Of a DNA stretch of 64,000 nucleotides, positions 1 through 64,000 are shown piece by piece. Source of the stretch: Candidatus Hydrogenedentota bacterium (GTDB lineage Bacteria; Hydrogenedentota; Hydrogenedentia; Hydrogenedentales; JAGMZX01); NCBI GenBank assembly GCA_029556545.1, contig JAKQEQ010000098.1:20998-84997 (forward strand), read 5' to 3'. The position numbers and the translations under genes are program-made. Within the stretch, counting starts at the first letter, position 1. Each line of letters starts with the position of its first letter. Below the pieces are notes generated by a model. It was not told the origin of the DNA. It was given only the letters and a program-made list of their open reading frames with translations, and ran no database searches.

Positions 1-482
1 AACAACCAGAATCCGTAATCGAGCCACAGGCCCTTGAAGCCGACGAAGGTTTCGGCTTCATCGGGGTTCGTCCAGGGATACAGCGCGCTCCCGGCGATGA
101 GCACGATCAGCGTGCACGCCAAGCCCATCGGCAGCAGGTGCGCAAACGCTTCCGGGATACGCCGGAGGGCCACGCCCCAGCCCGCGCCCGAGACGTAAAG
201 TGTCGCGATCAGGAACAGCCCGGCCAGCGACAGCCCGACAAGGTATTGGCTCGTCAACAGCAGGCTTGCCCACGCGCGCTGCGGCGCCAGGGCCAGCCCC
301 GCGACGAGCGCGATCACGCCCAGCGCCGCCAGCACGTTCATCGCCCGCCGCGTGCGCGCGGCAAGCCGAAAACGGGTCAGGCGCTCGACGGTCGCGGGCG
401 CGGTCAGATCAAGCAGCGGGCCGTGCGCGTGAGCATCGTGACCGTTTCCCTTGCCGTCGTAACAGGTCACTTCGCCGCTCAT
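1..482 (-). CDS. actF: Alternative complex III subunit ActF, cut by the window edge
   Basis: This is the 5' part of a gene running off the left edge; the reading frame stays open for 160 codons. The product starts MSGEVTCYDGKGNGHDAHAH, a His-rich soluble start, followed by at least three hydrophobic segments (about residues 45-62, 71-90 and 108-125) and the end of the segment near GLWLDYGFW. In alternative complex III, ActF is the NrfD-like membrane subunit paralogous to ActC that helps bind quinol. Its ATG overlaps the TGA of actE (ATGA), so the two are translationally coupled. Identity rests mainly on its place after actE and on the hydrophobic profile; the diagnostic C-terminal part is outside the window. 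Confidence 0.82.
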   Translation of the reverse strand, partial: MSGEVTCYDGKGNGHDAHAHGPLLDLTAPATVERLTRFRLAARTRRAMNVLAALGVIALVAGLALAPQRAWASLLLTSQYLVGLSLAGLFLIATLYVSGAGWGVALRRIPEAFAHLLPMGLACTLIVLIAGSALYPWTNPDEAETFVGFKGLWLDYGFWL

Positions 483-1102
483 GGTTGGGCCTCCTCGTTG
501 GATCGGGCCGCGGCCCGCTGCTGCATCGCGCGCACGTGCAAGACCGCGTTCCACCGGTCCTCGGGCGACACCTGCGCTGCATACGACGCCATGTTCCCTT
601 GTCCGTAGGTCAGCACGTGGAACATCTGCCCGTCCTTCATGTGCACCGCGTGCTCGGCCAGCAATGACGGCGGCGGCGGGTAGCCGCGCAACGCCACCGG
701 GCCGTCTCCGTTGCCGGTCGGGCCGTGACACGGGATGCAGAAGGATCGGTATACCTGGTCGCCCCGTTCGAGATTGTGCCGGCTCTCGTCATCCGCGTCG
801 TCGCCCGCCGGAAGCGCGAAGGGATTCGCCAGTTCCTCGCCGGCGCGCAGCGCATCCTCCGGCGTCGCCGCGTAACGCAACGGCAGTGCGCCGCGCGCGA
901 TCGTGCCGGGGACGGGCGCCTGCAACGTCTGGCCGTCCGCGAACACGGGATTCGGCGCGAAGGCGTCGTAGGCGACCGAATAGACCATCTCGGGCAGGAA
1001 CATGTAATTGGGCCGCGTCGGGTCGCGCCGCATCGACACGGTCATGGCGACTGTGACGACTATGCCCGCGAACAACGCGATATTCAGGTGCGTTCGGCGC
1101 AT
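479..1102 (-). CDS. actE: Alternative complex III monohaem cytochrome c subunit ActE
   Basis: A 207-residue protein with an N-terminal hydrophobic anchor (about residues 7-23) and one c-type haem motif, CIPCH, in the context FCIPCHGPTGNGDGP. The segment YMFLPEMVYSVAYDAF just after the anchor is typical of ActE-type subunits. ActE carries an extracytoplasmic haem c that passes electrons from the complex to a periplasmic acceptor. It overlaps actF by four bases and abuts actD, whose stop codon touches its start. Length, motif spacing and position in actABCDEF order agree, so the call is firm. Confidence 0.9.
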   Translation of the reverse strand: MRRTHLNIALFAGIVVTVAMTVSMRRDPTRPNYMFLPEMVYSVAYDAFAPNPVFADGQTLQAPVPGTIARGALPLRYAATPEDALRAGEELANPFALPAGDDADDESRHNLERGDQVYRSFCIPCHGPTGNGDGPVALRGYPPPPSLLAEHAVHMKDGQMFHVLTYGQGNMASYAAQVSPEDRWNAVLHVRAMQQRAAARSNEEAQP

Positions 1103-1629
1103 CAGACCGCCTCCTCTTCCCGTTCTTCGACGTGCACGGCATTGAATTGCTCGCAGAGTCGCCGCACCGCGCCGGGGTCAAACGCGGCGTCCTCTTCCTC
1201 GATCACCAGGGCGAAGCGGTCGTCCGTCGTGCCCGGAAACGACGCGGTCGCCTGCTTCCCCGGCCAGAGCCGCGCGGAAATGAAGAGCGCAATGACGGTG
1301 CCGACGCCCGCGAACAACACCATGACCTCGAAGGTGACTGGCACGAACGCCGGGAGCGAGTTCCACGGCTTGCCCCCGACGTTGATCGGCCAGTCCACGG
1401 CGCTGGTCCAGAACTCGAACCAGACCTTGAACGCCGCGCCCAGCAATCCCAGCAGAAAGCACACGATGGGCAGCCGCGACGGGCGGAAACCCGCCGCCTG
1501 GTCGAGGCCGTGGACCGCGTAAGGCGCGAAGATATCGACGATCTTAAGCCCTCGGCGGCGCGCCGCCCGCGCAACTCCGAGGATGTCCTCCTCTCGCTCG
1601 TGAACGCTCAAGAATACGCGACGGCTCAT
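1102..1629 (-). CDS. actD: Alternative complex III membrane subunit ActD (DUF3341)
   Basis: A 175-residue protein. The N-terminal half is a soluble domain ([17 protein letters not shown], then [16 protein letters not shown]), followed by two membrane segments at about residues 52-72 and 97-118 and a short soluble tail. This is the ActD architecture, a structural subunit that packs against ActC. I chose the ATG at 1629 because it overlaps the actC stop (ATGA) and matches the usual family start; a longer open frame extends upstream inside actC but is a shadow of that gene. Confidence 0.88.
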
Positions 1630-3053
1630 GTGCGGGCCTCCTCGAATGCTTCGGATGCGTGTCGGGTCTTGTCTGATTGGGAGTGGGGGAGCGGTGGCGC
1701 GCTGCGCCCGTGGGTGAGCACGCCCTTGACCTCGGCGATGGCGATAACAGGCAAAAACCGACAAAAAAGTATGAAACACGTGAAAAACAAACCAAAAGTG
1801 CCCAAAAGCGTTAATATCTCGATGAGCGTCGGCGTGTAGTCGGCCCAACTCGACGGCAGATAGTCCCGATGGAGGGACGTGACGATAATGACGAAGCGCT
1901 CGAACCACATGCCGATGTTGACGACGATGCTCAGGGCGAAGACCGCGACGAGGTTCGCGCGGACCCGCCGGAACCAGAGCAACTGCGGCGAAACGACGTT
2001 GCACGTCACCATGATCCAATAGGCCCAGGCGTAGGGTCCCATGGCGCGGTTCAGGAAGACGAACTGCTCGTAGGGGTTGCCCGAGTAGGCCGCCGTGAAG
2101 AACTCGGTGAGATAGGCCAAACCGACGATGCTGCCCGTGACGATGATGATCTTGCACATGGCGTCGACGTGGCGCAGGGTGAAGTAGTCTTCGAGTCCCA
2201 TGACCTTGCGCGCGATGAGCATGAGCGTGAGGACCATGGCGAAGCCGGAGAAGATGGCGCCCGCCACAAAGTAAGGGGGAAAGATGGTAGTGTGCCAGCC
2301 GGGGATGATCGACGTGGCGAAGTCCCAACTCACGATGGTGTGCACGGAGACGACGAGGGGCGTGGCGAGTCCGGCCAGGAGGAGATAGACGACTTCATAT
2401 CGAATCCAGGTGCGGTAGGAGCCGTTCCAGCCTAGGCTGAAGAAGGCCATGATCTTTTTCCGCAGACCCGCTTTCGCGCGGTCGCGGATGGTGGCGAGAT
2501 CGGGGATGAGCCCGACGTACCAGAACATCGCCGAGATCGTGAAGTAGGTCGAGATGGCGAAGAAATCCCACACGAGAGGCGAGCGGAAGTTCACCCAAAG
2601 CGGCCCGCGGTAGTTCGGGTAGGGGAATATCCAGAAGAAGAGCCAGGGGCGTCCCATGTGGATGAGCGGAAACAGCCCGGCGCACATGACGGCGAAGAGC
2701 GTCATCGCTTCGGCGGCCCGATTGACGGAGGTGCGCCACTTCTGGCGGAACAGGAACAGGATCGCGGAGATGAGCGTGCCGGCGTGGCCGATGCCGATCC
2801 AGAAGACGAAGTTCGTGATGTCGAAGGCCCAGCCGACCGTCCGATTCACGCCCCAGACGCCGATACCCGTTGCCATCTGATAGCCGATGGCCAGCATGCC
2901 GATGAGCAGCACGGTCGAGGAGGCCAGCAACGCCGCCCACCACAGGCGCGTCGGCTTGCGTTCGAGGAGGGCGCAAATATCGTTCGATACGTCGATGGGG
3001 CGCTTTTCCCCGAGAATCCAGGGGGTGCGCAGGGGCGCTTGCGCGTCAGCCAT
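1626..3053 (-). CDS. actC: Alternative complex III membrane subunit ActC (NrfD/PsrC family)
   Basis: A polytopic protein of 475 residues with about ten hydrophobic segments, matching the NrfD/PsrC-like quinol-binding subunit ActC. Family-typical stretches include [35 protein letters not shown] and [20 protein letters not shown]. It receives electrons from quinol and passes them to the iron-sulfur clusters of ActB. The start chosen is the ATG at 3053 ([19 protein letters not shown]), which overlaps the actB stop by eight bases. A longer frame to 3110 exists, but its extra residues come from a dispersed palindrome that also codes for the tail of actB, so it is unlikely to be real. Confidence 0.9.
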
Positions 3054-6000
3054 GATGCCCGCTCCCTTCCGTCGCATGGGCGTCCCGCCCATGATTCTCT
3101 GCCTCGTCACTTGCCCGATTGCGCACCAGGGTCAGGTACGTGACCGAAGGCCGCTGGTTGATTTCGTCGAGGACGCGGAAGGCGCGCCCGCTCGCGATTC
3201 GTTTCGAGACGGCGCTCTCGGGGTCGTTCATGTCGCCGAATGCGATCGCGCCCGCCGGGCACGACTGTTGGCATGCGGGCTGGGTCATTGCGTCCGTCAC
3301 CTTGACGCCGAGCCGTTTCGCCTCGATCTTCGCCTCCTGAAGGCGCTGCACGCAGAACGAGCACTTCTCCATGACGCCGCGCGATCGGACCGTTACATCC
3401 GGGTTCAGCACGAGGTTTTCGACCGGGTCGTCGTGCCGGTACGTGAACCAGTTGAACCGGCGCACCTTGTAGGCGCAGTTGTTCGCGCAGTAGCGCGTGC
3501 CGACGCAGCGGTTATAGACCTGCGCGTTCAAGCCTTCCTCGGTGTGTACCGTGGCCAGCACGGGGCATACGTTCTCGCACGAAGCGTTGTCGCAGTGCTG
3601 GCACATCATCGGCTGATGCGCCACGTCCACGTCATCGCCTTCGCCCGAGTAGTAGCGGTCAATGCGCAGCCAGTGCATCTCGCGCTTGCGGCGCACCTCG
3701 TCCCTGCCGACGACGGGCACGTTGTTCTCCGCCTGACACGCGACCACGCACGCGCCGCACCCCGTGCACGCGGTGAGGTCCACGGCCATGCCCCAGTGAT
3801 GCCCTCGCTTCGGGTGATCGTCCGGGTAGAGGTCCCCCTCGAAAATGTGGTGCGCGTGCGGATGCCCGGCTTTCGGGTCCTTTGCGAACGCCCCGAGCGT
3901 GGTCTCGTGCAGGATGGGACGCCGCAGCCCGCCCGCGGGCGCGAGACGCGGCGGGACCGTAATGGTGTGATGCGTCTGTGTGCAGGCGAGTTCGACGCGC
4001 GTGCCCGTGGGCGTAACGGTCACGCCGCGACGTTCGTAGCGCACCAGCCCTTCCTCGATGCGCAGCAGCGGCCCCACGTCCTTGCCCACCAGCCCGTCCT
4101 CGCCAACGCTGGCACGTTTGCCGAACCAGTCCGGCCCGAGTCCGGCGAATCGCGCCGTCGCGGTTTGGCCGTAGCCGAGGGCCACGGCGACCACGCGATC
4201 ATGCTGGCCGGGTTGCACGCACACGGGCAGTTCGAGGGCCGCGTCGCCGGCGTCTATGCGCACGACGTCGCCGTCACGCACGCCGAGACGCTTCGCCGCT
4301 GCGACGGAGAGGCAGGCGTAGTTGTCCCACGTGACTTTCGTCACCGGGTCCGGCAGTTCCTGAAGCCACGGGTTGTAAGCGTGGCGTCCATCAAGTAGAC
4401 CGACCTTCGGGTACGCCGTGAGTGTGAAGGCAGCGGGATCGGGATCGGGGACAGGCAGGGGATCGGGGACAGGCACGTCTCGAAGACTCGCTTGTGCCAG
4501 TCCCCCTCGGAGGCGGGCAAAGCCGTCGTGCAGCGTTCGGTTCCAGAAGGTGTCGAAGGAGTCCGCGGTGGTCGCGCGCGGGTATACGTGGTCGCGCCAG
4601 TACGCGCGCAGGGTGTCATAGGCGTCCGCGGGCGCGCCCATCCACGCGTGCAGGCTCTCAAGGACGGAACGGGTCTGAAAGAGGGGTCGCAGCGCGGGCT
4701 GACGCAACGCGACGCCGCCGCTGACCGGCTCCGCGTCGAGCCAGGATTCGAGAAAATGGTGGTCGGGACACAGAAACTGCGCGGCAGCCGCCGTCTCGTC
4801 CTCCCGTTCGCCGCAATAAACGACCAACCCCGCGCGCCGCAGCAGTTCGGCGGAACACGCGCCGCCCGGAATCTCGTACACGGGATTCAGGCCGATGATC
4901 ACCAGCGCGGCAACGCGGCCTTCCTCGAGTTCCCGCAGCAACCCGGCGAGCGCGGCGTCGTTGCCCTGCTTCTGCATCGAGGGCCGCCGGATGTCCAGCG
5001 TCTTGCCGTAGTTGCCGAGCGCCTCGTTAATCAGATTGCACAGCCGCTGCGCCTCGGCGTCCTGGCTGCCGCACACGACCAGACTTCGGCCCCGCGCGTC
5101 GAGCAGGCGCTTGGCAAGCGCCTCCAGCGACGTTCGTAGTTCAGCCTTCAGGCTGTCTTCGGAGAAGGGGGACTGTCCCGCTTCTCCCGTTATGCGCCCG
5201 GCCAGCGCGCGCAACACGGAACTCGCCTCATCCGGCGCGATACGGCGGCGTTCGTCCGCCTTCGTGCCCGTGAGCGACATGCGGGACTCGAACTGGACGT
5301 GATACGACATCTTCGGCCCGTTATCGTCGAGCCGTCGGCCCGCGCTATACGCCGCCGTGAACGCGACCGGGCTGATCCACGTGCCAAGAAAATCCGCCTC
5401 GACGCTCACGATGACTTCCGCGCGATCAAAGCGATAGCGCGGCAGGACACGCGCGCCGTGGGTCGCCCCGTGTGCGTCGAGGATCGCCGCGACGGACAGC
5501 GGGTCGTAGACGACATGTGCGCCATCGGCGAAGGTTTCGAGAAAGCGGTCGATGCTCGCCTGCAGCGTGGGACTCGTCACAGTGCGCGAAAGGACCCGCA
5601 CCGCGCCGCCCGCGCGCCGCACTTCCTCGAACCGCGCCCGCAGCGCCTGATCCACCCCGGACCACGGGGTGTCGCGGCCCTCGATGCGCGCCCCGCGCAG
5701 CCGTTGCGCGTCGTAAAGACCCAGCAGCGCCGCCTGGCCCGCGGCGCACAAGCCACCGCGCGACAGCGGGTGTTCCGGCAAGCCTTCGATCTTGATGGGC
5801 CGCCCGTCGCGGCACTTGACCAGCGCGCCGCAGCCCGCCTCGCATGCGCCGCACACCGAGGCGTAGAACGCGGCGCGGCCGGGGGTCGTACCTTCAGGGT
5901 GGTTCAGGTACGGCAGCACGTGTTGTTCGGGGGCCTTGCCGCATCCCCCGGCCGTCGCCGCGGCGGAAAGCGCAAAACCCGCCGCCTTCAGGAAGTCCCG

Positions 6001-6126
6001 CCGATTCACATGGCCGGGCGGGGCCTCGATCCACGCATCGACGTCGCGCGCGTCTCCGCAATGCGCGCCGGATCCGCCCGACGCCTCGTCGGGACTCCGC
6101 CAATAGTGTTTCTCGTGCTGTCTCAT
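3046..6126 (-). CDS. actB: Alternative complex III iron-sulfur/molybdopterin-oxidoreductase-like subunit ActB
   Basis: A 1026-residue protein starting [11 protein letters not shown] with GGGAG upstream. A twin-arginine motif RRDFLK (residues 42-47) and a hydrophobic stretch give a Tat-type signal, so the protein should lie outside the membrane. The N-terminal two thirds is a molybdopterin-oxidoreductase-like fold. The C-terminal third is a ferredoxin-like domain with the cysteine groups [33 protein letters not shown] and CQQSCP, typical for several [4Fe-4S]/[3Fe-4S] clusters. Unusually, four N-terminal cysteines (C92, C95, C99, C127) are kept. Residues near 541-564 are encoded by a dispersed palindrome, and the last residues [14 protein letters not shown] come from another one. 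Confidence 0.92.
3075..3093. repeat. Dispersed palindrome, family B, at the actB-actC junction
   Basis: CATGGGC-GTCCC-GCCCATG, a 7-bp stem with a 5-nt loop. It codes for part of the actB C-terminus (HGRDAHAT) and lies just upstream of the actC start. Related copies occur at 19602, 20830, 20886, 27925, 27952 and 46876. Confidence 0.75.
4435..4505. repeat. Dispersed palindrome, family A, inside actB
   Basis: Positions 4458-4505 form an imperfect palindrome (arms GGGGACAGGCAC and GTGCCAGTCCCC, one mismatch) and are identical over 48 bases to 18850-18897 between moaA and moaD. A truncated tandem copy of the left arm precedes it (4441-4457). It lies in frame within actB and encodes a Pro/Asp-rich stretch ([14 protein letters not shown]). 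Confidence 0.85.
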
Positions 6127-6142
6127 GGACAACTCCCTGCGC

Positions 6143-6796
6143 TCAGTAATGACACGTCGTGCAATGCAGCGAAGCATTCACGGCTCGGCCCTGCACGCCC
6201 ACCGCGTTCGCTTGGCGATGGCAGTTCACGCACCAGCCCATCGCCAGGGTCTCGACCTGCCGCACCCGCTCCATCGTCTCGACGTTCCCGTGGCACTGCT
6301 GGCACGACACACCCGCTCCCACGTGTGCCCGATGGTCGAAGTAGACGAAATCGGGCAGGTTGTGAATCCTCGTCCAGGCGATGGGCCGCGTCGGCTTCGC
6401 CGGGTCCCGTTCCCGTTTCTCGTTCAGCCCCAGCGCCTCATACAACTTCGCGATCTCCGGCGAGACCACCGGCTCGACCGCGCGCCCCGCTTCCTTCGCC
6501 GCCGCTTCCTCCGCCTGAACCGCGCCCAGCGTCGCCGTCACGAACTCGTGGCAGTTCATGCAGACGCTCGCGGCGGGGACGCCCCCGTGCCGGCTCTTTT
6601 GCGCGCCCGCGTGGCAATAGAGGCAGTCCATGCCCAGTTCGCCCGCGTGCAGCCGGTGCGAGAACGCGATCGGCTGGGGCGGTTCGTAGCCCTGGTGATT
6701 ACCCGCCAGATTAAACGTGCGCGCCGCCCCCGTCAGCGCGAGCAGACTCAGCACGAGGCCGATCGCCAGCACATACGTTGCCGTTTCCTTGCTCAT
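6143..6796 (-). CDS. actA: Alternative complex III pentahaem cytochrome c subunit ActA
   Basis: A 217-residue protein with an N-terminal membrane anchor (about residues 8-25) and five c-type haem motifs: CLYCH, CMNCH, CQQCH, CVNCH and CTTCH. Five haems and this length match ActA, the multihaem subunit at the extracytoplasmic face that collects electrons from ActB/ActE. It is the first act gene, 43 bases after the narK-type gene and 16 bases before actB, all on one strand, so it probably shares the nar transcript. Confidence 0.93.
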   Translation of the reverse strand: MSKETATYVLAIGLVLSLLALTGAARTFNLAGNHQGYEPPQPIAFSHRLHAGELGMDCLYCHAGAQKSRHGGVPAASVCMNCHEFVTATLGAVQAEEAAAKEAGRAVEPVVSPEIAKLYEALGLNEKRERDPAKPTRPIAWTRIHNLPDFVYFDHRAHVGAGVSCQQCHGNVETMERVRQVETLAMGWCVNCHRQANAVGVQGRAVNASLHCTTCHY

Positions 6797-6839
6797 ACCT
6801 TTATCCTGTTCAGCACGTCGTCAACCAGCCTCCGGCCCG

Positions 6840-8159
6840 TCAACACGGTTTCTCACAGCCCTTGCGCCGATAGAACCACCAGTTGACGGCAGTATTTATA
6901 GCATAGAAGACTGCTATTACATAGAAGAATGCATTAGGCGACCCCGTGCGTGTGACGACCTCGCCCAGGCACACCCCGAATACAAACGGGCCATACGCCG
7001 CAATAGCGGCGGTCCACCCCAGCACGCCTCCCGCCTGCCGCGGCTCGAAGATCATCGGTATCTGACGAAACGTCGAGGCGTTGCCGATCCCGGAGAAGAA
7101 GAAAAGTCCCGCCATGCACACCACGAAGAACGGAAACTCCGCCGTCGAATCCGGCCTCGTGAAGAACGTGACCGCGATCGAACAGACCAACAATCCCACG
7201 CCGCTTACCTGCGTGATGACCGCGCCGCCCCACTTGTCGCTTGGCGGGCCGGCCAGCACGCGCACCAGTGAGCCGATGAGCGGCCCCACAAACGCGAAAA
7301 CGAGCGGATCCGGCGCGTTCTCGAATCCTCCATACAATTTCGCGATCAGCAACGGAAACGTGGCGGAGAATCCGGAGAAGGATCCGAAGGTCATGATATA
7401 GAGCGAGGTCATCAGCCACGTGTGTTTGTTCTTGAAGATGTCCAGTTGCTGCGTGAACGAGGCCTTTACCGGCACGCTCCGAAGATAGAACCAGGCGATC
7501 AGCCCGAGTGCGATTAGCAGAGGGACGTACCAGAACGTGGCGTTTTGCACCCAGATGGGCTTGCTCACGCCGTCCTTCGAGAAAGTCTGCGGTTCGCCGC
7601 CCAGGACCCCGAGCACGCTCACTCCGATGATCCACGGCGTTACAAACTGGGTCAGGCTCACCCCGAAGTTGCCGATCCCCGCCTGGAGGCCCAGCGCGGT
7701 CCCTTGCAGCCGTTTTGGGAAGAAGAGACTGGTGCTCGGCATGAACGACGAGAAATCGCCGCCGCCAAGGCCCAACAGCAACGCCAGCACCAGGAACAGC
7801 CAGAACGGCGTTTCAGGGTTCATGACGGCGAGGCCGATGCCCACGCAGGGCAGCACTTTGATGAGCGTGGCCGCGGTAATCACATTGCGCGTGCCGTAGA
7901 TCGGGATCAGGAACGTGTGGACGATGCGCAGCGTGCCGCCGGCCAGTCCGGGCATCGCGGCAAGCCAGAACAACTGCCGCTGAGAAAACGCGAAGCCGAT
8001 ATGGGGAAGCCGCACGACGATGGCGCTCATGGCGAACCACGTCGCGAAGGACAGCGTCAACGTGGCCGTCGTGATAATCAGCGTCCGCCACGCGACCCGT
8101 TTGCCGGTCGTCTCCCAGAATTCGGGATTCTCCGGTTCCCATCGTTCCAACGTTTTCAT
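6840..8159 (-). CDS. narK: NarK-type nitrate/nitrite transporter (MFS, NNP family)
   Basis: A 439-residue major facilitator protein with twelve predicted membrane segments. It carries the two nitrate signature regions, GIGNFGVSLTQF in the N-terminal half and SGIGNASTFRQIP in the C-terminal half, and begins MKTLERWEPENPEFW like many NarK proteins. It should move nitrate in and/or nitrite out to serve the cytoplasmic NarG active site. GGAG lies 7 bases before the ATG. It is the second of two adjacent NarK-type genes between narI and actA, an arrangement like the narK1-narK2 pairs of some nitrate respirers. Confidence 0.9.
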   Translation of the reverse strand: MKTLERWEPENPEFWETTGKRVAWRTLIITTATLTLSFATWFAMSAIVVRLPHIGFAFSQRQLFWLAAMPGLAGGTLRIVHTFLIPIYGTRNVITAATLIKVLPCVGIGLAVMNPETPFWLFLVLALLLGLGGGDFSSFMPSTSLFFPKRLQGTALGLQAGIGNFGVSLTQFVTPWIIGVSVLGVLGGEPQTFSKDGVSKPIWVQNATFWYVPLLIALGLIAWFYLRSVPVKASFTQQLDIFKNKHTWLMTSLYIMTFGSFSGFSATFPLLIAKLYGGFENAPDPLVFAFVGPLIGSLVRVLAGPPSDKWGGAVITQVSGVGLLVCSIAVTFFTRPDSTAEFPFFVVCMAGLFFFSGIGNASTFRQIPMIFEPRQAGGVLGWTAAIAAYGPFVFGVCLGEVVTRTGSPNAFFYVIAVFYAINTAVNWWFYRRKGCEKPC

Positions 8160-8195
8160 CCGACACTCCGCCTTACTCTCACCAGCCTCTAGCCT

Positions 8196-9746
8196 CTATC
8201 GTTCCCGCGGCTTCTGCCGCTCCATGGCATGCTCGATCTCTTCGATCTTGCTCATGAGTTCGGGGGCCGCTTCGCGTAGCATGCGCTGGACCACCCGGTG
8301 CATCCACCACAGGCAGATGCCAGAGAGAATCGCGAAAAACACCCAGCAGGTTGTCCAGATACCCGTCCACTCGAGGAGGTATCCGAAGATGATGGGGCAA
8401 ACGAACCCGCCGAGCCCGCCGAGCACGCCTACAATTCCGCCCACGACCCCGACCTCCTTCGGGAAGTACTCGGGGATATGCTTGTAGACGGCGGCCTTCC
8501 CGATGCCCATCATGATTCCGACAATGAATACGAGCGCGGTGAATATCCATACATTCGCCTGGAAGTAGATATGCGTTACGCCTCGCGCCAGCAGTTGTTT
8601 CTTGGCTACCTGATCGCCTTCGTGCACGACGGGCTCCTGCCATGACGACACCGTCGGCCAGACCAGAACCTGGTGCATTTTCTGTTCGGGAGTGAGGGCT
8701 TCTTCCTTGTCGGCGATGAGCGGATAGCGCGTGTTGCCGATCGCAATCTCGGTCGGGCTTACGGAAGTCACCACGCCGCCGCGCTTCGCCATTACGCCCC
8801 TGCCGGGCGACTCGATGTCCATGCGGGGCACGATGAGCAGCGTGCAGCAGATGAGGCAACTGCCCAGGACCCAGTACATCACGCGCCGCGCTCCCCAGCG
8901 GTCCGACATCCACCCGCCCAACGCGCGAATGACGCCTGACGGCAGGCTGAAGATCGAGGCCATCAGCCCGGCCATTGCCAGCGGCATCAAGTAGGCGTTC
9001 ACGTAGTACGGGACGAGCCACTGGGCCAGGGCGACGAATCCGCCGAACACCAGAAAGTAATAGAGCCCGAAGCGCCACACGCGCACGTGCCGCAACGGCC
9101 TGAGGCGCTGGCTGAAACTCGTGATGTGCGAGTCGTCCACCTTGCGCGAGTGCGAGAGGAGGAAGAACACAACCGCCATGACGACGAGCGCCGCGGCGTA
9201 GACGCGCGGCATGGTTCGCCACGCCTCGATGTCCTCACCATGGTTCGTGAGCCATGCGAGGAGCGTTGGCGCGCCCAGCGTCGTGAGCGCCGCGCCGGCG
9301 TTGCCCATGCCGAAGACGCCGAGGGCCGTGCCCTGGCGTTCCTTTGGGAACCACACCGACGTGTAGGCGATGCCTACGGCGAAGGACGTGCCTGCCAGAC
9401 CGAAGCCGAGACTCGCGAAGAAGAAGGACCAGAAGCCGTCCGCCATGCTCAGCAGAACCATGGGAATCGCGGAGACCAGCATGACCGCTGTGTAGACGAG
9501 CCTGCCGCCGTATTTGTCCGTCAGAATGCCGACGGGCAATCGGATAATCGAGCCGGACAACACGGGGATGCCGATGAGCCAGCCTATTTGGGATTCGGTC
9601 AATCGAAAGACCTGGTGCTCGACGAGAAACGTTACGAGCACGCCGTTGAGCATCCAGCAGGCGAAGCACACGGTAAACGCCACCGTATTCAGCGCGAGCA
9701 CAGTCAGCGCCTTGCCTGTGTCTTTCATGGCCCCGTTTTCCACCAT
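8196..9746 (-). CDS. NarK-type MFS transporter with an 85-residue extra domain
   Basis: A 516-residue major facilitator protein of the nitrate/nitrite porter group, with FGMGNAGAALTTLGAP as the N-terminal signature and the HIPEYFPKEVGVVGG and GGLGGFVCPI region in the second half. Compared with its 439-residue neighbour it has an insertion of about 85 residues (308-395) between two membrane segments. The end of the insert, VHEGDQVAKKQLLARG, looks like a lipoyl/biotinyl-type hairpin; its start (GRGVMAKRGGVVTSVSP) also fits a small beta domain. The ATG at 9746 has GGGA 8 bases upstream; an ATG at 9728 (MKDTGKALTV) is an alternative. Direction and substrate (nitrate versus nitrite) cannot be told from sequence. 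Confidence 0.86.
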   Translation of the reverse strand: MVENGAMKDTGKALTVLALNTVAFTVCFACWMLNGVLVTFLVEHQVFRLTESQIGWLIGIPVLSGSIIRLPVGILTDKYGGRLVYTAVMLVSAIPMVLLSMADGFWSFFFASLGFGLAGTSFAVGIAYTSVWFPKERQGTALGVFGMGNAGAALTTLGAPTLLAWLTNHGEDIEAWRTMPRVYAAALVVMAVVFFLLSHSRKVDDSHITSFSQRLRPLRHVRVWRFGLYYFLVFGGFVALAQWLVPYYVNAYLMPLAMAGLMASIFSLPSGVIRALGGWMSDRWGARRVMYWVLGSCLICCTLLIVPRMDIESPGRGVMAKRGGVVTSVSPTEIAIGNTRYPLIADKEEALTPEQKMHQVLVWPTVSSWQEPVVHEGDQVAKKQLLARGVTHIYFQANVWIFTALVFIVGIMMGIGKAAVYKHIPEYFPKEVGVVGGIVGVLGGLGGFVCPIIFGYLLEWTGIWTTCWVFFAILSGICLWWMHRVVQRMLREAAPELMSKIEEIEHAMERQKPRER

Positions 9747-9773
9747 CTCACGAATCCCGTTCTTCTCTAGCCT

Positions 9774-10469
9774 CTAGCCTCTCGCCCCTAGTCCGTACCA
9801 ACGCACAACCTGCGGTTTGCGCCAGAGGTACGGGTTGGGCACCACAAGGATGTGGACCAATCGCGTAAAGGGGAAAAGACCGATTACGACGAATGCGTTA
9901 AAGACGTGCAGTTTCACGAGGTGTGGCGCCGCGGCCATAAGCGTTACGTCGGGGCTGAACTTCACAAGGGACCATAGATAGGGCGTCATCGACGTGGCGA
10001 ACCAGGACGTGCCCCACGGATAGAGAATGGCGATGGCGACGCCGCTGGCGAGTTGCACCAGCAACAGGAAATAGAGGACGGCATCGACGGGACTCGTGAC
10101 CTTGCGGACCTTGCTGTTCGAGAGCCGGCGCGCGACCGCCGCGATGAGCCCCACGAGCGAGAGGATGCCGAAGGCGAGCGCGGAGATCTCGAGGACGTAC
10201 AGGCGCAAGGGATGGCTATTCCACAAGAGGATGCTTCGGGGAATGAGGAAGGCCACGAGGTGACCCGCCAGGACGACGAGTATGCCGTAGTGGAAGGGGA
10301 CCAGCGCCCAGAAGTGCCGTTTGTTTTCGAGTAATTGCGAGGACAGACTCGAAAAGCTGAACGTCTGCGCCCGATACCGCTGGATGCTCACCAGGAAGAA
10401 GGTAAACATCGCCACATACGGCGCCAGCGCAAAGAGCGCCGTGTCCACGTAATTAAGCAGTTGCGCCAT
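9774..10469 (-). CDS. narI: Respiratory nitrate reductase gamma subunit NarI
   Basis: A 231-residue integral membrane protein with five hydrophobic segments. Histidines in PFHYGI, AGHLVAF, APHLVKLH and RLVHIL are suitably placed to bind the two b haems of NarI. NarI takes electrons from quinol and passes them to the NarH clusters. The C-terminus has the family-like PNPYLWRKPQVVRW. Its start overlaps the end of narJ by 17 bases. Confidence 0.95.
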   Translation of the reverse strand: MAQLLNYVDTALFALAPYVAMFTFFLVSIQRYRAQTFSFSSLSSQLLENKRHFWALVPFHYGILVVLAGHLVAFLIPRSILLWNSHPLRLYVLEISALAFGILSLVGLIAAVARRLSNSKVRKVTSPVDAVLYFLLLVQLASGVAIAILYPWGTSWFATSMTPYLWSLVKFSPDVTLMAAAPHLVKLHVFNAFVVIGLFPFTRLVHILVVPNPYLWRKPQVVRWYGLGARG

Positions 10470-11055
10470 GTTCGCATTCCTCCGTTACGGGGCCGAAGGC
10501 GGCCCCCAAGGTCATCATGACGGCTTCGAGGAGCCCGCGATAGGGATTGTCCGCGGGCAGAGCGCCGATGGTCTTTTCGAGCGCGGGCATCACGCACGAG
10601 GCGGCGAAGTCCGTCGCACCCGCGGCGTCCATGCGGCCGAGCAGTCGCAGCGCCTGGGTCAGATGGTCGGGCAATTCCTGTGTCTCGGCGATTCCATGGA
10701 TGCGGAGTTCGCGGCGCAGCTTTACGAGGTACAGGCCGCGGTTGTAGTCCTCTCCGAAGAGGTGCCAGCCGAGGTCGAGGGTGCAAGCGGGGTTCAGGTC
10801 GAAAGTGTTGATGTAGCGTTCTTCGAGATCGGTGCGCGTGTTGCCTTGGGTCGCTTCGCAAAATTGCTCCAATAGTGCGACGCCTGCGCAACTGATGCGT
10901 CGCGCGCGATCGCGGCAGCTTTCGAGGCGCGCGCGCCAGCCCGCTTCGGGATACGCAAGGACACCTGCAAGTGCATCAAGGAGTTCCGCAATATCGGGAT
11001 CTATGCGTGATTCCGGATGCGGCGTGAAGGTCGTACTGCGAACTTGTTCGTCCAT
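10453..11055 (-). CDS. narJ: Nitrate reductase assembly chaperone NarJ
   Basis: A 200-residue TorD/NarJ-type chaperone beginning MDEQVRSTTFTPHPES, needed to insert the molybdenum cofactor into NarG and attach the NarGH pair to NarI. The family-typical part is YINTFDLNPACTLDLGWHLF followed by GEDYNRGLYLVKLR. The start overlaps the narH stop by one base (TGATG), with GAGGGG upstream inside narH. A longer open frame upstream is a shadow of narH. Confidence 0.94.
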   Translation of the reverse strand: MDEQVRSTTFTPHPESRIDPDIAELLDALAGVLAYPEAGWRARLESCRDRARRISCAGVALLEQFCEATQGNTRTDLEERYINTFDLNPACTLDLGWHLFGEDYNRGLYLVKLRRELRIHGIAETQELPDHLTQALRLLGRMDAAGATDFAASCVMPALEKTIGALPADNPYRGLLEAVMMTLGAAFGPVTEECEHGATA

Positions 11056-12545
11056 CACAGTCCCCTCCGTGGGCCGCTCAGGAAGCCGAAACCGGCGTTC
11101 TGTTTTTGTTCGTGCGGGTCCTTGAGCGATTCGATGGCCTGCTCGCGCAACATGGGGGGAATCACGAATCGCTGTTCGACGGTGCACAGGGAGGTCAGTT
11201 CGTAGATGGCTTGCGCCTCGTGTTCGGTGCAGTCGGCGTCGCGCAGCATGCGCCGGGCGGTTTCGAGGTCCACGTCGCCGACGGTCAAGGCGCGGCGATA
11301 CCAGCGGACGGCCTTCTGCTTGCGTAAGGCGTATAGGACTTTGCCTTCCTGGCCCGCGCCGAGGAGGTTGGCAAGAAACTTGAGTGGCACTCGCGCCTGC
11401 TCGATGTCGTGAAACAGGTTGTCGCTGACGCTGTCGAGCGCGCCGTCCCTGCGCTGGGCCATGACCGGCGCCATGGGCGGCACGTAGAACAGCATTGGCA
11501 GGGTGCGAAACTCGATATGCGGCGGCAGCGCGATCTTCCATACCTTCACGAACTTGTAGACCGGCGAGTCCTGCGCGGCCTCGATCACGGCGTCGGAGAT
11601 GCCGTTTTTCAGGGCGTTTTCGATGACGTGCGAGTCGTGGGGATCGAGGATCATTTCGCGTTGCGCGTCGATAAGTTGTTCCGTCGGCAGGTTCGCGGCG
11701 TCGGCGATTCGCTCGGCATCGTAGAGGAGCACGCCGAGGTAGCGAATACGGCCCACGCAGGAGTGGAAGCAGGCCGGGGCCTGGCCGGTTTCAAGACGGG
11801 GATAGCAGAGAATGCACTTTTCCGATTTTCCGGTGTGCCAGTTGAAGAACACCTTCTTGTAGGGACAGGCGGCGATGCAGGAGCGCCAGGCGCGGCAGCG
11901 TTTCTGGTCCACGAGCACGATGCCGTCCTCGCCGCGCTTGTAGAGCGCGCCGGAGGGGCAGGACGCGACGCAGGCCGGGTTCAGGCAATGATTGCAGATG
12001 CGCGGCAGGTAGAAGAAGACGAGTTGCTCGACGGAGAAAAGTTGCCGCCGTTGCTCTTCGCTTAGGCCCGCAAGGTTCGGATCATGCTCCGCGTACACGG
12101 GCGATCCGCCCAGGTCGTCGTCCCAATTCGGGCCGGACTCGACGTCGATGTGCTCTCCGGTGACCATCGAGATCGGCCTTGCGGTCGGCTGGTCCGGGCC
12201 TTCCGGCGCGTTGAACAGGTGCTGATAGTCATACGTCCACGGCTCGTAGTAGTCGTCCATGCTGGGCATGTGCGGATTGTGGAAGATGTTCGTGACGATT
12301 CGCGCTTTCCCCGTGGACTTGAGCCGGATACTTCCGTTGTGCTTCTCCCAGCCGCCGCGGAATTTTTCCTGGTCCTCCCACTGGCAGGGGTATCCGGTGC
12401 CGGGCTTCGTCTCGACATTGTTCCACCACATGTACTCCGTGCCGCGCCGGTCCGTCCAGATGTTCTTACAGGCCAGGCTGCACGTGTGGCATCCGATGCA
12501 CTTGTCGAGATGAAACATCGTCCCGATCTGCGCGCGTACGTTCAT
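11055..12545 (-). CDS. narH: Respiratory nitrate reductase beta (iron-sulfur) subunit NarH
   Basis: A 496-residue electron-transfer subunit with four cysteine groups: CIGCHTCSLACK (from residue 16), CNHCLNPACVASCP, CRAWRSCIAACPYKK, and CILC with CFHSC. Tryptophan replaces a cysteine in the third group (CRAW), the known NarH feature that gives one [3Fe-4S] centre beside three [4Fe-4S] centres. It carries electrons from NarI haems to NarG. It starts 19 bases after narG ends. Confidence 0.96.
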   Translation of the reverse strand: MNVRAQIGTMFHLDKCIGCHTCSLACKNIWTDRRGTEYMWWNNVETKPGTGYPCQWEDQEKFRGGWEKHNGSIRLKSTGKARIVTNIFHNPHMPSMDDYYEPWTYDYQHLFNAPEGPDQPTARPISMVTGEHIDVESGPNWDDDLGGSPVYAEHDPNLAGLSEEQRRQLFSVEQLVFFYLPRICNHCLNPACVASCPSGALYKRGEDGIVLVDQKRCRAWRSCIAACPYKKVFFNWHTGKSEKCILCYPRLETGQAPACFHSCVGRIRYLGVLLYDAERIADAANLPTEQLIDAQREMILDPHDSHVIENALKNGISDAVIEAAQDSPVYKFVKVWKIALPPHIEFRTLPMLFYVPPMAPVMAQRRDGALDSVSDNLFHDIEQARVPLKFLANLLGAGQEGKVLYALRKQKAVRWYRRALTVGDVDLETARRMLRDADCTEHEAQAIYELTSLCTVEQRFVIPPMLREQAIESLKDPHEQKQNAGFGFLSGPRRGL

Positions 12546-12564
12546 GTTTCGCGTTCCTCTCCGT

Positions 12565-15500
12565 TCACCATTTCAGTTCCGGCAGCTTGCGCACCATCAC
12601 GTGCGTGTCGCGGTTGCAGCCCACCGGTCCCCAATAATTGAAGTGATACGTGAACTGCCCGTAGCCGCCGCACATCAGATTCGGCTTGAGCCGCGTGCGC
12701 GTCAGGCTGTTGTGGCCGCCCGCGCGGCGATTGTTCCGCAAGGGCGATTTCGGCACGGAATACGTCCGCTCCGGCGAGTGATACTGGATGCAGACCCCCG
12801 GCGGGATGCGCGCGCTCACCACGGCGCGCGTGACGACCACGCCGTGATCGTTGTGCACCTCCACCCAGTCGTTGTCGTTGATGCCGATGGCCGCCGCGTC
12901 CTGGTCGTTCATCCAGAGCGGCTCCACACCGCGCGACAAGGTGGTCATGCGCTGGTTGTCGCCGTAAGTCGAGTGGATGTGCCATTTCCCGTGCGGGGTG
13001 AGGTAATTCAGCGTCTTTGTTGGCCCCGCCTCCTTGCTGAAGCGCATATCGGCGTATTCCGTCGGCAGCGGCTTCGGCTTGTACGTCGGCAGGTGTTCCC
13101 CGTATTGCAGATACATCTGGTGATCGAGGTAGAAGTGCTGACGGCCCGTCAGCGTGCGCCACGGCACCAGCGCCTCCACGTTGTACGTAAACGGCGAATA
13201 CGGCCGCCCGTCTTCGATGAGCCCGGACCACATCGGGCTGTTCACGAAACGATGGGGCCGCGCCTGAAGGCCCTTATAGTCGATGCGCACGGACCGGGAT
13301 TTTTCCGCAAGCTGGGTCAGCGGCAGGCCCACCTTCTCCTCCATGTTCTTATAGGAGCGGTACGCGAGTTCCCCGTTCGTAACGGTCGCAAATTCGAGGA
13401 TGATGTTGCAGACATCCTCGTCGGCCTCGAGCGACAACAGCCGCTGCGCGTCGTATTCCACGGTCGGCAGCCGCGACAGCGCCTCCTCGTACACGTCGTC
13501 AATGGCATAATGTGTGCCGTGCGCGCTCAGGCCGTTCTTGCGGACCATCGGGCCATACGAGATGAACTGTTTGTGGAGATTGCGGTAGTCGCGCGTTACC
13601 ACCTTCAAGCCCGGCATGGTCTTGCCGGGGATCGCCTCGATCTCGCCCTTCTTCCAATGTCTCAGGTCCGGCTGCGCGATCTCCGCCGCGCTGTCGTGGG
13701 CGAGCGGCGTCGCCACGATATCCGCCACGGGCTCGGGGAAATGCCGCTGCGCCAGTTCCGAGAACTTCTTCGCGATCGCCTGAAAAATCCGCCAGTCGCT
13801 CTTCGACTCCCAGCACGGCGGCACCGCCGCCGACAGCGGATGGATGAAGCTGTGCATATCCGTCGAGTTCAGGTCCGCCTTCTCGTACCACGTCGCCGCC
13901 GGCAGCACGATGTCCGAGTACAGGGCGGACGTATCCATGCGGAAGTTGAGGTCCACCACGAGGTCCATCTTCCCTTGCGGCGCATGTTTGTGCCACACCA
14001 CCTCCGAAATTGACTCCTCCGCCATGTCCTCCGCGATTGTGTTCGTGTGCGTGCCGAGGTAATGTTTCAAGAAATACTCGTGCCCCTTGGAACTCGCCAT
14101 GAGCGCGTTGCCGCGCCAGATGTACCACACCCGCGGCCAGTTCTCCGCCGCGTCCGGGTCCTCGACCGAGAAGCGCAGTGCGCCCGACTTCAATTGCCCG
14201 ACAACGTAGTGGACGATCTTCTCCTCGGAATCCGCCCCCGCCGCGCGGGCCTCCTTAACCAATTCGATCGGGTTCTTGTTGAATTGCGGGTAAAACGGCA
14301 GCCAGCCCGATTGCACCGCCCGCACCTGCACGTCCATCGTATGGCCCGTCGCCAGCGAGTCCGGCGGCTGATGCCGCGGCACGGTGTGGTAGTCCCTGAA
14401 GGAACGCTCGTAGCGCCATTGGTCCGTGTGGACATAGTGCCAGCTCGGGGCGTTCTGCACCCGCGACGGCGGGTACCAGTCCTTCGCCAACGCGATGCTG
14501 GCCCACGACTCGCCCGGCGCCAGTTTTTCCTGCCCCACGTAATGCGCCAACCCGCCGCCGTTCACGCCCACGCACCCGCACAGCATCAAGGCGTTAATCC
14601 CCGCCCGGTACATCAGATTCCCGTGATACCAGTGGTTGATGCCCGCGCCGATGATGATGGTGCACTTGCCTTTCGTCAGTTCGGCGGTTGTCGCCCACTC
14701 GCGCGCGAAGCGCACGATCATGTCTCGGCTCATCCCGGTGTATTTCTCCGACCACGCCGGCGTATACGGCGTATCATCGTCATAACTTTGCGGATACGCG
14801 CCGTCGAGTCCCCGCGGCACGCCGTACTGCGCCATCATCAGGTCGTATACCGTGGTGGCCAGCACTTCCTCGCCCGAGGCCGTCTTGATGCGCTTGACCG
14901 GAACGCCCCGCGCGATCTCGCCGCCCGCGCTGAAATCATCCAACTGCGCGGAAACGACGGCGTCGCGCGCGTCGAGAAACGTCAGCGTGGGGGAGATGCC
15001 GCTGCCGTCCAGGCCGTCCTCGAGTTTCAGGTTCCACTTGCCCTTCTCCTGCCCCCATCGGAACCCGACCGCGCCCACCGGCATCTTCGGGCGGTTCTCC
15101 GCCTCGTCCCACATGAGGAACTTCCAGTCGCCGTTTTCGACGCCCGCGTAGGTGCTCAGCCGGCTCGCGCGCAGCAACCTGCCGGGCCGGTAGACGCCGG
15201 ACCCCTCCGCCGGCTCCAATTCCACCAGCAAGGGAGCGTCCGTGTAGCGCTTCGTATAATCGAGGAAATACGGCGTCTTGCGCTCGTGGTGGAATTCCTT
15301 GAGGATGACGTGGTTTGCCGCCATCCACCACGCCCCGTCCTGACCCGCGTTCAAGGACACCCACTCGTCCGCGTATTTCGCCACCTGGTTGAAATCCGGC
15401 GCGAAGACCCACATCTTGGTTCCGTTGTGCCGCGCCTCCGCCGCGAAGTGACAGTCCGGCGTGCGTGTCATGTTCAGATTCGAGCCCATGACCGCCAGCA

Positions 15501-16212
15501 GCTTCGCGTTATACCAGTCCGCCGACTCGTGCACATCCGTTTGCTCGCCCCACGTCTCCGGCGACGCGCACGGCAGGTCGCAATACCAGTCGTAGAACGA
15601 CAGCGAGATGCCCCCCATCAATTGCATCAACCGCGCGCCCGCCGCGTAGCTGATCATCGACATCGCCGGGATCGGCGAGAACCCCGCGATCCGGTCCGGA
15701 CCGTGCTTCTTGATGGTGTGGATGTTCGCCGCCGCCATAATCTCGAGCACCGTGTCCCACGTCGTGCGGCGGAAGCCGCCCTTGCCGCGCGCCACCTGCC
15801 AGCGCGACCGGGCCGCCGGGTTTTCGACCAAGGAGGTCCAAGCGTCGACCGGGTCTTCGAACTCGGCACGGGCCGTGCGCCAGAGATCAAGCAGCGCCCC
15901 GCGAATGTACGGATATTTCACGCGCAGGGGGCTGTACAGGTACCAGGAGAATGAAATGCCGCGCTGACAGCCCCGCGGCTCATAGGGCGGGATGCCCGTC
16001 TGCAATTCCGGGTAGTCCAGTTGCTGCATTTCCCACGTGACGATCCCCTCCTTGACGTAAATGGCCCAACTGCAACCGCCGGTGCAGTTCACGCCGTGGG
16101 TGCTGCGAACCACCTTGTCGTGCTGCCATCGGTTCCGGTAGAACTCCTCCCAACCGCGCAGCTTCGGGTCGCACTCGTCCTTAATCCAGCGAATCGCGTT
16201 CCGCAATTTCAT
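12565..16212 (-). CDS. narG: Respiratory nitrate reductase alpha (catalytic) subunit NarG
   Basis: A 1215-residue molybdenum enzyme that reduces nitrate to nitrite at a bis-molybdopterin guanine dinucleotide centre. The N-terminal [4Fe-4S] ligands H39, C43, C47 and C82 are present, as is the molybdenum-ligand aspartate D212 in [19 protein letters not shown]. There is no signal peptide or twin-arginine motif, so the enzyme is expected on the cytoplasmic face with NarI as anchor. GAGGTG lies just before the ATG and overlaps the end of the cytochrome gene. Confidence 0.97.
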
Positions 16213-16221
16213 GAGTCCACC

Positions 16222-17058
16222 TCACAGTTTCGATGCTTCAACCAGGGAACGCCGCACCGCGCGGAAGCGCCCCTTCCAGATGACGTCGAAAAGCACCAGC
16301 GCCAACGCGGCCACGCCCAGGCCGAGCAGCGAAAACGTCAACTGGGCCACGCCCGCCTGGACCGGCGCGCCATGCTTGGCCCGATCCTCGAAGAGCGCGG
16401 TCAGCGCGTGAATCTCGTCCGGCGCCAACGGTGCATTGCGCAGTAGCGACTGCATCATCGGCGTGGCGGGCGCTTGAAGCCACGCGCTCAATGCGGGCCT
16501 TCCCCCAAGTCGTTCGAAGACCAGCGTCAGGTCCGGCCCGGCGAAGCCGCCGCCCAAGCCGCCGATTCCCGGAATCGAGTGGCACGAAAAACAGGGGGGC
16601 GCGCCCGCGCTCGGTATATCGCGACCGGTGAAGAGCGCCATGCCGCGCGTTACGTCGGCGGGCGTGAACGGCGCCATCGAAATCTGCTGCCCCTTGAATT
16701 GGGATTCCTCGAGGGCCGACTCCGCCTCGATGAGATCGAGGACGAAGTCCACCCGATCAGGCGTCAGGCCGGCCACCTGCGGCATCACCACGCCGCGCGC
16801 CTCTTCCAGGAGTTGCAGCGCGTATGGGTCGCCCGCAGTGATCTTCGCTTGTGGATTCAGAATGAAGGACTTCAGCCATTCGCGGTCTTTGCGCCGTGTT
16901 ACGTCTTTAAGGTCCGGTCCCGCGAGACGCCCCCCCCCGATGGTGTGGCAACTCGCGCAGTTCGCCTTGAAGTAGGCCGCCGTTTCCTGGCCCCGCGCCG
17001 ACGTCGCAAACGCCGCCGCAAGCACGATGCCCAGCACGGCCACGCCGCCTATGCGCAC
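16222..17058 (-). CDS. Membrane-anchored dihaem cytochrome c, NarC-like, first structural gene of the nar operon
   Basis: A 278-residue protein with a signal/anchor (about residues 3-22), two haem motifs, CASCH (C34-H38) and CFSCH (C156-H160), and a C-terminal membrane segment (about 238-260) followed by a basic tail. I chose the GTG at 17058; a longer frame to 17202 adds 48 residues drawn from low-complexity intergenic repeats (RCYRCLQGPG), so I doubt it, although the GTG lacks a clear ribosome site. In Thermus the nar operon also starts with a dihaem cytochrome (narC), so a role as NarGHI partner or electron exchanger with alternative complex III is an inference from order and haem number. 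Confidence 0.82.
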   Translation of the reverse strand: MRIGGVAVLGIVLAAAFATSARGQETAAYFKANCASCHTIGGGRLAGPDLKDVTRRKDREWLKSFILNPQAKITAGDPYALQLLEEARGVVMPQVAGLTPDRVDFVLDLIEAESALEESQFKGQQISMAPFTPADVTRGMALFTGRDIPSAGAPPCFSCHSIPGIGGLGGGFAGPDLTLVFERLGGRPALSAWLQAPATPMMQSLLRNAPLAPDEIHALTALFEDRAKHGAPVQAGVAQLTFSLLGLGVAALALVLFDVIWKGRFRAVRRSLVEASKL

Positions 17059-17098
17059 CCGCGGTGGGCAAGGGGATGGGGGAGACCCCGGGCCCTGT

Positions 17099-17191
17099 AA
17101 ACATCTATAGCACCTACACGACCTATTGGTCTCATTGGTAGCCGCGCATCGCTCCCCGGACCCTGAACGCTGAACCCTGAACCCTGTTTTC
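17099..17191. repeat. Low-complexity tandem microrepeats upstream of the dihaem cytochrome gene
   Basis: Two kinds of short degenerate repeat lie here. One (about 17099-17135) has decamer-like units around CCTATTGGTC; the other (17161-17191) repeats CTGAACCCTG-like heptamers. Neither looks coding, although an open frame crosses them. They separate the Rrf2 gene from the cytochrome gene. Confidence 0.5.
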
Positions 17192-17198
17192 CGCGCCG

Positions 17199-17612
17199 TC
17201 AATGCGATGTCCTCCGCTTCGCAATGGCTGCTATCGAGGTCTCTTCAAGAAACTTCAGATAGCTTTGCCGCGTCTTCTGGAATCGGTCGTGCGCCGGACA
17301 GGGCTTCTCGTCGTCGCACTCCCGGTTCTTGTCCAGAATGCAGGCCGGACGGGACCGCACACCCTCGAAGACCTCGATCACGTCGATGAGCAAGATGTCC
17401 TTCGCCGGCTTGGCCAACTGATAGCCGCCGCTCATGCCGCGCGTGGCGTCGATAATCCCGGCGCGGCCGAGGGCGGCGAGTATCTTGGACAGATAGCCCG
17501 CCGGAATGCCGGCGCGCTCGGAGAGGGACTTGCCGAACATCATGTGTCCGTCCTCCACGTTGGCCAGTTCAATCAGCGCGCGCAGTGCGTATTCCGACGT
17601 TGTCGAGAGCAT
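17199..17612 (-). CDS. Rrf2-family iron-sulfur transcription regulator
   Basis: A 137-residue Rrf2 protein starting MLSTTSEYALRALIELA, with the winged-helix part (AGIPAGYLSKILAALGRAG and RGMSGGYQLAK) and three cysteines, C-x7-C-x5-C, in the loop CILDKNRECDDEKPC. These should bind an Fe-S cluster, as in NsrR or IscR. It is the first minus-strand gene before the nar-act operon and is divergent from moaA. GAGG sits 6 bases before the ATG. Candidate operators lie over its own promoter and over the moaA promoter. A role as a nitric oxide, nitrate or redox sensor is an inference; IscR-like or other Rrf2 types are possible. Confidence 0.9.
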   Translation of the reverse strand: MLSTTSEYALRALIELANVEDGHMMFGKSLSERAGIPAGYLSKILAALGRAGIIDATRGMSGGYQLAKPAKDILLIDVIEVFEGVRSRPACILDKNRECDDEKPCPAHDRFQKTRQSYLKFLEETSIAAIAKRRTSH

Positions 17613-17614
17613 TC

Positions 17615-17630
17615 TGGACCTCGATGTCCA
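17615..17630. promoter_or_regulatory. Candidate Rrf2 operator 1
   Basis: TGGACCTCGATGTCCA, a TGGA-N8-TCCA dyad, lies 3 bases upstream of the Rrf2 start codon and covers its ribosome site. The 11-mer ATTCTGGACCT here recurs exactly 32 bases away in operator 2. Confidence 0.5.
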
Positions 17631-17634
17631 CAAC

Positions 17635-17662
17635 TCTACAATATTCTGGACCTATTTGTCAA
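17635..17662 (-). promoter_or_regulatory. Predicted promoter of the Rrf2 gene, with operator 2 overlapping
   Basis: On the minus strand, TTGACA (17662-17657) is followed after 16 bases by a weak -10, TGTAGA (17640-17635). The second dyad-like site, TGGACCTATTTGTCAA (17647-17662), overlaps the -35 and spacer, which suggests autorepression. Confidence 0.5.
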
Positions 17663-17712
17663 GAACTGTTTTCGCGTTCTCGCGTCCATGGAGGAAGGGC
17701 CCCGCAGCCCCC

Positions 17713-17741
17713 TTGACAAGGCGCGAAAAATTATGGATAAT
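17713..17741 (+). promoter_or_regulatory. Predicted sigma-70-type promoter of the moaA operon
   Basis: TTGACA (17713-17718), a 17-base spacer and GATAAT (17736-17741) make a near-consensus promoter. It puts the transcript start near 17748, so moaA should start at 17784 rather than at in-frame ATGs upstream. Confidence 0.7.
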
Positions 17742-17749
17742 AATATCCA
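17734..17749. promoter_or_regulatory. Candidate Rrf2 operator 3, over the moaA -10 box
   Basis: TGGATAATAATATCCA is a perfect 6-bp inverted repeat with a 4-base spacer and the same 16-bp TGGA-N8-TCCA frame as operator 1. It covers the -10 box and likely start point of the moaA promoter. Confidence 0.55.
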
Positions 17750-17783
17750 GATTTACGCCGACATCTTTCGGAATCCCATTGTC

Positions 17784-18806
17784 ATGGCGTCAGCACTCGC
17801 GGAAAACACACGCATCGGGTTCGGCCCGCTCACGGACGCGTTCGCTCGCGCGCACACGTACCTGCGCATCGCGGTTACTGACCGGTGCAACTTGCGATGC
17901 CTGTACTGTATGCCGCCTGCCGGTGTTTCGTGGGCGCCTTCGTCGTTGCTGCTGACGGACAACGAGTTCGTTCGCCTATGCGAATTGTTCGCGCGGCTTG
18001 GTGTGCGGAAGATTCGTTTGACGGGCGGCGAGCCGTTGCTGCGTCCGGGGCTGGCGTCGCTGGCGGGGGCGATCAAGGGTATTGGCGGCATCGAGACTGT
18101 GGGAATTACCACAAACGGTGTGCGTCTTGCGGCGCAGGCGCGGGCGCTGCGCGTAGCCGGGGTCGACCGGCTGAACGTGAGCCTCGATTCGCTACGGCGA
18201 AATCGATTCGAGCAGATTGCGCGGCGGGACGGACTCGGCGAAGTCTTATCGGGCATAGACGCGGCGCTGGAGGCGGGCTTCACGGGCGTGAAGATCAACA
18301 CAGTTGTCATGGGGGGGTGTAACGACGACGAACTAGCGGATTTCGTTGAACTGACGCGCGGGCTGCCAGTGTGCGTCCGTTTCATCGAGTTCATGCCGTT
18401 TCTCGGCAATCGCTGGTGCGACGCGCATCTGGTTTCCTACGCCTCGATGCGCGCGGCGATCGAGGCGCGGTATGCGATCCTGCCGGTAGCCGACCCGGAC
18501 CCGTCCCGGGTGGCCAAGGAGTTTAAGGTCCCGGGTTTCGCGGGGTCGATAGGATTCATAACGTCGATGACCGAGCATTTCTGCGGAGGGTGCAGCCGTT
18601 TGCGCATCACCGCTGACGGCCAGTTCAAGACGTGTCTCTTTCGATCTCCTGAGGTCAATTTGCGCGACGCGCTGCGGGGCGGCGCCGCGGACGAGGAAAT
18701 CGCGGCGCTGGCGGCGGAGGCGCTGTATCTGAAGCCGCGGCAACATGCCGACATTCGCGAGCTGGAGCGGCGCGCGGACCGGAGCATGTTTCAGGTGGGA
18801 GGCTGA
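17784..18806 (+). CDS. moaA: GTP 3',8-cyclase MoaA (radical SAM, molybdopterin biosynthesis)
   Basis: A 340-residue radical SAM enzyme that converts GTP to the cyclic intermediate in the first step of molybdopterin synthesis. The radical SAM triad is C35, C39, C42 in DRCNLRCLYCMPP; the second cluster uses the C-terminal group in HFCGGCSRLRITADGQFKTC. RLTGGEPLLR and NVSLDSL are family motifs, and the protein ends in the conserved Gly-Gly (FQVGG). The start follows from the promoter position; its own ribosome site is weak. It heads the cofactor operon divergent from nar-act. Confidence 0.96.
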   Translation: MASALAENTRIGFGPLTDAFARAHTYLRIAVTDRCNLRCLYCMPPAGVSWAPSSLLLTDNEFVRLCELFARLGVRKIRLTGGEPLLRPGLASLAGAIKGIGGIETVGITTNGVRLAAQARALRVAGVDRLNVSLDSLRRNRFEQIARRDGLGEVLSGIDAALEAGFTGVKINTVVMGGCNDDELADFVELTRGLPVCVRFIEFMPFLGNRWCDAHLVSYASMRAAIEARYAILPVADPDPSRVAKEFKVPGFAGSIGFITSMTEHFCGGCSRLRITADGQFKTCLFRSPEVNLRDALRGGAADEEIAALAAEALYLKPRQHADIRELERRADRSMFQVGG

Positions 18807-18850
18807 GCACGGCCATGAGCAAAACGGTGACGATTGAGTACTTTGCCCTG
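18792..18850 (+). repeat. First copy of a 59-bp direct duplication (moaA end and false moaD start)
   Basis: Contains the true last codons of moaA and a copy of the moaD start (ATG at 18814), which runs into the inserted palindrome and gives a dead-end frame. It differs from the second copy at 18907-18965 by two bases. Confidence 0.9.
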
Positions 18851-18897
18851 GGGATCGGGGACAGGCACGTCTCGAAGACTCGCTTGTGCCAGTCCCC
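18850..18897. repeat. Dispersed palindrome, family A, between moaA and moaD
   Basis: Identical over 48 bases to 4458-4505 inside actB. Arms GGGGACAGGCAC and GTGCCAGTCCCC pair with one mismatch. It sits between the two copies of the 59-bp duplication. Confidence 0.88.
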
Positions 18898-18906
18898 GGG
18901 CCAAAC

Positions 18907-18965
18907 CAGGTGGGAGGCTGAGCACGGCCATGAGCAAGACGGTGACGATTGAGTACTTCGCCCTG
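18907..18965 (+). repeat. Second copy of the 59-bp direct duplication (real moaD start)
   Basis: Repeats the moaA-end sequence out of context, then the ribosome site and first codons of the intact moaD. Confidence 0.9.
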
Positions 18966-19175
18966 CTGCGGGAAGCGCGCGGGTGCGCGCGCGAGAAGCG
19001 GGAAACGGACGCCGCGACCCCTCGGGTGCTTTACGGCGACTTGCGCGCGCGCTTCCGGCTGCCGATCTCGGCGGAGGCGATGCGGGTGGCGGTAAACGGC
19101 GCGTTCGCGTCGTGGGACGTTCCGCTGCACGACAACGACACGGTCGCGTTCATTCCGCCCGTGGCGGGAGGCTAA
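18930..19175 (+). CDS. moaD: Molybdopterin synthase sulfur-carrier subunit MoaD
   Basis: An 81-residue ubiquitin-like protein starting MSKTVTIEYFALLREARG and ending VAFIPPVAGG. The C-terminal Gly-Gly is adenylated by MoeB and then carries sulfur to MoaE. GGTGGGAGG lies upstream of the ATG. Its start region exists twice: the first copy at 18814 is interrupted by a palindrome, and only this copy continues into a full gene. It ends two bases before moaE. Confidence 0.94.
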   Translation: MSKTVTIEYFALLREARGCAREKRETDAATPRVLYGDLRARFRLPISAEAMRVAVNGAFASWDVPLHDNDTVAFIPPVAGG

Positions 19176-19177
19176 TC

Positions 19178-20920
19178 ATGTTTCGTCTTACCCACACCGC
19201 TATCGAGCCTTCCTCATGGAGCGCCCTTTGCGCGTCACCGCGGGCTGGAGCGCTTGCGACGTTCGAGGGCCGGGTGCGCGACCACGACGGGGGCCGCGCG
19301 GTAACGGCGCTGGTGTACGAGGCGTACGAGGGGCTGGCCGTGGATGAGGGCGAGCGGATACTCGGGGAGGCGCTCGAACGGTTCCCGGCGGAGGCGGCGG
19401 TGTGCGTGCATCGTCTGGGCCGGATCGATGTGGGGGAGACGGCGGTGTGGATTGGGGTGAGCGCCGCGCACCGGAAGGCGGCTTTCGCGGCGTGTGAATA
19501 CATCATCGACGAACTGAAGTCGCGCGTGCCCATCTGGAAGAAGGAGTTGTACGCGGACGGCGATGCGGCGTGGGTGGGCGCGGGGCGAGGAGTCCACGTT
19601 CCACGGGCGGGACGCGCGTGCTCCCTCCGCATGATCGACCCGGATACGGCGCTTTCGCTTGTGCGGGACACCACGGAGCCTTTGGCCCCGGTGCGAGTGC
19701 CTGTTCGAGACGCTCTCGGCCTGACGCTGGCGGAGGCGGTGTGGGCGGACCGGGCATATCCGCCCTTCGATAGGGCAATGATGGACGGATACGCGGTCCG
19801 TCTGGCAGACGCCGGTGGGGCGGCGCGGGTCGCGGGTGAGATCGCGGCGGGCGGGTGCGTGGATCAGACGCTTGAAGACGGTGTGACCTACGCGATCATG
19901 ACGGGCGCACCATGCCCTCCGGGAAGCGAGGCGGTGGCGCCGGTTGAAGTCGCGGAGCGCCGCAACGGCGCGGTGCACGTGCCCTCGCGGATAGCGCCGG
20001 GCGAACATATCGCGAGGATGGGGAGCGAATGCGCCGCGGGCACGGTGGTGGCGCGGCCCGGCGACCGGATCACCCCGCTGGTTATCGCCAATCTGGCGAC
20101 CTTCGGCTACACACACGTTCGCGCCGTGCCGAAGCCGGTGTGCGCCGTTATCACCACCGGATCGGAACTGGCGGACGAGAATGGCGGGCCGGGACCGTTT
20201 CAAATCCGCGACGCGAACGGTCCCATGCTTGCGGCGCTGCTGGATCAAGCGGGCATCCGGCGGCAGATGCGTGGGCACGCCGCGGACAACCTGGAATCCC
20301 TTCGCGCGGCGCTTGAAGAAGCGCGACATGCCGACGTCGTGCTGCTCACCGGCGGCGTATCGGCGGGGGCGTATGACGTCGTGCCCGCCGCTCTCGCGGC
20401 GCACGGCGTGGACGTGTTATTTCACAAGGTGACGCAGAAGCCCGGAAAGCCGCTCCTGTTCGGCAAAATGGGCACGCGCCTTTTCTTCGGCTTGCCGGGC
20501 AATCCGCTGGCGACGCACCTGGGGTTTCATCGTTACGTGCTGCCGGCGCTGTGGGCGCTCGCAGGATGCGCCGCGCCGCCGCAGCCGCCGCGCGAAGGCT
20601 GCCTGACGGGAGAACTCCGGGGCGTACGATCTCGGACCCTGTTTCAGTTGTGCGGCGCGGTGTGGATCGATGGCGCGTGGCACATCACGCCGTTGCCGTG
20701 CAAGGGGTCCGCGGATATCTTCAGCGTTGCCACGGCGAACGCCTATGTCCGGGTGGACCCCGGCGCGGCCCCGCGTCACGCGGGGGAATATGTCCCGTTC
20801 ACGATGCTGGGGGAAGAAGGCCCATATTCCACGGGCGGGACGCCCGTGTCCCCTCCACAATACTTAGGGAAGAAGGCCCATACTCCACGGGCGGAACGCC
20901 CGTGCCACGTCGCGGGATAA
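19178..20920 (+). CDS. moaE-moeA: MoaE-MoeA fusion: molybdopterin synthase catalytic subunit joined to molybdopterin molybdenumtransferase
   Basis: A 580-residue frame. Residues 1 to about 137 are MoaE (AFAACEYIIDELKSRVPIWK, with the catalytic lysine region), which forms molybdopterin with MoaD. Residues from M152 to about 544 are MoeA (PPFDRAMMDGYAVR, TTGSEL, LLTGGVSAGAYD, KPGKPLLFG, FFGLPGNPLA), which inserts molybdenum. The joint (GVHVPRAGRACSLR) is coded by a family B palindrome, and no ribosome site precedes the internal ATG at 19631, so a true fusion is more likely than two starts. The last 36 residues are coded by two more palindromes. Separate translation of MoeA cannot be ruled out. 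Confidence 0.88.
   Translation: MFRLTHTAIEPSSWSALCASPRAGALATFEGRVRDHDGGRAVTALVYEAYEGLAVDEGERILGEALERFPAEAAVCVHRLGRIDVGETAVWIGVSAAHRKAAFAACEYIIDELKSRVPIWKKELYADGDAAWVGAGRGVHVPRAGRACSLRMIDPDTALSLVRDTTEPLAPVRVPVRDALGLTLAEAVWADRAYPPFDRAMMDGYAVRLADAGGAARVAGEIAAGGCVDQTLEDGVTYAIMTGAPCPPGSEAVAPVEVAERRNGAVHVPSRIAPGEHIARMGSECAAGTVVARPGDRITPLVIANLATFGYTHVRAVPKPVCAVITTGSELADENGGPGPFQIRDANGPMLAALLDQAGIRRQMRGHAADNLESLRAALEEARHADVVLLTGGVSAGAYDVVPAALAAHGVDVLFHKVTQKPGKPLLFGKMGTRLFFGLPGNPLATHLGFHRYVLPALWALAGCAAPPQPPREGCLTGELRGVRSRTLFQLCGAVWIDGAWHITPLPCKGSADIFSVATANAYVRVDPGAAPRHAGEYVPFTMLGEEGPYSTGGTPVSPPQYLGKKAHTPRAERPCHVAG
19602..19620. repeat. Dispersed palindrome, family B, at the moaE-moeA joint
   Basis: CACGGGC-GGGAC-GCGCGTG, one mismatch in the arms. 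It is in frame and bridges the two halves of the fusion. Confidence 0.75.
20830..20848. repeat. Dispersed palindrome, family B, in the moeA tail (copy 1)
   Basis: CACGGGC-GGGAC-GCCCGTG with perfect 7-bp arms. It belongs to a larger unit (GAAGAAGGCCCATA...) repeated about 56 bases later. Confidence 0.8.
20886..20904. repeat. Dispersed palindrome, family B, in the moeA tail (copy 2)
   Basis: CACGGGC-GGAAC-GCCCGTG. With copy 1 it codes the extra C-terminal residues of the moaE-moeA product, just before mobB. Confidence 0.8.
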
Positions 20921-20933
20921 AAGGATTACGACC

Positions 20934-21503
20934 ATGCGAATCGTGCACATCATCGGCCACACAAACCACGGGAAGACCACGCTCATCACCGAACTCATTC
21001 CGGAACTGCGCCAGCGCGGCCTGCGTGTGGGCACGGTCAAGCATTGCGGGCACAAGCATGAGATTGATGTGCCGGGGAAGGACTCGCACCGGCATCGCGC
21101 GGCGGGCGCGGAGGTCGTGCTCGCGGTAACGCCGGACACGCTCGCCGTTTTCCGCGCACGGCCAGCTAAAAGGGACTTTTACGACGAAATGGCCGTGCAT
21201 TTTCGCGACTGCGACCTTGTCCTGGTCGAGGGCCATGCCAACGGACCCGGCCCGAAACTCGAAGTATGGCGCGCCGAACTTGGGACGTCGCCTATGGCCC
21301 TGGAACGCCCGGATGTGATCGGCATCATTAGCGACGATGCCCCGATTGTCCCCTGTCCCGTGTGGCTCCGCTGTGACGTGGCGGCCCTTGCCGCGCGGAT
21401 TAACGCCGTCGCCGCCACGCTTCCGGCGAGTCTCCCAACTGCGCCTGACGAGCCCACGCCCGCCATCGCGGACGGGAGGGACCAAGTATGTCTCAGCCGC
21501 TGA
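20934..21503 (+). CDS. mobB: Molybdopterin-guanine dinucleotide biosynthesis adapter MobB
   Basis: A 189-residue P-loop GTPase-like protein with Walker A GHTNHGKTT (residues 8-16), VGTVKHCGH, and LVLVEGHANGPGPKLEVW. MobB helps deliver the cofactor and GTP in making the bis-MGD form used by NarG. AAAGGA precedes the ATG. The 3' end overlaps moeB by 16 bases. No mobA, moaC or mogA is in the window, so the pathway must be completed elsewhere. Confidence 0.92.
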   Translation: MRIVHIIGHTNHGKTTLITELIPELRQRGLRVGTVKHCGHKHEIDVPGKDSHRHRAAGAEVVLAVTPDTLAVFRARPAKRDFYDEMAVHFRDCDLVLVEGHANGPGPKLEVWRAELGTSPMALERPDVIGIISDDAPIVPCPVWLRCDVAALAARINAVAATLPASLPTAPDEPTPAIADGRDQVCLSR

Positions 21504-22690
21504 CGCTCGACCAAGTGGCGCGCGACACACGCGCCGGCCTCTCCGATGCCGAGCGCCTGTGGTACAGCCGCCACTTGCTGCTTTCCGAGGTCGGCGAGGC
21601 GGGCCAACGCCGCCTGAAGCGCGCTCGCGTCGTCATCGTCGGCATGGGCGGGCTCGGGTCTCCCGCGGCGCTCTACCTCGCCGCCGCCGGCGTCGGGCGC
21701 ATCGGCATGGTCGATGGTGACCGCGTGGACCCCTCGAACCTCCACCGGCAAGTGCTCTACAGCGAGGGTGACGTCGGCAGACGCAAGACAGACGCGGCCG
21801 CCGAGGCCCTATACCGCGCGAACCCGCACGTGCACGTGACGGCCCACGCCAAGCGGTTGTCCGCCGCCAACGCCGAGGAACTCATTTTGGGCTACGATGT
21901 CGTGATCGACGGGACCGACAACTTCCCCGCGCGTTATGCCCTGAACGACGCATGCGGCCTCGCGCAAAAGCCTTACGTCTACGGGAGCATCCATCATTTC
22001 GAGGGGCAGGTTGCCGTATTCGACGCGCGCCGCGGTCCCTGCTATCGCTGTCTCTTTCCCGCGCCGCCGCCCGCGGGCGCGGTGCCCACGTGCGCCGAAG
22101 CGGGGGTGCTCGGCGTCTTGCCGGGCGTTATCGGAATGATCCAAGCGACGGAGGCCATCAAGATCATCCTCGGCATCGGAGAACCGCTCATCGGCCGCGT
22201 GTTGACCTTCGACGCGCTCGATATGTCGTTCCAGACGCTGCGACTCGAAAGAAACCCCGGTTGCCCCTTGTGCGGGCCGAATCCGCGGATCGCGAAAGTC
22301 GAGGAGGTCGTTTCGTCATGCGTCGCGCGCGACCACGTCGATGCGCCTGCCTGTCCCGAGGTTACGGCGCCGGAACTACTCGCGCTGCTCGAAGGCGGAT
22401 CGAAGGTCACGCTTGTGGACGTGCGACAACTGCACGAAACCGCGGACGGCATCATCCCGGGCGCGATCTTGATACCCCTCGATGAACTGCCCGGCCGCGC
22501 GGGCGAGATCGATCGCGCTTCCGACGTGATCGTGTATTGCGCCATGGGCGTGCGGAGCCGCCGCGCGACCGCGCTGCTCGCCGACGCGGGTTTCGCACGC
22601 GTTCGCAGCCTGTCCGGCGGATTCAGCGCGTGGCGGGCCGCGTGGCGGCGGCCCGGGTCGCGCCGTGGGGCCGCCGCTTCCGCTGCGTGA
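21488..22690 (+). CDS. moeB: MoeB-type adenylyltransferase fused to a rhodanese domain
   Basis: A 400-residue E1-like enzyme that adenylates the MoaD C-terminus. The nucleotide-binding motif is GMGGLGSPAALYLA, followed by DGTDNFPARYALND; zinc cysteine pairs CYRC and CPLC are present, and PTCAEAGVLG holds a conserved cysteine. Residues from about 300 form a rhodanese domain with the active-site cysteine in VYCAMGVRSR, which would pass sulfur to activated MoaD. This MoeB-rhodanese form is widespread outside enterobacteria. It ends the cofactor operon; the next gene is unrelated. Confidence 0.93.
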   Translation: MSQPLTLDQVARDTRAGLSDAERLWYSRHLLLSEVGEAGQRRLKRARVVIVGMGGLGSPAALYLAAAGVGRIGMVDGDRVDPSNLHRQVLYSEGDVGRRKTDAAAEALYRANPHVHVTAHAKRLSAANAEELILGYDVVIDGTDNFPARYALNDACGLAQKPYVYGSIHHFEGQVAVFDARRGPCYRCLFPAPPPAGAVPTCAEAGVLGVLPGVIGMIQATEAIKIILGIGEPLIGRVLTFDALDMSFQTLRLERNPGCPLCGPNPRIAKVEEVVSSCVARDHVDAPACPEVTAPELLALLEGGSKVTLVDVRQLHETADGIIPGAILIPLDELPGRAGEIDRASDVIVYCAMGVRSRRATALLADAGFARVRSLSGGFSAWRAAWRRPGSRRGAAASAA

Positions 22691-22793
22691 GCGACGGGTA
22701 GCGTCTTCCGCCCGTTGTTCCGCTTGACTCGCGCGCGAATTCCCTTCATGCTCTTCCGCATGGCGGGACGCCGCCTTTTCCGGGAGAATTGCC

Positions 22794-25151
22794 ATGAGCT
22801 ATCCATCGAGATCAACGATCCTTTACCGCATCGGCGTGTTGCTTGTTCTGACCGCGACGCAAGAGCCGGCCCGCGCCGAAACTCTGGCGGAAATCGGCGC
22901 GCGGCTTTCCGCCGAGACGAAGGCGGCGTATGAGGCAAGCCCCTTCTCCGCCCTGTCGCGCGACTACTTCTCCCGGTTCAGCCGCGACCCGGACGCCGTG
23001 GCAAGCGAAGAGGAGTGTGCCATCGACAGCGAGTGGCGCATCGTGATCCCGGCGGAGGCCGCCGAGTTGACGCGGCTCATGGCGGAGACGTTCGTCGAAT
23101 TCATGGAACGCTGCATGGGGGTATCGCTTGAAATCACGGACAAGATCTTGCCCACGGAGTCGTCGAAGACCATTGCGTTTCTCGAAACCGGCGGCGGCGA
23201 CCCCGATACGCCGGACAGTTTCACGCTCGATGTCGCGAAAGAAGCGATCGTCCTCTCCGGCCAGAGCGTGGCCGGACTCCGCGACGGCATCGCGCGGCTC
23301 ATCGACCGAATCGGCATGCGCCAGGCGCCGTTCCTTCCGCTCGGTAAGCAGGTGTATACGCCCCGGCTGCGTGTACGCCTGGGCGCGACGCCGTTTCTCG
23401 GGTCCTACCGCGACGTTGTGCTTCTCGGCTACAACACCGTCTTTGCCGCGGGCGGCAACCTGCACGCCTTGTCCACGTCGGACGCGATCCCCGAGTTGGC
23501 GGCCCGCCGCGTGGAGGGTCTGCTCGAAGGCGGTGTCTCGGCGGCGCGCGAGGCGCGGCGCTGGGGTCTGAAAACGTATGCGTTCATAGACACGCGCCAG
23601 AAGTTTCCAAAGGATGATCCGGTGTTCGAGGCGCACCCGGACATCCGCGGCGCGCTTACGTGGAAGGCCGACGGGGAGTACACATTGTGCACCGAGCACC
23701 CGTTGGTGAAGCAATTCCTTCGCGAGAGCGTCGAGGGCATTTTCCGCGCCGACCCGCAACTCGACGGGCTCGTGATGATCATCGGCGGCGAGGGCTTCTA
23801 TCACTGCTACATGCGCCCCTACGGCGTCGAGAAGGGGCGCACCAACTGCCCGCGCTGCGACGCCCTCGGCGCGGAGCAGGTCGTGGCGAACTTGATGAAC
23901 CTGCTCAAGGACGCGGCACGCTCGGCAAGCCCAAACGCGGAGGTACTCGGCTGGCCGTACAGCGCGGAGCACGTGTGGTCCGCGGACAAGGCGCAGCTCG
24001 GCCTCATCGAGCGGCTCGAACCGGGCGCGGGCATCTTCAGCGAGATCGAGAAGGACGAATACGTCCGGAAGCCCGACGGCGTGAACAAGCACCTGTGGGA
24101 TTACAGTATCGATCTCATCGGCCCCGGCGATCGGGCGCGCGCCCAGGTCGCCGCGTGCAAGGCGCGCGGCCTCCCGGTCTACCTGAAAAGCGAGCCGGAA
24201 CTCGGCTTCGAGGCGCCGCGGCTTCCGCACATCCCGTGCATGGACCGCTGGGCCGCCCGGGCCGAGGCGCTGGCCTCGTGCGGCGCGGACGGCGCGTGGG
24301 TTTTTCCCGCGTTCAGGCCCTGTTACGGCGCGAGCGCCTCCGAGATCAACAAGTTGTTCTGGTGGACGCTCGCCCCCGACCCGGACTCCGCCCTCGCGGC
24401 CTTCGCCGCGCGCATCGCGGGCCCGGAAGCCGCGCCGCATCTCCGCGCGGCCTGGCGCTACGTCTCCGAAGCTATCGAGTGGTCGCCCGAACTGCCCTCG
24501 TATTACACCGGGCCGTACTATCTCGGTCCCGCGCATCCCATGTGCGCCGACCCGGACGCCGCCATGCCGGACGTGTTCAAGGGCCGCTACCTGTTCCACG
24601 CGGAAATCGCGGACGCGGAAGGACTCAAACTTACGCCGACCTACGTCGTCAACCCGACGGGCAACATCCCCGTCTTCGGGCGCTTCTACCGTGAAATGGA
24701 ACGGCTGCTGAAGCGCGCCCTGGACGAAATGGACGCCGCGCGGCCCATGGTCGCGAAGCGATGCCGCCTGATGTTCGACGCCGAGGACTCGCCTGTCCGC
24801 TGGTTCTATCACACCGCCCGCACCGAGGCGAACTTCTACGAGTCCTGTCAACTGCGTGCCCGGCTCCTGGCCGTCGTCGACGGCAAGACCACCGCGTCGC
24901 GCAAGAATTCCGCGACGATGCTCGATCGCTGGCGCGAGGTGCTCGAAGACGAACGCGCGAACGCCGAGGCCGCGCTGCCCGTCATGGAGCGGGACATGCG
25001 CCTCGATTTCTACTACGGCGGCGATCATACGTTTTCCCACGGCACGGACATGATCCGCGCCAAACTTACCCTGCTTGATCACGAATTGAACGAATTCCTG
25101 CCGACGCTGGAAAAGCGCATCAAGGCAGCGGAAACGGGCCGTAAGGAGTAG
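22794..25151 (+). CDS. Secreted glycosidase-like protein (GH20-type N-domain plus TIM-barrel region)
   Basis: A 785-residue protein with a short signal-like start ending near ARAETLAEIG and GGGAG before the ATG. Residues about 80-185 resemble the zincin-like domain that precedes the barrel in GH20 and related families (KEAIVLSGQSVAGLRDGIARLID). The middle (about 190-560) has barrel-like strands with LVMIIGGEGFYHCY and a CPRC motif. The C-terminal part is helical. The gene at 50027-52267 is a paralogue with the same CPRC and a matching YxGPxxxGPA segment. Substrate and catalytic residues are not recognisable, so glycoside hydrolase activity is an inference. Confidence 0.72.
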   Translation: MSYPSRSTILYRIGVLLVLTATQEPARAETLAEIGARLSAETKAAYEASPFSALSRDYFSRFSRDPDAVASEEECAIDSEWRIVIPAEAAELTRLMAETFVEFMERCMGVSLEITDKILPTESSKTIAFLETGGGDPDTPDSFTLDVAKEAIVLSGQSVAGLRDGIARLIDRIGMRQAPFLPLGKQVYTPRLRVRLGATPFLGSYRDVVLLGYNTVFAAGGNLHALSTSDAIPELAARRVEGLLEGGVSAAREARRWGLKTYAFIDTRQKFPKDDPVFEAHPDIRGALTWKADGEYTLCTEHPLVKQFLRESVEGIFRADPQLDGLVMIIGGEGFYHCYMRPYGVEKGRTNCPRCDALGAEQVVANLMNLLKDAARSASPNAEVLGWPYSAEHVWSADKAQLGLIERLEPGAGIFSEIEKDEYVRKPDGVNKHLWDYSIDLIGPGDRARAQVAACKARGLPVYLKSEPELGFEAPRLPHIPCMDRWAARAEALASCGADGAWVFPAFRPCYGASASEINKLFWWTLAPDPDSALAAFAARIAGPEAAPHLRAAWRYVSEAIEWSPELPSYYTGPYYLGPAHPMCADPDAAMPDVFKGRYLFHAEIADAEGLKLTPTYVVNPTGNIPVFGRFYREMERLLKRALDEMDAARPMVAKRCRLMFDAEDSPVRWFYHTARTEANFYESCQLRARLLAVVDGKTTASRKNSATMLDRWREVLEDERANAEAALPVMERDMRLDFYYGGDHTFSHGTDMIRAKLTLLDHELNEFLPTLEKRIKAAETGRKE

Positions 25152-25337
25152 CGCTGACGCAGTGTTCAGAGGTGGGGTTTGTTCGCGTGATTCGTGGCTA
25201 GAGCCACTCAATAGGGGATAACCATGAATGATCCGAATCACACGAATGTCGCGGTATTGATGCCGCGTCGTGAGACAATTATGGTGGGCTGGAAGTCAAC
25301 GCGAATCGCGAACGTGAAGCAGTTGTTTGCCCCGTGC

Positions 25338-25359
25338 TATGCTGCTCGCGTAAAGGAGG
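25338..25359 (+). promoter_or_regulatory. Extended -10 and strong ribosome site of the toxin-antitoxin pair
   Basis: TGC-TATGCT looks like an extended -10 box, and AAAGGAGG lies 7 bases before the antitoxin ATG at 25367. I see no good -35 box. Confidence 0.4.
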
Positions 25360-25366
25360 CAATACC

Positions 25367-25582
25367 ATGACCGTGGCGGAGAACATCATCGAGCGCGTAC
25401 GCCTCTTGCCGGCGCCGCTCCAGGCGGAAGTCCTGGACTTTGTCGAATTCTTGGCAAACAAGGCGGACGCGGAAGAACGAGAAGCCTGGAGCCGCTTCTC
25501 CTTGGCTCAAGCCTTTCGCGACATGGAATCGGAGGACTGCCTTTATTCAGAACAGGACATAAAGGAACCCGCCAATGATTGA
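25367..25582 (+). CDS. DUF2281-type putative antitoxin
   Basis: A 71-residue acidic protein, MTVAENIIERVRLLPAPLQ, with the helix VLDFVEFLANKA typical of DUF2281 proteins, often found beside toxins. Perfect AAAGGAGG precedes the chosen start. It overlaps the next gene, a PemK/MazF-like toxin, by 8 bases, as in type II toxin-antitoxin pairs. Confidence 0.75.
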   Translation: MTVAENIIERVRLLPAPLQAEVLDFVEFLANKADAEEREAWSRFSLAQAFRDMESEDCLYSEQDIKEPAND

Positions 25583-25922
25583 GGAAGGACAGATCGTCCT
25601 TATCCGCTTTCCCAGAACCGATCTCACACAAGGTAAACTCCGCCCTGCTGTTGTAATTCGGAAACTGCCCGGACCATATGATGACTGGCTTATCTGTATG
25701 ATCTCGACTCAAATCGCGCGCGCCATTGGCGGCTTTGACGAGATCATCAGTGCTGATGATCCGGATTTCGGCAGTTCAGGCCTGAAAACCGAAAGCGTAG
25801 TGCGCATATCGCGGCTGGCAATTGTTGAGCGGCGCGCACTCTCCGGCGCCATTGGCAGGATTCATTCTGAACGCCTTACGCGTATCAGGAAGATCTTATC
25901 TGACTGGATCACTGAGAAGTAA
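25575..25922 (+). CDS. PemK/MazF-family endoribonuclease toxin (putative)
   Basis: A 115-residue protein with the family start EGQIVLIRFPRTDLTQGKLR and the PAVVIRK strand that follows. MazF-like toxins cleave mRNA and are held inactive by the upstream partner. The gene is complete and overlaps its antitoxin. The conserved KxRPAvV segment is present; activity is unproven. Confidence 0.8.
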   Translation: MIEEGQIVLIRFPRTDLTQGKLRPAVVIRKLPGPYDDWLICMISTQIARAIGGFDEIISADDPDFGSSGLKTESVVRISRLAIVERRALSGAIGRIHSERLTRIRKILSDWITEK

Positions 25923-25998
25923 CGCGCCCTAACCGCGGCCCTACATGTCGCCGGTGCGATGGAACGCTCCATAAGCGCCAACCAGGGACTCCTCTTAC

Positions 25999-27918
25999 AT
26001 GGCAAGTAATTGTGGGATATTGACTGCACTCTGCTTGTGTACAATCGCGGCCTCGCACCCCGCCGCGCCCGCAGACCCGAAGCTGGCGCAGCTCAAATAC
26101 AACCAGCCCGGCCTTGTGGTGGACCTCGGGGTCGGGCTCTGGGCGCAGCCGCTGCCGATGGACTTTGACGGGGACGGGGATTACGACCTCGTGGTGGCCT
26201 GCGCGGATGTGCCGTCAAACGGGGTGTATTTTTTCGAGAACCCCGGCGGCGACGCGAAGTATCCCGTGTCCAAGCCGGCCGTGCGGCTCGGCCCCGCGGT
26301 GCACAACATGACGTGTTCGTACATCGACGGGACAGCCGTGGTCTGCACGCCGGGCAGGCGGTATCCTGATTTTCGGGATCACGGCCTGCGTCACGGCGTA
26401 GCGATTCCGTTTACGGCCACCTTTCACGCGGGCCGCGACAACCAGTGGAAGTACTGCGACTACGACGGCGACGGCCTGGTCGATCTGGTCATCGGCGCGA
26501 GCGATTGGCGTGAATACGGTTGGGACAACGCCTACAACGAGAAGGGCGAGTGGACCCACGGCCCGCTGCGCGGCTACGTCTACGTGGCGCGCAACACGGG
26601 CACGAACGACGCGCCGGTGTACGCGGCGGCGGAACAGGTGTTGGCCGATGGCAGGCCGGTGGACGTATACGGCGCGCCGTCGCCGAATTTCGCGGATTTT
26701 GACGGCGACGGCGATCTCGACCTGATCTGTGGCGAGTTTCTGGACAAACTGACGTACTTCGAGAACGTGGGCACGCGCACCGAGCCGGTCTACGCCGCTG
26801 GGCGCTTTCTGGAACACGACGGGGACGTGCTGCGCATGGACCTCCAGATGTTGCAGGTCGTCGCGCTGGATTGGGACCACGACGGGGACGTGGACCTCAT
26901 TGTGGGCCAGGAAGACGGGCGCGTGGCGATCATCGAGCACACGGGCAAGGTCGATGACGGCATGCCGGTGTTCTTGCCGCCGCGCTTCTTCCGGCAGGAG
27001 GCGGACGCGGTGAAGGTCGGCGCGCTGGCGACCCCGTACAGCTTCGACTGGGACGGCGACGGCGACGAGGACCTTATCTGTGGCGACACGGCGGGCTACA
27101 TCAACTTTCTCGAGAACCTGGACGGCGGCAGTCCGCCGAAATTCGCGCCGCCGGTGTACCTCGAAGCCGACAGCGAAACGATCCGCATCCAGGCCGGCCC
27201 AAACGGATCGATCCAAGGACCGGCGGAGGCGAAGTGGGGCTACACCGTCCTCTGCGTCGCCGACTGGGACCACGACGGCCTGCCGGACATCGTTATCAAC
27301 AGCATCTGGGGCGAGGTGCTCTGGTTCCGCAATCGCGGCGCGCGGACGCGGCCCGAACTCGAACCTGCCCGGCCCATCGAAGTAGCGTGGGAGGGATTCG
27401 CGCCGAAACCGGCGTGGACGTGGTGGCAACCGAAGGGCAACCAACTCGTGACGCAGTGGCGCACAAGCCCGGTGGTCATCGACCTGAACGGAGACGGCCT
27501 GAACGACCTCGTCATGCTCGACCACGAGGGTTATCTCGCGTTCTTTGAGCGCACACGCGCCGGGGAGGAACTGGCGCTGCTTCCGGGCAAGCGCATCTTT
27601 CTCGATGAGGACTTGACGCCCTTGCGCTTGAACGACCGCGAGGCGGGCAAGAGCGGGCGGCGCAAGTTTTGTCTGGTCGATTGGGACGGCGACGGACGGC
27701 TCGATATCCTGGTGAACGGCAAGAACATTGATTTCCTGCGCAACATCGGCGACGACGCGCGCCCGTATGTGTTCCGCAACGAAGGCATGGTCGATTCCCG
27801 CATACTTGCGGGACACACTACCTGCCCGACCGTCGTCGACTGGGACCGCAACGGGGTTCCCGATCTGCTCATCGGCGCGGAAGATGGTTTTCTCTACCAC
27901 ATGCGCAACCCGCGCTAG
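25999..27918 (+). CDS. Secreted FG-GAP/VCBS repeat beta-propeller protein
   Basis: A 639-residue protein with a weak signal peptide (to about residue 24). It has nine calcium-loop motifs of the D-x-D-x-D-G-x-x-D type, such as DFDGDGDYDL, DYDGDGLVDL, DWDGDGDEDL and DLNGDGLNDL, spaced as in FG-GAP or VCBS repeats that build a beta-propeller. No enzyme domain is seen, so it probably binds a ligand or partner outside the cell. Confidence 0.85.
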   Translation: MASNCGILTALCLCTIAASHPAAPADPKLAQLKYNQPGLVVDLGVGLWAQPLPMDFDGDGDYDLVVACADVPSNGVYFFENPGGDAKYPVSKPAVRLGPAVHNMTCSYIDGTAVVCTPGRRYPDFRDHGLRHGVAIPFTATFHAGRDNQWKYCDYDGDGLVDLVIGASDWREYGWDNAYNEKGEWTHGPLRGYVYVARNTGTNDAPVYAAAEQVLADGRPVDVYGAPSPNFADFDGDGDLDLICGEFLDKLTYFENVGTRTEPVYAAGRFLEHDGDVLRMDLQMLQVVALDWDHDGDVDLIVGQEDGRVAIIEHTGKVDDGMPVFLPPRFFRQEADAVKVGALATPYSFDWDGDGDEDLICGDTAGYINFLENLDGGSPPKFAPPVYLEADSETIRIQAGPNGSIQGPAEAKWGYTVLCVADWDHDGLPDIVINSIWGEVLWFRNRGARTRPELEPARPIEVAWEGFAPKPAWTWWQPKGNQLVTQWRTSPVVIDLNGDGLNDLVMLDHEGYLAFFERTRAGEELALLPGKRIFLDEDLTPLRLNDREAGKSGRRKFCLVDWDGDGRLDILVNGKNIDFLRNIGDDARPYVFRNEGMVDSRILAGHTTCPTVVDWDRNGVPDLLIGAEDGFLYHMRNPR

Positions 27919-27924
27919 CGGTGG

Positions 27925-27970
27925 CATGGGCATCTTGCCCATGTCCTAATTCACGGGCGGGCCGCCCGTG
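27925..27970. repeat. Two adjacent family B palindromes
   Basis: CATGGGC-ATCTT-GCCCATG and CACGGGC-GGGCC-GCCCGTG, each with perfect 7-bp arms, eight bases apart, just downstream of the FG-GAP gene. Confidence 0.8.
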
Positions 27971-28049
27971 CCACGACCCTGTTGTGGCCGGTCTCCCGAC
28001 CGCGCCACTCCATTCGACCGAAGGTCTCCACTAATAGCCCTCGCCCCTG

Positions 28050-28070
28050 CCCTCTTCCTCGGGGAGAGGG
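28050..28070. repeat. Dispersed palindrome, family C
   Basis: CCCTCTTCCTCGG with GGAGAGGG: arms CCCTCT and AGAGGG. It is related to copies at 49961 and 56441. Confidence 0.6.
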
Positions 28071-28304
28071 AATACCGAATCCTGCCGGCGCCATGCGGGG
28101 TCTGATATACAGTGCGCGCATTGCGTCGGCGGACCCGGCGATGCCGATTGCACCGTTGGGTTGCGTGGGCATTCCCCGTGCGGTAAAGTGTGGTTGCGCG
28201 CTGATGCGCGTGAAGTCAACGCGGTTCAGGGCCGCGCCGGACTCGTGGTGGTGAGTTCGGCGGAGGGCGGACCGTCGTGCCGGGAGAAAGGACGGAGTAA
28301 CTCC

Positions 28305-29420
28305 TTGGCGGTCAAGGAGCGAGTATTCAATAATCGTGCGCGAAAGGTCTTTCGCAAGCGTATCCCCCGAAGCGAAATCACTTCGGGTCTTTTCTTGTTG
28401 GTGCTCCTGATCCTTGCCGGCGTGTGGTTCGCTTCCCGGAAGAATGCGTATGACCCCGCCGAGCGCGACCTCTCGATGGAGGCGCTCGTATCCAGCACCG
28501 TCGAAGACACCCTGTATCGAACGCCGCTCCAGCGCTGGGTCGAGCCGGGTTCCGTCGCGGCGGTCGGCGGGCCGCCGTCCCTCGGCGTTTTCCCGGAAGG
28601 CATTCTCTACGACGGCTGGCGGCCATCTTCCGGGTTGCGGGAATTCGACGCCGACACCCTATACGAGAAGATCAATGGAGCGGCGGAACAGTATATCCAG
28701 TTCGGCTTCGAGCGCCTGTACTTCATCTCCCTGGCGAAGGCGGGCACGGAACATGATATCAGCGTCGAAATGTACGACATGGGGAGTTTCGAGAACGCGC
28801 TGGGCATCTTCGCGGCGCAGCGGGACGCCACGCGGTCCACGGAACGGCTCGGTCCCGCGAATTACTACCCGACGGAGGCGGGGGCGGTGGCGCTGCTCGG
28901 CCCGTATTACCTGAAACTGTTTGGCACGAGCAACGACACGGTCATCCAACAGAAGGCGATCCAGTTGGTCGCGGCGCTTGGACCGCTGGCCGAAGGCGAG
29001 GGATCGATGCCGCCCGCGTACAGCATTTTGGCGGACGGGTTGGGTCTGCCGTTCGACGCGATCGCATACGAGAAGACGGACGTGTTTCAATTCAGTTTTG
29101 CCAAAGATTTCTGGTTTGGCGTACCGCCGGAAGCGCCGGATGCGCGGTATTTCGTCCACACGGCGGCGGATGAGGCGGCGGCGGCGGACTTGCTGACCAA
29201 GCTAATCGAGAATAACAAGTATGACTACGTTGTTGTCATTGACGGAGAGGAAGGCGTGCTCATGAAGCACGCGTTCCTCGAAACCTATATGACGCTGAGT
29301 AGGCGCGGGCGGCACGTATTTGGCGTCGAGAATGCGCCGGATGACGCCGTCGCCGCCGCGTGCCGGGATAAACTAGCGGGAGTCCTGCATGGCGAAGCAG
29401 AAGGATATCCAGCATCCTGA
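28305..29420 (+). CDS. DUF6599-type membrane-anchored protein
   Basis: A 371-residue protein with one hydrophobic segment near the N-terminus (SGLFLLVLLILAGVWFAS). The stretch LYEKINGAAEQYIQFGFERL is typical of DUF6599 proteins, whose function is unknown to me. I chose the TTG at 28305 because GGAG lies 7 bases before it; a longer ATG frame at 28161 starts in a repeat-rich gap. It overlaps the DUF362 gene by 32 bases and heads a cluster of redox genes, so a link to that electron-transfer unit is likely by context only. Confidence 0.72.
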   Translation: MAVKERVFNNRARKVFRKRIPRSEITSGLFLLVLLILAGVWFASRKNAYDPAERDLSMEALVSSTVEDTLYRTPLQRWVEPGSVAAVGGPPSLGVFPEGILYDGWRPSSGLREFDADTLYEKINGAAEQYIQFGFERLYFISLAKAGTEHDISVEMYDMGSFENALGIFAAQRDATRSTERLGPANYYPTEAGAVALLGPYYLKLFGTSNDTVIQQKAIQLVAALGPLAEGEGSMPPAYSILADGLGLPFDAIAYEKTDVFQFSFAKDFWFGVPPEAPDARYFVHTAADEAAAADLLTKLIENNKYDYVVVIDGEEGVLMKHAFLETYMTLSRRGRHVFGVENAPDDAVAAACRDKLAGVLHGEAEGYPAS

Positions 29421-30429
29421 GTACCAGACGGCGCCGATGACACGGCGTCGGTTCGTCGGGCGGCTGCTGACCGCAGGCGGCATCGGCGGCGCCGTCACGT
29501 ATCTGGCGACCGCGCCGGAGGGTTGGCCTCTCTCGATGAAGGACAAGAGCGGCCTGCGCAGTCAGCCGGTGCTTAAGCCGTTCACTCTACAGGACTACCG
29601 CGTCGCGAAGCCCTCCGGGGCCGCGGACATCGGCATCGGCCGCTACGGCGAGCCCGTCGAGAAGCTGCGGCGCGCGCTGGACGCCATTGGCGGCCTCACG
29701 CATTACATCCAGCCCGGCGACATCGTGCTCGTGAAGCCGAATGTGGCGTTCGACCGCGCGCCGAATCTCGGGGCTACCTCGAACCCTGAACTCGTCGAGG
29801 AACTGGTCCGCATGCTGCTCGTGGATTGCCGTGCGCAGGAGGTGCGAGTCGCGGATAATCCGATCGAGTCCCCGGCGGACTGTTTTGCGAAGAGCCGCAT
29901 CCGCGAGGCGACCGAGCAGGCGGGCGGGCGCGTGTACCTGCCGGACTCGAACGCCTTCAAGATGCTCCACACGCCGGGCGCGGACCTGATCCGCAACTGG
30001 TGGTTCTTCCATCGCCCGTTTACCAACGTGGACAAGGTTATCGGCCTCGCGCCGGTGAAGGACCACAATCTGTGCAGCGCATCGATAGGGCTGAAGAACT
30101 GGTACGGCCTCCTGGGCGGCACGCGCAACCAGTTCCACCAGGACATTCACGGGATTGTGTCGGACCTCGCGATCATGATTCGCCCGACGCTGACCATTCT
30201 CGACGGGACGCGCGTATTGATGAAGAACGGCCCGACCGGCGGCGACCCCTCGAACGTGAAGGCGGGCGACGCCGTACTGGCGAGTCTCGACCCCGTGGGC
30301 GCGGACGCCTGGGCCTTCGAGCACCTGCTCGAACGGGGCCGGGACTATCCGGAATACCTGGCGAAGGCCGAGGCGAAGGGAGCGGGCAAGGTGGATTGGT
30401 CGGGGAGGATCAAGGAAATCACGGGTTAG
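29389..30429 (+). CDS. Tat-type DUF362 domain protein
   Basis: A 346-residue protein with an RRR-F motif ([15 protein letters not shown]) of the twin-arginine type, so probably exported folded. The DUF362 core includes [17 protein letters not shown] and [17 protein letters not shown]362 proteins often sit next to 4Fe-4S proteins; their reaction is not established as far as I know. It overlaps the DUF6599 gene and is followed 19 bases later by a membrane iron-sulfur protein. Confidence 0.85.
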
Positions 30430-30448
30430 AGCGGAACAGGTGAAGTAC

Positions 30449-32092
30449 ATGCGCAAACTCGGTGAATACCTGGCGGCTTTCTCGATCAGGAGAGCCCTGC
30501 GCATCACCAACATCCGCATTTTGTCCCAGGCATTCTTCTTCTTCATCTTTCTCTTCTCCGTCTGGGCGACCTGGACCTCGCGCGTTGGCGGCTACCCCGT
30601 GTCGCGCCTGCTTGAGATGGACCCGCTCGTCATGATCGCCACGATGCTCTCGACCGGGCACGTCTATCGCTACCTGGGATGGGGGCTGCTGGTGCTTGCG
30701 TTGACGCTGCTGTTCGGGCGCGTCTTCTGCAACTGGATATGCCCCTACGGCACGCTGCACCAGTTTGTCGGGTGGCTGTTCAACATCGGCACGGGCAAGA
30801 AGCGCATCGAGGACAACCAGTACCGGCCCATTTACCATCTCAAATACGTGATCCTCATCATCTTTCTCTTGATGGCGGCGATGGGCGCGCTGCAAATCGG
30901 CCTGCTCGATCCAATCTGCCTCATGTACCGCACCTTCGCGACGGTGGTCGCGCCCGCCACGGACCTCGGCATCGACAAGGCGTCCGAGGCGGCGCACGGC
31001 GTGGGCGTCGATACGCTCTGGCTCGACAACCTGAAATTCGGGCCCGGCGTCGAGCGGCGGGTGTTTGTCGGATCGTTCTGGATCGCGGTGATGCTCTTCG
31101 GCCTTGTGGCCATGAACGTCGTCATTCCGCGCTTCTTTTGTCGCGTCTTGTGCCCGCTAGGCGCGTTGTTGGGCGTGTTTTCCAGGTTTGCCCTGTTTCG
31201 CATCAATCGCGACGTTCATAAATGCACCGACTGCAACTTATGTTTGACCCGCTGTGAGGGGGCCTCCGACCCGCAGGCGCTCCTGCGCCAGAGCGAGTGT
31301 TTCTCGTGCATGAACTGCATCGACGATTGCCCCGAGGACGCGCTGTCCTTCACCATGCTGCGCCAGGATACGAAGCAGGTGAAACTCGCGCCGGACCTCT
31401 CCCGGCGGAAGCTGGTCTTCGCGTCCGTGGCCGGGGTGCTGGCGTATCCGTTCCTCAAGAACCACGGCGTGAACACCGATGAGCATTTCTCGCCGAAATT
31501 GATTCGACCGCCCGGTTCCGTCGAGGAAGACCAGTTCCTCGCGAAGTGCATCAAGTGCGATCAGTGCATCAACGCATGCCCGACGAACGTGCTGCAACCG
31601 GCGACTTATGAGGAGGCGGGGATCGAAGGATTATGGACCCCCGTCATGAACTTCCGCATCGGCCACTGCCAATTGAAGTGCACGCTCTGCTCGGAGGTGT
31701 GCCCGACCGGGGCTATCCGCAAGATCACCGCCGAGGAAAAGCTGGGCAAAGGCGCGTACGCGGAACAGGGCCCTATCCGCCTCGGCACCGCCTTCTACGA
31801 CCTCGGGCGCTGCCTGCCGCACGCGATGGAAATCCCGTGCGTCGTCTGCGAAGAGGTGTGCCCCGTTTCGCCCAAGGCCATCCAGACGAAGGACGTGGAG
31901 GTGAAAGACGTCTTCGGCAAAGTCGTCGTATTGAACAAGCCGTTCATCGTGCCGGACCTCTGCATCGGGTGCGGCATCTGCGAGAAGGAATGCCCCGTGC
32001 GGGACGAACGCGCGGTGTACGTCACGGCCGTGGGGGAAAGCCGGTCCGACGAGCGCAAACTGCTGCTCAAACATCGTGAAGTGGTCGGCTGA
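30449..32092 (+). CDS. Membrane polyferredoxin resembling a NapH-NapG fusion
   Basis: A 547-residue protein. The first half has four membrane segments with two CxxxCP motifs at their ends ([14 protein letters not shown] and [15 protein letters not shown]) and two ferredoxin groups ([11 protein letters not shown] and [12 protein letters not shown]), like NapH/CcoG/NosR. The second half begins with an internal twin-arginine-like segment, [14 protein letters not shown], followed by four more cluster groups ([42 protein letters not shown]), like NapG. AGGTGA favours the ATG at 30449 over a GTG nine bases earlier. It is placed to pass electrons from quinol to an extracytoplasmic partner such as the aldo/keto reductases downstream. 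Confidence 0.82.
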
Positions 32093-32113
32093 CCATAAGG
32101 TGAGGCGCGAAAG

Positions 32114-33319
32114 ATGAATAGCGAACATATCCCCCGGCGTGATTTCATGAAGCAGACCGCGGGCTACGGCGCGGGTCTGGGCTTGGTCGGGAACGGCGCG
32201 CGTGATTGGCTCGCGCAGGCGCCGTCGCCCGAAGAGAAGGTGCCGCGAAAACAACTTGGCACTACCGGGGCGGACATCCCGATTATCCTCATGGGCGGAT
32301 CACAGAAGTTCGACCCTCGCTACGACAAGGTGCTTCATCGCGCTTTTCAACTGGGCGTCGATTACATCGACACGGCGCAGATGTACGCGCAAGGGCAATC
32401 GCAGAAGACGATTGCGCCGTTCATCAAACAGATTGGCGACCGCAAGAAGCTGTGGATCACGTCGAAAGTGAAATTGGTCGGTTCGCGCGCCACGCCCGAG
32501 GGGTTCAAGGCGAATTTGGATAAGTGCCGGGAGGACCTCGAAACCGACTACCTCGACATGTTCTTCCTGCACATGATCACCGAGGAGCGGCTGCTGGGCC
32601 CCGACTACATCCGCATGGCCGAGGAACTGAAGAGAGCGGAAAAGATACGCTTCTTCGGCTTTTCCTGTCACGACGGCAACGTCGCGGAACTCATGACGGC
32701 CGCGGCGAAAGCGGGCGGCGGCATAGACGCGGTCATGTTCCGCTATAATTTCCGCCAATACGGCGACGTGGCGCTGAACAAGGCCATTGACGCCTGCAAG
32801 GCCGCGGGAATCGGGCTCATCGCGATGAAGACCCAGGCGTCCGTGCCCGCGGACCTCGAGGCCGTCGTCAAGTTTCAGTCGCGGAACTTCACGCTGGGCC
32901 AGGCGAAACTCAAATCGGTCTGGGCCGATGAGCGGATTGACGCGGCGGTCTCCGGGTTGACCAATATCGAGCTCGTGATGGAGAACACCGCGGCGGCCAT
33001 GTCGCCAGTGAAACTAAGCATGGACGAATTCATGCAACTTAACCGGCTCGCGGCGTTGACGGCGCACGCGCACTGCCTGGGCTGCAACCAGCGGTGCGAG
33101 CCGCGCGCCAATGGGCTGGGCATCGCGGATATGCTGCGCTATCTGATGTATCATGAGTGCTACGGCGAGTCCGAAGAGGCCCGCGCGCTGTATCGCGCCC
33201 TGCCCCGCGAGGCGCGGGACTTCGAGGCTATCGACCTCAGTGACGCGACGACGGCCTGCCCCCAGGGCATCCGCATCGCGGAACGACTGGCGCAAGCCAG
33301 GCGCGTATTGAGCGCGTGA
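32114..33319 (+). CDS. Tat-type aldo/keto reductase with C-terminal Fe-S motif (1 of 3)
   Basis: A 401-residue protein. A twin-arginine signal (PRRDFMKQTAGYGAG) precedes an aldo/keto reductase barrel in which the catalytic tetrad is intact: D86, Y91, K118 and H153. The C-terminus has C321-x2-C324-x3-C328 and C382-Pro, as in iron-sulfur members of COG1453. GGTGAGG lies before the ATG. Family enzymes usually use NADPH in the cytoplasm, so export is odd; electrons could instead come through the Fe-S motif from the membrane polyferredoxin. The substrate is unknown. Confidence 0.85.
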   Translation: MNSEHIPRRDFMKQTAGYGAGLGLVGNGARDWLAQAPSPEEKVPRKQLGTTGADIPIILMGGSQKFDPRYDKVLHRAFQLGVDYIDTAQMYAQGQSQKTIAPFIKQIGDRKKLWITSKVKLVGSRATPEGFKANLDKCREDLETDYLDMFFLHMITEERLLGPDYIRMAEELKRAEKIRFFGFSCHDGNVAELMTAAAKAGGGIDAVMFRYNFRQYGDVALNKAIDACKAAGIGLIAMKTQASVPADLEAVVKFQSRNFTLGQAKLKSVWADERIDAAVSGLTNIELVMENTAAAMSPVKLSMDEFMQLNRLAALTAHAHCLGCNQRCEPRANGLGIADMLRYLMYHECYGESEEARALYRALPREARDFEAIDLSDATTACPQGIRIAERLAQARRVLSA

Positions 33320-33382
33320 TGACAGGTAGTTCATATTCCCGTCATGGTAGTAAAGTGAATCGAACCTGAAAGAGACTTGGCG

Positions 33383-34588
33383 ATGAGCACACACCCCATG
33401 GATCGGCGCGACTTCTTGAAGAACACCGTGGCCGGCGGCGTGGGACTCGGCATGCTCGGCGCCGCCGGGGGCGCGCAGGCGGCGCAAGGGCCCGCGCCCG
33501 GCGGGAAGGTCCCGCGAAGACAACTTGGCGCCACCGGCGCGGATGTCCCGATCCTTCTCATGGGCGGAACACAGAAGTTTGACGACCGCTATGATAAGAC
33601 GCTGCATCGTGCCTTCGAACTCGGCGTTGATTACATCGACACGGCGCGGGAATACGCGCAAGGACAGGCGCAGAAGACGATCGGCACGTTCATGAAGCAA
33701 GTCGGCGACCGCAAGAAGATGTGGGTAACCTCGAAAGCGACGCTGGTCGGCGCCGACGCCACGCCGGAGGGGTTCAGGACCGGCGTGGACCAGTGCCTTG
33801 AGGGACTCGAAACCGACTACCTTGACATGTTCTTCATGCACATGATCACCGACGAGCGGCTGTTCGGCCCCGATTTCATCCGGACGAGCGAGGAACTGAA
33901 GAAAGCGGGGAAGATACGCTTCTTCGGCTTTTCCTGTCACGACGGTAATTCGGCGGAACTCATGGCCGCGGCGGCCAAGATGGGCGGCGGGGTTGACGCC
34001 ATCATGTTCCGCTACAATTTTCGCGAGTACGGCGACGTGGCGCTGAACAAGGCCATCGACGCCTGCAAGGCCGCCGGAATCGGCTTGATAGCGATGAAGA
34101 CCCAGGCGTCCGTTCCCGCGGACCTCGATGCCGTTGTCGAGTTTCGGTCGCAGGACTTCACGCTGGGCCAGGCGAAATTGAAAGCGGTCTGGGCCGACGA
34201 GCGGATTGACGCCGCCGTTTCCGCCATGACCAATGTTAACCTCGTCACGGAGAACACTGCGGCGGCCATGTCGCCCGTGAAACTCAGCATGAACGAATTC
34301 ATGCAACTGAACCGACTGGCGGCGTTGACGGCGCACGCGCACTGCCTGGGCTGCAAGCAGCGGTGCGAGCCGCGCGCAAACGGCCTGCGTATCGCGGACA
34401 CGTTGCGCTACCTCATGTACCATGAATGCTACGGCGAAACCGACGAGGCCCGCGCGCTGTATCGCGCGCTGCCGCGTAAGGCGCGGGATTTCAAGGCTAT
34501 CGACCTCAGTGAAGCGACCGCGGCTTGCCCCCAGGGCATCCGCATCGCGGAACGATTGGCCCAAGCCAGGCACGTGTTAACCGCCTGA
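33383..34588 (+). CDS. Tat-type aldo/keto reductase with C-terminal Fe-S motif (2 of 3)
   Basis: A 401-residue close paralogue of the preceding gene. The twin-arginine motif is MDRRDFLKNTVAGG; the tetrad residues lie in YIDTAREYAQGQ, TSKATL and MFFMHMI; the cysteines are CLGCKQRCEP and ACPQGI. I chose the ATG at 33383 because the third paralogue has the same start and leader. A TTG six bases upstream is in frame but less likely. Confidence 0.85.
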   Translation: MSTHPMDRRDFLKNTVAGGVGLGMLGAAGGAQAAQGPAPGGKVPRRQLGATGADVPILLMGGTQKFDDRYDKTLHRAFELGVDYIDTAREYAQGQAQKTIGTFMKQVGDRKKMWVTSKATLVGADATPEGFRTGVDQCLEGLETDYLDMFFMHMITDERLFGPDFIRTSEELKKAGKIRFFGFSCHDGNSAELMAAAAKMGGGVDAIMFRYNFREYGDVALNKAIDACKAAGIGLIAMKTQASVPADLDAVVEFRSQDFTLGQAKLKAVWADERIDAAVSAMTNVNLVTENTAAAMSPVKLSMNEFMQLNRLAALTAHAHCLGCKQRCEPRANGLRIADTLRYLMYHECYGETDEARALYRALPRKARDFKAIDLSEATAACPQGIRIAERLAQARHVLTA

Positions 34589-34600
34589 TGACAGGCAGTC

Positions 34601-34622
34601 CATACAGTCCATATCGTCCAAC
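34601..34622 (+). repeat. Short tandem microrepeat before the third aldo/keto reductase
   Basis: AGTCCATACAGTCCATATCG contains tandem GTCCATA-like units and is related in style to 17099-17135. Confidence 0.4.
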
Positions 34623-34661
34623 ATGACCGTAAACCAAATCGAACCTGAAGGAGACCTAGCG

Positions 34662-35873
34662 ATGAGCAAGCACCCCATGGACCGGCGCGACTTCCTGAGG
34701 AACACCGTTGCCGGCGGCGTGGGATTCGGTGTGCTGGGCGCCGCGGCCGGAGAGGCGATGTCTCAAGCCCCCGCCGCAAACGAAGGGAAAGTGCCGCGCA
34801 AGCCGCTCGGGTCCACGGGCGAGGTCCTGCCCATCATCCAGATGGGCACCTGCCAGACCATGGACCTCAAGTACGATCGGCGGCTGCACCGCTGTTTCCA
34901 GATGGGCGTGGACCATATCGACACCGCCCAGATGTATGCGGACGGACAAGCCCAGAAGGCGGTCGGCGTATTCAACAAGCAGATTGGCGACCGCAAGAAG
35001 CTGTTCATTGCGACCAAGGTGTATCTGGGCGTACAGGAGGCCAGTGCGCAACGGTTCAAAGAGGAACTCGACAAGTGCCTCCACGACATGGAATTGGAGT
35101 ATGTCGACCTCTTCTATATGCACATGGCCCATGACGAACGGTATATCGAACCCGAGTTCATTCAACTGGGCGAGGACCTGAAGAAGAGCGGCAAGTCGCG
35201 TTTCTTCGGGTTTTCCACGCACGACGGGTCCGTGCCGCGCATGCTGACCAAGGCGGCCGAGTTAGGCGGCGGCATCGACGCCATCCTTTTCCGCTATAAC
35301 TTCCGGCAATACGGAAACGTCGAGTTGAATCGCGCCATCGACGCAGCGAAGAAGGCCGGAATCGGCCTTGTCGCCATGAAAACCCTGGCGGCGATCCCCG
35401 ATGACTCGGAGGAAATCGTGCCGTTCCGGTCGGAAAACTTCAACCTGGTCCAGGCGAAGCTCAAGGCGGTCTGGGCCGACGAGCGCATCGACTCGATATG
35501 CTCCCAGATGTCGAGTGTCGAGCACGTGATGGAGAACACCGCCGCCGCCATGTCGCCCGTCAAACTCTCGATGGACGAATACATGCAACTCCACCGCCTG
35601 GCCGCGCTTACCTCCGAACACTACTGCACCGGCTGCCACCACATCTGCGAATCGCGCGTCGCCGGTAAGCTTCGCATCGCCGATCAGATGCGTTATCTCA
35701 TGTACCACGAGAGCTACCACGAGTGCGAAAGCGCGCGCAAGCTCTATGATGCGCTGCGACCGGAGGAACGGGACTTCGACCGCGTTGACCTCGCCGAGGC
35801 GACCAAGGCATGCCCCCAACGGATCGACATCCGGGAACGGCTGGCAAAGGCGCGCCAAGTGCTTTCCGCCTGA
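34662..35873 (+). CDS. Tat-type aldo/keto reductase with C-terminal Fe-S motif (3 of 3)
   Basis: A 403-residue member of the tandem trio and the most divergent. Its start has GAAGGAGA 8 bases upstream. The signal is MDRRDFLRNTVAGG; tetrad positions are in HIDTAQMYADGQ, TKVYL and YMHMA; the Fe-S cysteines are CTGCHHICES and ACPQRI. Three copies with different cysteine surroundings suggest different substrates or a hetero-oligomer, but neither can be told from sequence. Confidence 0.84.
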   Translation: MSKHPMDRRDFLRNTVAGGVGFGVLGAAAGEAMSQAPAANEGKVPRKPLGSTGEVLPIIQMGTCQTMDLKYDRRLHRCFQMGVDHIDTAQMYADGQAQKAVGVFNKQIGDRKKLFIATKVYLGVQEASAQRFKEELDKCLHDMELEYVDLFYMHMAHDERYIEPEFIQLGEDLKKSGKSRFFGFSTHDGSVPRMLTKAAELGGGIDAILFRYNFRQYGNVELNRAIDAAKKAGIGLVAMKTLAAIPDDSEEIVPFRSENFNLVQAKLKAVWADERIDSICSQMSSVEHVMENTAAAMSPVKLSMDEYMQLHRLAALTSEHYCTGCHHICESRVAGKLRIADQMRYLMYHESYHECESARKLYDALRPEERDFDRVDLAEATKACPQRIDIRERLAKARQVLSA

Positions 35874-36176
35874 TCGCCGAAGCGCGCGCCGTCCTGGATC
35901 CGCCGTCGCGTAGGGGGGCGCGTCTGCATCCGTGGCCGCGGGCGGCGCCGATTTTCGCAGTTTAAGCAGCACATTGCGCGAGAATTGCTTGAATCGAGAG
36001 TAGCATGCTGGTACCATGTTTTCTGGTCATGGCTGGGTTCGGTTTCTCTTGAGCCGCCGATGTCGTGATCGCTGCGTACTTGTGTAAGTTGAGGCCTTTC
36101 GTCCAACGAAAGAAACTGCGGGGTGGTGCTGATGCGACTCCATTCGCGGCAAGCACTCGGGAAAAGGATTGCGACT
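35874..36176. other. Non-coding gap with one hairpin
   Basis: This 303-base gap after the aldo/keto reductases has no supported gene. A perfect hairpin CTTTCGT-CCA-ACGAAAG lies at 36096-36112, and AAGGA just upstream of 36177 is the ribosome site of the next gene. The hairpin lacks a T tract, so it could be a leader structure or a weak terminator. Confidence 0.45.
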
Positions 36177-39100
36177 ATGCGTTCCTCTTGGTGGTTACTG
36201 ATCATTGCTGTGGTGGCCGGCGGTGTTTCGTCCGCGACGGCCGACGACGTGATGTACAACCTGACGGTGGAAGTTGTGGGATCGGGCACGACGAACCCGC
36301 CGCCCGGAGTCCACGAGTACCTTGAAGGCGGCGTGCTTTTTGTCACGGCCATCCCGGATTCGGGTTGGCGTCTGGACCACTGGGAAGGAGACGCCTCCGG
36401 CAGCGACACGTCGGTGGAGATCGTCATGGACGCCGACAAGACGGTCACGGCGGTGTTTGTAGAGTGCGGGTTTACCCTCACGATAGCCGTCGAGGGCAAC
36501 GGCACCACGGACCCGGCGCCGGGGGTCCACACGTACTCGCAGGGTCAGGGGGTCATCCTCATGGCGATACCGGACGCCGGCTGGGCGTTCGACCTTTGGG
36601 AAGGCAGCGTAACCGGCACGAACCCTTCCATCATCGTTATCATCGATTGTGACGTATCGGTAACCGCCGTCTTCGCCGAGGGCGGTTATGAACTCAGTAT
36701 CAGCGTGACAGGTAACGGCACGACCTCGCCCGCGCCCGGTGTGTGGAACTACCTGCCGGGCCGCACCGCCGTGGTTTCCACGACGCCCGACTCCGGCTGG
36801 ACCTTTGACCATTGGGAGGGCGATCACACCGGAACTTCGCCCCTCGCCGAAGTTGTCATGGACGATAACAAGGCGGTAACGGCCGTGTTTGTCGAGTTGG
36901 CCACGTACACCTTGACCACCGCCGTCGTAGGGGACGGATCGATCACGCCGGCCCCCGGCGCGCACCAGTACAACGCCGGCCAAACGGTCTTCATCACGCC
37001 AACTCCCAACCCCGGCGCCGCTTTCGACCACTGGGAAGGCGATCTTACCGGGACCAACCCTTTCAACCAGTACCTCATCATGGACTCGGACAAGTCGGTA
37101 ACCGCCTACTTTGCGACCGCCGATTATACGTTGACCATCAGTGTGACCGGCGAAGGCGCCACGTCTCCGCCGCCCGGAAGCCACCCGATGATCGACGGTC
37201 GCGAGGTCTCAATTGTCGCTTATCCCACGATGAGCGGATGGGCCTTCAGCCATTGGGAGGGCGACCTCACCGGAACGGAAAACCCGGCGACGGTCCTGAT
37301 GGACAGCGACAAGAGCATTACCGCCGTCTTTACGGTCGCCTACTTTCTCGAAACCTCCGTCGTAGGCGAGGGCACGCTCGATCCGCCCCCGGGCTTCCGC
37401 TGGCTCCCGGCGGGGTCCGAGGTTACCCTCACCGCCATTCCCGCGACCGGCTACCACCTCGACCGTTGGGAAGGCGACCTCACGGGTTCGGAGAATCCCG
37501 TCACCTTCACGATGGACGGCAACAAAACCATCACGGCGGTCTTTGCCGGGTCGCCGAACGCGTACTTGACAACCCTCGTGGTCGGGAGCGGCACGGTGGA
37601 CCCCGAGGGAACCAACGTCTACCTCTACGGAACCGAAGTCGTCATCACGGCCACGCCGGACCCCCTCTGGTACTTCTCCGAATGGCAGGGCGACCTCACC
37701 GGCTCGGAAAATCCGGCCAGCATCATCCTCGATGGCGACAAGACCGTGACGGCGGTCTTCGATCAGGTCCAGACCTACTCGCTTGTCACCAGCGTGGTCG
37801 GCGGCGGCACGGTGGACCCGCCAGGTACTTCGTTCCACGAGCAGGGAACCACGGTGACGCTGACGGCGTTTCCCGACCCGGACTTGGAGTTCAGCGAGTG
37901 GCAAGGCGACATCGAGAGTACCGACAATCCGGTGGACTTGCTGATGGACTCGGACAAGGCCGTCACGGCGGTATTCACGGGAGGACCCGCGGAGGGCGAG
38001 GGCGAGGGCGAAGGGGAGGGCGAGGGGGAACCGCCGGTCGAATTCCCCGTGAATTTCTGCGCGGACATGGACTGGTTAACGGCGATCGTCCAGGACGAAA
38101 GCCCCTCGGGTCTCAAATGGTTGGCTGATCTGCTGGGCGAGGACGCCGCGTTGCTATTCATGTTCGCGTGCAACGTCGCCGATATCAACGGGCAGTGGAA
38201 CGAGGTGGAAGACCTGCCTGGCCCCAACGGCATGCTGGACGGTCGCTACGAACTTCGGGTGGTACAGGAGTTGTTGAACAACCCCGGCCCCTATCTGGGG
38301 CTCGAATTGGGGACGCTCCCGTGCCAGGCGCAGCCTGGCGTGCCCACCGCCGCGGTCATGGGCGCGTACCTCCAGAATTACACGAATATCTACACCCCGG
38401 AGTTGCACGAACTCGTCACCGAGACGCTGCCGCTCTTGTGGGGGCTGTTGCAGAGCTACGAGCCGTCTGTCCCGCCCCTGACCCCCGAATTGCAGGAGAC
38501 GTTGAACGCCCTGTTTCCGACTTTGGTCAGGGTTGTGGCCGCCTACGCGACTCTGGGCGATGAGGACTCGATGGCGCTGGTTCTGAAGGTCGCGGCATTG
38601 GCCGGCTTCTGCGACTTGATCGCTCCAGGATCGTGTCTCGTCAACCCGCCGCCGACGACCGATCCCGCGGATTACGCGACGCTTGACGGCATCCTGGCGT
38701 CCGAGGGCGACGCGGACGGCGACGGCTGGACTAATCGCCTCGAATACGAGCAACTCGAACCGCTTCGACCCGCGGCATATCTCCGTCGCGCGCTGGACCC
38801 CTGCCGCACGCCCTTGACACCGGGCGAAGGCGAAGGTGAAGGCGAGGGCGAAGGCGAAGGTGAGGGCGAAGGTGAAGGCGAAGGTGAAGGCGAGGGTGAG
38901 GGTGAAGGCGAAGGAGAGGGCGAGGGTGAAGGGGAGGGCGAGGGCGAGGGCGAGGGTGAAGGGGAAGGTGAGGGTGAGGGTGAGGGAGACCCGTGCTACA
39001 GCGAGTTTCACACGGCGGACCAGAACGAGAACAACTTTATCGAGTTAACGGAACTCCTGCGCGTGATTCAGTTCTATAACTCCGGCGGTTTCCGCTGCGC

Positions 39101-39311
39101 CGAGAATCCCGGCGATACCGAGGACGGCTATGTGCCGGGGCCCGGCGCGAATCAGTCCTGCTGCGCCCACGACAGCGATTACGCGCCCGCCGGACCCGAT
39201 TGGACCATCGGCCTGACGGAGTTGCTGCGCTTGATTCAGTTCTATAATAGCGGCGGCTACCATGCTTGCCCCGAGGCGCAGACCGAGGATGGATTCTGCC
39301 CCGGACAGTGA
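36177..39311 (+). CDS. Large secreted protein: eight InlB-like repeats, Gly-Glu linkers, dockerin-like tail
   Basis: A 1044-residue protein with a clear signal peptide (MRSSWWLLIIAVVAGGVSSA). Residues about 26-601 hold eight repeats of about 72 residues with the pattern YxLTxxVxGxG...PPPG...WEGDLTG...MDxDKTVTAVF, like divergent InlB B-repeats. A short Gly-Glu tract (about 605-617) leads to a domain of about 260 residues with DGDADGDGWTNRLE. A second tract has 27 Gly-Glu pairs (38823-38984). The C-terminus has two copies of ELLRxIQFYNSGG with Asp/Asn-rich loops, like dockerin halves. I chose the ATG at 36177 for its AAGGA site and signal peptide. It is likely a surface or scaffold protein. Confidence 0.85.
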   Translation: MRSSWWLLIIAVVAGGVSSATADDVMYNLTVEVVGSGTTNPPPGVHEYLEGGVLFVTAIPDSGWRLDHWEGDASGSDTSVEIVMDADKTVTAVFVECGFTLTIAVEGNGTTDPAPGVHTYSQGQGVILMAIPDAGWAFDLWEGSVTGTNPSIIVIIDCDVSVTAVFAEGGYELSISVTGNGTTSPAPGVWNYLPGRTAVVSTTPDSGWTFDHWEGDHTGTSPLAEVVMDDNKAVTAVFVELATYTLTTAVVGDGSITPAPGAHQYNAGQTVFITPTPNPGAAFDHWEGDLTGTNPFNQYLIMDSDKSVTAYFATADYTLTISVTGEGATSPPPGSHPMIDGREVSIVAYPTMSGWAFSHWEGDLTGTENPATVLMDSDKSITAVFTVAYFLETSVVGEGTLDPPPGFRWLPAGSEVTLTAIPATGYHLDRWEGDLTGSENPVTFTMDGNKTITAVFAGSPNAYLTTLVVGSGTVDPEGTNVYLYGTEVVITATPDPLWYFSEWQGDLTGSENPASIILDGDKTVTAVFDQVQTYSLVTSVVGGGTVDPPGTSFHEQGTTVTLTAFPDPDLEFSEWQGDIESTDNPVDLLMDSDKAVTAVFTGGPAEGEGEGEGEGEGEPPVEFPVNFCADMDWLTAIVQDESPSGLKWLADLLGEDAALLFMFACNVADINGQWNEVEDLPGPNGMLDGRYELRVVQELLNNPGPYLGLELGTLPCQAQPGVPTAAVMGAYLQNYTNIYTPELHELVTETLPLLWGLLQSYEPSVPPLTPELQETLNALFPTLVRVVAAYATLGDEDSMALVLKVAALAGFCDLIAPGSCLVNPPPTTDPADYATLDGILASEGDADGDGWTNRLEYEQLEPLRPAAYLRRALDPCRTPLTPGEGEGEGEGEGEGEGEGEGEGEGEGEGEGEGEGEGEGEGEGEGEGEGEGEGEGEGDPCYSEFHTADQNENNFIELTELLRVIQFYNSGGFRCAENPGDTEDGYVPGPGANQSCCAHDSDYAPAGPDWTIGLTELLRLIQFYNSGGYHACPEAQTEDGFCPGQ
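38823..38984 (+). repeat. Hexanucleotide tract coding 27 Gly-Glu pairs
   Basis: A purine-only-biased run of GGN-GAR codons. Third positions vary (GGC, GGT, GGA, GGG; GAA, GAG), which suggests selection on the protein rather than recent slippage alone. Confidence 0.9.
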
Positions 39312-39383
39312 GCGACTGTCGTGTATAATATGCTCCGTACCGGGGGTGGTTGGGTATGAGGCGCGAAGAGCGGGCTGCGCGCG

Positions 39384-39403
39384 GCGCGGGGCGTGCCCCG
39401 CGC
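39384..39403. terminator. GC-rich perfect hairpin between the two giant genes
   Basis: GCGCGGGGC-GT-GCCCCGCGC, 9-bp arms. It lies 73 bases after one stop and 52 bases before the next start. There is no T tract, so it may be a terminator or simply a dispersed palindrome. Confidence 0.35.
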
Positions 39404-39455
39404 TCAGCGGGGCCTTGAAGAGCGGTGACCAGGTCATCCGAGAGGAGTCATACCG

Positions 39456-42400
39456 ATGAAGAACCATGGGTTGCGGGGGCAAAAGGGACAGGTGTGCGCG
39501 CTGCCGCCGTTTCTCCTGCTGGTTGCGGCGTTACTGCTGACCTCGGGCGCGGCGGACGCCGCCCTCACCGGCTATTACTATTACTCGACGGGCGGCACCG
39601 CGCCGAATTTCGGGTCGTTGATCATGACCCGATCCGACGCCGATGTGAATTTTAATTGGGGTACCGGAAGCCCCGGCGGGGGCGTGCCGGTCGAAAACTT
39701 CTGCGTGAGTTGGCGGGGCGTGCTGACGATTCCTACCGAGGGCGACTGGACTTTTTACACGTTGTCGGACGACGGTGCCCGGCTATACGTTGACGGCCAG
39801 CGTATTATCGAGTTCTGGCAGGATCACGGCGCCACTGTCGAACAATCGGGCACAAGATTTCTGACGGCAGGCAAGCATGACATTGTGCTGGATTACTACG
39901 AGAACACCGGCGGCGCACGGATCGAACTTCGCTATTCCGGGCCGGGGGTGGGAAAACAAATCATTCCGAGTTCGGCCACGTCGCCCTTGCCCACCAGCCC
40001 CACGGGCCTCCTCGGGCGCTGGTACACGGTAAACGACTGCGCCGGAAACTGGGGAACGCTGGCCGGAAACCGCGTGGACGGAAACATCAGTTTTGGGGAT
40101 GGGTTCATCCCACCATACGGGTTGCCGGTGGAGTATTTTGGGGGGCGCTGGGTCGGGCGCATCAATATTCCGACGACGGGGAACTGGACGTTCTACAGCA
40201 GGACCGACGATGCAGTGCGTTTTTATATCCAGGAAGACGGTAGCGGCAACCTCATGAGAAGAATTGATCACTGGGGCGGCGGCGGCGCCGAGTACAGTTC
40301 TCCCCCGATTTTTCTTCACGGCGGTCTCCACAATATCGCCGTGGATTTCTTTGAATGCACGGGACAGCAATATATGGAGCTGCGCTGGCAAGGGCCGAAC
40401 CAAGGGAAAGACATCGTCCCACAGAGCGCGCTTTTCCAGCACCAGAACGGCCTGATCGCCGAGTTCTTCAATAATCAAGCTGTCTCAGGTGTTCCGGCCG
40501 TATTCCGCAACGACTACTATCTCAAGTTCAGCAGCTGGGGCGGTCCCCCGCAGGACAGCATCGGCGGGGACAACTTCTCCGTCCGTTGGCGCGGAAAAAT
40601 ATATATTCCCACCAGCGGTGACTACACGTTCTACTCGACGACGGATGACGGTACCGAGTTATGGGTAAATGGGCAACGGATTATTGACTGGTTTTCGTCA
40701 AATAATGGGATGACGGAGCGCACTAGCTCGCTAATCACTTTGACGGGGGGACGGAGATACTTCATCGACTGGCGAATGCGTGAGAATGACGGCGGAGCGG
40801 GGGCTGAATTGCGTTGGTCGGGCCCGGGGATCGCGAAGCAGTTTGTCTCCGACCAGAACCTGTTCCCCATCCTGAACGAGACCCCGACGGGCATCGCCCT
40901 CGACAAGAATTACTTCTACGACGATGAGGGTCTGAACGCGACGGTCGGCAACCTGTCCACGACGGATCCGGACAATACGTCCGGGGGCTCCCAATCGCAC
41001 ACGTACACGCTGGTCGCCGGCGTGGGCGACACCCACAACGGTTCGTTCTCGATTTCCGGCAATCAACTGCGCGTGAACAACGCCGCGATGGCGCTCGGCA
41101 CCTACAGTGTTCGCATAAGGACCACGGACAACGGCCAGATTCCCGACAGGCTCTACACGGAGCAGGCGTTCACTATCTCGTGCCTTACCGCGCCGACGGT
41201 GACGAACGTGACGAGCAGTCTGGCGAATGGGTACTACAAGGCGGGGCAGGTGGTGCCGGTGCAGATCACCTTCAGCAAGAACGTCACCGTGCAGTCCGGT
41301 CCGCCTTATCTCGCGCTGAACAGCGGTGGCGCGGCCACGGCGACGTATGCGAGCGGGAGCGGCACGAGTACGCTCACCTTCAATTACACGGTTGCGGCGG
41401 GCGAGAACTCGACGGACCTCGACTATATGGGCGTGGGCGCGTTGAATGCGGGTGGCGGCACAATCCGGGACGTTAACGGCAAGGACGCCGTCCTGACGCT
41501 GGCGGCCCCGGGCGCCGCGGGTTCGCTGGGCTTCAATAAGGACCTCGTGATTGACACGATCGCGCCGACGGTATCATCGATCGTTCGGCAGACGCCGTCG
41601 GGCCAGGCCACGAACGCGGCGCAGGTCACGTGGCGGGTGACGTTCGGCGAGGACGTGACCGGGAGCGTCGGCGCGACCGACTTCACGTTTACACCCACCG
41701 GCACGCTCAGCGGGTACTCCGTGCAGAGCGTGACGCCGTTCGGGAGCGGGGGAACGACGTATGACGTGCTGTGCAATACGGGCACGGGCGACGGCATATT
41801 GCGCCTGGACGTGGTGACGCCCGCCGCGGTCATTTCCGATCTGGCGGGGAACAACCTGACGGCCAATTACACCACGGGCCAGACGTATATCGTCGATAAG
41901 ACGGCGCCCACGCCGCCTGCGGCGAACGCACCGGCCTATGACAACGCGAGCCCGATCCCCGTGGGCTACGGCGCTTCGACGGACAACCTTACGGGGGTGG
42001 CGAGTGTGCGGCTTTGGTACAAGAAGGGCGCGGGCGGCACGTGGACCGATTCCGGGATGTCGGGCGTTGCGGGGGGCGGCACATTCAACTTCATCGGGAT
42101 GACGGGCGAGGACACGTACTATTTCGACGTCGTGGTGACCGACAATGCGGGCAACAGCAGCCCAGCGGCCTCTGGCGACGGGGATTCGAGCACCATCTAC
42201 GACACGACGCCGCCGACGGCGCCCTCGGCGAGCTCGCCCGCTTACGACAACGCGAGCCCGATTCCGGTGACCTACGGCGTCTCGTCGGACAATCTGAGCG
42301 GCGTGGCGCTCGTCCGACTCTGGTACAAGAAGGGCGCCGGCGGCGCGTGGACCAACTCGGGTCTGTCGGGCGTGCCGGGCGGCGGCACGTTCAACTTCGC

Positions 42401-44561
42401 GGGGATGACGGGTGACGACACGTACTATTTCGACATCGTGGTGGTGGACAACGCGGGCAACAGCAGCCCGGCGGCCTCTGGCGACGGGGACACGAGCACA
42501 ATCTACGATACGACGCCGCCGGTCCCGGCTTCGGCGAGTTCGCCCGCGTATGACAACGCCAGCCCGATTCCGGTGACTTATGGCGCGACGACGGACAATT
42601 TGAGCGGTGTGGCGACGGTCCGGCTCTGGTTCAAGAAGGGGTCCGGCGGGGCGTGGACGGATTCCGGGATGTCGGGCGCGGCGGGCGGCGGCACGTTCGA
42701 CTTTGCGGGGATGACGGGCGACGACACGTACTATTTCGACATCGTGGCGACGGACGTGGCGGGCAACAGCAGCGCGGCGGCCTCGGGCAATGGCGATACG
42801 AACACGGTTTACGACACGACGGCGCCTGTGCCGGCGACGGCGAGTTCGCCGGCGTATGCGAACAGCAGCCCGATACCGGTGGACTACGGTGCGACGACGG
42901 ACAACCTGAGCGGGGTAGCGACGGTGGCGCTGTGGTTCAAGAAGGGTTCCGGCGGCGCGTGGACAAATTCGGGGTTGACGGGCGACGCGGGTGGCGGCAC
43001 GTTCAGCTTCGCGGGGATGACGGGCGACGACACGTACTATTTCGACATCGTGGCGACGGACGTGGCGGGCAACAGCAGCGCGGCGGCGTCCGGCGACGGG
43101 GACACGAGCACGATCTACGACACGGTCCCGCCGAATCCGCCGGATGTGACCGCGGATACGCCGACGAACAACCAGCGTCCGGAGTGGACGTGGACGCCGG
43201 GCGGCGGCGGGAACGGCACGTATCGGTATGACCTCGACAATTCGGGAAGTTGGACCGAGATGACCGCCACGGCGTTTACGCCCACAAGCGACCTGGCGGC
43301 GGGTACGCACCGGCTGGTTGTGCAGGAGCGGGATGACGCGGGCAACTGGTCCGTGGACAGCTTCTTCGATGTGTTCATCGACCTGACGCCGCCGAACCCG
43401 CCGGACGTGACCGCGGACACGCCGACGGCGGACCCGCGTCCCGAGTGGACGTGGACGCCGGGCGGCGGCGGAAACGGCACGTACCGCTACGACCTGGATA
43501 ATTCGGGGACGTGGACCGAGACAACCGACACGGCATTCACGCCCGGCGTCGATCTCGACGAGGGCACGCACCGCCTCGTGGTGCAGGAGCGGGACGACGC
43601 GGGCAACTGGTCCGTGGACAGCTTCTTCGACGTGTTTGTGGACCTGAACCCGCCGACGGCGCCGGACCCGGGGACGGACATCACGCGGAGCCTGGACGCC
43701 GCGGGCGGGTATGACCTGACGGCGGCGGACGTCGAGGAGATGGCGGCGGGCGCGTCGGACCCGGGAGGCATCGACTGGGCCGCGACGCTGGCGACGGCGG
43801 ACGTGGCGAGTTTCACGTGCGCGGACCTGGATGCGCCGGTGGCGGTGACGTTCGCGGTGACCGACCTTGTGGGGCACGCGGCGCCGCCGACGACGGCACA
43901 GGTGACGGTGCTTGACGAGACGCCGCCGACGGCGGTGTGCAAAGACGTGACGGTGAACATCGGTTTCACCGGCAGCGTAACGATAACGGCGTTTCACGTG
44001 GACGACGGCAGCGACGACAACTGCGACATAGTGGAGTGGTTGGTGTCTCCGGACACGTTCACGTGCGGCGAGGTGGGTCCGAACACGGTGGTGCTGACGG
44101 TGCGGGACGGGTCCGGGAACGCGGCCACGTGCGAGGCGACGGTGACGGTGGAGGACCCGCTGGCGATCTGTACACCATTGACGGTGACGGCGCAGGGGAG
44201 TCTCGTGGTCTCGAAGCGGACGGACGAGATGCACACGTTCGCGGTGCTGGCCGAGGGCGGCCTGGGCGAGATTTCGTACCAGTGGCAGTTCGAGGCCGCG
44301 GCGGCGAAGGCGTTCATCGACCTTGCAGACAGCGAACGGGTAGATGGCGTCTACACCGCGGCGTTGACGCTGGGTCCGCTGGACTTTGACCAGGAGGGCC
44401 AGTATCGGTGCGTGGTGTCGGACTACTACACCACGATTGAGTCGAGCATCTTCACGCTTTACGTGCTGCCGAGCGTGCCGGTGGGCGGCGTGGCGGGTCT
44501 TGCGGCGCTGGTCGCGGCGCTGGCCGCGGGCGCGGCAGGCGTCATGCGGCGCAGGCGATAG
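39456..44561 (+). CDS. Giant surface protein: PA14-like domains, Ig-like repeats, C-terminal sorting signal
   Basis: A 1701-residue protein with AGAGGAG before the ATG and a signal peptide (to about residue 35). Three PA14-like domains come first (about 38-475; for example DDGARLYVDGQRIIEFW and DDGTELWVNGQRIIDWF). Then come a cadherin-like region, two bacterial Ig-like domains, four tandem 102-residue repeats (41909-43132), two 87-residue repeats (43133-43654), an HYR-like domain and an Ig-like domain. The C-terminus, VPVGGVAGLAALVAALAAGA then an Arg cluster, is a sorting signal of the PEP/IPTL-CTERM type. It probably binds carbohydrate at the cell surface. Confidence 0.87.
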   Translation: MKNHGLRGQKGQVCALPPFLLLVAALLLTSGAADAALTGYYYYSTGGTAPNFGSLIMTRSDADVNFNWGTGSPGGGVPVENFCVSWRGVLTIPTEGDWTFYTLSDDGARLYVDGQRIIEFWQDHGATVEQSGTRFLTAGKHDIVLDYYENTGGARIELRYSGPGVGKQIIPSSATSPLPTSPTGLLGRWYTVNDCAGNWGTLAGNRVDGNISFGDGFIPPYGLPVEYFGGRWVGRINIPTTGNWTFYSRTDDAVRFYIQEDGSGNLMRRIDHWGGGGAEYSSPPIFLHGGLHNIAVDFFECTGQQYMELRWQGPNQGKDIVPQSALFQHQNGLIAEFFNNQAVSGVPAVFRNDYYLKFSSWGGPPQDSIGGDNFSVRWRGKIYIPTSGDYTFYSTTDDGTELWVNGQRIIDWFSSNNGMTERTSSLITLTGGRRYFIDWRMRENDGGAGAELRWSGPGIAKQFVSDQNLFPILNETPTGIALDKNYFYDDEGLNATVGNLSTTDPDNTSGGSQSHTYTLVAGVGDTHNGSFSISGNQLRVNNAAMALGTYSVRIRTTDNGQIPDRLYTEQAFTISCLTAPTVTNVTSSLANGYYKAGQVVPVQITFSKNVTVQSGPPYLALNSGGAATATYASGSGTSTLTFNYTVAAGENSTDLDYMGVGALNAGGGTIRDVNGKDAVLTLAAPGAAGSLGFNKDLVIDTIAPTVSSIVRQTPSGQATNAAQVTWRVTFGEDVTGSVGATDFTFTPTGTLSGYSVQSVTPFGSGGTTYDVLCNTGTGDGILRLDVVTPAAVISDLAGNNLTANYTTGQTYIVDKTAPTPPAANAPAYDNASPIPVGYGASTDNLTGVASVRLWYKKGAGGTWTDSGMSGVAGGGTFNFIGMTGEDTYYFDVVVTDNAGNSSPAASGDGDSSTIYDTTPPTAPSASSPAYDNASPIPVTYGVSSDNLSGVALVRLWYKKGAGGAWTNSGLSGVPGGGTFNFAGMTGDDTYYFDIVVVDNAGNSSPAASGDGDTSTIYDTTPPVPASASSPAYDNASPIPVTYGATTDNLSGVATVRLWFKKGSGGAWTDSGMSGAAGGGTFDFAGMTGDDTYYFDIVATDVAGNSSAAASGNGDTNTVYDTTAPVPATASSPAYANSSPIPVDYGATTDNLSGVATVALWFKKGSGGAWTNSGLTGDAGGGTFSFAGMTGDDTYYFDIVATDVAGNSSAAASGDGDTSTIYDTVPPNPPDVTADTPTNNQRPEWTWTPGGGGNGTYRYDLDNSGSWTEMTATAFTPTSDLAAGTHRLVVQERDDAGNWSVDSFFDVFIDLTPPNPPDVTADTPTADPRPEWTWTPGGGGNGTYRYDLDNSGTWTETTDTAFTPGVDLDEGTHRLVVQERDDAGNWSVDSFFDVFVDLNPPTAPDPGTDITRSLDAAGGYDLTAADVEEMAAGASDPGGIDWAATLATADVASFTCADLDAPVAVTFAVTDLVGHAAPPTTAQVTVLDETPPTAVCKDVTVNIGFTGSVTITAFHVDDGSDDNCDIVEWLVSPDTFTCGEVGPNTVVLTVRDGSGNAATCEATVTVEDPLAICTPLTVTAQGSLVVSKRTDEMHTFAVLAEGGLGEISYQWQFEAAAAKAFIDLADSERVDGVYTAALTLGPLDFDQEGQYRCVVSDYYTTIESSIFTLYVLPSVPVGGVAGLAALVAALAAGAAGVMRRRR
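41909..43132 (+). repeat. Four tandem 306-bp coding repeats
   Basis: Copies repeat with an exact period of 306 bases (102 residues), anchored on AYDNASPIP at 41937, 42243, 42549 and 42855. Each ends NAGNSSPAASGDGD... or VAGNSSAAASG.... Confidence 0.9.
43133..43654 (+). repeat. Two tandem 261-bp coding repeats
   Basis: Two copies of an 87-residue unit, PPDVTADTPT...WTWTPGGGGNGTYRYDLDNSG...DDAGNWSVDSFFDVF, with an exact period of 261 bases. Confidence 0.88.
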
Positions 44562-44608
44562 TGCGGCGTCGTTACGGACGCTTAGGATGAAGTAGTGGAC
44601 CGTTCGTG

Positions 44609-44639
44609 GCGCCCGCGCCACGCGGAGTGACGCGGGCGT
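44609..44639. terminator. Strong GC hairpin after the PA14 gene
   Basis: Arms GCGCCCGCGCCAC and GTGACGCGGGCGT (two mismatches) with loop GCGGA, 48 bases after the stop. No T tract follows; termination or a dispersed palindrome are both possible. Confidence 0.4.
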
Positions 44640-44763
44640 CAGGGGCGGTCGCTTTTCATGAAGTGCGGCGGCAATCGGTGCAAGGCGTTACCCCACAAGG
44701 GACACAACGGATAACGTAGCGGCGGCGCGCTTGCCGAGCGCGCGCGGTGGAAGGGAGTCTGTC

Positions 44764-45738
44764 ATGCTGAAGACGCGTATTACGGAGATGCTGGGCATCG
44801 AGTACCCGATCCTGATGGGGGGTATGCAATGGCTGGCGAAAGCGGACCTCGTGTCCGCTGTCTCGAACGCCGGGGGGTGCGGTTTCATCACGGCGGCCTC
44901 GTTCGCGTCTGCCGAGGAAGTTCGCGCGGAAATCCACAAGGCGCGCGACATGACCGACAAACCCTTCGGCGTCAACATTTCGATGTTGCCGGTGCTGATA
45001 CCGGGCGACCAGACCGACGCCTTCATGGACGTCGCCTGCGAGGAGGCCGTGCCGGTCGTCGAAACGGCGGGCCGGAATCCGGCGCCGTACGTGGAAAAAC
45101 TGCACAGCGCGGGCGTGAAGCTGATTCACAAAGTCCCGGCGGTGCGCTTTGCCAAGAAAGCCGAGAGCATCGGTGTCGACGCCGTGACCATTGTCGGTTT
45201 CGAGTGCGGCGGCCATCCGGGGATGGACGACGTGCCCTCGCTTATTCTCATTCCGAAGGCGGCGGCGGAACTCGATATCCCCTTAATTGCGGCGGGCGGG
45301 TTCTGTGACGGCAAGAGCCTCGTGGCGGCGCTCGCGCTGGGCGCGGAGGCCGTGCTTATGGGCACGCGCTTCATGGCGTCCGTCGAAAGCCCGATGCACG
45401 ACAACTTCAAGCGGTGGATGGTCGCCGCGAAGGAGACCGACACGATGGTCGTCGAGCGGTCCATTCGCAACGCCGCGCGCATCATCAAGAACGAGGCCGC
45501 ACTGACTGTGGCGCGCATGGAAGCGGAAGGCGCGACGCTCGATGATCTCATTCCCGTCATCAGCGGCAAAGTGGGCCGCGACGCCTACCTCTGCGGCGAC
45601 ATCAACCGGGGGACCATCGCCTGCGGCCAGGTGGTCGGCCGCATCCACGAGATCAAGACCTGCAAACAAATCATCGACGACATGATCGCGGAGGCCCGCG
45701 AGCGGCTGACGGCAATCGAGCGCATATTTGGCGCTTAA
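44764..45738 (+). CDS. Nitronate monooxygenase / enoyl-reductase-like FMN enzyme
   Basis: A 324-residue flavin TIM-barrel protein beginning MLKTRITEMLGIEYPILMGG, with GGGAG 7 bases upstream. GGCGFITAAS, VNISMLP, the GFECGGHPG motif with the family histidine, and AAGGFCDGKSLVAALALGAE with GTRFMAS are typical of the nitronate monooxygenase group. Members oxidise nitronates or act as enoyl reductases, so the exact reaction is open. It stands alone, with hairpins on both sides. Confidence 0.86.
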   Translation: MLKTRITEMLGIEYPILMGGMQWLAKADLVSAVSNAGGCGFITAASFASAEEVRAEIHKARDMTDKPFGVNISMLPVLIPGDQTDAFMDVACEEAVPVVETAGRNPAPYVEKLHSAGVKLIHKVPAVRFAKKAESIGVDAVTIVGFECGGHPGMDDVPSLILIPKAAAELDIPLIAAGGFCDGKSLVAALALGAEAVLMGTRFMASVESPMHDNFKRWMVAAKETDTMVVERSIRNAARIIKNEAALTVARMEAEGATLDDLIPVISGKVGRDAYLCGDINRGTIACGQVVGRIHEIKTCKQIIDDMIAEARERLTAIERIFGA

Positions 45739-45755
45739 TACGGCATTGCGCTACA

Positions 45756-45774
45756 CTCAGAGCAACCTTCTGAG
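45756..45774. terminator. Short hairpin after the nitronate monooxygenase-like gene
   Basis: CTCAGA-GCAACCT-TCTGAG, perfect 6-bp arms, 17 bases after the stop and without a T tract. It is a weak candidate. Confidence 0.3.
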
Positions 45775-45842
45775 ATATAGGAAGCAGCGCCGTTAGCCAA
45801 ATCATGCGGATAACGGCGACGACAGCCACGGAGATATTTGCT

Positions 45843-46142
45843 GTGAGTCTCGCAATCGCAGCACCGCGAGAAGAAATTGCGTCTTTTTGTCGGCGACACC
45901 ACATCCGACGTCTGGCCTTTTTTGGCTCCGTTCTGCGCGATGACTTCCGCGCGCAAAGCGACGTCGATGTCTTAGTGGAGTTTGAACCTGGCCACGTTCC
46001 CGGACTCTCATTCTTCGCCATGCAGCGGGAGCTGTCCGAGATTATCGGACGTAAGGTCGACCTGAATACGCCGGAGGATATCAGTCCCCATTTTCGCGCC
46101 GAAGTTCTGCGAGAGGCGGAGATTCAATATGACGCGACATGA
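45843..46142 (+). CDS. mntA: MntA-type minimal nucleotidyltransferase antitoxin
   Basis: A 99-residue minimal nucleotidyltransferase with the motif GSVLRDDFRAQSDVDVLVE (GS...SDxD). I chose the GTG at 45843, with GGAG 9 bases upstream, because it gives the usual family length; an ATG at 45804 without a ribosome site would add 13 residues. It overlaps the HEPN gene by 14 bases. In studied pairs MntA transfers AMP to a tyrosine of HepT and so blocks its RNase activity. Confidence 0.87.
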   Translation: MSLAIAAPREEIASFCRRHHIRRLAFFGSVLRDDFRAQSDVDVLVEFEPGHVPGLSFFAMQRELSEIIGRKVDLNTPEDISPHFRAEVLREAEIQYDAT

Positions 46143-46473
46143 CCCGTTTGTGCGCATCAGGCATATGGTCGAGCACGCGCGGGAAGCTGTCGAGATGACT
46201 CATGGACGCAGTCGGGAGGACCTGAACCTGGACCGACAGCTTAACCTTGCTTTGGTCCGTCTGCTCGAAATCGTGGGGGAAGCAGCCGCGCGAGTCCCGG
46301 ATGATTTCCGCCGTCAATATCCCAACGTGCCTTGGCGGGATATCGCGGACCTCCGCAATCGATTGATCCACGGCTATGACAGCATCAACTTTGATATCCT
46401 ATGGCAAATCATGCAACAAGATATTCCTGTCTTGCTGGCGAACTTAGAGCGTATTCTCGATCAAGAAACCTGA
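46129..46473 (+). CDS. hepT: HepT-type HEPN RNase toxin
   Basis: A 114-residue HEPN protein with the RX4HXY motif RNRLIHGYD, which holds both the RNase residues and the tyrosine modified by MntA. It begins MTRHDPFVRIRHMVEHA with GGAG 7 bases upstream inside mntA. Both genes are complete, so the pair may be active. Confidence 0.88.
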   Translation: MTRHDPFVRIRHMVEHAREAVEMTHGRSREDLNLDRQLNLALVRLLEIVGEAAARVPDDFRRQYPNVPWRDIADLRNRLIHGYDSINFDILWQIMQQDIPVLLANLERILDQET

Positions 46474-46544
46474 CGCCGCGATATCGTACCTGGCCTTGCT
46501 CTTGTGTCTTGGCGGCCTGATGGCCGTGGGGAGATGTCAAACTC

Positions 46545-49500
46545 ATGTTACGATGCCTTGTCATGCTTGGCTGTCTGGTCGGCGCTGTTGATGCCCTTGA
46601 ACCGACCGTTGTCTGGAAACTCGAAACGGCGGCGATGCCGCACGGGCCGACGTTGTTTCCCAACGCAAAGGCGCCGCGCGGCCTCGTGCTCGGGATCGAG
46701 AATGAAATCCTCCTCGTCGATGGCGCGGGCGCGGTGCAATGGCGCTTCGTTTGCGACGCGCCGGTGGCGACGTCGGTTACGGTCGCCGACCTCGACGGCG
46801 ACGGTGCGCCTGAATGCATCGCGCTATTGACGGGCGGCACGCTACTTTGCCTGGACGCGGCGGGCAACAGGCGGTGGGGCGTCCCGCCCCGCACGACCGC
46901 TCTTATCCCAGCCCGCTCCACTGGGGAGAGGGAGCAGTCGCGGCCTCGCGCCGGCGTTTACAACCTGGTCGTGGCGTCGGATGTTCATCCCGCGCGCGGC
47001 GTCGAACTCCTCTTCGGCCTCGACGACGGTTGGCTGCGGTGCGTGTCCGCGGACGGCGAACTGCTCTGGCGCTTCTTCGGAGACCGATTCCGTGTGGGCT
47101 CGCCCGCCGTGGGAGACGCGGACGGCGACGGCGCGGCGGAGATTATCTACGGCACGGACAACGGGAACGTCTATTGCCTGTCCGGGCTGGGCGAGGTGAA
47201 ATGGCGCTATACCGAGCGGGAAGGGCCGTTCGGGCGTTCGGGCGTCAACCTCGCGGACCTCGACGGCGACGGGCGCGCCGAAGTCCTCCTGACCCGCAGC
47301 AACACCGGTCTCGACCGCGGTCTCGTCGCGCTGGACGGTTCCACTGGCGCATTCAAGTGGCACAGCCCGACGGCGATGCAGGGCTACGTCTCGAACGCCG
47401 TCGTGGACCTCGACGGCGACGGGCGACTCGAAGTGCTGCACGCGGACAAGGGGAACTGGGTCTATTGCACGAACGCCGACGGCTCCGAGCGTTGGCGCGC
47501 GGAACTCGCCGGGCGTGGCATCTTCTGGGCGCCCGCCGTCGGCGACGTGACCGGCGACGGAAGCCCCGATATCGTCGTCTGCGTGCGGGACACGGACCCG
47601 GAAGTCCGTGCGAACGTCTTTCTACTCGATGCATCGGGCGGGGTGCGGAGCCGCGCGGCGTTGGGCGCGAACGCGAACGCGAGCCCGGTCCTGGCGGACC
47701 TCGACGGCGACGGCGCGCTCGAAACGATTGTGTGTACGTCGAGGCCGAACGGCGTGCAGGCGTTGCGGTGGGGCGGCGCGGGAAGCGTGCAGTGGGCGAG
47801 CATGCGCGGCGATTCGGCCATGCAAGCATGCACGAACGGCCCGCCCGGCGGGCCGACGAAGCGCCTGTTGCCAATCAACAGCACGGCAATCGAGGTCGAG
47901 ATCGATCAAGTTCTCTTCGGCACAAACACGCTCGACGCTTCGTGGAGTTCGCCCGCGCGCGAAAACGCCTACGCCGTGGTCTCCGTGCGTTCCAAGGGTG
48001 TCACGGACGACATTACGGTAGTGCGGATCGCCAAAGGCGCGACCGCCGCGACGCTGCCCTGGCGCATGGCCGCGCGTACAGCCGAGATAACCGTGGCGCT
48101 CCACGCCTCGGGCACGACGGCGCCCTTGGGTTCGTGGCGGGGCCGCGTTCGGGCGCGGGCAATCCACACGAGCGCGCTGGCGGAGGTTCGCGCCGCCTGT
48201 GAACGCGCCGGGCTCTTGCGGCGGCTCGCCCCGCTCGAAGCGGAAGCGGCCCTGTTGCACCATATTCGCGACGCGCGGCCTGACGCGACCCTGATCGCCC
48301 GCGCGGAAACACTCCGGTGCGAGGTGGTTGAACTCGGGCGTATCGCCGGCGCGCTCGAAGCACTCCGGGCACGGGGCGACACGGGCCGCTTCGTGGTCTG
48401 GGAGGACCCGAACCCGTGGGACGCCTTCGACCCGCGCGCGATGCCCGAAGCCGTCGATCCCACGCTGGCGCTGCATATCGCCGCTTTCGGCAACGAGCAG
48501 GAAAGCGTTGCGCTCAACCTGCTGAACGTGTCCGACCGCGCCCTCGACGTGCGTTGCGTTTTTGAGAAGCCGCGCTTCGACAACGCGCGGCCCCAAGGCG
48601 AGCCGCCGCTCGCGCGATACGTCACCTTGCGCCGCGTCGTGCGCGTGCCCAGCGACAAGAGCGGCATGGTCCCGGACGCGCTTCCGGAACTCGATCTGTC
48701 CCGCACGATCACGCTGCCGCCCTTCGAGACGCAGCAACTGTGGATCGTCGTCGATACCCGCGGCCTCGAACCCGGCGTACACGCGCTGACGCTCTACCTC
48801 GGATCGCTCGAAGCGCGCAGCACGGTCCGTGAAGTGCCCCTGACTATCGAGATTGCGCCCGTAGCGCTGACCGAGGGCGTATACGCGCAGATGAACTGGG
48901 TCGGCATCGACATCGAGCAGACTTCGGACCAGCAACTGCGCGACATGCTCGAACACGGGATCACCGTGGGTTACGGGCCGGTGCTGCCCGTTGTGCCCGT
49001 GGACGAAACGGGGCGACTGGCGGGCGCGATCGATTGGGCGCGCGTGGACGCGGGGCTCGACCGCGTGCCCGACTACTTCCAGGTGCTCTGGCACGCGCCG
49101 CCGCCGGTGCGCTGGCCCAAGGGCGTGTCCGTGGGTGAAGACGACCCGCGCTGCGACGCCGGGTTCGCCACGGCGCTCCGGGCCTTGATTGCGCACCTCG
49201 AAGCGCGCGGCTTCGGTTACGAGCGGTGGGGGCTGTATCCCTACGACGAACCGTGGTTGACCGGCAATACGCTGGTTCCCCTGCTCAAACGATACTGCGA
49301 GCGCGTGAAGGCCGTGGACCCGAAGGTGCGCATGTACGCGGACCCGGCGGGCTATGTGCGCGCGGAGTTCCTCGACGAATTCAAGGACCTCATCGACATC
49401 TGGCAACCGGAAATGAACCTGCTCAAGCGCGACCCGACGCTCGTGCGCTGGTTCCACGAAAACGCGCGGACACTGTGGGCCTACGAGGCCACGGACCCCG

Positions 49501-49946
49501 GAAAGGACCTGCTGCCCCTCGGCTACTACCGCGCGTTCGCGTGGCTCGCGTGGCTGTACCAGCTCGACGGCGCGGGTTTCTGGGTGTACAAATACGCCGA
49601 TCCGTTCTGGCCCCTCGAATCCACGAACTGGGCAGTGGTCTACCCCACGAACGACGCCGTTGTGCCTTCACGGCGCTGGGAAGCCGTGCGCGACGGCCAG
49701 GAAGACTACCGGCTGCTGTACGTCCTGCGCGACGAAATCGCGCGCGTGCGCGCCGCCGGTCATGGCGCCGCGGCGGACGACGCCCAGGCGCTAATCGACG
49801 AGGCCGTCGAGCGGATTGCCGGCCGGCAGGCGCGCGAGATCGACGAAATCACGCGACAAGTCCGCGATTACGAAGTCGATTTCTCGCTCTTCCGCGCGTA
49901 TCGTGCGAAAATAGGCGACATGATTCTGCGTCTGCGGACAATGTAA
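46545..49946 (+). CDS. Secreted propeller plus DUF4091 glycosidase-like protein
   Basis: A 1133-residue protein with a short signal peptide. Residues about 20-430 have FG-GAP/PQQ-like propeller motifs (ADLDGDGAPECI, DADGDGAAEIIYG, VDLDGDGRLEVL). The C-terminal 350 residues match DUF4091, a GH123-like TIM barrel (GLYPYDEPW, IDIWQPEMNLL, GAGFWVYKYADPFWP, RRWEAVRDGQEDYRLL). Residues about 109-131 (VPPRTTALIPARSTGEREQS) come from palindromes inserted in frame between propeller blades. The barrel probably acts on a glycan, with the propeller for binding. Confidence 0.82.
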   Translation: MLRCLVMLGCLVGAVDALEPTVVWKLETAAMPHGPTLFPNAKAPRGLVLGIENEILLVDGAGAVQWRFVCDAPVATSVTVADLDGDGAPECIALLTGGTLLCLDAAGNRRWGVPPRTTALIPARSTGEREQSRPRAGVYNLVVASDVHPARGVELLFGLDDGWLRCVSADGELLWRFFGDRFRVGSPAVGDADGDGAAEIIYGTDNGNVYCLSGLGEVKWRYTEREGPFGRSGVNLADLDGDGRAEVLLTRSNTGLDRGLVALDGSTGAFKWHSPTAMQGYVSNAVVDLDGDGRLEVLHADKGNWVYCTNADGSERWRAELAGRGIFWAPAVGDVTGDGSPDIVVCVRDTDPEVRANVFLLDASGGVRSRAALGANANASPVLADLDGDGALETIVCTSRPNGVQALRWGGAGSVQWASMRGDSAMQACTNGPPGGPTKRLLPINSTAIEVEIDQVLFGTNTLDASWSSPARENAYAVVSVRSKGVTDDITVVRIAKGATAATLPWRMAARTAEITVALHASGTTAPLGSWRGRVRARAIHTSALAEVRAACERAGLLRRLAPLEAEAALLHHIRDARPDATLIARAETLRCEVVELGRIAGALEALRARGDTGRFVVWEDPNPWDAFDPRAMPEAVDPTLALHIAAFGNEQESVALNLLNVSDRALDVRCVFEKPRFDNARPQGEPPLARYVTLRRVVRVPSDKSGMVPDALPELDLSRTITLPPFETQQLWIVVDTRGLEPGVHALTLYLGSLEARSTVREVPLTIEIAPVALTEGVYAQMNWVGIDIEQTSDQQLRDMLEHGITVGYGPVLPVVPVDETGRLAGAIDWARVDAGLDRVPDYFQVLWHAPPPVRWPKGVSVGEDDPRCDAGFATALRALIAHLEARGFGYERWGLYPYDEPWLTGNTLVPLLKRYCERVKAVDPKVRMYADPAGYVRAEFLDEFKDLIDIWQPEMNLLKRDPTLVRWFHENARTLWAYEATDPGKDLLPLGYYRAFAWLAWLYQLDGAGFWVYKYADPFWPLESTNWAVVYPTNDAVVPSRRWEAVRDGQEDYRLLYVLRDEIARVRAAGHGAAADDAQALIDEAVERIAGRQAREIDEITRQVRDYEVDFSLFRAYRAKIGDMILRLRTM
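46871..46935. repeat. Family B-like and family C-like palindromes inside the DUF4091 gene
   Basis: GGGGC-GTCCC-GCCCC (46876-46890) and CTCC-ACTGG-GGAG with GAGGGAG (46916-46931) lie in frame in the propeller part. Confidence 0.55.
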
Positions 49947-49960
49947 CCGCGACGAGAATC

Positions 49961-49981
49961 CCCTCTCCCTGAGGGAGAGGG
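49961..49981. repeat. Dispersed palindrome, family C
   Basis: CCCTCTCCC-TGA-GGGAGAGGG, perfect 9-bp arms, followed by TGAGGGT. It lies in the 80-base gap after the DUF4091 gene and could end transcription there. Confidence 0.75.
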
Positions 49982-50026
49982 TGAGGGTGTAGGTAGTGGA
50001 AAAGCGACAACTCTGGAGGACGGTCC

Positions 50027-52267
50027 ATGTTATTCGCGCTTGTGGGATTGACCATGTTGCACGCGGTGGAACTGCCGGCGGGCGCGGCGCCGGAACCGGT
50101 GGCGATCCCTGCGTTTCCTGATCGGCTTCACGCTTTCGTCTGGCTCAATTGGGGGCTAGTGCCCATCGAGCGTATGGCCGCCGTGCTGGGAACCGACGCG
50201 GCGCACGTCCTGGACCTCGGGCGTCGCATGGGGCTGAGCGATCCGCCCGAGGTGACCGAGGACCAATGGCTGCGGTCGTATATCACGATCATCCGCCGCA
50301 ACTGGCACCTGCTGCCGTATGATCAGTTGCTTGAACTGCTCGATTGGACGCCGGAGAAGCTCGCGTATGCCTTGCGCGAGGACGACTTTCTCTATTTCAA
50401 GCTCGGCAGCCTCAAACCGAAGTGCGCGCCCTTGCGCTATGTCGCGCCGGACGATGCCACGCGCGAAAAAGAAGCGGCCATCGCGACGGTGGTCGCCCGC
50501 GAGTTCCCCGAGGGGCTCCCCGGTCCGGGCGAAGCGCCGTTCGCGTTCGTCAAGGAATTGTCCGAGATGCCGGAGCCCGCGGAACCAGACCTGCGGGTGA
50601 GCCGCTTCACGCCGCGTTATTGCTCGTCCTATTTCATGCTCTACGGCGACCCGTTCCTCGAAACGGAAACCCCGGCGTATCCCGACGGCTACCTCGCGCG
50701 GCTCGCGCAGGCGGGCGTCGACGGCGTGTGGCTTCAGGCGGTGTTGTACAAACTAGCGCCGTTTCCCTGGGACGCCGCGTTGAGCGACCGCTGGGAGGAG
50801 CGCCTGCGCAACCTGAACGAACTGACCGCGCGCGCGAAGCGGCACGGAATCGGCGTGTACCTGTACCTGAACGAGCCGCGCGCGATGCCACTCTCCTTCT
50901 TCGAGGGGCGCGCCGAACTGCGCGGCGTCACCGAGGGTGACCACGCCGTGCTGTGCACGAGCGCGCCCGAGGTGCGGGACTATCTGCGCGAGGCCGTCGC
51001 GACGGTCTGCCGCGCCGCGCCGGACCTCACCGGCTTCTTCACCATCACCGCGTCCGAGAACCTGACGAACTGCTGGTCGCACCATCGCGGCGCGGAATGC
51101 CCCCGCTGCGCGGCGCGGGGCGCGGAAGTCGTCATCCCGGAGGTCAACGCCGTCATCCTCGAAGGCATCCGCGCGGCGGAAAGCAAGGCGCGGCTCATCG
51201 CGTGGGACTGGGGCTGGCCGGACGACAAGGCCGAGGCGATGATCCGTAACCTGCCCGACGACGTCGCGTTCATGAGCGTAAGCGAGTGGAGCATTCCGAT
51301 TTCACGCGGCGGCGTCGCCACGACCGTCGGCGAATACTCGCTGTCCGTCATCGGGCCGGGGCCGCGCGCCACGCGCCATTGGGGTTGGGCGCGCGACCGG
51401 GGACTCAAGTGCATTGCGAAGGTCCAGGCCGGGAACACCTGGGAACTCTCGTCTGTGCCCTACGTGCCGGTGCTTGAGAACGTGGCGCAACACGCGGCCA
51501 ACCTGCGCGCTGCGGGCGTCGACGGCCTCATGCTCGGGTGGACCCTCGGCGGCTGCCCGTCGCCCAACCTGGAAGTGTACGCCGAAATGGGCCGATCAGA
51601 CGCGGGGGACGTGGACAGGGTGATGCGCGCCGTGGCGGAGCGCCGCTTCGGTCCCGCGATCGCGCCCCACGTCGTGACGGCGTGGAAGGCGTTCAGCAAG
51701 GCGTTCCAGGAATACCCGTATCACGGCGGCGTCGTGTACTCCGGCCCCCAGCAGATGGGCCCCGCGAACACGCTCTGGGGAAAGTCAACCGGGTACACCG
51801 CGACGATGGTCGGCTTCCCCTACGACGACCTCGACGGCTGGCGCGCCGTGTATCCCGCCGAAGTCTTCATCGACCAGTTCAAGAAAGTGGCGGACGGCTT
51901 CGAGCGCGCTCTCGACGCGCTCAGACAAGCCACGGAGGCGCTGGATGCCGTCGCGCATCACCGCGCCGCGCTCGATGAGGAACTCCTGGTGGCGGAAGCC
52001 TGCGCGATTCATTTCCGCAGCGTCGAGAACCAGGCACGATTCGTCCACGCGCGCGATACCGGCCTCCCCGCGAAGGACGCGAGCGCAATCGATACCCTCG
52101 GCGACGTGATCCGGAGCGAGAAGGCGCTTGCGCTGCGCTTGTATCGGCTGCGGCAACGCGATTCCCGGCTGGGCTTCGAGGCCTCGAACCACTACTTCTA
52201 CGTTCCCATGGACCTCGCCGCGAAGGTCATTAACTGCGAAGACTTGTTGCACAACTGGCTGCCGTAA
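50027..52267 (+). CDS. Secreted glycosidase-like protein, paralogue of the 22794 gene
   Basis: A 746-residue protein with signal-like MLFALVGLTMLHAVELPAGA and GGAGG 6 bases before the ATG. Residues about 30-125 are a helical N-terminal domain (IIRRNWHLLPYDQLLELLDW). The middle is barrel-like (GVDGVWLQAVLYK, GIGVYLYLNEPRAMP, ECPRCAARGAE). The segment VVYSGPQQMGPANTLW matches YYTGPYYLGPAHPM of the other copy. I do not recognise a CAZy family with certainty. Confidence 0.72.
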   Translation: MLFALVGLTMLHAVELPAGAAPEPVAIPAFPDRLHAFVWLNWGLVPIERMAAVLGTDAAHVLDLGRRMGLSDPPEVTEDQWLRSYITIIRRNWHLLPYDQLLELLDWTPEKLAYALREDDFLYFKLGSLKPKCAPLRYVAPDDATREKEAAIATVVAREFPEGLPGPGEAPFAFVKELSEMPEPAEPDLRVSRFTPRYCSSYFMLYGDPFLETETPAYPDGYLARLAQAGVDGVWLQAVLYKLAPFPWDAALSDRWEERLRNLNELTARAKRHGIGVYLYLNEPRAMPLSFFEGRAELRGVTEGDHAVLCTSAPEVRDYLREAVATVCRAAPDLTGFFTITASENLTNCWSHHRGAECPRCAARGAEVVIPEVNAVILEGIRAAESKARLIAWDWGWPDDKAEAMIRNLPDDVAFMSVSEWSIPISRGGVATTVGEYSLSVIGPGPRATRHWGWARDRGLKCIAKVQAGNTWELSSVPYVPVLENVAQHAANLRAAGVDGLMLGWTLGGCPSPNLEVYAEMGRSDAGDVDRVMRAVAERRFGPAIAPHVVTAWKAFSKAFQEYPYHGGVVYSGPQQMGPANTLWGKSTGYTATMVGFPYDDLDGWRAVYPAEVFIDQFKKVADGFERALDALRQATEALDAVAHHRAALDEELLVAEACAIHFRSVENQARFVHARDTGLPAKDASAIDTLGDVIRSEKALALRLYRLRQRDSRLGFEASNHYFYVPMDLAAKVINCEDLLHNWLP

Positions 52268-52388
52268 ACTATGCTGGAAGGCGAGGGCGTAGTCTGTGCT
52301 CCCGGCGTATAAGGTTTGGAGTGCGTTCTTTAGAGCGCATAACATGCGTCAGAGCCCGCAACAGTCAAAAAAGGCGCAAATTGGCAAC

Positions 52389-52607
52389 ATGAGAGTCACC
52401 GTGGACATTGATGAACAGAGTCTCCGCGAGATACAGGCCGCCACTGGCGAGCGAAAGAAGTCCGCGGCGGTTCAGAAGGCGCTCCACGCGTACCTTCGAG
52501 AACTGCGTAAGCGCCGCCTCCTCGCGCGGGTTCTGGCCGGAAAGACCGACTACGGCATGACCAACGAAGAACTCGAATCCGCGAACTGTGTGAGACGGGG
52601 TGATTGA
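52389..52607 (+). CDS. Orphan VapB-type antitoxin
   Basis: A 72-residue protein, MRVTVDIDEQSLREIQAATG followed by ERKKSAAVQKALHAYL, typical of VapB antitoxins of the ribbon-helix-helix type. No VapC toxin follows: the next frame (GTG near 52598) reads only a short unrelated peptide, and 52650 starts a glycosidase-like gene. The ribosome site is weak. It may act in trans or be a remnant of a pair. Confidence 0.68.
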   Translation: MRVTVDIDEQSLREIQAATGERKKSAAVQKALHAYLRELRKRRLLARVLAGKTDYGMTNEELESANCVRRGD

Positions 52608-52649
52608 GTTTGCGCCGGTAGTCCAAGAGCAAGAAGGGGAGATCGACTC

Positions 52650-54485
52650 ATGCGTTATGCTCTATGTGTCCTTATGAGCCTGGCGGGCGCGGCGGTGTTC
52701 GCGCAGGCGCCGATCACCGGCGCGGCCGCGGTGGTCGAGGCGTCGAAACAGGCGGAACCCGGCGTGGCCTACGGCACGGTCGCGGACTTCACCCTGCCCA
52801 AGACGATCCTCTTCTCGGCGGGGCCGGACGACATCGCCGCGGACGCGGAGGAATGGGCGCGGCGCGGGGTCCGGGCGTTCTTCCTCGACTTCGTGGCCCG
52901 CGAGTGGTCGAGCAACATCTGGGCCACGGACGGCAAACCGTGGACCGTCGGAGAATCGGACGAGACGTTCCAGAAGGCCCGGCGCGCCAACGCGGTCTGC
53001 CGCCGCGTCGGCTCGGAGACGTTTCTGAAAATCGCGTTCGACCGCCATTTCGAGTGGTTCAACGACCTGCTGTGGGACCAGGCGTACCACAACTTCCGCC
53101 AGTTCGCCGCGTTTGCGCGCGAGACGGGCTGCACCGGCATGGCGCTCGATATCGAGTACGTCGGCGAGCAGTACCACTTTGACTGGCCCGGCTACACCTA
53201 TGACGGCTACACGCGCGCGGACCTCGTGAGAAAGGTCCACGAACGCATGACGCGCGTCCTCGCCATCCTTTACGACGTGTTCCCCGACATGGTCTTCCTC
53301 ACCTTCCCCGAGCAGGGGCTCGGCCTCGGGCAGGTCATCCATACGGCGTGGATCGAGGAAGCCGCGCGCAGGGTCGCGCCGGGCGGCCTGCACTATTGCA
53401 CCGAGTGGACGTACCGGAATCCGAACGTGCGCTACATGTTCGGTCACGGCGTCTCCGTTAACGAACTCTTCCATCGCCTGCTCAGCAAGCGCGCGTGGAG
53501 GTATTGGGAGGCCCGCTGCTCGATCGCGGCGGGCGTCTGGCCCTTCGGCTTCGATCACATGTCCGTCTATGACCCCGGCATGCCCCTCGAGGAGTTCCGC
53601 CAAGCCTACGCCGCCTCGCTCATGATGTCCGCGCGTTACAACTGGATCTATAGCCACAACTGCCGCGAGCAGCTTATCGGCAGAAACCTCGACGCCTACA
53701 CCGGCGACGCGCGTCTCGAAGATTACCTCGAAGTCATTCGCGCGCGGGAAATCATCACCACACGGAAATACGTGGACCTCGCGCGCGAAATCCGGGCGCT
53801 CCAGCACCGCGACTACAGCGCCGACCTCGGCCTGACGCCCGCCATCACCTTCGCCGGGCCCGAGGATACGCCCCGGGTCTACGTCGCGCCCGTCGAATTC
53901 GCCCAACCGGGGCTTTCCGAGCGCTTCTGGAAGCCCGCCCTGGCCCACTATCGCGGCGAGCCCATCAACCTGCGCAACCTGTTCGGCACGCAAACGCAAT
54001 GGATGATCATCGGTCCCTTCCCGAACAACGAGGCGTATGCCGGGCACGACGCGGCGTACCCGCCCGAGACGGAACTGAATCTTGACGCGCGCTACGAGGG
54101 CAAAGCCGGCCCCGTCGCATGGGTCAAATACGCCGGCAACTCGGACCGCGCGTCGGTCGATCTCAAGAGCGCGTTACAGCCGTCCGAATACGCCTGCGCC
54201 TACGCGCTGTGCTACGTGGTCTCGGAGAAGAAGGTACAGGCTCAATTGCGTATCGGCACGAACGATTCCGGCAAAGCCTGGGTCGGCGGCGAATTGGTCT
54301 ACGACTATCCCTACGAAGGCACGGCCTATCTCGACCGCGACGTGGTCCCCGTAACGCTCCCCGCCGGAAAGACGCCGGTTCTGGTCAAGGTCTGCAACGG
54401 CCAACTCAACTGGGGCTTCGCGCTTCGTTTCACGGACGAATCCGGCGACGCGCTCGACGACCTGCAGGTCGAGTTGACGCCGTGA
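52650..54485 (+). CDS. Secreted TIM-barrel protein with C-terminal jelly-roll-like domain
   Basis: A 611-residue protein with a signal peptide ending near AQAPITGAAA. Residues about 40-390 look like a glycosidase-type barrel (GVRAFFLDFVAREWSS, GMALDIEYVGEQYHFDWPGY, YDVFPDMVFLTFPEQG). From residue about 440, WMIIGPFPNNEAYAGHDAAY begins a domain often found after barrels in Planctomycetes-type proteins, a galactose-binding-like fold with GKAWVGGELVYD. It converges with the next gene, with 47 bases between. Confidence 0.72.
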   Translation: MRYALCVLMSLAGAAVFAQAPITGAAAVVEASKQAEPGVAYGTVADFTLPKTILFSAGPDDIAADAEEWARRGVRAFFLDFVAREWSSNIWATDGKPWTVGESDETFQKARRANAVCRRVGSETFLKIAFDRHFEWFNDLLWDQAYHNFRQFAAFARETGCTGMALDIEYVGEQYHFDWPGYTYDGYTRADLVRKVHERMTRVLAILYDVFPDMVFLTFPEQGLGLGQVIHTAWIEEAARRVAPGGLHYCTEWTYRNPNVRYMFGHGVSVNELFHRLLSKRAWRYWEARCSIAAGVWPFGFDHMSVYDPGMPLEEFRQAYAASLMMSARYNWIYSHNCREQLIGRNLDAYTGDARLEDYLEVIRAREIITTRKYVDLAREIRALQHRDYSADLGLTPAITFAGPEDTPRVYVAPVEFAQPGLSERFWKPALAHYRGEPINLRNLFGTQTQWMIIGPFPNNEAYAGHDAAYPPETELNLDARYEGKAGPVAWVKYAGNSDRASVDLKSALQPSEYACAYALCYVVSEKKVQAQLRIGTNDSGKAWVGGELVYDYPYEGTAYLDRDVVPVTLPAGKTPVLVKVCNGQLNWGFALRFTDESGDALDDLQVELTP

Positions 54486-54532
54486 CTTGCGGAAGGGGCG
54501 CACTGTGCCCGTACAGATTGCATGATGCGACC

Positions 54533-55792
54533 TTACCCCATCGCGGGCCGCGTCATTTCCCGCCAGTTGTCCTTGAAGACGAAGAAGTTGACGCCGTTCG
54601 CGCCGTTATCGCGCACGAGCGCGGCCGTCTTCGCCATTTCCGGGTCGTCGATGTAGATGATGGGCGCGAGTTCCTTGTCGCGGGGCAAGCACGCGCGCGC
54701 CATGGCGGTCTCATGGCCCACGGCCTCGGGCGGCACGGCGGCGCGGATTTCCTCGATGGACCGCGACGGCACGACCTCGGCCAGTCCGGTCCAGGAAAGG
54801 ATGAGTCCCATCGCGGCGGCCTCTTCCGGCTTGCCGACGAGCCCCAATTCTTCGGGAATGACCATGAGTTCCCAGTTGAGGCACGCCGGGCCGGGACGGT
54901 CCGGGTAGTTGCGGTAGATCATCGGCGCGAGTACGTCCACGAACGGCGCGAGATCGGCGTAAGATTGCCCGACCAGCGGCGCGATCGACGGCGTGAAGAT
55001 GTAGACGCCCATGCGCAGTCCCGCGCCATGAATGATCGCGCTGATGTCTCGAAAGTGTTCCGTGGCGCACACGCGCCGGAAGCGGAACCAGTCCAGCACG
55101 CCCGGGTGTTCGGTCAACCATTCGACGACGCCCACCGCGCTGCTCAGCCACACCGCGTCGCGACCGGAATTCCCACCAAGACCCGAAATCAGATCAAACG
55201 CCTTGCGGACATCCTGCTTCATCCGCGCGAAATCGAAACCGAGCGCCGCCGCCTTCTTCTCCGAGTGGATCGAGAAGTCGGTGAAGAAGGGACGGAGTCC
55301 CGACGCGGGCGACGCGAAGCGGCAGCCGTCCACAAGGATGCCCTTGACGCCCTTCGTAGCAACCATGTCTTCGTATGCTTTGAGATTCGCCGCGCGGATT
55401 GCCGGGGAATTCGGAGAACCTGAACCGAACCAGACCTGCGGCTCGCCGAGGATATCCACGGCCTTGTGGCTGTCCGCATCATCGAGGCCGCCGTAGCCGA
55501 ACGCGCCGCCGCAGAGCCAGGCGTCCATACCGACCTCGTTCACCGCCTCGATGACCGCCTCGCCGCCCGCGACCACGACGCCGAATCCCGCCTCTTTCAG
55601 CGCGCGCGCCGTGGCCTTCGGATCGCCGCCGAATCCGTGCATCCAATACGTTGTCTCGCGCATGGCCTTCGTCTCCCTGTGGGATTCTTGCCGTCCCGAT
55701 TCGTCCGCGACGCCGCGCGCCGCCAGCGCCGCCGCAAACGCCGTTCCGAGAAAGGTGCGGCGATCCATGACCGTCTTGCACAGTTCCTTCAT
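54533..55792 (-). CDS. Tat-type secreted barrel protein of unknown function
   Basis: A 419-residue protein with a twin-arginine signal (MDRRTFLGTAFAAALAARGV). The rest looks like a TIM barrel (KALKEAGFGVVVAGGEAVIE-like start, GVKGILVDGCRFASPASGLR, VDVLAPMIYRNYPDRPGPAC, GVNFFVFKDNW). No family is certain; a glycosidase-like fold is likely. I chose the ATG at 55792, which overlaps the DUF2784 gene stop (ATGA), so the two are coupled. Confidence 0.72.
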   Translation of the reverse strand: MKELCKTVMDRRTFLGTAFAAALAARGVADESGRQESHRETKAMRETTYWMHGFGGDPKATARALKEAGFGVVVAGGEAVIEAVNEVGMDAWLCGGAFGYGGLDDADSHKAVDILGEPQVWFGSGSPNSPAIRAANLKAYEDMVATKGVKGILVDGCRFASPASGLRPFFTDFSIHSEKKAAALGFDFARMKQDVRKAFDLISGLGGNSGRDAVWLSSAVGVVEWLTEHPGVLDWFRFRRVCATEHFRDISAIIHGAGLRMGVYIFTPSIAPLVGQSYADLAPFVDVLAPMIYRNYPDRPGPACLNWELMVIPEELGLVGKPEEAAAMGLILSWTGLAEVVPSRSIEEIRAAVPPEAVGHETAMARACLPRDKELAPIIYIDDPEMAKTAALVRDNGANGVNFFVFKDNWREMTRPAMG

Positions 55793-56202
55793 GGCTGTTC
55801 TCTCGTGTCCCTCGGCCCCGGTCCGCCGCCCGCCTTTGCCCGCCGCCAATCATGCCGGTTCAGCGCCAGCGAAAGCAGCGTCGCCGCGGCGAAGGCGGCC
55901 ACGGCGGTGTTGTCGACGAGATCCGCGTTCGCGTCGAGCCCGGTGATCTTGTCGAAAAGGAACTTGAGATACGAACGCGGCATGTCGGCGTAGCCGAGAT
56001 GCTCGCGGATGTGCCAGTGCCAATCGGTGAAAGGGCAATAGCCGAACCCGTAACGTATGCCCAAGATGCCCCAGGAAAAGGCGGTAAGCAGACATGCCCC
56101 GAGATGCCACGGGCGCGTCTTGCGCGCAACCCACCCAAAGAGGATGAACAGCACGAAGACCGTGTGAAAAAGAAAGCAGAAACCGTTCAATACCTCGTAC
56201 AT
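55789..56202 (-). CDS. DUF2784-type small membrane protein
   Basis: A 137-residue protein, MYEVLNGFCFLFHTVFVLFI, with about three membrane segments and the typical GYCPFTDWHWHIREHLGY region. Function is unknown. It is the first gene of a two-gene unit with the Tat protein. The start at 56202 fits the family; a longer open frame upstream is not supported. Confidence 0.82.
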   Translation of the reverse strand: MYEVLNGFCFLFHTVFVLFILFGWVARKTRPWHLGACLLTAFSWGILGIRYGFGYCPFTDWHWHIREHLGYADMPRSYLKFLFDKITGLDANADLVDNTAVAAFAAATLLSLALNRHDWRRAKAGGGPGPRDTREQP

Positions 56203-56495
56203 CAGCCTGTGTCTCTGGTTAGCGCGACTCTTCGTTGGTATCGAGACTAGGCGTTCATGGCCGAAAGAATCAAGACCCTCACGGGCGGCGAGTTGCAGCC
56301 TCCGGCCAGTCCCGTGTAGAAGAGCGCGGGAGGTTGTCCCATGAACACCCCGCCATAGATTGACGCGCCGGTGATCGCGGCCGGGCTTTGTGCCGAGGGC
56401 GGCCCACAGACGCCGCCTCCATCGCAACCAAGATGGAATCCCCTCTCCCCGAGAGAGAGGGCAGGGTGAGGGTTACCTCCGGAAGAGGAGCAATC
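56203..56495. other. Divergent gap with a family C palindrome
   Basis: This 293-base gap separates DUF2784 from the 56496 gene. It contains CCCTCTCCCCGAGAGAGAGGG (56441-56461) close to the next start, and a minus-strand frame (about 56405-56247) ending VRVLILSAMNA that could be a gene remnant. No convincing promoter was found. Confidence 0.45.
56441..56461. repeat. Dispersed palindrome, family C
   Basis: CCCTCTCCCCGAGAGAGAGGG, followed by CAGGGTGAGGGTT; near-perfect arms, 35 bases before the next start codon. Confidence 0.7.
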
Positions 56496-58691
56496 ATGAA
56501 AAGGCAGTTCGGCGTGAAGTTCATCCTGTCGGGTTGTGTTGTCGCGGTAGTGGCGGCGTATGGAATCGCGGCAGAAGACGTGTCCGTGAGTACGGACCCG
56601 ATTACCCGCCACGTGCACATTTCCTATCCGGTTCCGCCGGATACCCCGGAAGTCGTCGAGGTGATCTGCGCGTGGTCGCCGCCCGGCGAGAATGCGTGGC
56701 GTCCCGCGCGGGTCATGCCGCTGCTCTCGGAAACGGGGCGGCTGCTGACGCGCGAAAACGACTGGCGTCCGGGCATGGAAGAGGGGCGCGTCACCGAGCG
56801 GCGCGCCGCGGGTCTCGAACGGACCGTCGTCTTCCAGCCATATCCCGAAGCGCAGCGCGACGGACTCGTGGACGTGGACTTCCGCATCGAGGTCCGCGCG
56901 CCGGAGGGAACGCTGTTGCGTGAGACGCTCGCGCACATCCAGGCGGACAACCGCGACGTGACCTACATCGAGGACTGGTCACAAGTCTTACAGGTCGACG
57001 CCTTGGACGCACCGGGCGCGGGGGAGACCGGTTGGCGCTATCGGCGGGACGCGCCCAGTGCAACCTTGAGCAATGATCTATACGGTCCGCCGGGGCGGGA
57101 CCACGCCTTGCGCCCGCTCACGTATCCCCTGGACTTGCGCGGCTGGTGTGCCGTGTTGGTGTGTACGGACCCGCGCCAAGGCGGCATCCGCTTGCGCCTG
57201 ACGGGCGACGAGCGGTCTGACGCCGTGAGTTCGCGATTGCCCCGCGAGGAGGTCTTCTGGCGATGGGCACGCATGGACCGCCAGCATCTGGTGATGAAGC
57301 CGCCTCACACCTACACGGGGCCCGCGCCCGCCCACCTTGATTACGTGAAGTTGGTCCCGCTGACCGAGGATCAAGTGGCGGCCCTGGAAACCCGCTACGG
57401 CGGGGATCCGGACAAACTCGTCGCCGGTTACTGGGAACCGTACTCGTGGGCGTTCAACGACGACGTACGGGAAACGCTCCAGCACCGCGAGCCTTTGTCC
57501 GCCTTCGCGGAAGCCCGAATCGGCATCGTGGACACCCAGATCGGGCGCTTCGGCATGAAGGTCGTCTACGAATCGCGCGCCACCGACCAGCTACTCTATT
57601 CCACCATCGGCGACGCCGTCGAGGGCGACCCGCGACCGCGAACGGACAACGTAGGCCGCATGCAACAGTATACGAACACGCTCGACGCCACGTTGCGCTA
57701 TGCGCGAGAATTCGGGCTGCGGGCGCACGCTAATTTCGGCGCGAGTAACTGTTACCCCGGCTCGCCGCTCCAAGGCGACTTCTCGAAAGCGCACCCGGAT
57801 TGGATGCGCGGATCGGCGCTGCGCTTCGAGGTTCCCGAGGTCCGCGCCTACGCGCTCAGCCTTTACCGCGAAGCGCTCGATATCGGCGCAACGGGGCTCT
57901 CGCTCGATTTCTGCCGGTATCCCGAAACGATTGACGCGGTCGAGACGTGTAACCTGTTTCTGCGCGAATTGCGCGCGCTGGCGGACGAATTCGGCGTGCG
58001 TCGGGACGCACGAATCCCCGTTTTGGTGCGATTTCCCGGCACGGGTGTGCGCAGGCACGAACTTTTCGACTACGCGACGTGGGCGCGCGAAGGTTGGGTG
58101 GACTACCTGTGCCCGAGTAACATCCAGGGTCGGCATCACCACGTCGACATGGCGCCCTACTTCGAGGCCGTGGCGGGGACCCGCTGTCTATTGCTCCCGT
58201 GCGTCGACGGGCTCTCGTGGGGACTCGATATGCCGGGACCGTTTCTCTGGCGCGTCGCCCGGCTGTACGATCAAGGCGCGCCGGGACTCTACGTCTATCA
58301 GGCGGACGGACGTATCCTCGGGCGGCCCGAAGACCGCCGCTGTATGCGGCTATTGTCGAGCAGCGACGCCGTGAAGGCGTTCTGGGAGGACGACGCGCGG
58401 CTTCGTCCCGGATGCAGCAAACGCATCCACCTCTCGCGGCCTTCCGAGCCGGGGTCGGCGTACCACCGCTGGGAACGCATCCGTATCTGGGTCGAGGGCG
58501 TGCCGCTCGTGCCGCTCGAAGCGTACGTGGACGACGAACTCGTTACGCGCGTGGAAGGCCCGCCATACCTTGTCGGCACGGAGGACTACTCCTCGGACGA
58601 CGGCATCCCTTCAGGCGAGCATACGTTGCGTGTGCGCGTCCGCGATGGCGACGGCTGGCTCGAACAATCTTTCCTGGTCGAAATCCGATGA
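56496..58691 (+). CDS. Secreted glycosidase-like TIM-barrel protein with Ig-like tail
   Basis: A 731-residue protein with GAAGAGGAG before MKRQFGVKFILSGCVVAVVA, a signal peptide. Residues about 20-290 are beta-rich. About 310-600 is a barrel-like region (GLRAHANFGASNCYPGSPLQ, DIGATGLSLDFCRYPETIDA, VDYLCPSNIQGRHHHVDMAP, GLYVYQADG) resembling glycosyl hydrolase-like proteins. The last 80 residues (IWVEGVPLVPLEAYVDDELV...GEHTLRVRVRDGDG) look Ig-like. The exact family is uncertain. Confidence 0.74.
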   Translation: MKRQFGVKFILSGCVVAVVAAYGIAAEDVSVSTDPITRHVHISYPVPPDTPEVVEVICAWSPPGENAWRPARVMPLLSETGRLLTRENDWRPGMEEGRVTERRAAGLERTVVFQPYPEAQRDGLVDVDFRIEVRAPEGTLLRETLAHIQADNRDVTYIEDWSQVLQVDALDAPGAGETGWRYRRDAPSATLSNDLYGPPGRDHALRPLTYPLDLRGWCAVLVCTDPRQGGIRLRLTGDERSDAVSSRLPREEVFWRWARMDRQHLVMKPPHTYTGPAPAHLDYVKLVPLTEDQVAALETRYGGDPDKLVAGYWEPYSWAFNDDVRETLQHREPLSAFAEARIGIVDTQIGRFGMKVVYESRATDQLLYSTIGDAVEGDPRPRTDNVGRMQQYTNTLDATLRYAREFGLRAHANFGASNCYPGSPLQGDFSKAHPDWMRGSALRFEVPEVRAYALSLYREALDIGATGLSLDFCRYPETIDAVETCNLFLRELRALADEFGVRRDARIPVLVRFPGTGVRRHELFDYATWAREGWVDYLCPSNIQGRHHHVDMAPYFEAVAGTRCLLLPCVDGLSWGLDMPGPFLWRVARLYDQGAPGLYVYQADGRILGRPEDRRCMRLLSSSDAVKAFWEDDARLRPGCSKRIHLSRPSEPGSAYHRWERIRIWVEGVPLVPLEAYVDDELVTRVEGPPYLVGTEDYSSDDGIPSGEHTLRVRVRDGDGWLEQSFLVEIR

Positions 58692-58734
58692 CGCCGTAGC
58701 AAGTGCGCCGGTAGGGCAATCGACAGGGGCGTGG

Positions 58735-59814
58735 TCACGCGGATGCGGGAACCTCGAAACTGAAGCTGGGCCTGAGCAGCGCATGGGTGACGGGGCGCTG
58801 CGGCACATCCACTCGGTCCATGAGCGTCTCCGCGCCTTGACAACCGATCTCGTCAGACTGTTGCCGTGCGAGGAGCAGCTTAAGGTCAGGACGGACGGTC
58901 AGTTCGCCGTCATCAACGGCCCCCAATTCCATGTCCCCGGGAATATTGTAGCCGAGTCGTTGGAGAAGATCGGCGGCAATCAGCCCAATCCAGTCCTGAG
59001 AACAGAAAAAGGCCGTTGGGCGGCTCCGGTGGGCCACAACGCGGTCGATCTCCGTGGGAGCACCGCCCGTGTTGTCGGGCACTCTGGCGACAAGGCCCTC
59101 CACGAAGGGGAGTCCGGCCTCGGTCAGAGCGCGCCGGTAACCGGTCATCCGGTCCTCGTTGGCGGTGTTACGATATACGTTGCTGAGAAACCCAATGTGC
59201 CGGTGGCCGCGCTCGATGAGCGCGCGGGTAACCGCGTAGCCGAGGTACTCATTGTCCGTCGCAACGCAGTCGTAGTTTTCCCCGCGCACATAACGGTCCA
59301 TCAGCACGAACGGGAACCGGGCGTTGTGCATTTCCTTCAGCAAGGAGAGCGTCTGCTTACAGTCGTCGCTCAGCCACAACGCCACGCCCGCGATCCCGCT
59401 GCGCCGAATCTCGCGCAGCAACTCGCATTGGGTCTCATCGGTGAATTCGGTGAAATAGACCAGCACATGGGATCCGCGTTCGCCGGTTCGATGCACGAAC
59501 CCTTCGACGATCCCCCGCACGTGGGGACTCTTCCCGTGGGGGCAGATGCACGCCACCACGCGACCCTGGCTCACCGTAAAGCGACGCGCGCGGTACGCCG
59601 CGGGGGTAACGAATGAACCGCGCCGACGGGACCGGGTCAAGTATCCTTCGAGTTCGAGTTCCCTCAGCGCCTGCCGCGTCGGATTCCGACTCACACCGTA
59701 CTGTGCCGCAAGGTCGAACTCGGAGGGCACGCGCGCCCCCTCCGGCAACTCCCCGCGGTCAATCGCGCTCTTTATGTCTTGCTTAATCTGTAAGTATAGC
59801 GGCAGCTTTGACAT
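58735..59814 (-). CDS. GntR/LacI hybrid transcription regulator (AraR-like)
   Basis: A 359-residue regulator. Residues 1-70 are a GntR winged helix (LYLQIKQDIKSAIDRGELPE, VPSEFDLAAQYGVSRNPTRQ). Residues about 80-355 are a LacI-type sugar-binding domain (IAGVALWLSD, FPFVLMDRYV, TRALIERGHRHIGFLSN). AraR of Bacillus has this layout, so a sugar or derivative is the likely effector. It is divergent from the Gfo/Idh/MocA gene, its probable target, and convergent with the glycosidase-like gene at 56496. Confidence 0.9.
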   Translation of the reverse strand: MSKLPLYLQIKQDIKSAIDRGELPEGARVPSEFDLAAQYGVSRNPTRQALRELELEGYLTRSRRRGSFVTPAAYRARRFTVSQGRVVACICPHGKSPHVRGIVEGFVHRTGERGSHVLVYFTEFTDETQCELLREIRRSGIAGVALWLSDDCKQTLSLLKEMHNARFPFVLMDRYVRGENYDCVATDNEYLGYAVTRALIERGHRHIGFLSNVYRNTANEDRMTGYRRALTEAGLPFVEGLVARVPDNTGGAPTEIDRVVAHRSRPTAFFCSQDWIGLIAADLLQRLGYNIPGDMELGAVDDGELTVRPDLKLLLARQQSDEIGCQGAETLMDRVDVPQRPVTHALLRPSFSFEVPASA

Positions 59815-60096
59815 CGTGCCCCCGTTCTTGCGCGACGAACCCGCCGCGCGGACCTGTTTCTCCGACCTCGTTGCGCCCCGGCCTTTCCGGAACGGCCTGT
59901 ATTCAATCTGGTCTTATTGTAATACACTACCCCCTCGAATTTCAATTGTAATGAACCGCCCGTGCTCGTCATGCCAAATCACACAGTGTGTATGCCCGCC
60001 CGGCCCACCGCCTGCGGAACACCATGAACGGGTCGGCTTAACACCGGTTCGCTTCCGAATATGGCCATGCTATACTCGATATGGAGGTGCTTTCGA
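59815..60096. promoter_or_regulatory. Divergent AT-rich control region between the regulator and dehydrogenase genes
   Basis: The region holds a GntR-style dyad TGTA-A-TACA (59918-59926), two copies of ATTGTAAT (59916 and 59945), a TTCA-N7-TGAA dyad (59941-59955) and CACAC-A-GTGTG (59980-59990). TATACT at 60071-60076 could be the -10 of the dehydrogenase gene, and GGAGG at 60083-60087 is its ribosome site, 9 bases before the ATG. Confidence 0.5.
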
Positions 60097-61266
60097 ATGG
60101 ATACCGCAGTGACGACGCCCGCCGGCCCTCCGGTCGGGTTGACCTTGGCCGGCTGTAACAGCTCCGTGCTTTATCTTTACGGTCCCCACACGTTCCGACT
60201 CCTGCGCGGCGGACGGCTCATAAGTGTGGTGGACATCGACGCGGCGCGCGCCAGGGAAGCGTGCGCGCTGTTGGGCGCACAACGCTGGCACACGGATTTC
60301 GAGCAGGCGCTCGAAGACGACGCGGTCGAAGCGGCCGTACTGGCGACGCCGGGCTGGCTGCATGAGCCGCAGACGGTCGCGGCGGCGCGCGCCGGAAAGC
60401 ACGTGCTGTGCGAGAAGCCCATGGCGCGCACCGTGGAGGAGTGCGACCGCATGATCGCGGCCTGCGAGGACGCCGGCGTCACGTTGATGATTGCCCACAT
60501 GAAGCGCTTCCATCGCGCGTTCCGCAAGGTCCGCGAACTCATCGAGGGCGGCGTGCTCGGCGACGTGTTCGCGGTGCGCGGTCAATGGGACGAGCCGGCG
60601 CGAGACTTGGGCGCGGACGGCACGTTCCGGGGCGACCCGCGTTCCCTCGGCGGGCAGTGGCACGACCACGGAGCGCACATGAGCGACCTCGCGTGTTGGT
60701 GGCTGGACAGCCCCGCGAAGCGGGTAAACGGCGTCATTCGCAGCGTGGGGGAGCACATGATCGCGGCGGAGGACTTCGCCATAGCCACCCTCGATCACGA
60801 AAACGGCGCGGTAAGTTGCCATCAGACCACCACGCAGACCTATCGCCCCTGGTATGAGACGTACGAAGTTATGGGAAACCGCGGCACGCTGCTGGTGCAG
60901 GCCACTCGTCATACCAGCCTCAGCTTCGAGCCGCCCACCCTCTCGCTCTACGACCAGACGGAGGGCCATTTCAACGCGCGCGTCGTCGATGTCACCCCCT
61001 ACCTTGGCTTCGAAATCGACAGGGAAACCCAAGCCGCAAACCAGTACCTCCAGGAACTCGAACACTTCTGCGGATGTGTCCGTCTTGGCAAGGAGCCGCT
61101 TGTCACGGCCGCGATGGGCCGCCACGCCGTCGAGATCATCAACGCCGCCTACCTGTCCCATTTCCGGGGTGCATGGGTTGATTTGCCCCTGCGCGACAGC
61201 GGCGAGTTGGCGGACTGTTTCCGACAATATCGCGAGACGCAGCGGCGGCGGCGCGGACATTCATGA
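60097..61266 (+). CDS. Gfo/Idh/MocA-family dehydrogenase
   Basis: A 389-residue oxidoreductase. It keeps the family motifs CEKPMARTVEE (the EKP lysine) and HDHGAHMSD (catalytic histidine area). The N-terminal nucleotide loop reads GLTLAGCNSSVLYLYG rather than the usual GxGxxG, so cofactor binding may differ. Such enzymes oxidise or reduce sugars and inositols with NAD(P). It is probably controlled by the divergent GntR/LacI regulator. I chose the ATG at 60097 (MDTAVTTPAGP) for its GGAGG. Confidence 0.88.
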   Translation: MDTAVTTPAGPPVGLTLAGCNSSVLYLYGPHTFRLLRGGRLISVVDIDAARAREACALLGAQRWHTDFEQALEDDAVEAAVLATPGWLHEPQTVAAARAGKHVLCEKPMARTVEECDRMIAACEDAGVTLMIAHMKRFHRAFRKVRELIEGGVLGDVFAVRGQWDEPARDLGADGTFRGDPRSLGGQWHDHGAHMSDLACWWLDSPAKRVNGVIRSVGEHMIAAEDFAIATLDHENGAVSCHQTTTQTYRPWYETYEVMGNRGTLLVQATRHTSLSFEPPTLSLYDQTEGHFNARVVDVTPYLGFEIDRETQAANQYLQELEHFCGCVRLGKEPLVTAAMGRHAVEIINAAYLSHFRGAWVDLPLRDSGELADCFRQYRETQRRRRGHS

Positions 61267-61646
61267 GCGAATGACCGCGCCGGCCCGAATGCCGCACGCC
61301 GCGCCCGAGAGGAGTCGGGCGCTCCGCTGGACCCAGGGCGCCTACCGCCAACGCCAAGGCGCAGAACAGGGTGCGTATTAAGTCAACTCATTTATTTCCA
61401 ATAGGTTATCGAGCAGCAGCTTGCCCGTTCTCGAACCGTCGCTTTCTTTCGCTCAGTGACCCGGAACGGCTGCGGTTCTGGCTGGTCCCGTGGCGGTTTT
61501 CTCGGACAATTTTCACTATTGACTTTCAGCGGCGCTTGGTGTAGAGTACAAATAGGTCAAGACAGGGAGTTTTTGACATTCTGTTCCTGAACAATTGTGA
61601 TACACTGTGTGTTTAGCCTGCTAGTCTACTAATAGAGGGTGGGAAA
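61267..61646. other. Non-coding gap with two promoter-like pairs
   Basis: No gene is supported in these 380 bases. TTGACT-17-TAGAGT (61519-61547) and TTGACA-17-TGTGAT (61573-61601) are promoter-like and both face the next gene. The remaining sequence shows no repeats I recognise. Confidence 0.45.
61519..61601 (+). promoter_or_regulatory. Two tandem candidate promoters for the SGNH-like gene
   Basis: -35 TTGACT at 61519 with -10 TAGAGT at 61542, and -35 TTGACA at 61573 with -10 TGTGAT at 61596, each with a 17-base spacer. Confidence 0.4.
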
Positions 61647-64000
61647 ATGTATCGAAGACGCCTTGTAATTAGCGCAGTTGTTGTGGGATTGGTAGTGCTG
61701 ATCGGCGCGACCTCTGCTCAAGCGGGCATCCCCCGCGTGTTGCTGGTCGGCGACAGTTGGACCGGCTTCCTCTGGAAAGACCGCATCGTGCGCGACGTGT
61801 TCCGCGCGACCGGGCTGGGCCTGTTCGAGGAAGAGGGTCGGATCACGGCGATTGGCGGCATGCCGGCGGCGATTCTGGCTTCGCAGCCCATGCAGGACCT
61901 GGTGCGCGCCGTCTTGCTCGCCTATCCCACGATTGATACGGTGCACCTCAGCACGGGCGGCATTGATCTGCTGGCGACGTATCACACCAGCCAGACCGCC
62001 GCGCAGCGGGCGGAGATATGGGCCCGGATCAAGCGGGATACACAGACGGTCGTGAACAACATACTGAGCGTGCGCCCCAATATCCGGGTGCTGATTGTGG
62101 ATTACGACTATCTCAACCTGTTTGAATCCGTGTTTGGCATCGGCCAATACGGGTCGAGCGACGAAATGGTGCTCTTCTGGGCGTTTCTCGGCTTTCCCGC
62201 GCCGAGTCAGATCAACGGGGCCTTCATCGAACTGGGCCGCGAGAAACTCGACATCGCCCGCAATACGCGGCGTTGCGAGTATATTCAGAATTTCGGCCTG
62301 ATGCAGTTCTGCTTCGGCTATCCGTCCATCTGGTTGTTGCCGGGCACGGTCCCCTTCCCCGGAACGGCGGCCACGGACTACTGGCCCATGCCCGGCGGCT
62401 ACCCGGCCTACCCGACCCCGCCCGAGGCCATGAACCGCTCCGGCTGGAAGGTGGACGGCATCCACCTGAGCCCGACGGGCTACAAGTATCTCGTCCTGAA
62501 CTGCGTGCAGCAGTACTATCTTGACTGGATGTTGAATCCGCTGGTGCCGGACACCACGCCGCCGGAAGTCAGCGCAATTGCGATCAAGGACGAGAGCCCG
62601 ACCAACGCCGCCACCGTGTCGTTCCTCGTGACGTTCAACGAGCCCGTGGTCGGTGTCGACGCGACCGATTTCGCCGTGGACGCGGATCGCGGTCTCGCCG
62701 GCTCGCGCGTTATCGACGCCAAGGGATCGGGCACGACTTATACGGTCACTGTCGAGACCGGCGCGGGCGAGGGTGGCCTTGGCATTATGGTGCTGGACGA
62801 GGCCACCATCTGGGACGACTGGGACAACCGCATCAGCGGCGCGGGCGCCTTTACCGACGGCGAGCGGTACTACATTGACAAGGTTGCGCCCCGGTTCAAC
62901 ATTTCCGCGGACGCGGCCTGTCCCACGGATACGAATCCGTATAAAGTCTACGTACAGGCCAACGAGGCAGTATACGGATTCGGCGTTTCCGATGTGAGCA
63001 CCAAGAATGGCGGTATCGCGTATTTCGCGGGCATCGGCGCGAACTACAGCTTCGATCTGATTTCCTTCGAGCCGGGCGAGGTCCGCGTTTGGGTGCCTGC
63101 CGGCGTTGCGCAAGACGCGGTCGGCAACTGGAACGAAGAGTCAGAGCCTTTCGTTTGCACCTATACGGGGCCCGGTATCAGCAATCCGCTCACCCTCTAC
63201 ATCAGCGACGGATCGGACGGGAAGCTCCGTCTGGCGGAAGGCCATCTCGTCATCGACACCGACGCGCTGACGATGAGCGGCGCGTTTGAGGCGACGGGCC
63301 GCAACGAATTCGGCGTTTGCGTCTTTGACTTCCAAAGCATCGACATCGGCGGCGGTGTGACGATCGAGGTCAAAGGACAGCGCCCGTTGGCCATCGCGTC
63401 TCGCACCAATATCCTGTGGGGTGCTTCGCTGGATGTGTCGGCGGCCGTAGCAGGTCGCGCCGGCGGCGGTTTCGGCGGCGCGGGCGGCGTGGGCGGTTTC
63501 GGTGGCGCGGGCGGTGGCGGCGGTTCCGGGGGTATCGGCGGCATGGGCGGCGACAGCGGCTGGGCCGGTCCCGGCTATCCGCCCAGTCCGGGTGCTCCCG
63601 GCGGGGCCGGCGCGGCGGGCGACCCCGGCGCCGCGAGTTTCCTCGGCGCCGCAGGGCAGGCGGGCGTGCGCGGCGAGGCCGGGAGCAAAGGATGGGGACT
63701 GTCGGCCGGTAATGGCGCAGGCGGTCTTGGCGGCGCGGGTGGCGCGCCGCAAGGCGCCGTAACGGGTGGCGACGGCGGCGGCGGCGGCGATGGCGGCGGC
63801 GGCGGCGCGGCAGGCGCATTTGGCAACGGCCAGCGCGGTGAGGCCGGCACGGTCGGCGGCGGCGGCGAGGACGGGCCCTTGGGGGGCGGCGGCGCGGCGG
63901 GCGCGCTTGGCGGCGGCGGCGGCGACGCTACCTTTGTCTTTGATCCGAACACCCTGGCCTTAGCGGCGGGTAGTGGCGGCGGCGGTGGGGGTGGGGGTGG
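61647..64000 (+). CDS. Secreted SGNH-like protein with Ig-like domain and glycine-rich tail, cut by the window edge
   Basis: The frame runs open for 784 codons to the edge. A signal peptide (MYRRRLVISAVVVGLVVLIG) precedes an SGNH-hydrolase-like domain with GDSW (residues 35-38) and DGIHLSPTGYKYL (the Asp-x-x-His block). Next is a bacterial Ig-like domain (TNAATVSFLVTFNEPVVGVD, then ATDF) related to one in the 39456 protein. From residue about 595 the sequence is glycine-rich with GGAG and GGGG repeats and occasional Asp and Pro. AGAGGG lies before the ATG. An esterase or acetylhydrolase role is possible, but only blocks I and V are clear. Confidence 0.8.
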   Translation, partial: MYRRRLVISAVVVGLVVLIGATSAQAGIPRVLLVGDSWTGFLWKDRIVRDVFRATGLGLFEEEGRITAIGGMPAAILASQPMQDLVRAVLLAYPTIDTVHLSTGGIDLLATYHTSQTAAQRAEIWARIKRDTQTVVNNILSVRPNIRVLIVDYDYLNLFESVFGIGQYGSSDEMVLFWAFLGFPAPSQINGAFIELGREKLDIARNTRRCEYIQNFGLMQFCFGYPSIWLLPGTVPFPGTAATDYWPMPGGYPAYPTPPEAMNRSGWKVDGIHLSPTGYKYLVLNCVQQYYLDWMLNPLVPDTTPPEVSAIAIKDESPTNAATVSFLVTFNEPVVGVDATDFAVDADRGLAGSRVIDAKGSGTTYTVTVETGAGEGGLGIMVLDEATIWDDWDNRISGAGAFTDGERYYIDKVAPRFNISADAACPTDTNPYKVYVQANEAVYGFGVSDVSTKNGGIAYFAGIGANYSFDLISFEPGEVRVWVPAGVAQDAVGNWNEESEPFVCTYTGPGISNPLTLYISDGSDGKLRLAEGHLVIDTDALTMSGAFEATGRNEFGVCVFDFQSIDIGGGVTIEVKGQRPLAIASRTNILWGASLDVSAAVAGRAGGGFGGAGGVGGFGGAGGGGGSGGIGGMGGDSGWAGPGYPPSPGAPGGAGAAGDPGAASFLGAAGQAGVRGEAGSKGWGLSAGNGAGGLGGAGGAPQGAVTGGDGGGGGDGGGGGAAGAFGNGQRGEAGTVGGGGEDGPLGGGGAAGALGGGGGDATFVFDPNTLALAAGSGGGGGGGG

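Follow-up and report, generated by a model that had tools for sequence, protein, structure and literature searches.

The closest described counterpart of the electron-transfer protein considered here is found among the Sec/Tat dual-targeted polyferredoxins and the NapGH quinol dehydrogenase, which share with it a NapH-NapG fusion order, an internal twin-arginine segment, CX3CP motifs and six [4Fe-4S] motifs (PMC5449189). For the same architecture, Sec/Tat dual targeting and Tat dependence were established by reporter fusions, and the sections of that report drawn on here name no partner enzyme for the polyferredoxin (PMC5449189). The 2-hydroxyacid racemases and epimerases that depend on the nickel-pincer nucleotide (NPN) form the superfamily of the lactate racemase LarA (DUF2088; Pfam clan CL0471), and DUF362 has been placed in one clan with DUF2088 (PMC11770544). 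About 15% of genomes make NPN (larBCE) without LarA, the protein using the cofactor in these genomes is unidentified, and a non-LarA NPN protein is expected according to a 2024 study (PMC11796402). Aldo/keto reductases (AKRs) are recognized by a (beta/alpha)8 barrel and an invariant D-Y-K-H tetrad.

Organization and conservation of the locus

The locus lies at 28305-35873 on the forward strand of the window (the whole stretch of DNA analysed, 64,000 nucleotides) and comprises six open reading frames, with gaps of at most 57 bp between neighbours in the ORF listing. The first gene (28305..29420) encodes a DUF6599 protein (PF20244, 5.4e-24) with one hydrophobic segment near the N-terminus, predicted to be a single membrane anchor for an extracytoplasmic domain; this gene also comes first in the 41 ordered loci described below, and we propose a docking or assembly role for its product. 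It is followed by a DUF362 protein (29389..30429; PF04015, 3.3e-38) with the N-terminal twin-arginine signal TRRRF, and by a NapH-NapG fusion polyferredoxin, NapHG (30440..32092). The remaining genes encode three Tat-type AKRs, AKR1 (32114..33319; PF00248, 1.2e-25), which has a C-terminal four-Cys domain, its paralogue AKR2 (33377..34588, 78% identity) and AKR3 (34623..35873), which is 60% identical to AKR2; the PF00248 matches of the three range from 1e-22 to 1e-25. The tight packing of six genes on one strand, the membrane-anchored DUF6599 protein and the Tat-type DUF362 protein, all proposed in an earlier note on this DNA, were thus borne out by the reading frames, family matches, hydrophobic segment and TRRRF motif.

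The earlier note had named rare linkage of these neighbours as evidence against its reading; the opposite was found. Upstream sequence of 3.8 kb or more was available for 54 related AKR loci. Of these, 41 carry DUF6599, DUF362, NapHG and AKR genes in this order on one strand, which is far above chance expectation, and in 12 the AKR gene stands without any of the three partners. Judged by the sequence records, the ordered set spans about a dozen phyla, with carriers in Acidobacteriota, Planctomycetota, Hydrogenedentota, SAR324, Desulfobacterales, Gammaproteobacteria, Verrucomicrobia, Myxococcota, Latescibacterota, Schekmanbacteria and others. The distance matrices of the four proteins are closely correlated (r 0.86-0.92 over 40 loci), and in the 61 genomes of the window's order a close AKR occurs in 13, all of which also have NapHG (P 5e-5). 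That ordinary cytoplasmic NAD(P)H-dependent AKRs lie by chance beside unrelated genes is in keeping with how common AKRs are and with the 12 partnerless loci, but the ordered set, the correlated distances and the twin-arginine motif present in all readable AKRs (see below) make this very improbable. Clustering of the flanking genes brought out only two kinds of recurrent neighbour: lar genes, found in several lineages, and genes common to contigs of close kin. A plasmid search with DUF362 returned two distant matches only, and we found no description of the four-gene redox system in the searchable literature.

The NapH-NapG fusion

NapHG matches the NCBIfam models napH (2e-27, residues 210-305) and NapG (6e-25, residues 321-529), with scores below the curated cut-offs (96 bits versus 213 and 88 versus 269, respectively), and no nap genes were seen among the neighbours read. 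Across 40 homologues, 28 Cys columns are invariant, a number that fits two CX3CP and six [4Fe-4S] motifs, in agreement with the proposal of a membrane protein with at least six Fe-S clusters. The NapH-like membrane part comes first, with the two CX3CP motifs and two [4Fe-4S] motifs on the cytoplasmic side, and is followed by a NapG-like part with four [4Fe-4S] motifs. Inside the fusion, at 31394..31459, a stretch of 22 residues consists of a Tat-type RR motif and a hydrophobic segment; the motif reads RR in 34 and KR in 5 of the 40 homologues. The twin arginine directly precedes the last (fifth) transmembrane segment, as it does in the dual-targeted polyferredoxins, and judging from the sequence the segment would place the NapG-like part outside the membrane. 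Motif content and homology support NapHG being a quinone-type electron conduit. On its own such a conduit is of a known kind; any novelty in kind would lie with the proposed catalytic pair of AKR and DUF362.

The aldo/keto reductases

The AKRs have the features assigned to them in the earlier note, an intact tetrad and a four-Cys motif: D88-Y93-K120-H155 and Cys323/326/330/384 (numbered as in AKR2) occur without exception in the alignment of 61 homologues. The four cysteines, C323-x2-C326-x3-C330 and C384-P (34343..34528 in AKR2), probably form a single [4Fe-4S] site. An RR-x-hydrophobic motif precedes the barrel in 72/72 AKRs with a readable upstream frame, while the NCBIfam TAT model scores AKR2 at 15.2 bits, just below its cut-off of 16.7; Tat export of AKR and DUF362 is a prediction from sequence. 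Together with the RR/KR segment of NapHG and the published reporter fusions (PMC5449189), the motif supports the presence of export signals and of a membrane Fe-S conduit.

The AKR2 model (pLDDT 91.2) matches L-galactose dehydrogenase (8usu) with a VIA-align Z of 30.8, covering residues 44-326 (276 residues, rmsd 2.8), and the nearest folds in the superfamily further include a second L-galactose dehydrogenase entry (7smi) and Tm1743 (5dan). In contrast to the superfamily at large, the cluster AKRs have a Tat signal, a C-terminal helical domain with the four invariant cysteines, an altered NAD(P) pocket and invariant H188 and K241. Distant AKRs paired with DUF6599 (e.g. L043, L046 and L047; the L043 locus also carries DUF362 and NapHG) have the same barrel and are about 30% identical, but their C-terminal domain contains eight cysteines and two clusters (2x[4Fe-4S]) where the cluster AKRs have four cysteines. 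Several of the NAD(P)-holding positions of typical AKRs carry other residues here (Cys187/His188 for Asn167, Met/Phe for Gln190 and Met240 for Tyr216), and equivalents of Lys270 and Arg276 are absent from the alignment, whereas Asn293 of the cofactor-loop motif is retained in 60/61 sequences. The earlier suggestion that these enzymes do not perform ordinary NADPH chemistry gains some support from the altered positions, but the enzymes may still bind NAD(P).

Glucose-fructose oxidoreductase is co-exported by Tat with tightly bound NAD(P)H. The cluster AKRs might likewise leave the cytoplasm with a tightly held NAD(P)H that is cycled internally and re-reduced or re-oxidized through the Fe-S site and NapHG, with DUF362, NPN and LarA as mere metabolic neighbours. 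The fold, the intact tetrad and Asn293 would suit such an enzyme, as would the LarA gene adjoining the cluster in three loci (L079, L091 and L097). However, most of the other NAD(P)-contact positions are altered, and the conservation of the four genes across phyla argues that DUF362 belongs to the mechanism, and we regard this explanation as improbable.

DUF362 in comparison with LarA

That DUF362 is a LarA-fold protein with genetic ties to NPN biosynthesis had been missed in the earlier reading. In the AlphaFold2 model (pLDDT 88.7), residues 85-316 adopt the fold of the LarA N-domain: eleven LarA-family entries are matched with VIA-align Z values of 16.7-14.2 and the next unrelated fold with 5.7, and Foldseek returned 7s91 (1.1e-4) and 9q3j (2.1e-4). 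The comparison of folds carries the argument, as the comparisons of sequence profiles are not significant (hhalign of DUF362 against LarA, P 0.09). The DUF362 profile had no match among PDB sequences, and the Lar_N and LarA_C models, which both match the LarA of locus L097, do not match DUF362, where PF04015 is the only hit. Unlike LarA, whose C-domain completes the active site, DUF362 has no C-domain, with the fold match stopping near residue 316 of 346, carries a Tat signal and is clustered with an electron-transfer chain.

The core motif of DUF362, K224-x-H226-x9-K236-N-x2-G240-x9-H250 (30058..30138), is proposed from the alignment to be the NPN site. K224, H226, K236, G240 and H250 are invariant in 46/46 cluster-type and paralogous proteins and in 30/30 members of a divergent DUF362 set. 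H-x9-K-x(12-28)-H occurs in all 30 divergent proteins, and six of six LarA sequences have H-x9-K-x15-H. The motif of the window's protein, H226-x9-K236-x13-H250, would correspond to His174-x9-Lys184-x15-His200 of LarA, in an alignment that is ambiguous past His226. In LarA, Lys184 tethers NPN and His200 is a nickel ligand. An initial assignment of His250 as the clear equivalent of His200 was withdrawn: the helix carrying His200 is apparently missing from DUF362 and His250 may align instead with the GNPxHxDM region of LarA, so a role of His250 as ligand is only plausible. The position of LarA His108, one of the two catalytic histidines, appears to be occupied by Asn157. From model and motif, DUF362 is a candidate NPN apoenzyme that would be loaded with the cofactor.

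Linkage to lar genes

Cluster DUF362 is also linked genetically to larB, larC and larE. A larC-larE-larB group lies directly upstream and codirectional in four loci (L081, L083, L091 and L097), several Gammaproteobacteria among them, and single genes accompany the cluster elsewhere (larB downstream in L064, LarE in L067 and LarA downstream in L079); a paralogous DUF362-NapHG pair is adjoined by larB-larC in L129 and L130. In L097 and L091 a divergent LarA gene lies beside larCEB, so those lar genes may serve LarA. LarC occurs in 10 of 369 gammaproteobacterial genomes, 3/3 with the cluster versus 7/366 without it (P 1.4e-5, a value that overstates independence since these genomes are kin to one another). 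It was detected in 38/43 cluster genomes, and 15 cluster genomes, including a closed Latescibacterota chromosome, have LarC and LarE over cut-off and no detectable LarA. Within the window's order, co-occurrence with LarC was uninformative as a test, with 52 of 60 genomes positive with or without the cluster. Of the eight genomes in this order that lack LarC, seven nevertheless encode some DUF362, and DUF362 in general showed no association with LarC in Hydrogenedentota; Bacteroides ihuae likewise has DUF362 and lacks LarC. The control set also showed DUF362 in Synechococcus elongatus and Haloferax volcanii; cyanobacteria and haloarchaea are groups with larBCE but no LarA.

These data bear on whether the LarA-like fold is used without NPN, with DUF362 holding another ligand or serving in structure or assembly, and the AKR as sole enzyme, its [4Fe-4S] site providing the connection to NapHG. 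Nothing in the gene set, the export signals or the conduit depends on NPN, and DUF362 is without the C-domain of LarA and has marginal sequence likeness to it. In four cluster genomes (G008, G063, G092 and G099) no LarC or LarE scored above cut-off, although G008 has LarA, so that assembly gaps are likely in part. We nevertheless consider a DUF362 without NPN rather unlikely, as H-x9-K...H is among the best-conserved features of the family and coincides with the residues holding NPN in LarA, larCEB stands directly upstream in gammaproteobacterial loci where LarC tracks the cluster, and the genomes without detectable LarA would otherwise have no evident user of the cofactor.

Proposed mechanism and significance

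We give about even chances to the set being one extracytoplasmic quinone-linked redox module, in which DUF362 is an NPN-type enzyme exported with the Fe-S AKR and wired via NapHG. In such a module, NapHG would use approximately six [4Fe-4S] clusters to pass electrons from the quinone pool to the outside of the membrane or back, and DUF6599 would dock or assemble the parts. Tat would export two folded proteins, the AKR-barrel enzyme with its C-terminal [4Fe-4S] site and DUF362 with the fold of the LarA NPN domain, the latter loaded in the cytoplasm with NPN made by LarB, LarC and LarE and carrying it across. NPN-DUF362, presumably in contact with the AKR, might then donate a hydride to an exported hydroxy or carbonyl substrate or take one from it, while the [4Fe-4S] site of the AKR and NapHG would accept or supply the two electrons singly. 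The flow of electrons from quinol to substrate and the sugar or ketone substrates suggested in the earlier note are conjecture. Because electrons would be handled one at a time, a cofactor known only in redox-neutral racemization would here perform net redox chemistry. That DUF362 is in this sense a non-LarA nickel-pincer family, with NPN exported by Tat for net quinone-coupled redox with an Fe-S AKR and no racemization, is put forward tentatively, as a possibility short of probable.

To our knowledge there is no earlier nickel-pincer redox enzyme, and the cluster, if the proposal is true, would be the first. Fold, invariant motif and gene linkage point to DUF362, and the question of which protein uses NPN in genomes without LarA is thereby directly testable. 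DUF362 is a widespread family and a testable candidate for the sought second kind of nickel-pincer enzyme; if NPN does act on the outer side of the membrane as part of a respiratory chain, the cluster would represent a new kind of quinone-linked module.

Conservation and composition of the gene set

The six genes that the earlier note had placed on the forward strand at 28305-35873 were borne out by their open reading frames and Pfam families, with matches to DUF6599, DUF362, Fer4-type domains, and three aldo/keto reductase (AKR) domains. They are spaced like a single operon, with a 32-bp overlap between DUF6599 and DUF362 and further gaps of 10, 21, 57, and 34 bp. By NCBIfam, the membrane protein consists of a NapH-like and then a NapG-like part (NapHG), and the AKRs are paralogues, AKR1 and AKR3 being 78% and 60% identical to AKR2. 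In a genome of the same genus (G001), an AKR paralogue has decayed to a 67-residue remnant that matches the C-terminal end of AKR2 and is found between NapHG and the orthologue of AKR3 (L031, 7242-7442). A second DUF362-NapHG pair, with about 34-41% identity and no adjoining AKR, is encoded elsewhere in the window's genome (L044, G000:C151, 7546-9995); about 25 genomes in the order have comparable pairs. Upstream of the cluster are a short ORF resembling, by eye, a PemK/MazF-type toxin (25575-25922) and an FG-GAP protein (25999-27918), and just downstream are large exported-looking repeat proteins (36123-39311 and 39456-44561), one with a long GEGEGE linker.

Searching 84,980 species genomes with an AKR alignment gave 78 loci, representing about a dozen phyla by record title, with some MAG labels that look unreliable. 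Locus L066, titled Bacillota, is probably a MAG mislabel, because its flanking genes are shared with planctomycete contigs (L069, L072). In the neighborhood survey suggested by the earlier note, restricted to AKR loci with 3.8 kb or more of upstream sequence (54 loci), 41 have the order DUF6599-DUF362-NapHG-AKR on the AKR strand, with median gaps of 83, 43, and 101 bp. The four protein distance matrices correlate at 0.86 to 0.92 (40 loci), indicating that the four genes have largely evolved together. In the window's order, a close AKR was found in 13 genomes, all 13 of which have NapHG (P 5e-5). AKRs of a second flavor, ~30% identical and with a full two-cluster ferredoxin tail, adjoin DUF6599 and at one locus (L043) occur together with DUF362 and NapHG too. 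A conserved HMG-CoA-lyase-like gene lies near a distant AKR at L047 (13110-14081, a PF00682 match) and, in another genome, adjoins a DUF362-NapHG pair (L048, 6439-7380).

An RR-x-hydrophobic motif is present in all 72 AKRs with a readable upstream frame. The NapHG fusion has 28 invariant Cys columns and, ahead of a hydrophobic segment, an internal RR (34/40 homologues) or KR (5/40). Tooke et al. 2017 describe the same architecture, take it to be a quinol dehydrogenase pair of NapH and NapG, and present reporter fusions showing that Sec and Tat are both needed (PMC5449189). By homology, NapHG of this cluster is predicted to transfer electrons. In its AF2 model (pLDDT 91.2), the AKR adopts the AKR barrel fold (Z 30.8 to L-galactose dehydrogenase), followed by a helical C-terminal domain in which Cys323, 326, 330, and 384 are located. 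These cysteines and the four tetrad residues are invariant in 61 sequences, in agreement with the intact tetrads and Cys motif claimed earlier. Alignment to the NADP-binding Tm1743 indicates that most cofactor contacts, numbered by the usual AKR scheme, are changed in the AKR; possibly, bound NAD(P) is co-exported with the enzyme.

DUF362 as a candidate nickel-pincer nucleotide protein

Only two Foldseek matches under 1e-3 were obtained for the DUF362 AF2 model (pLDDT 88.7), both LarA-family, and VIA-align gave Z values of 16.7 to 14.2 for eleven LarA-family entries and of 5.7 or less for everything else. As modeled, DUF362 is a LarA-fold protein. DUF362 and DUF2088 already share a Pfam clan, a grouping used in PMC11770544, where DUF362 is the LarA outgroup. 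Among 30 divergent DUF362 proteins, the invariant residues are limited to Lys116, Asn118, Lys224, His226, Lys236, Gly240, and His250. His226 and Lys236 are 10 positions apart in 30/30, as are His174 and Lys184 in LarA, and a further His follows the Lys at a variable distance (13 to 29 residues in DUF362, 16 in LarA). The LarA tether of the nickel-pincer nucleotide (NPN) is Lys184 and the nickel ligand is His200, numbers that agree with the 6c1w sequence. The corresponding LarA residues serve as catalytic His, NPN tether, and nickel ligand (PMC12611868). The weak point of this motif equivalence is the DUF362-LarA sequence alignment, which is ambiguous after His226. LarA has a C-domain, whereas DUF362 lacks it. 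In other DUF362 proteins of the order (L141, G000:C170; L158, G027:C141), the chain also includes two ferredoxin motifs, consistent with a redox function of this family.

The NPN biosynthesis genes larC-larE-larB lie directly upstream of the set, on the same strand, at four gammaproteobacterial loci (L081, L083, L091, L097); at L097, LarC and LarE are over the NCBIfam cut-offs and LarB is a partial match. Elsewhere, larB is located 3' of the AKR at L064 (Holophagae; LarB over the cut-off), LarE beside the set at L067 (Planctomycetota), LarA beside it at L079, and larB-larC beside a paralogous DUF362-NapHG pair at L129 and L130. In a sample of 369 Gammaproteobacteria, LarC is found in 10 genomes and the cluster in 3, all with LarC (P 1.4e-5, relatedness not corrected for). 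LarC is present in 38/43 cluster genomes from many phyla (two as fragments under the cut-off), and LarA in only 23 of them. Fifteen cluster genomes, including a closed Latescibacterota chromosome (L109, CP070763), have LarC and LarE (the latter over the cut-off) with no detectable LarA, so another protein should use NPN there; all 15 carry the LarA-fold DUF362 in this set.

The NPN link is limited by a divergent LarA beside larCEB at L091 and L097 and by the almost universal occurrence of LarC in the window's order. LarC and LarE are both absent over cut-off in four cluster genomes, and in Hydrogenedentota there is no association between LarC and DUF362 as a whole. Because of these four points, NPN on DUF362 is kept as a well-motivated and moderately probable reading. 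Among control genomes, LarC and DUF362 are present and LarA was not found in Synechococcus elongatus and Haloferax volcanii. In Corynebacterium glutamicum and Methanocaldococcus jannaschii, LarC was detected but LarA and DUF362 were not, and a further NPN user may therefore exist.

Proposed mechanism

NPN made by LarBCE would be loaded onto DUF362, which would then be exported folded via Tat and take part in hydride exchange on an exported hydroxy or carbonyl compound, with the AKR [4Fe-4S] site and NapHG linking this hydride chemistry to quinone. Such net redox use of NPN coupled to quinone is tentative, and less likely than NPN on DUF362 itself. Since DUF362 is without the LarA C-domain, a partner, AKR or DUF6599, may speculatively complete its active site.

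The literature searched contained no mention of DUF6599 and no description of a cluster of this kind; elsewhere, DUF362 has been noted beside CBM9 and Fe-S domains. Published work expects an NPN protein other than LarA (PMC11796402), and DUF362, distinct in sequence and related in fold, would fit this role.
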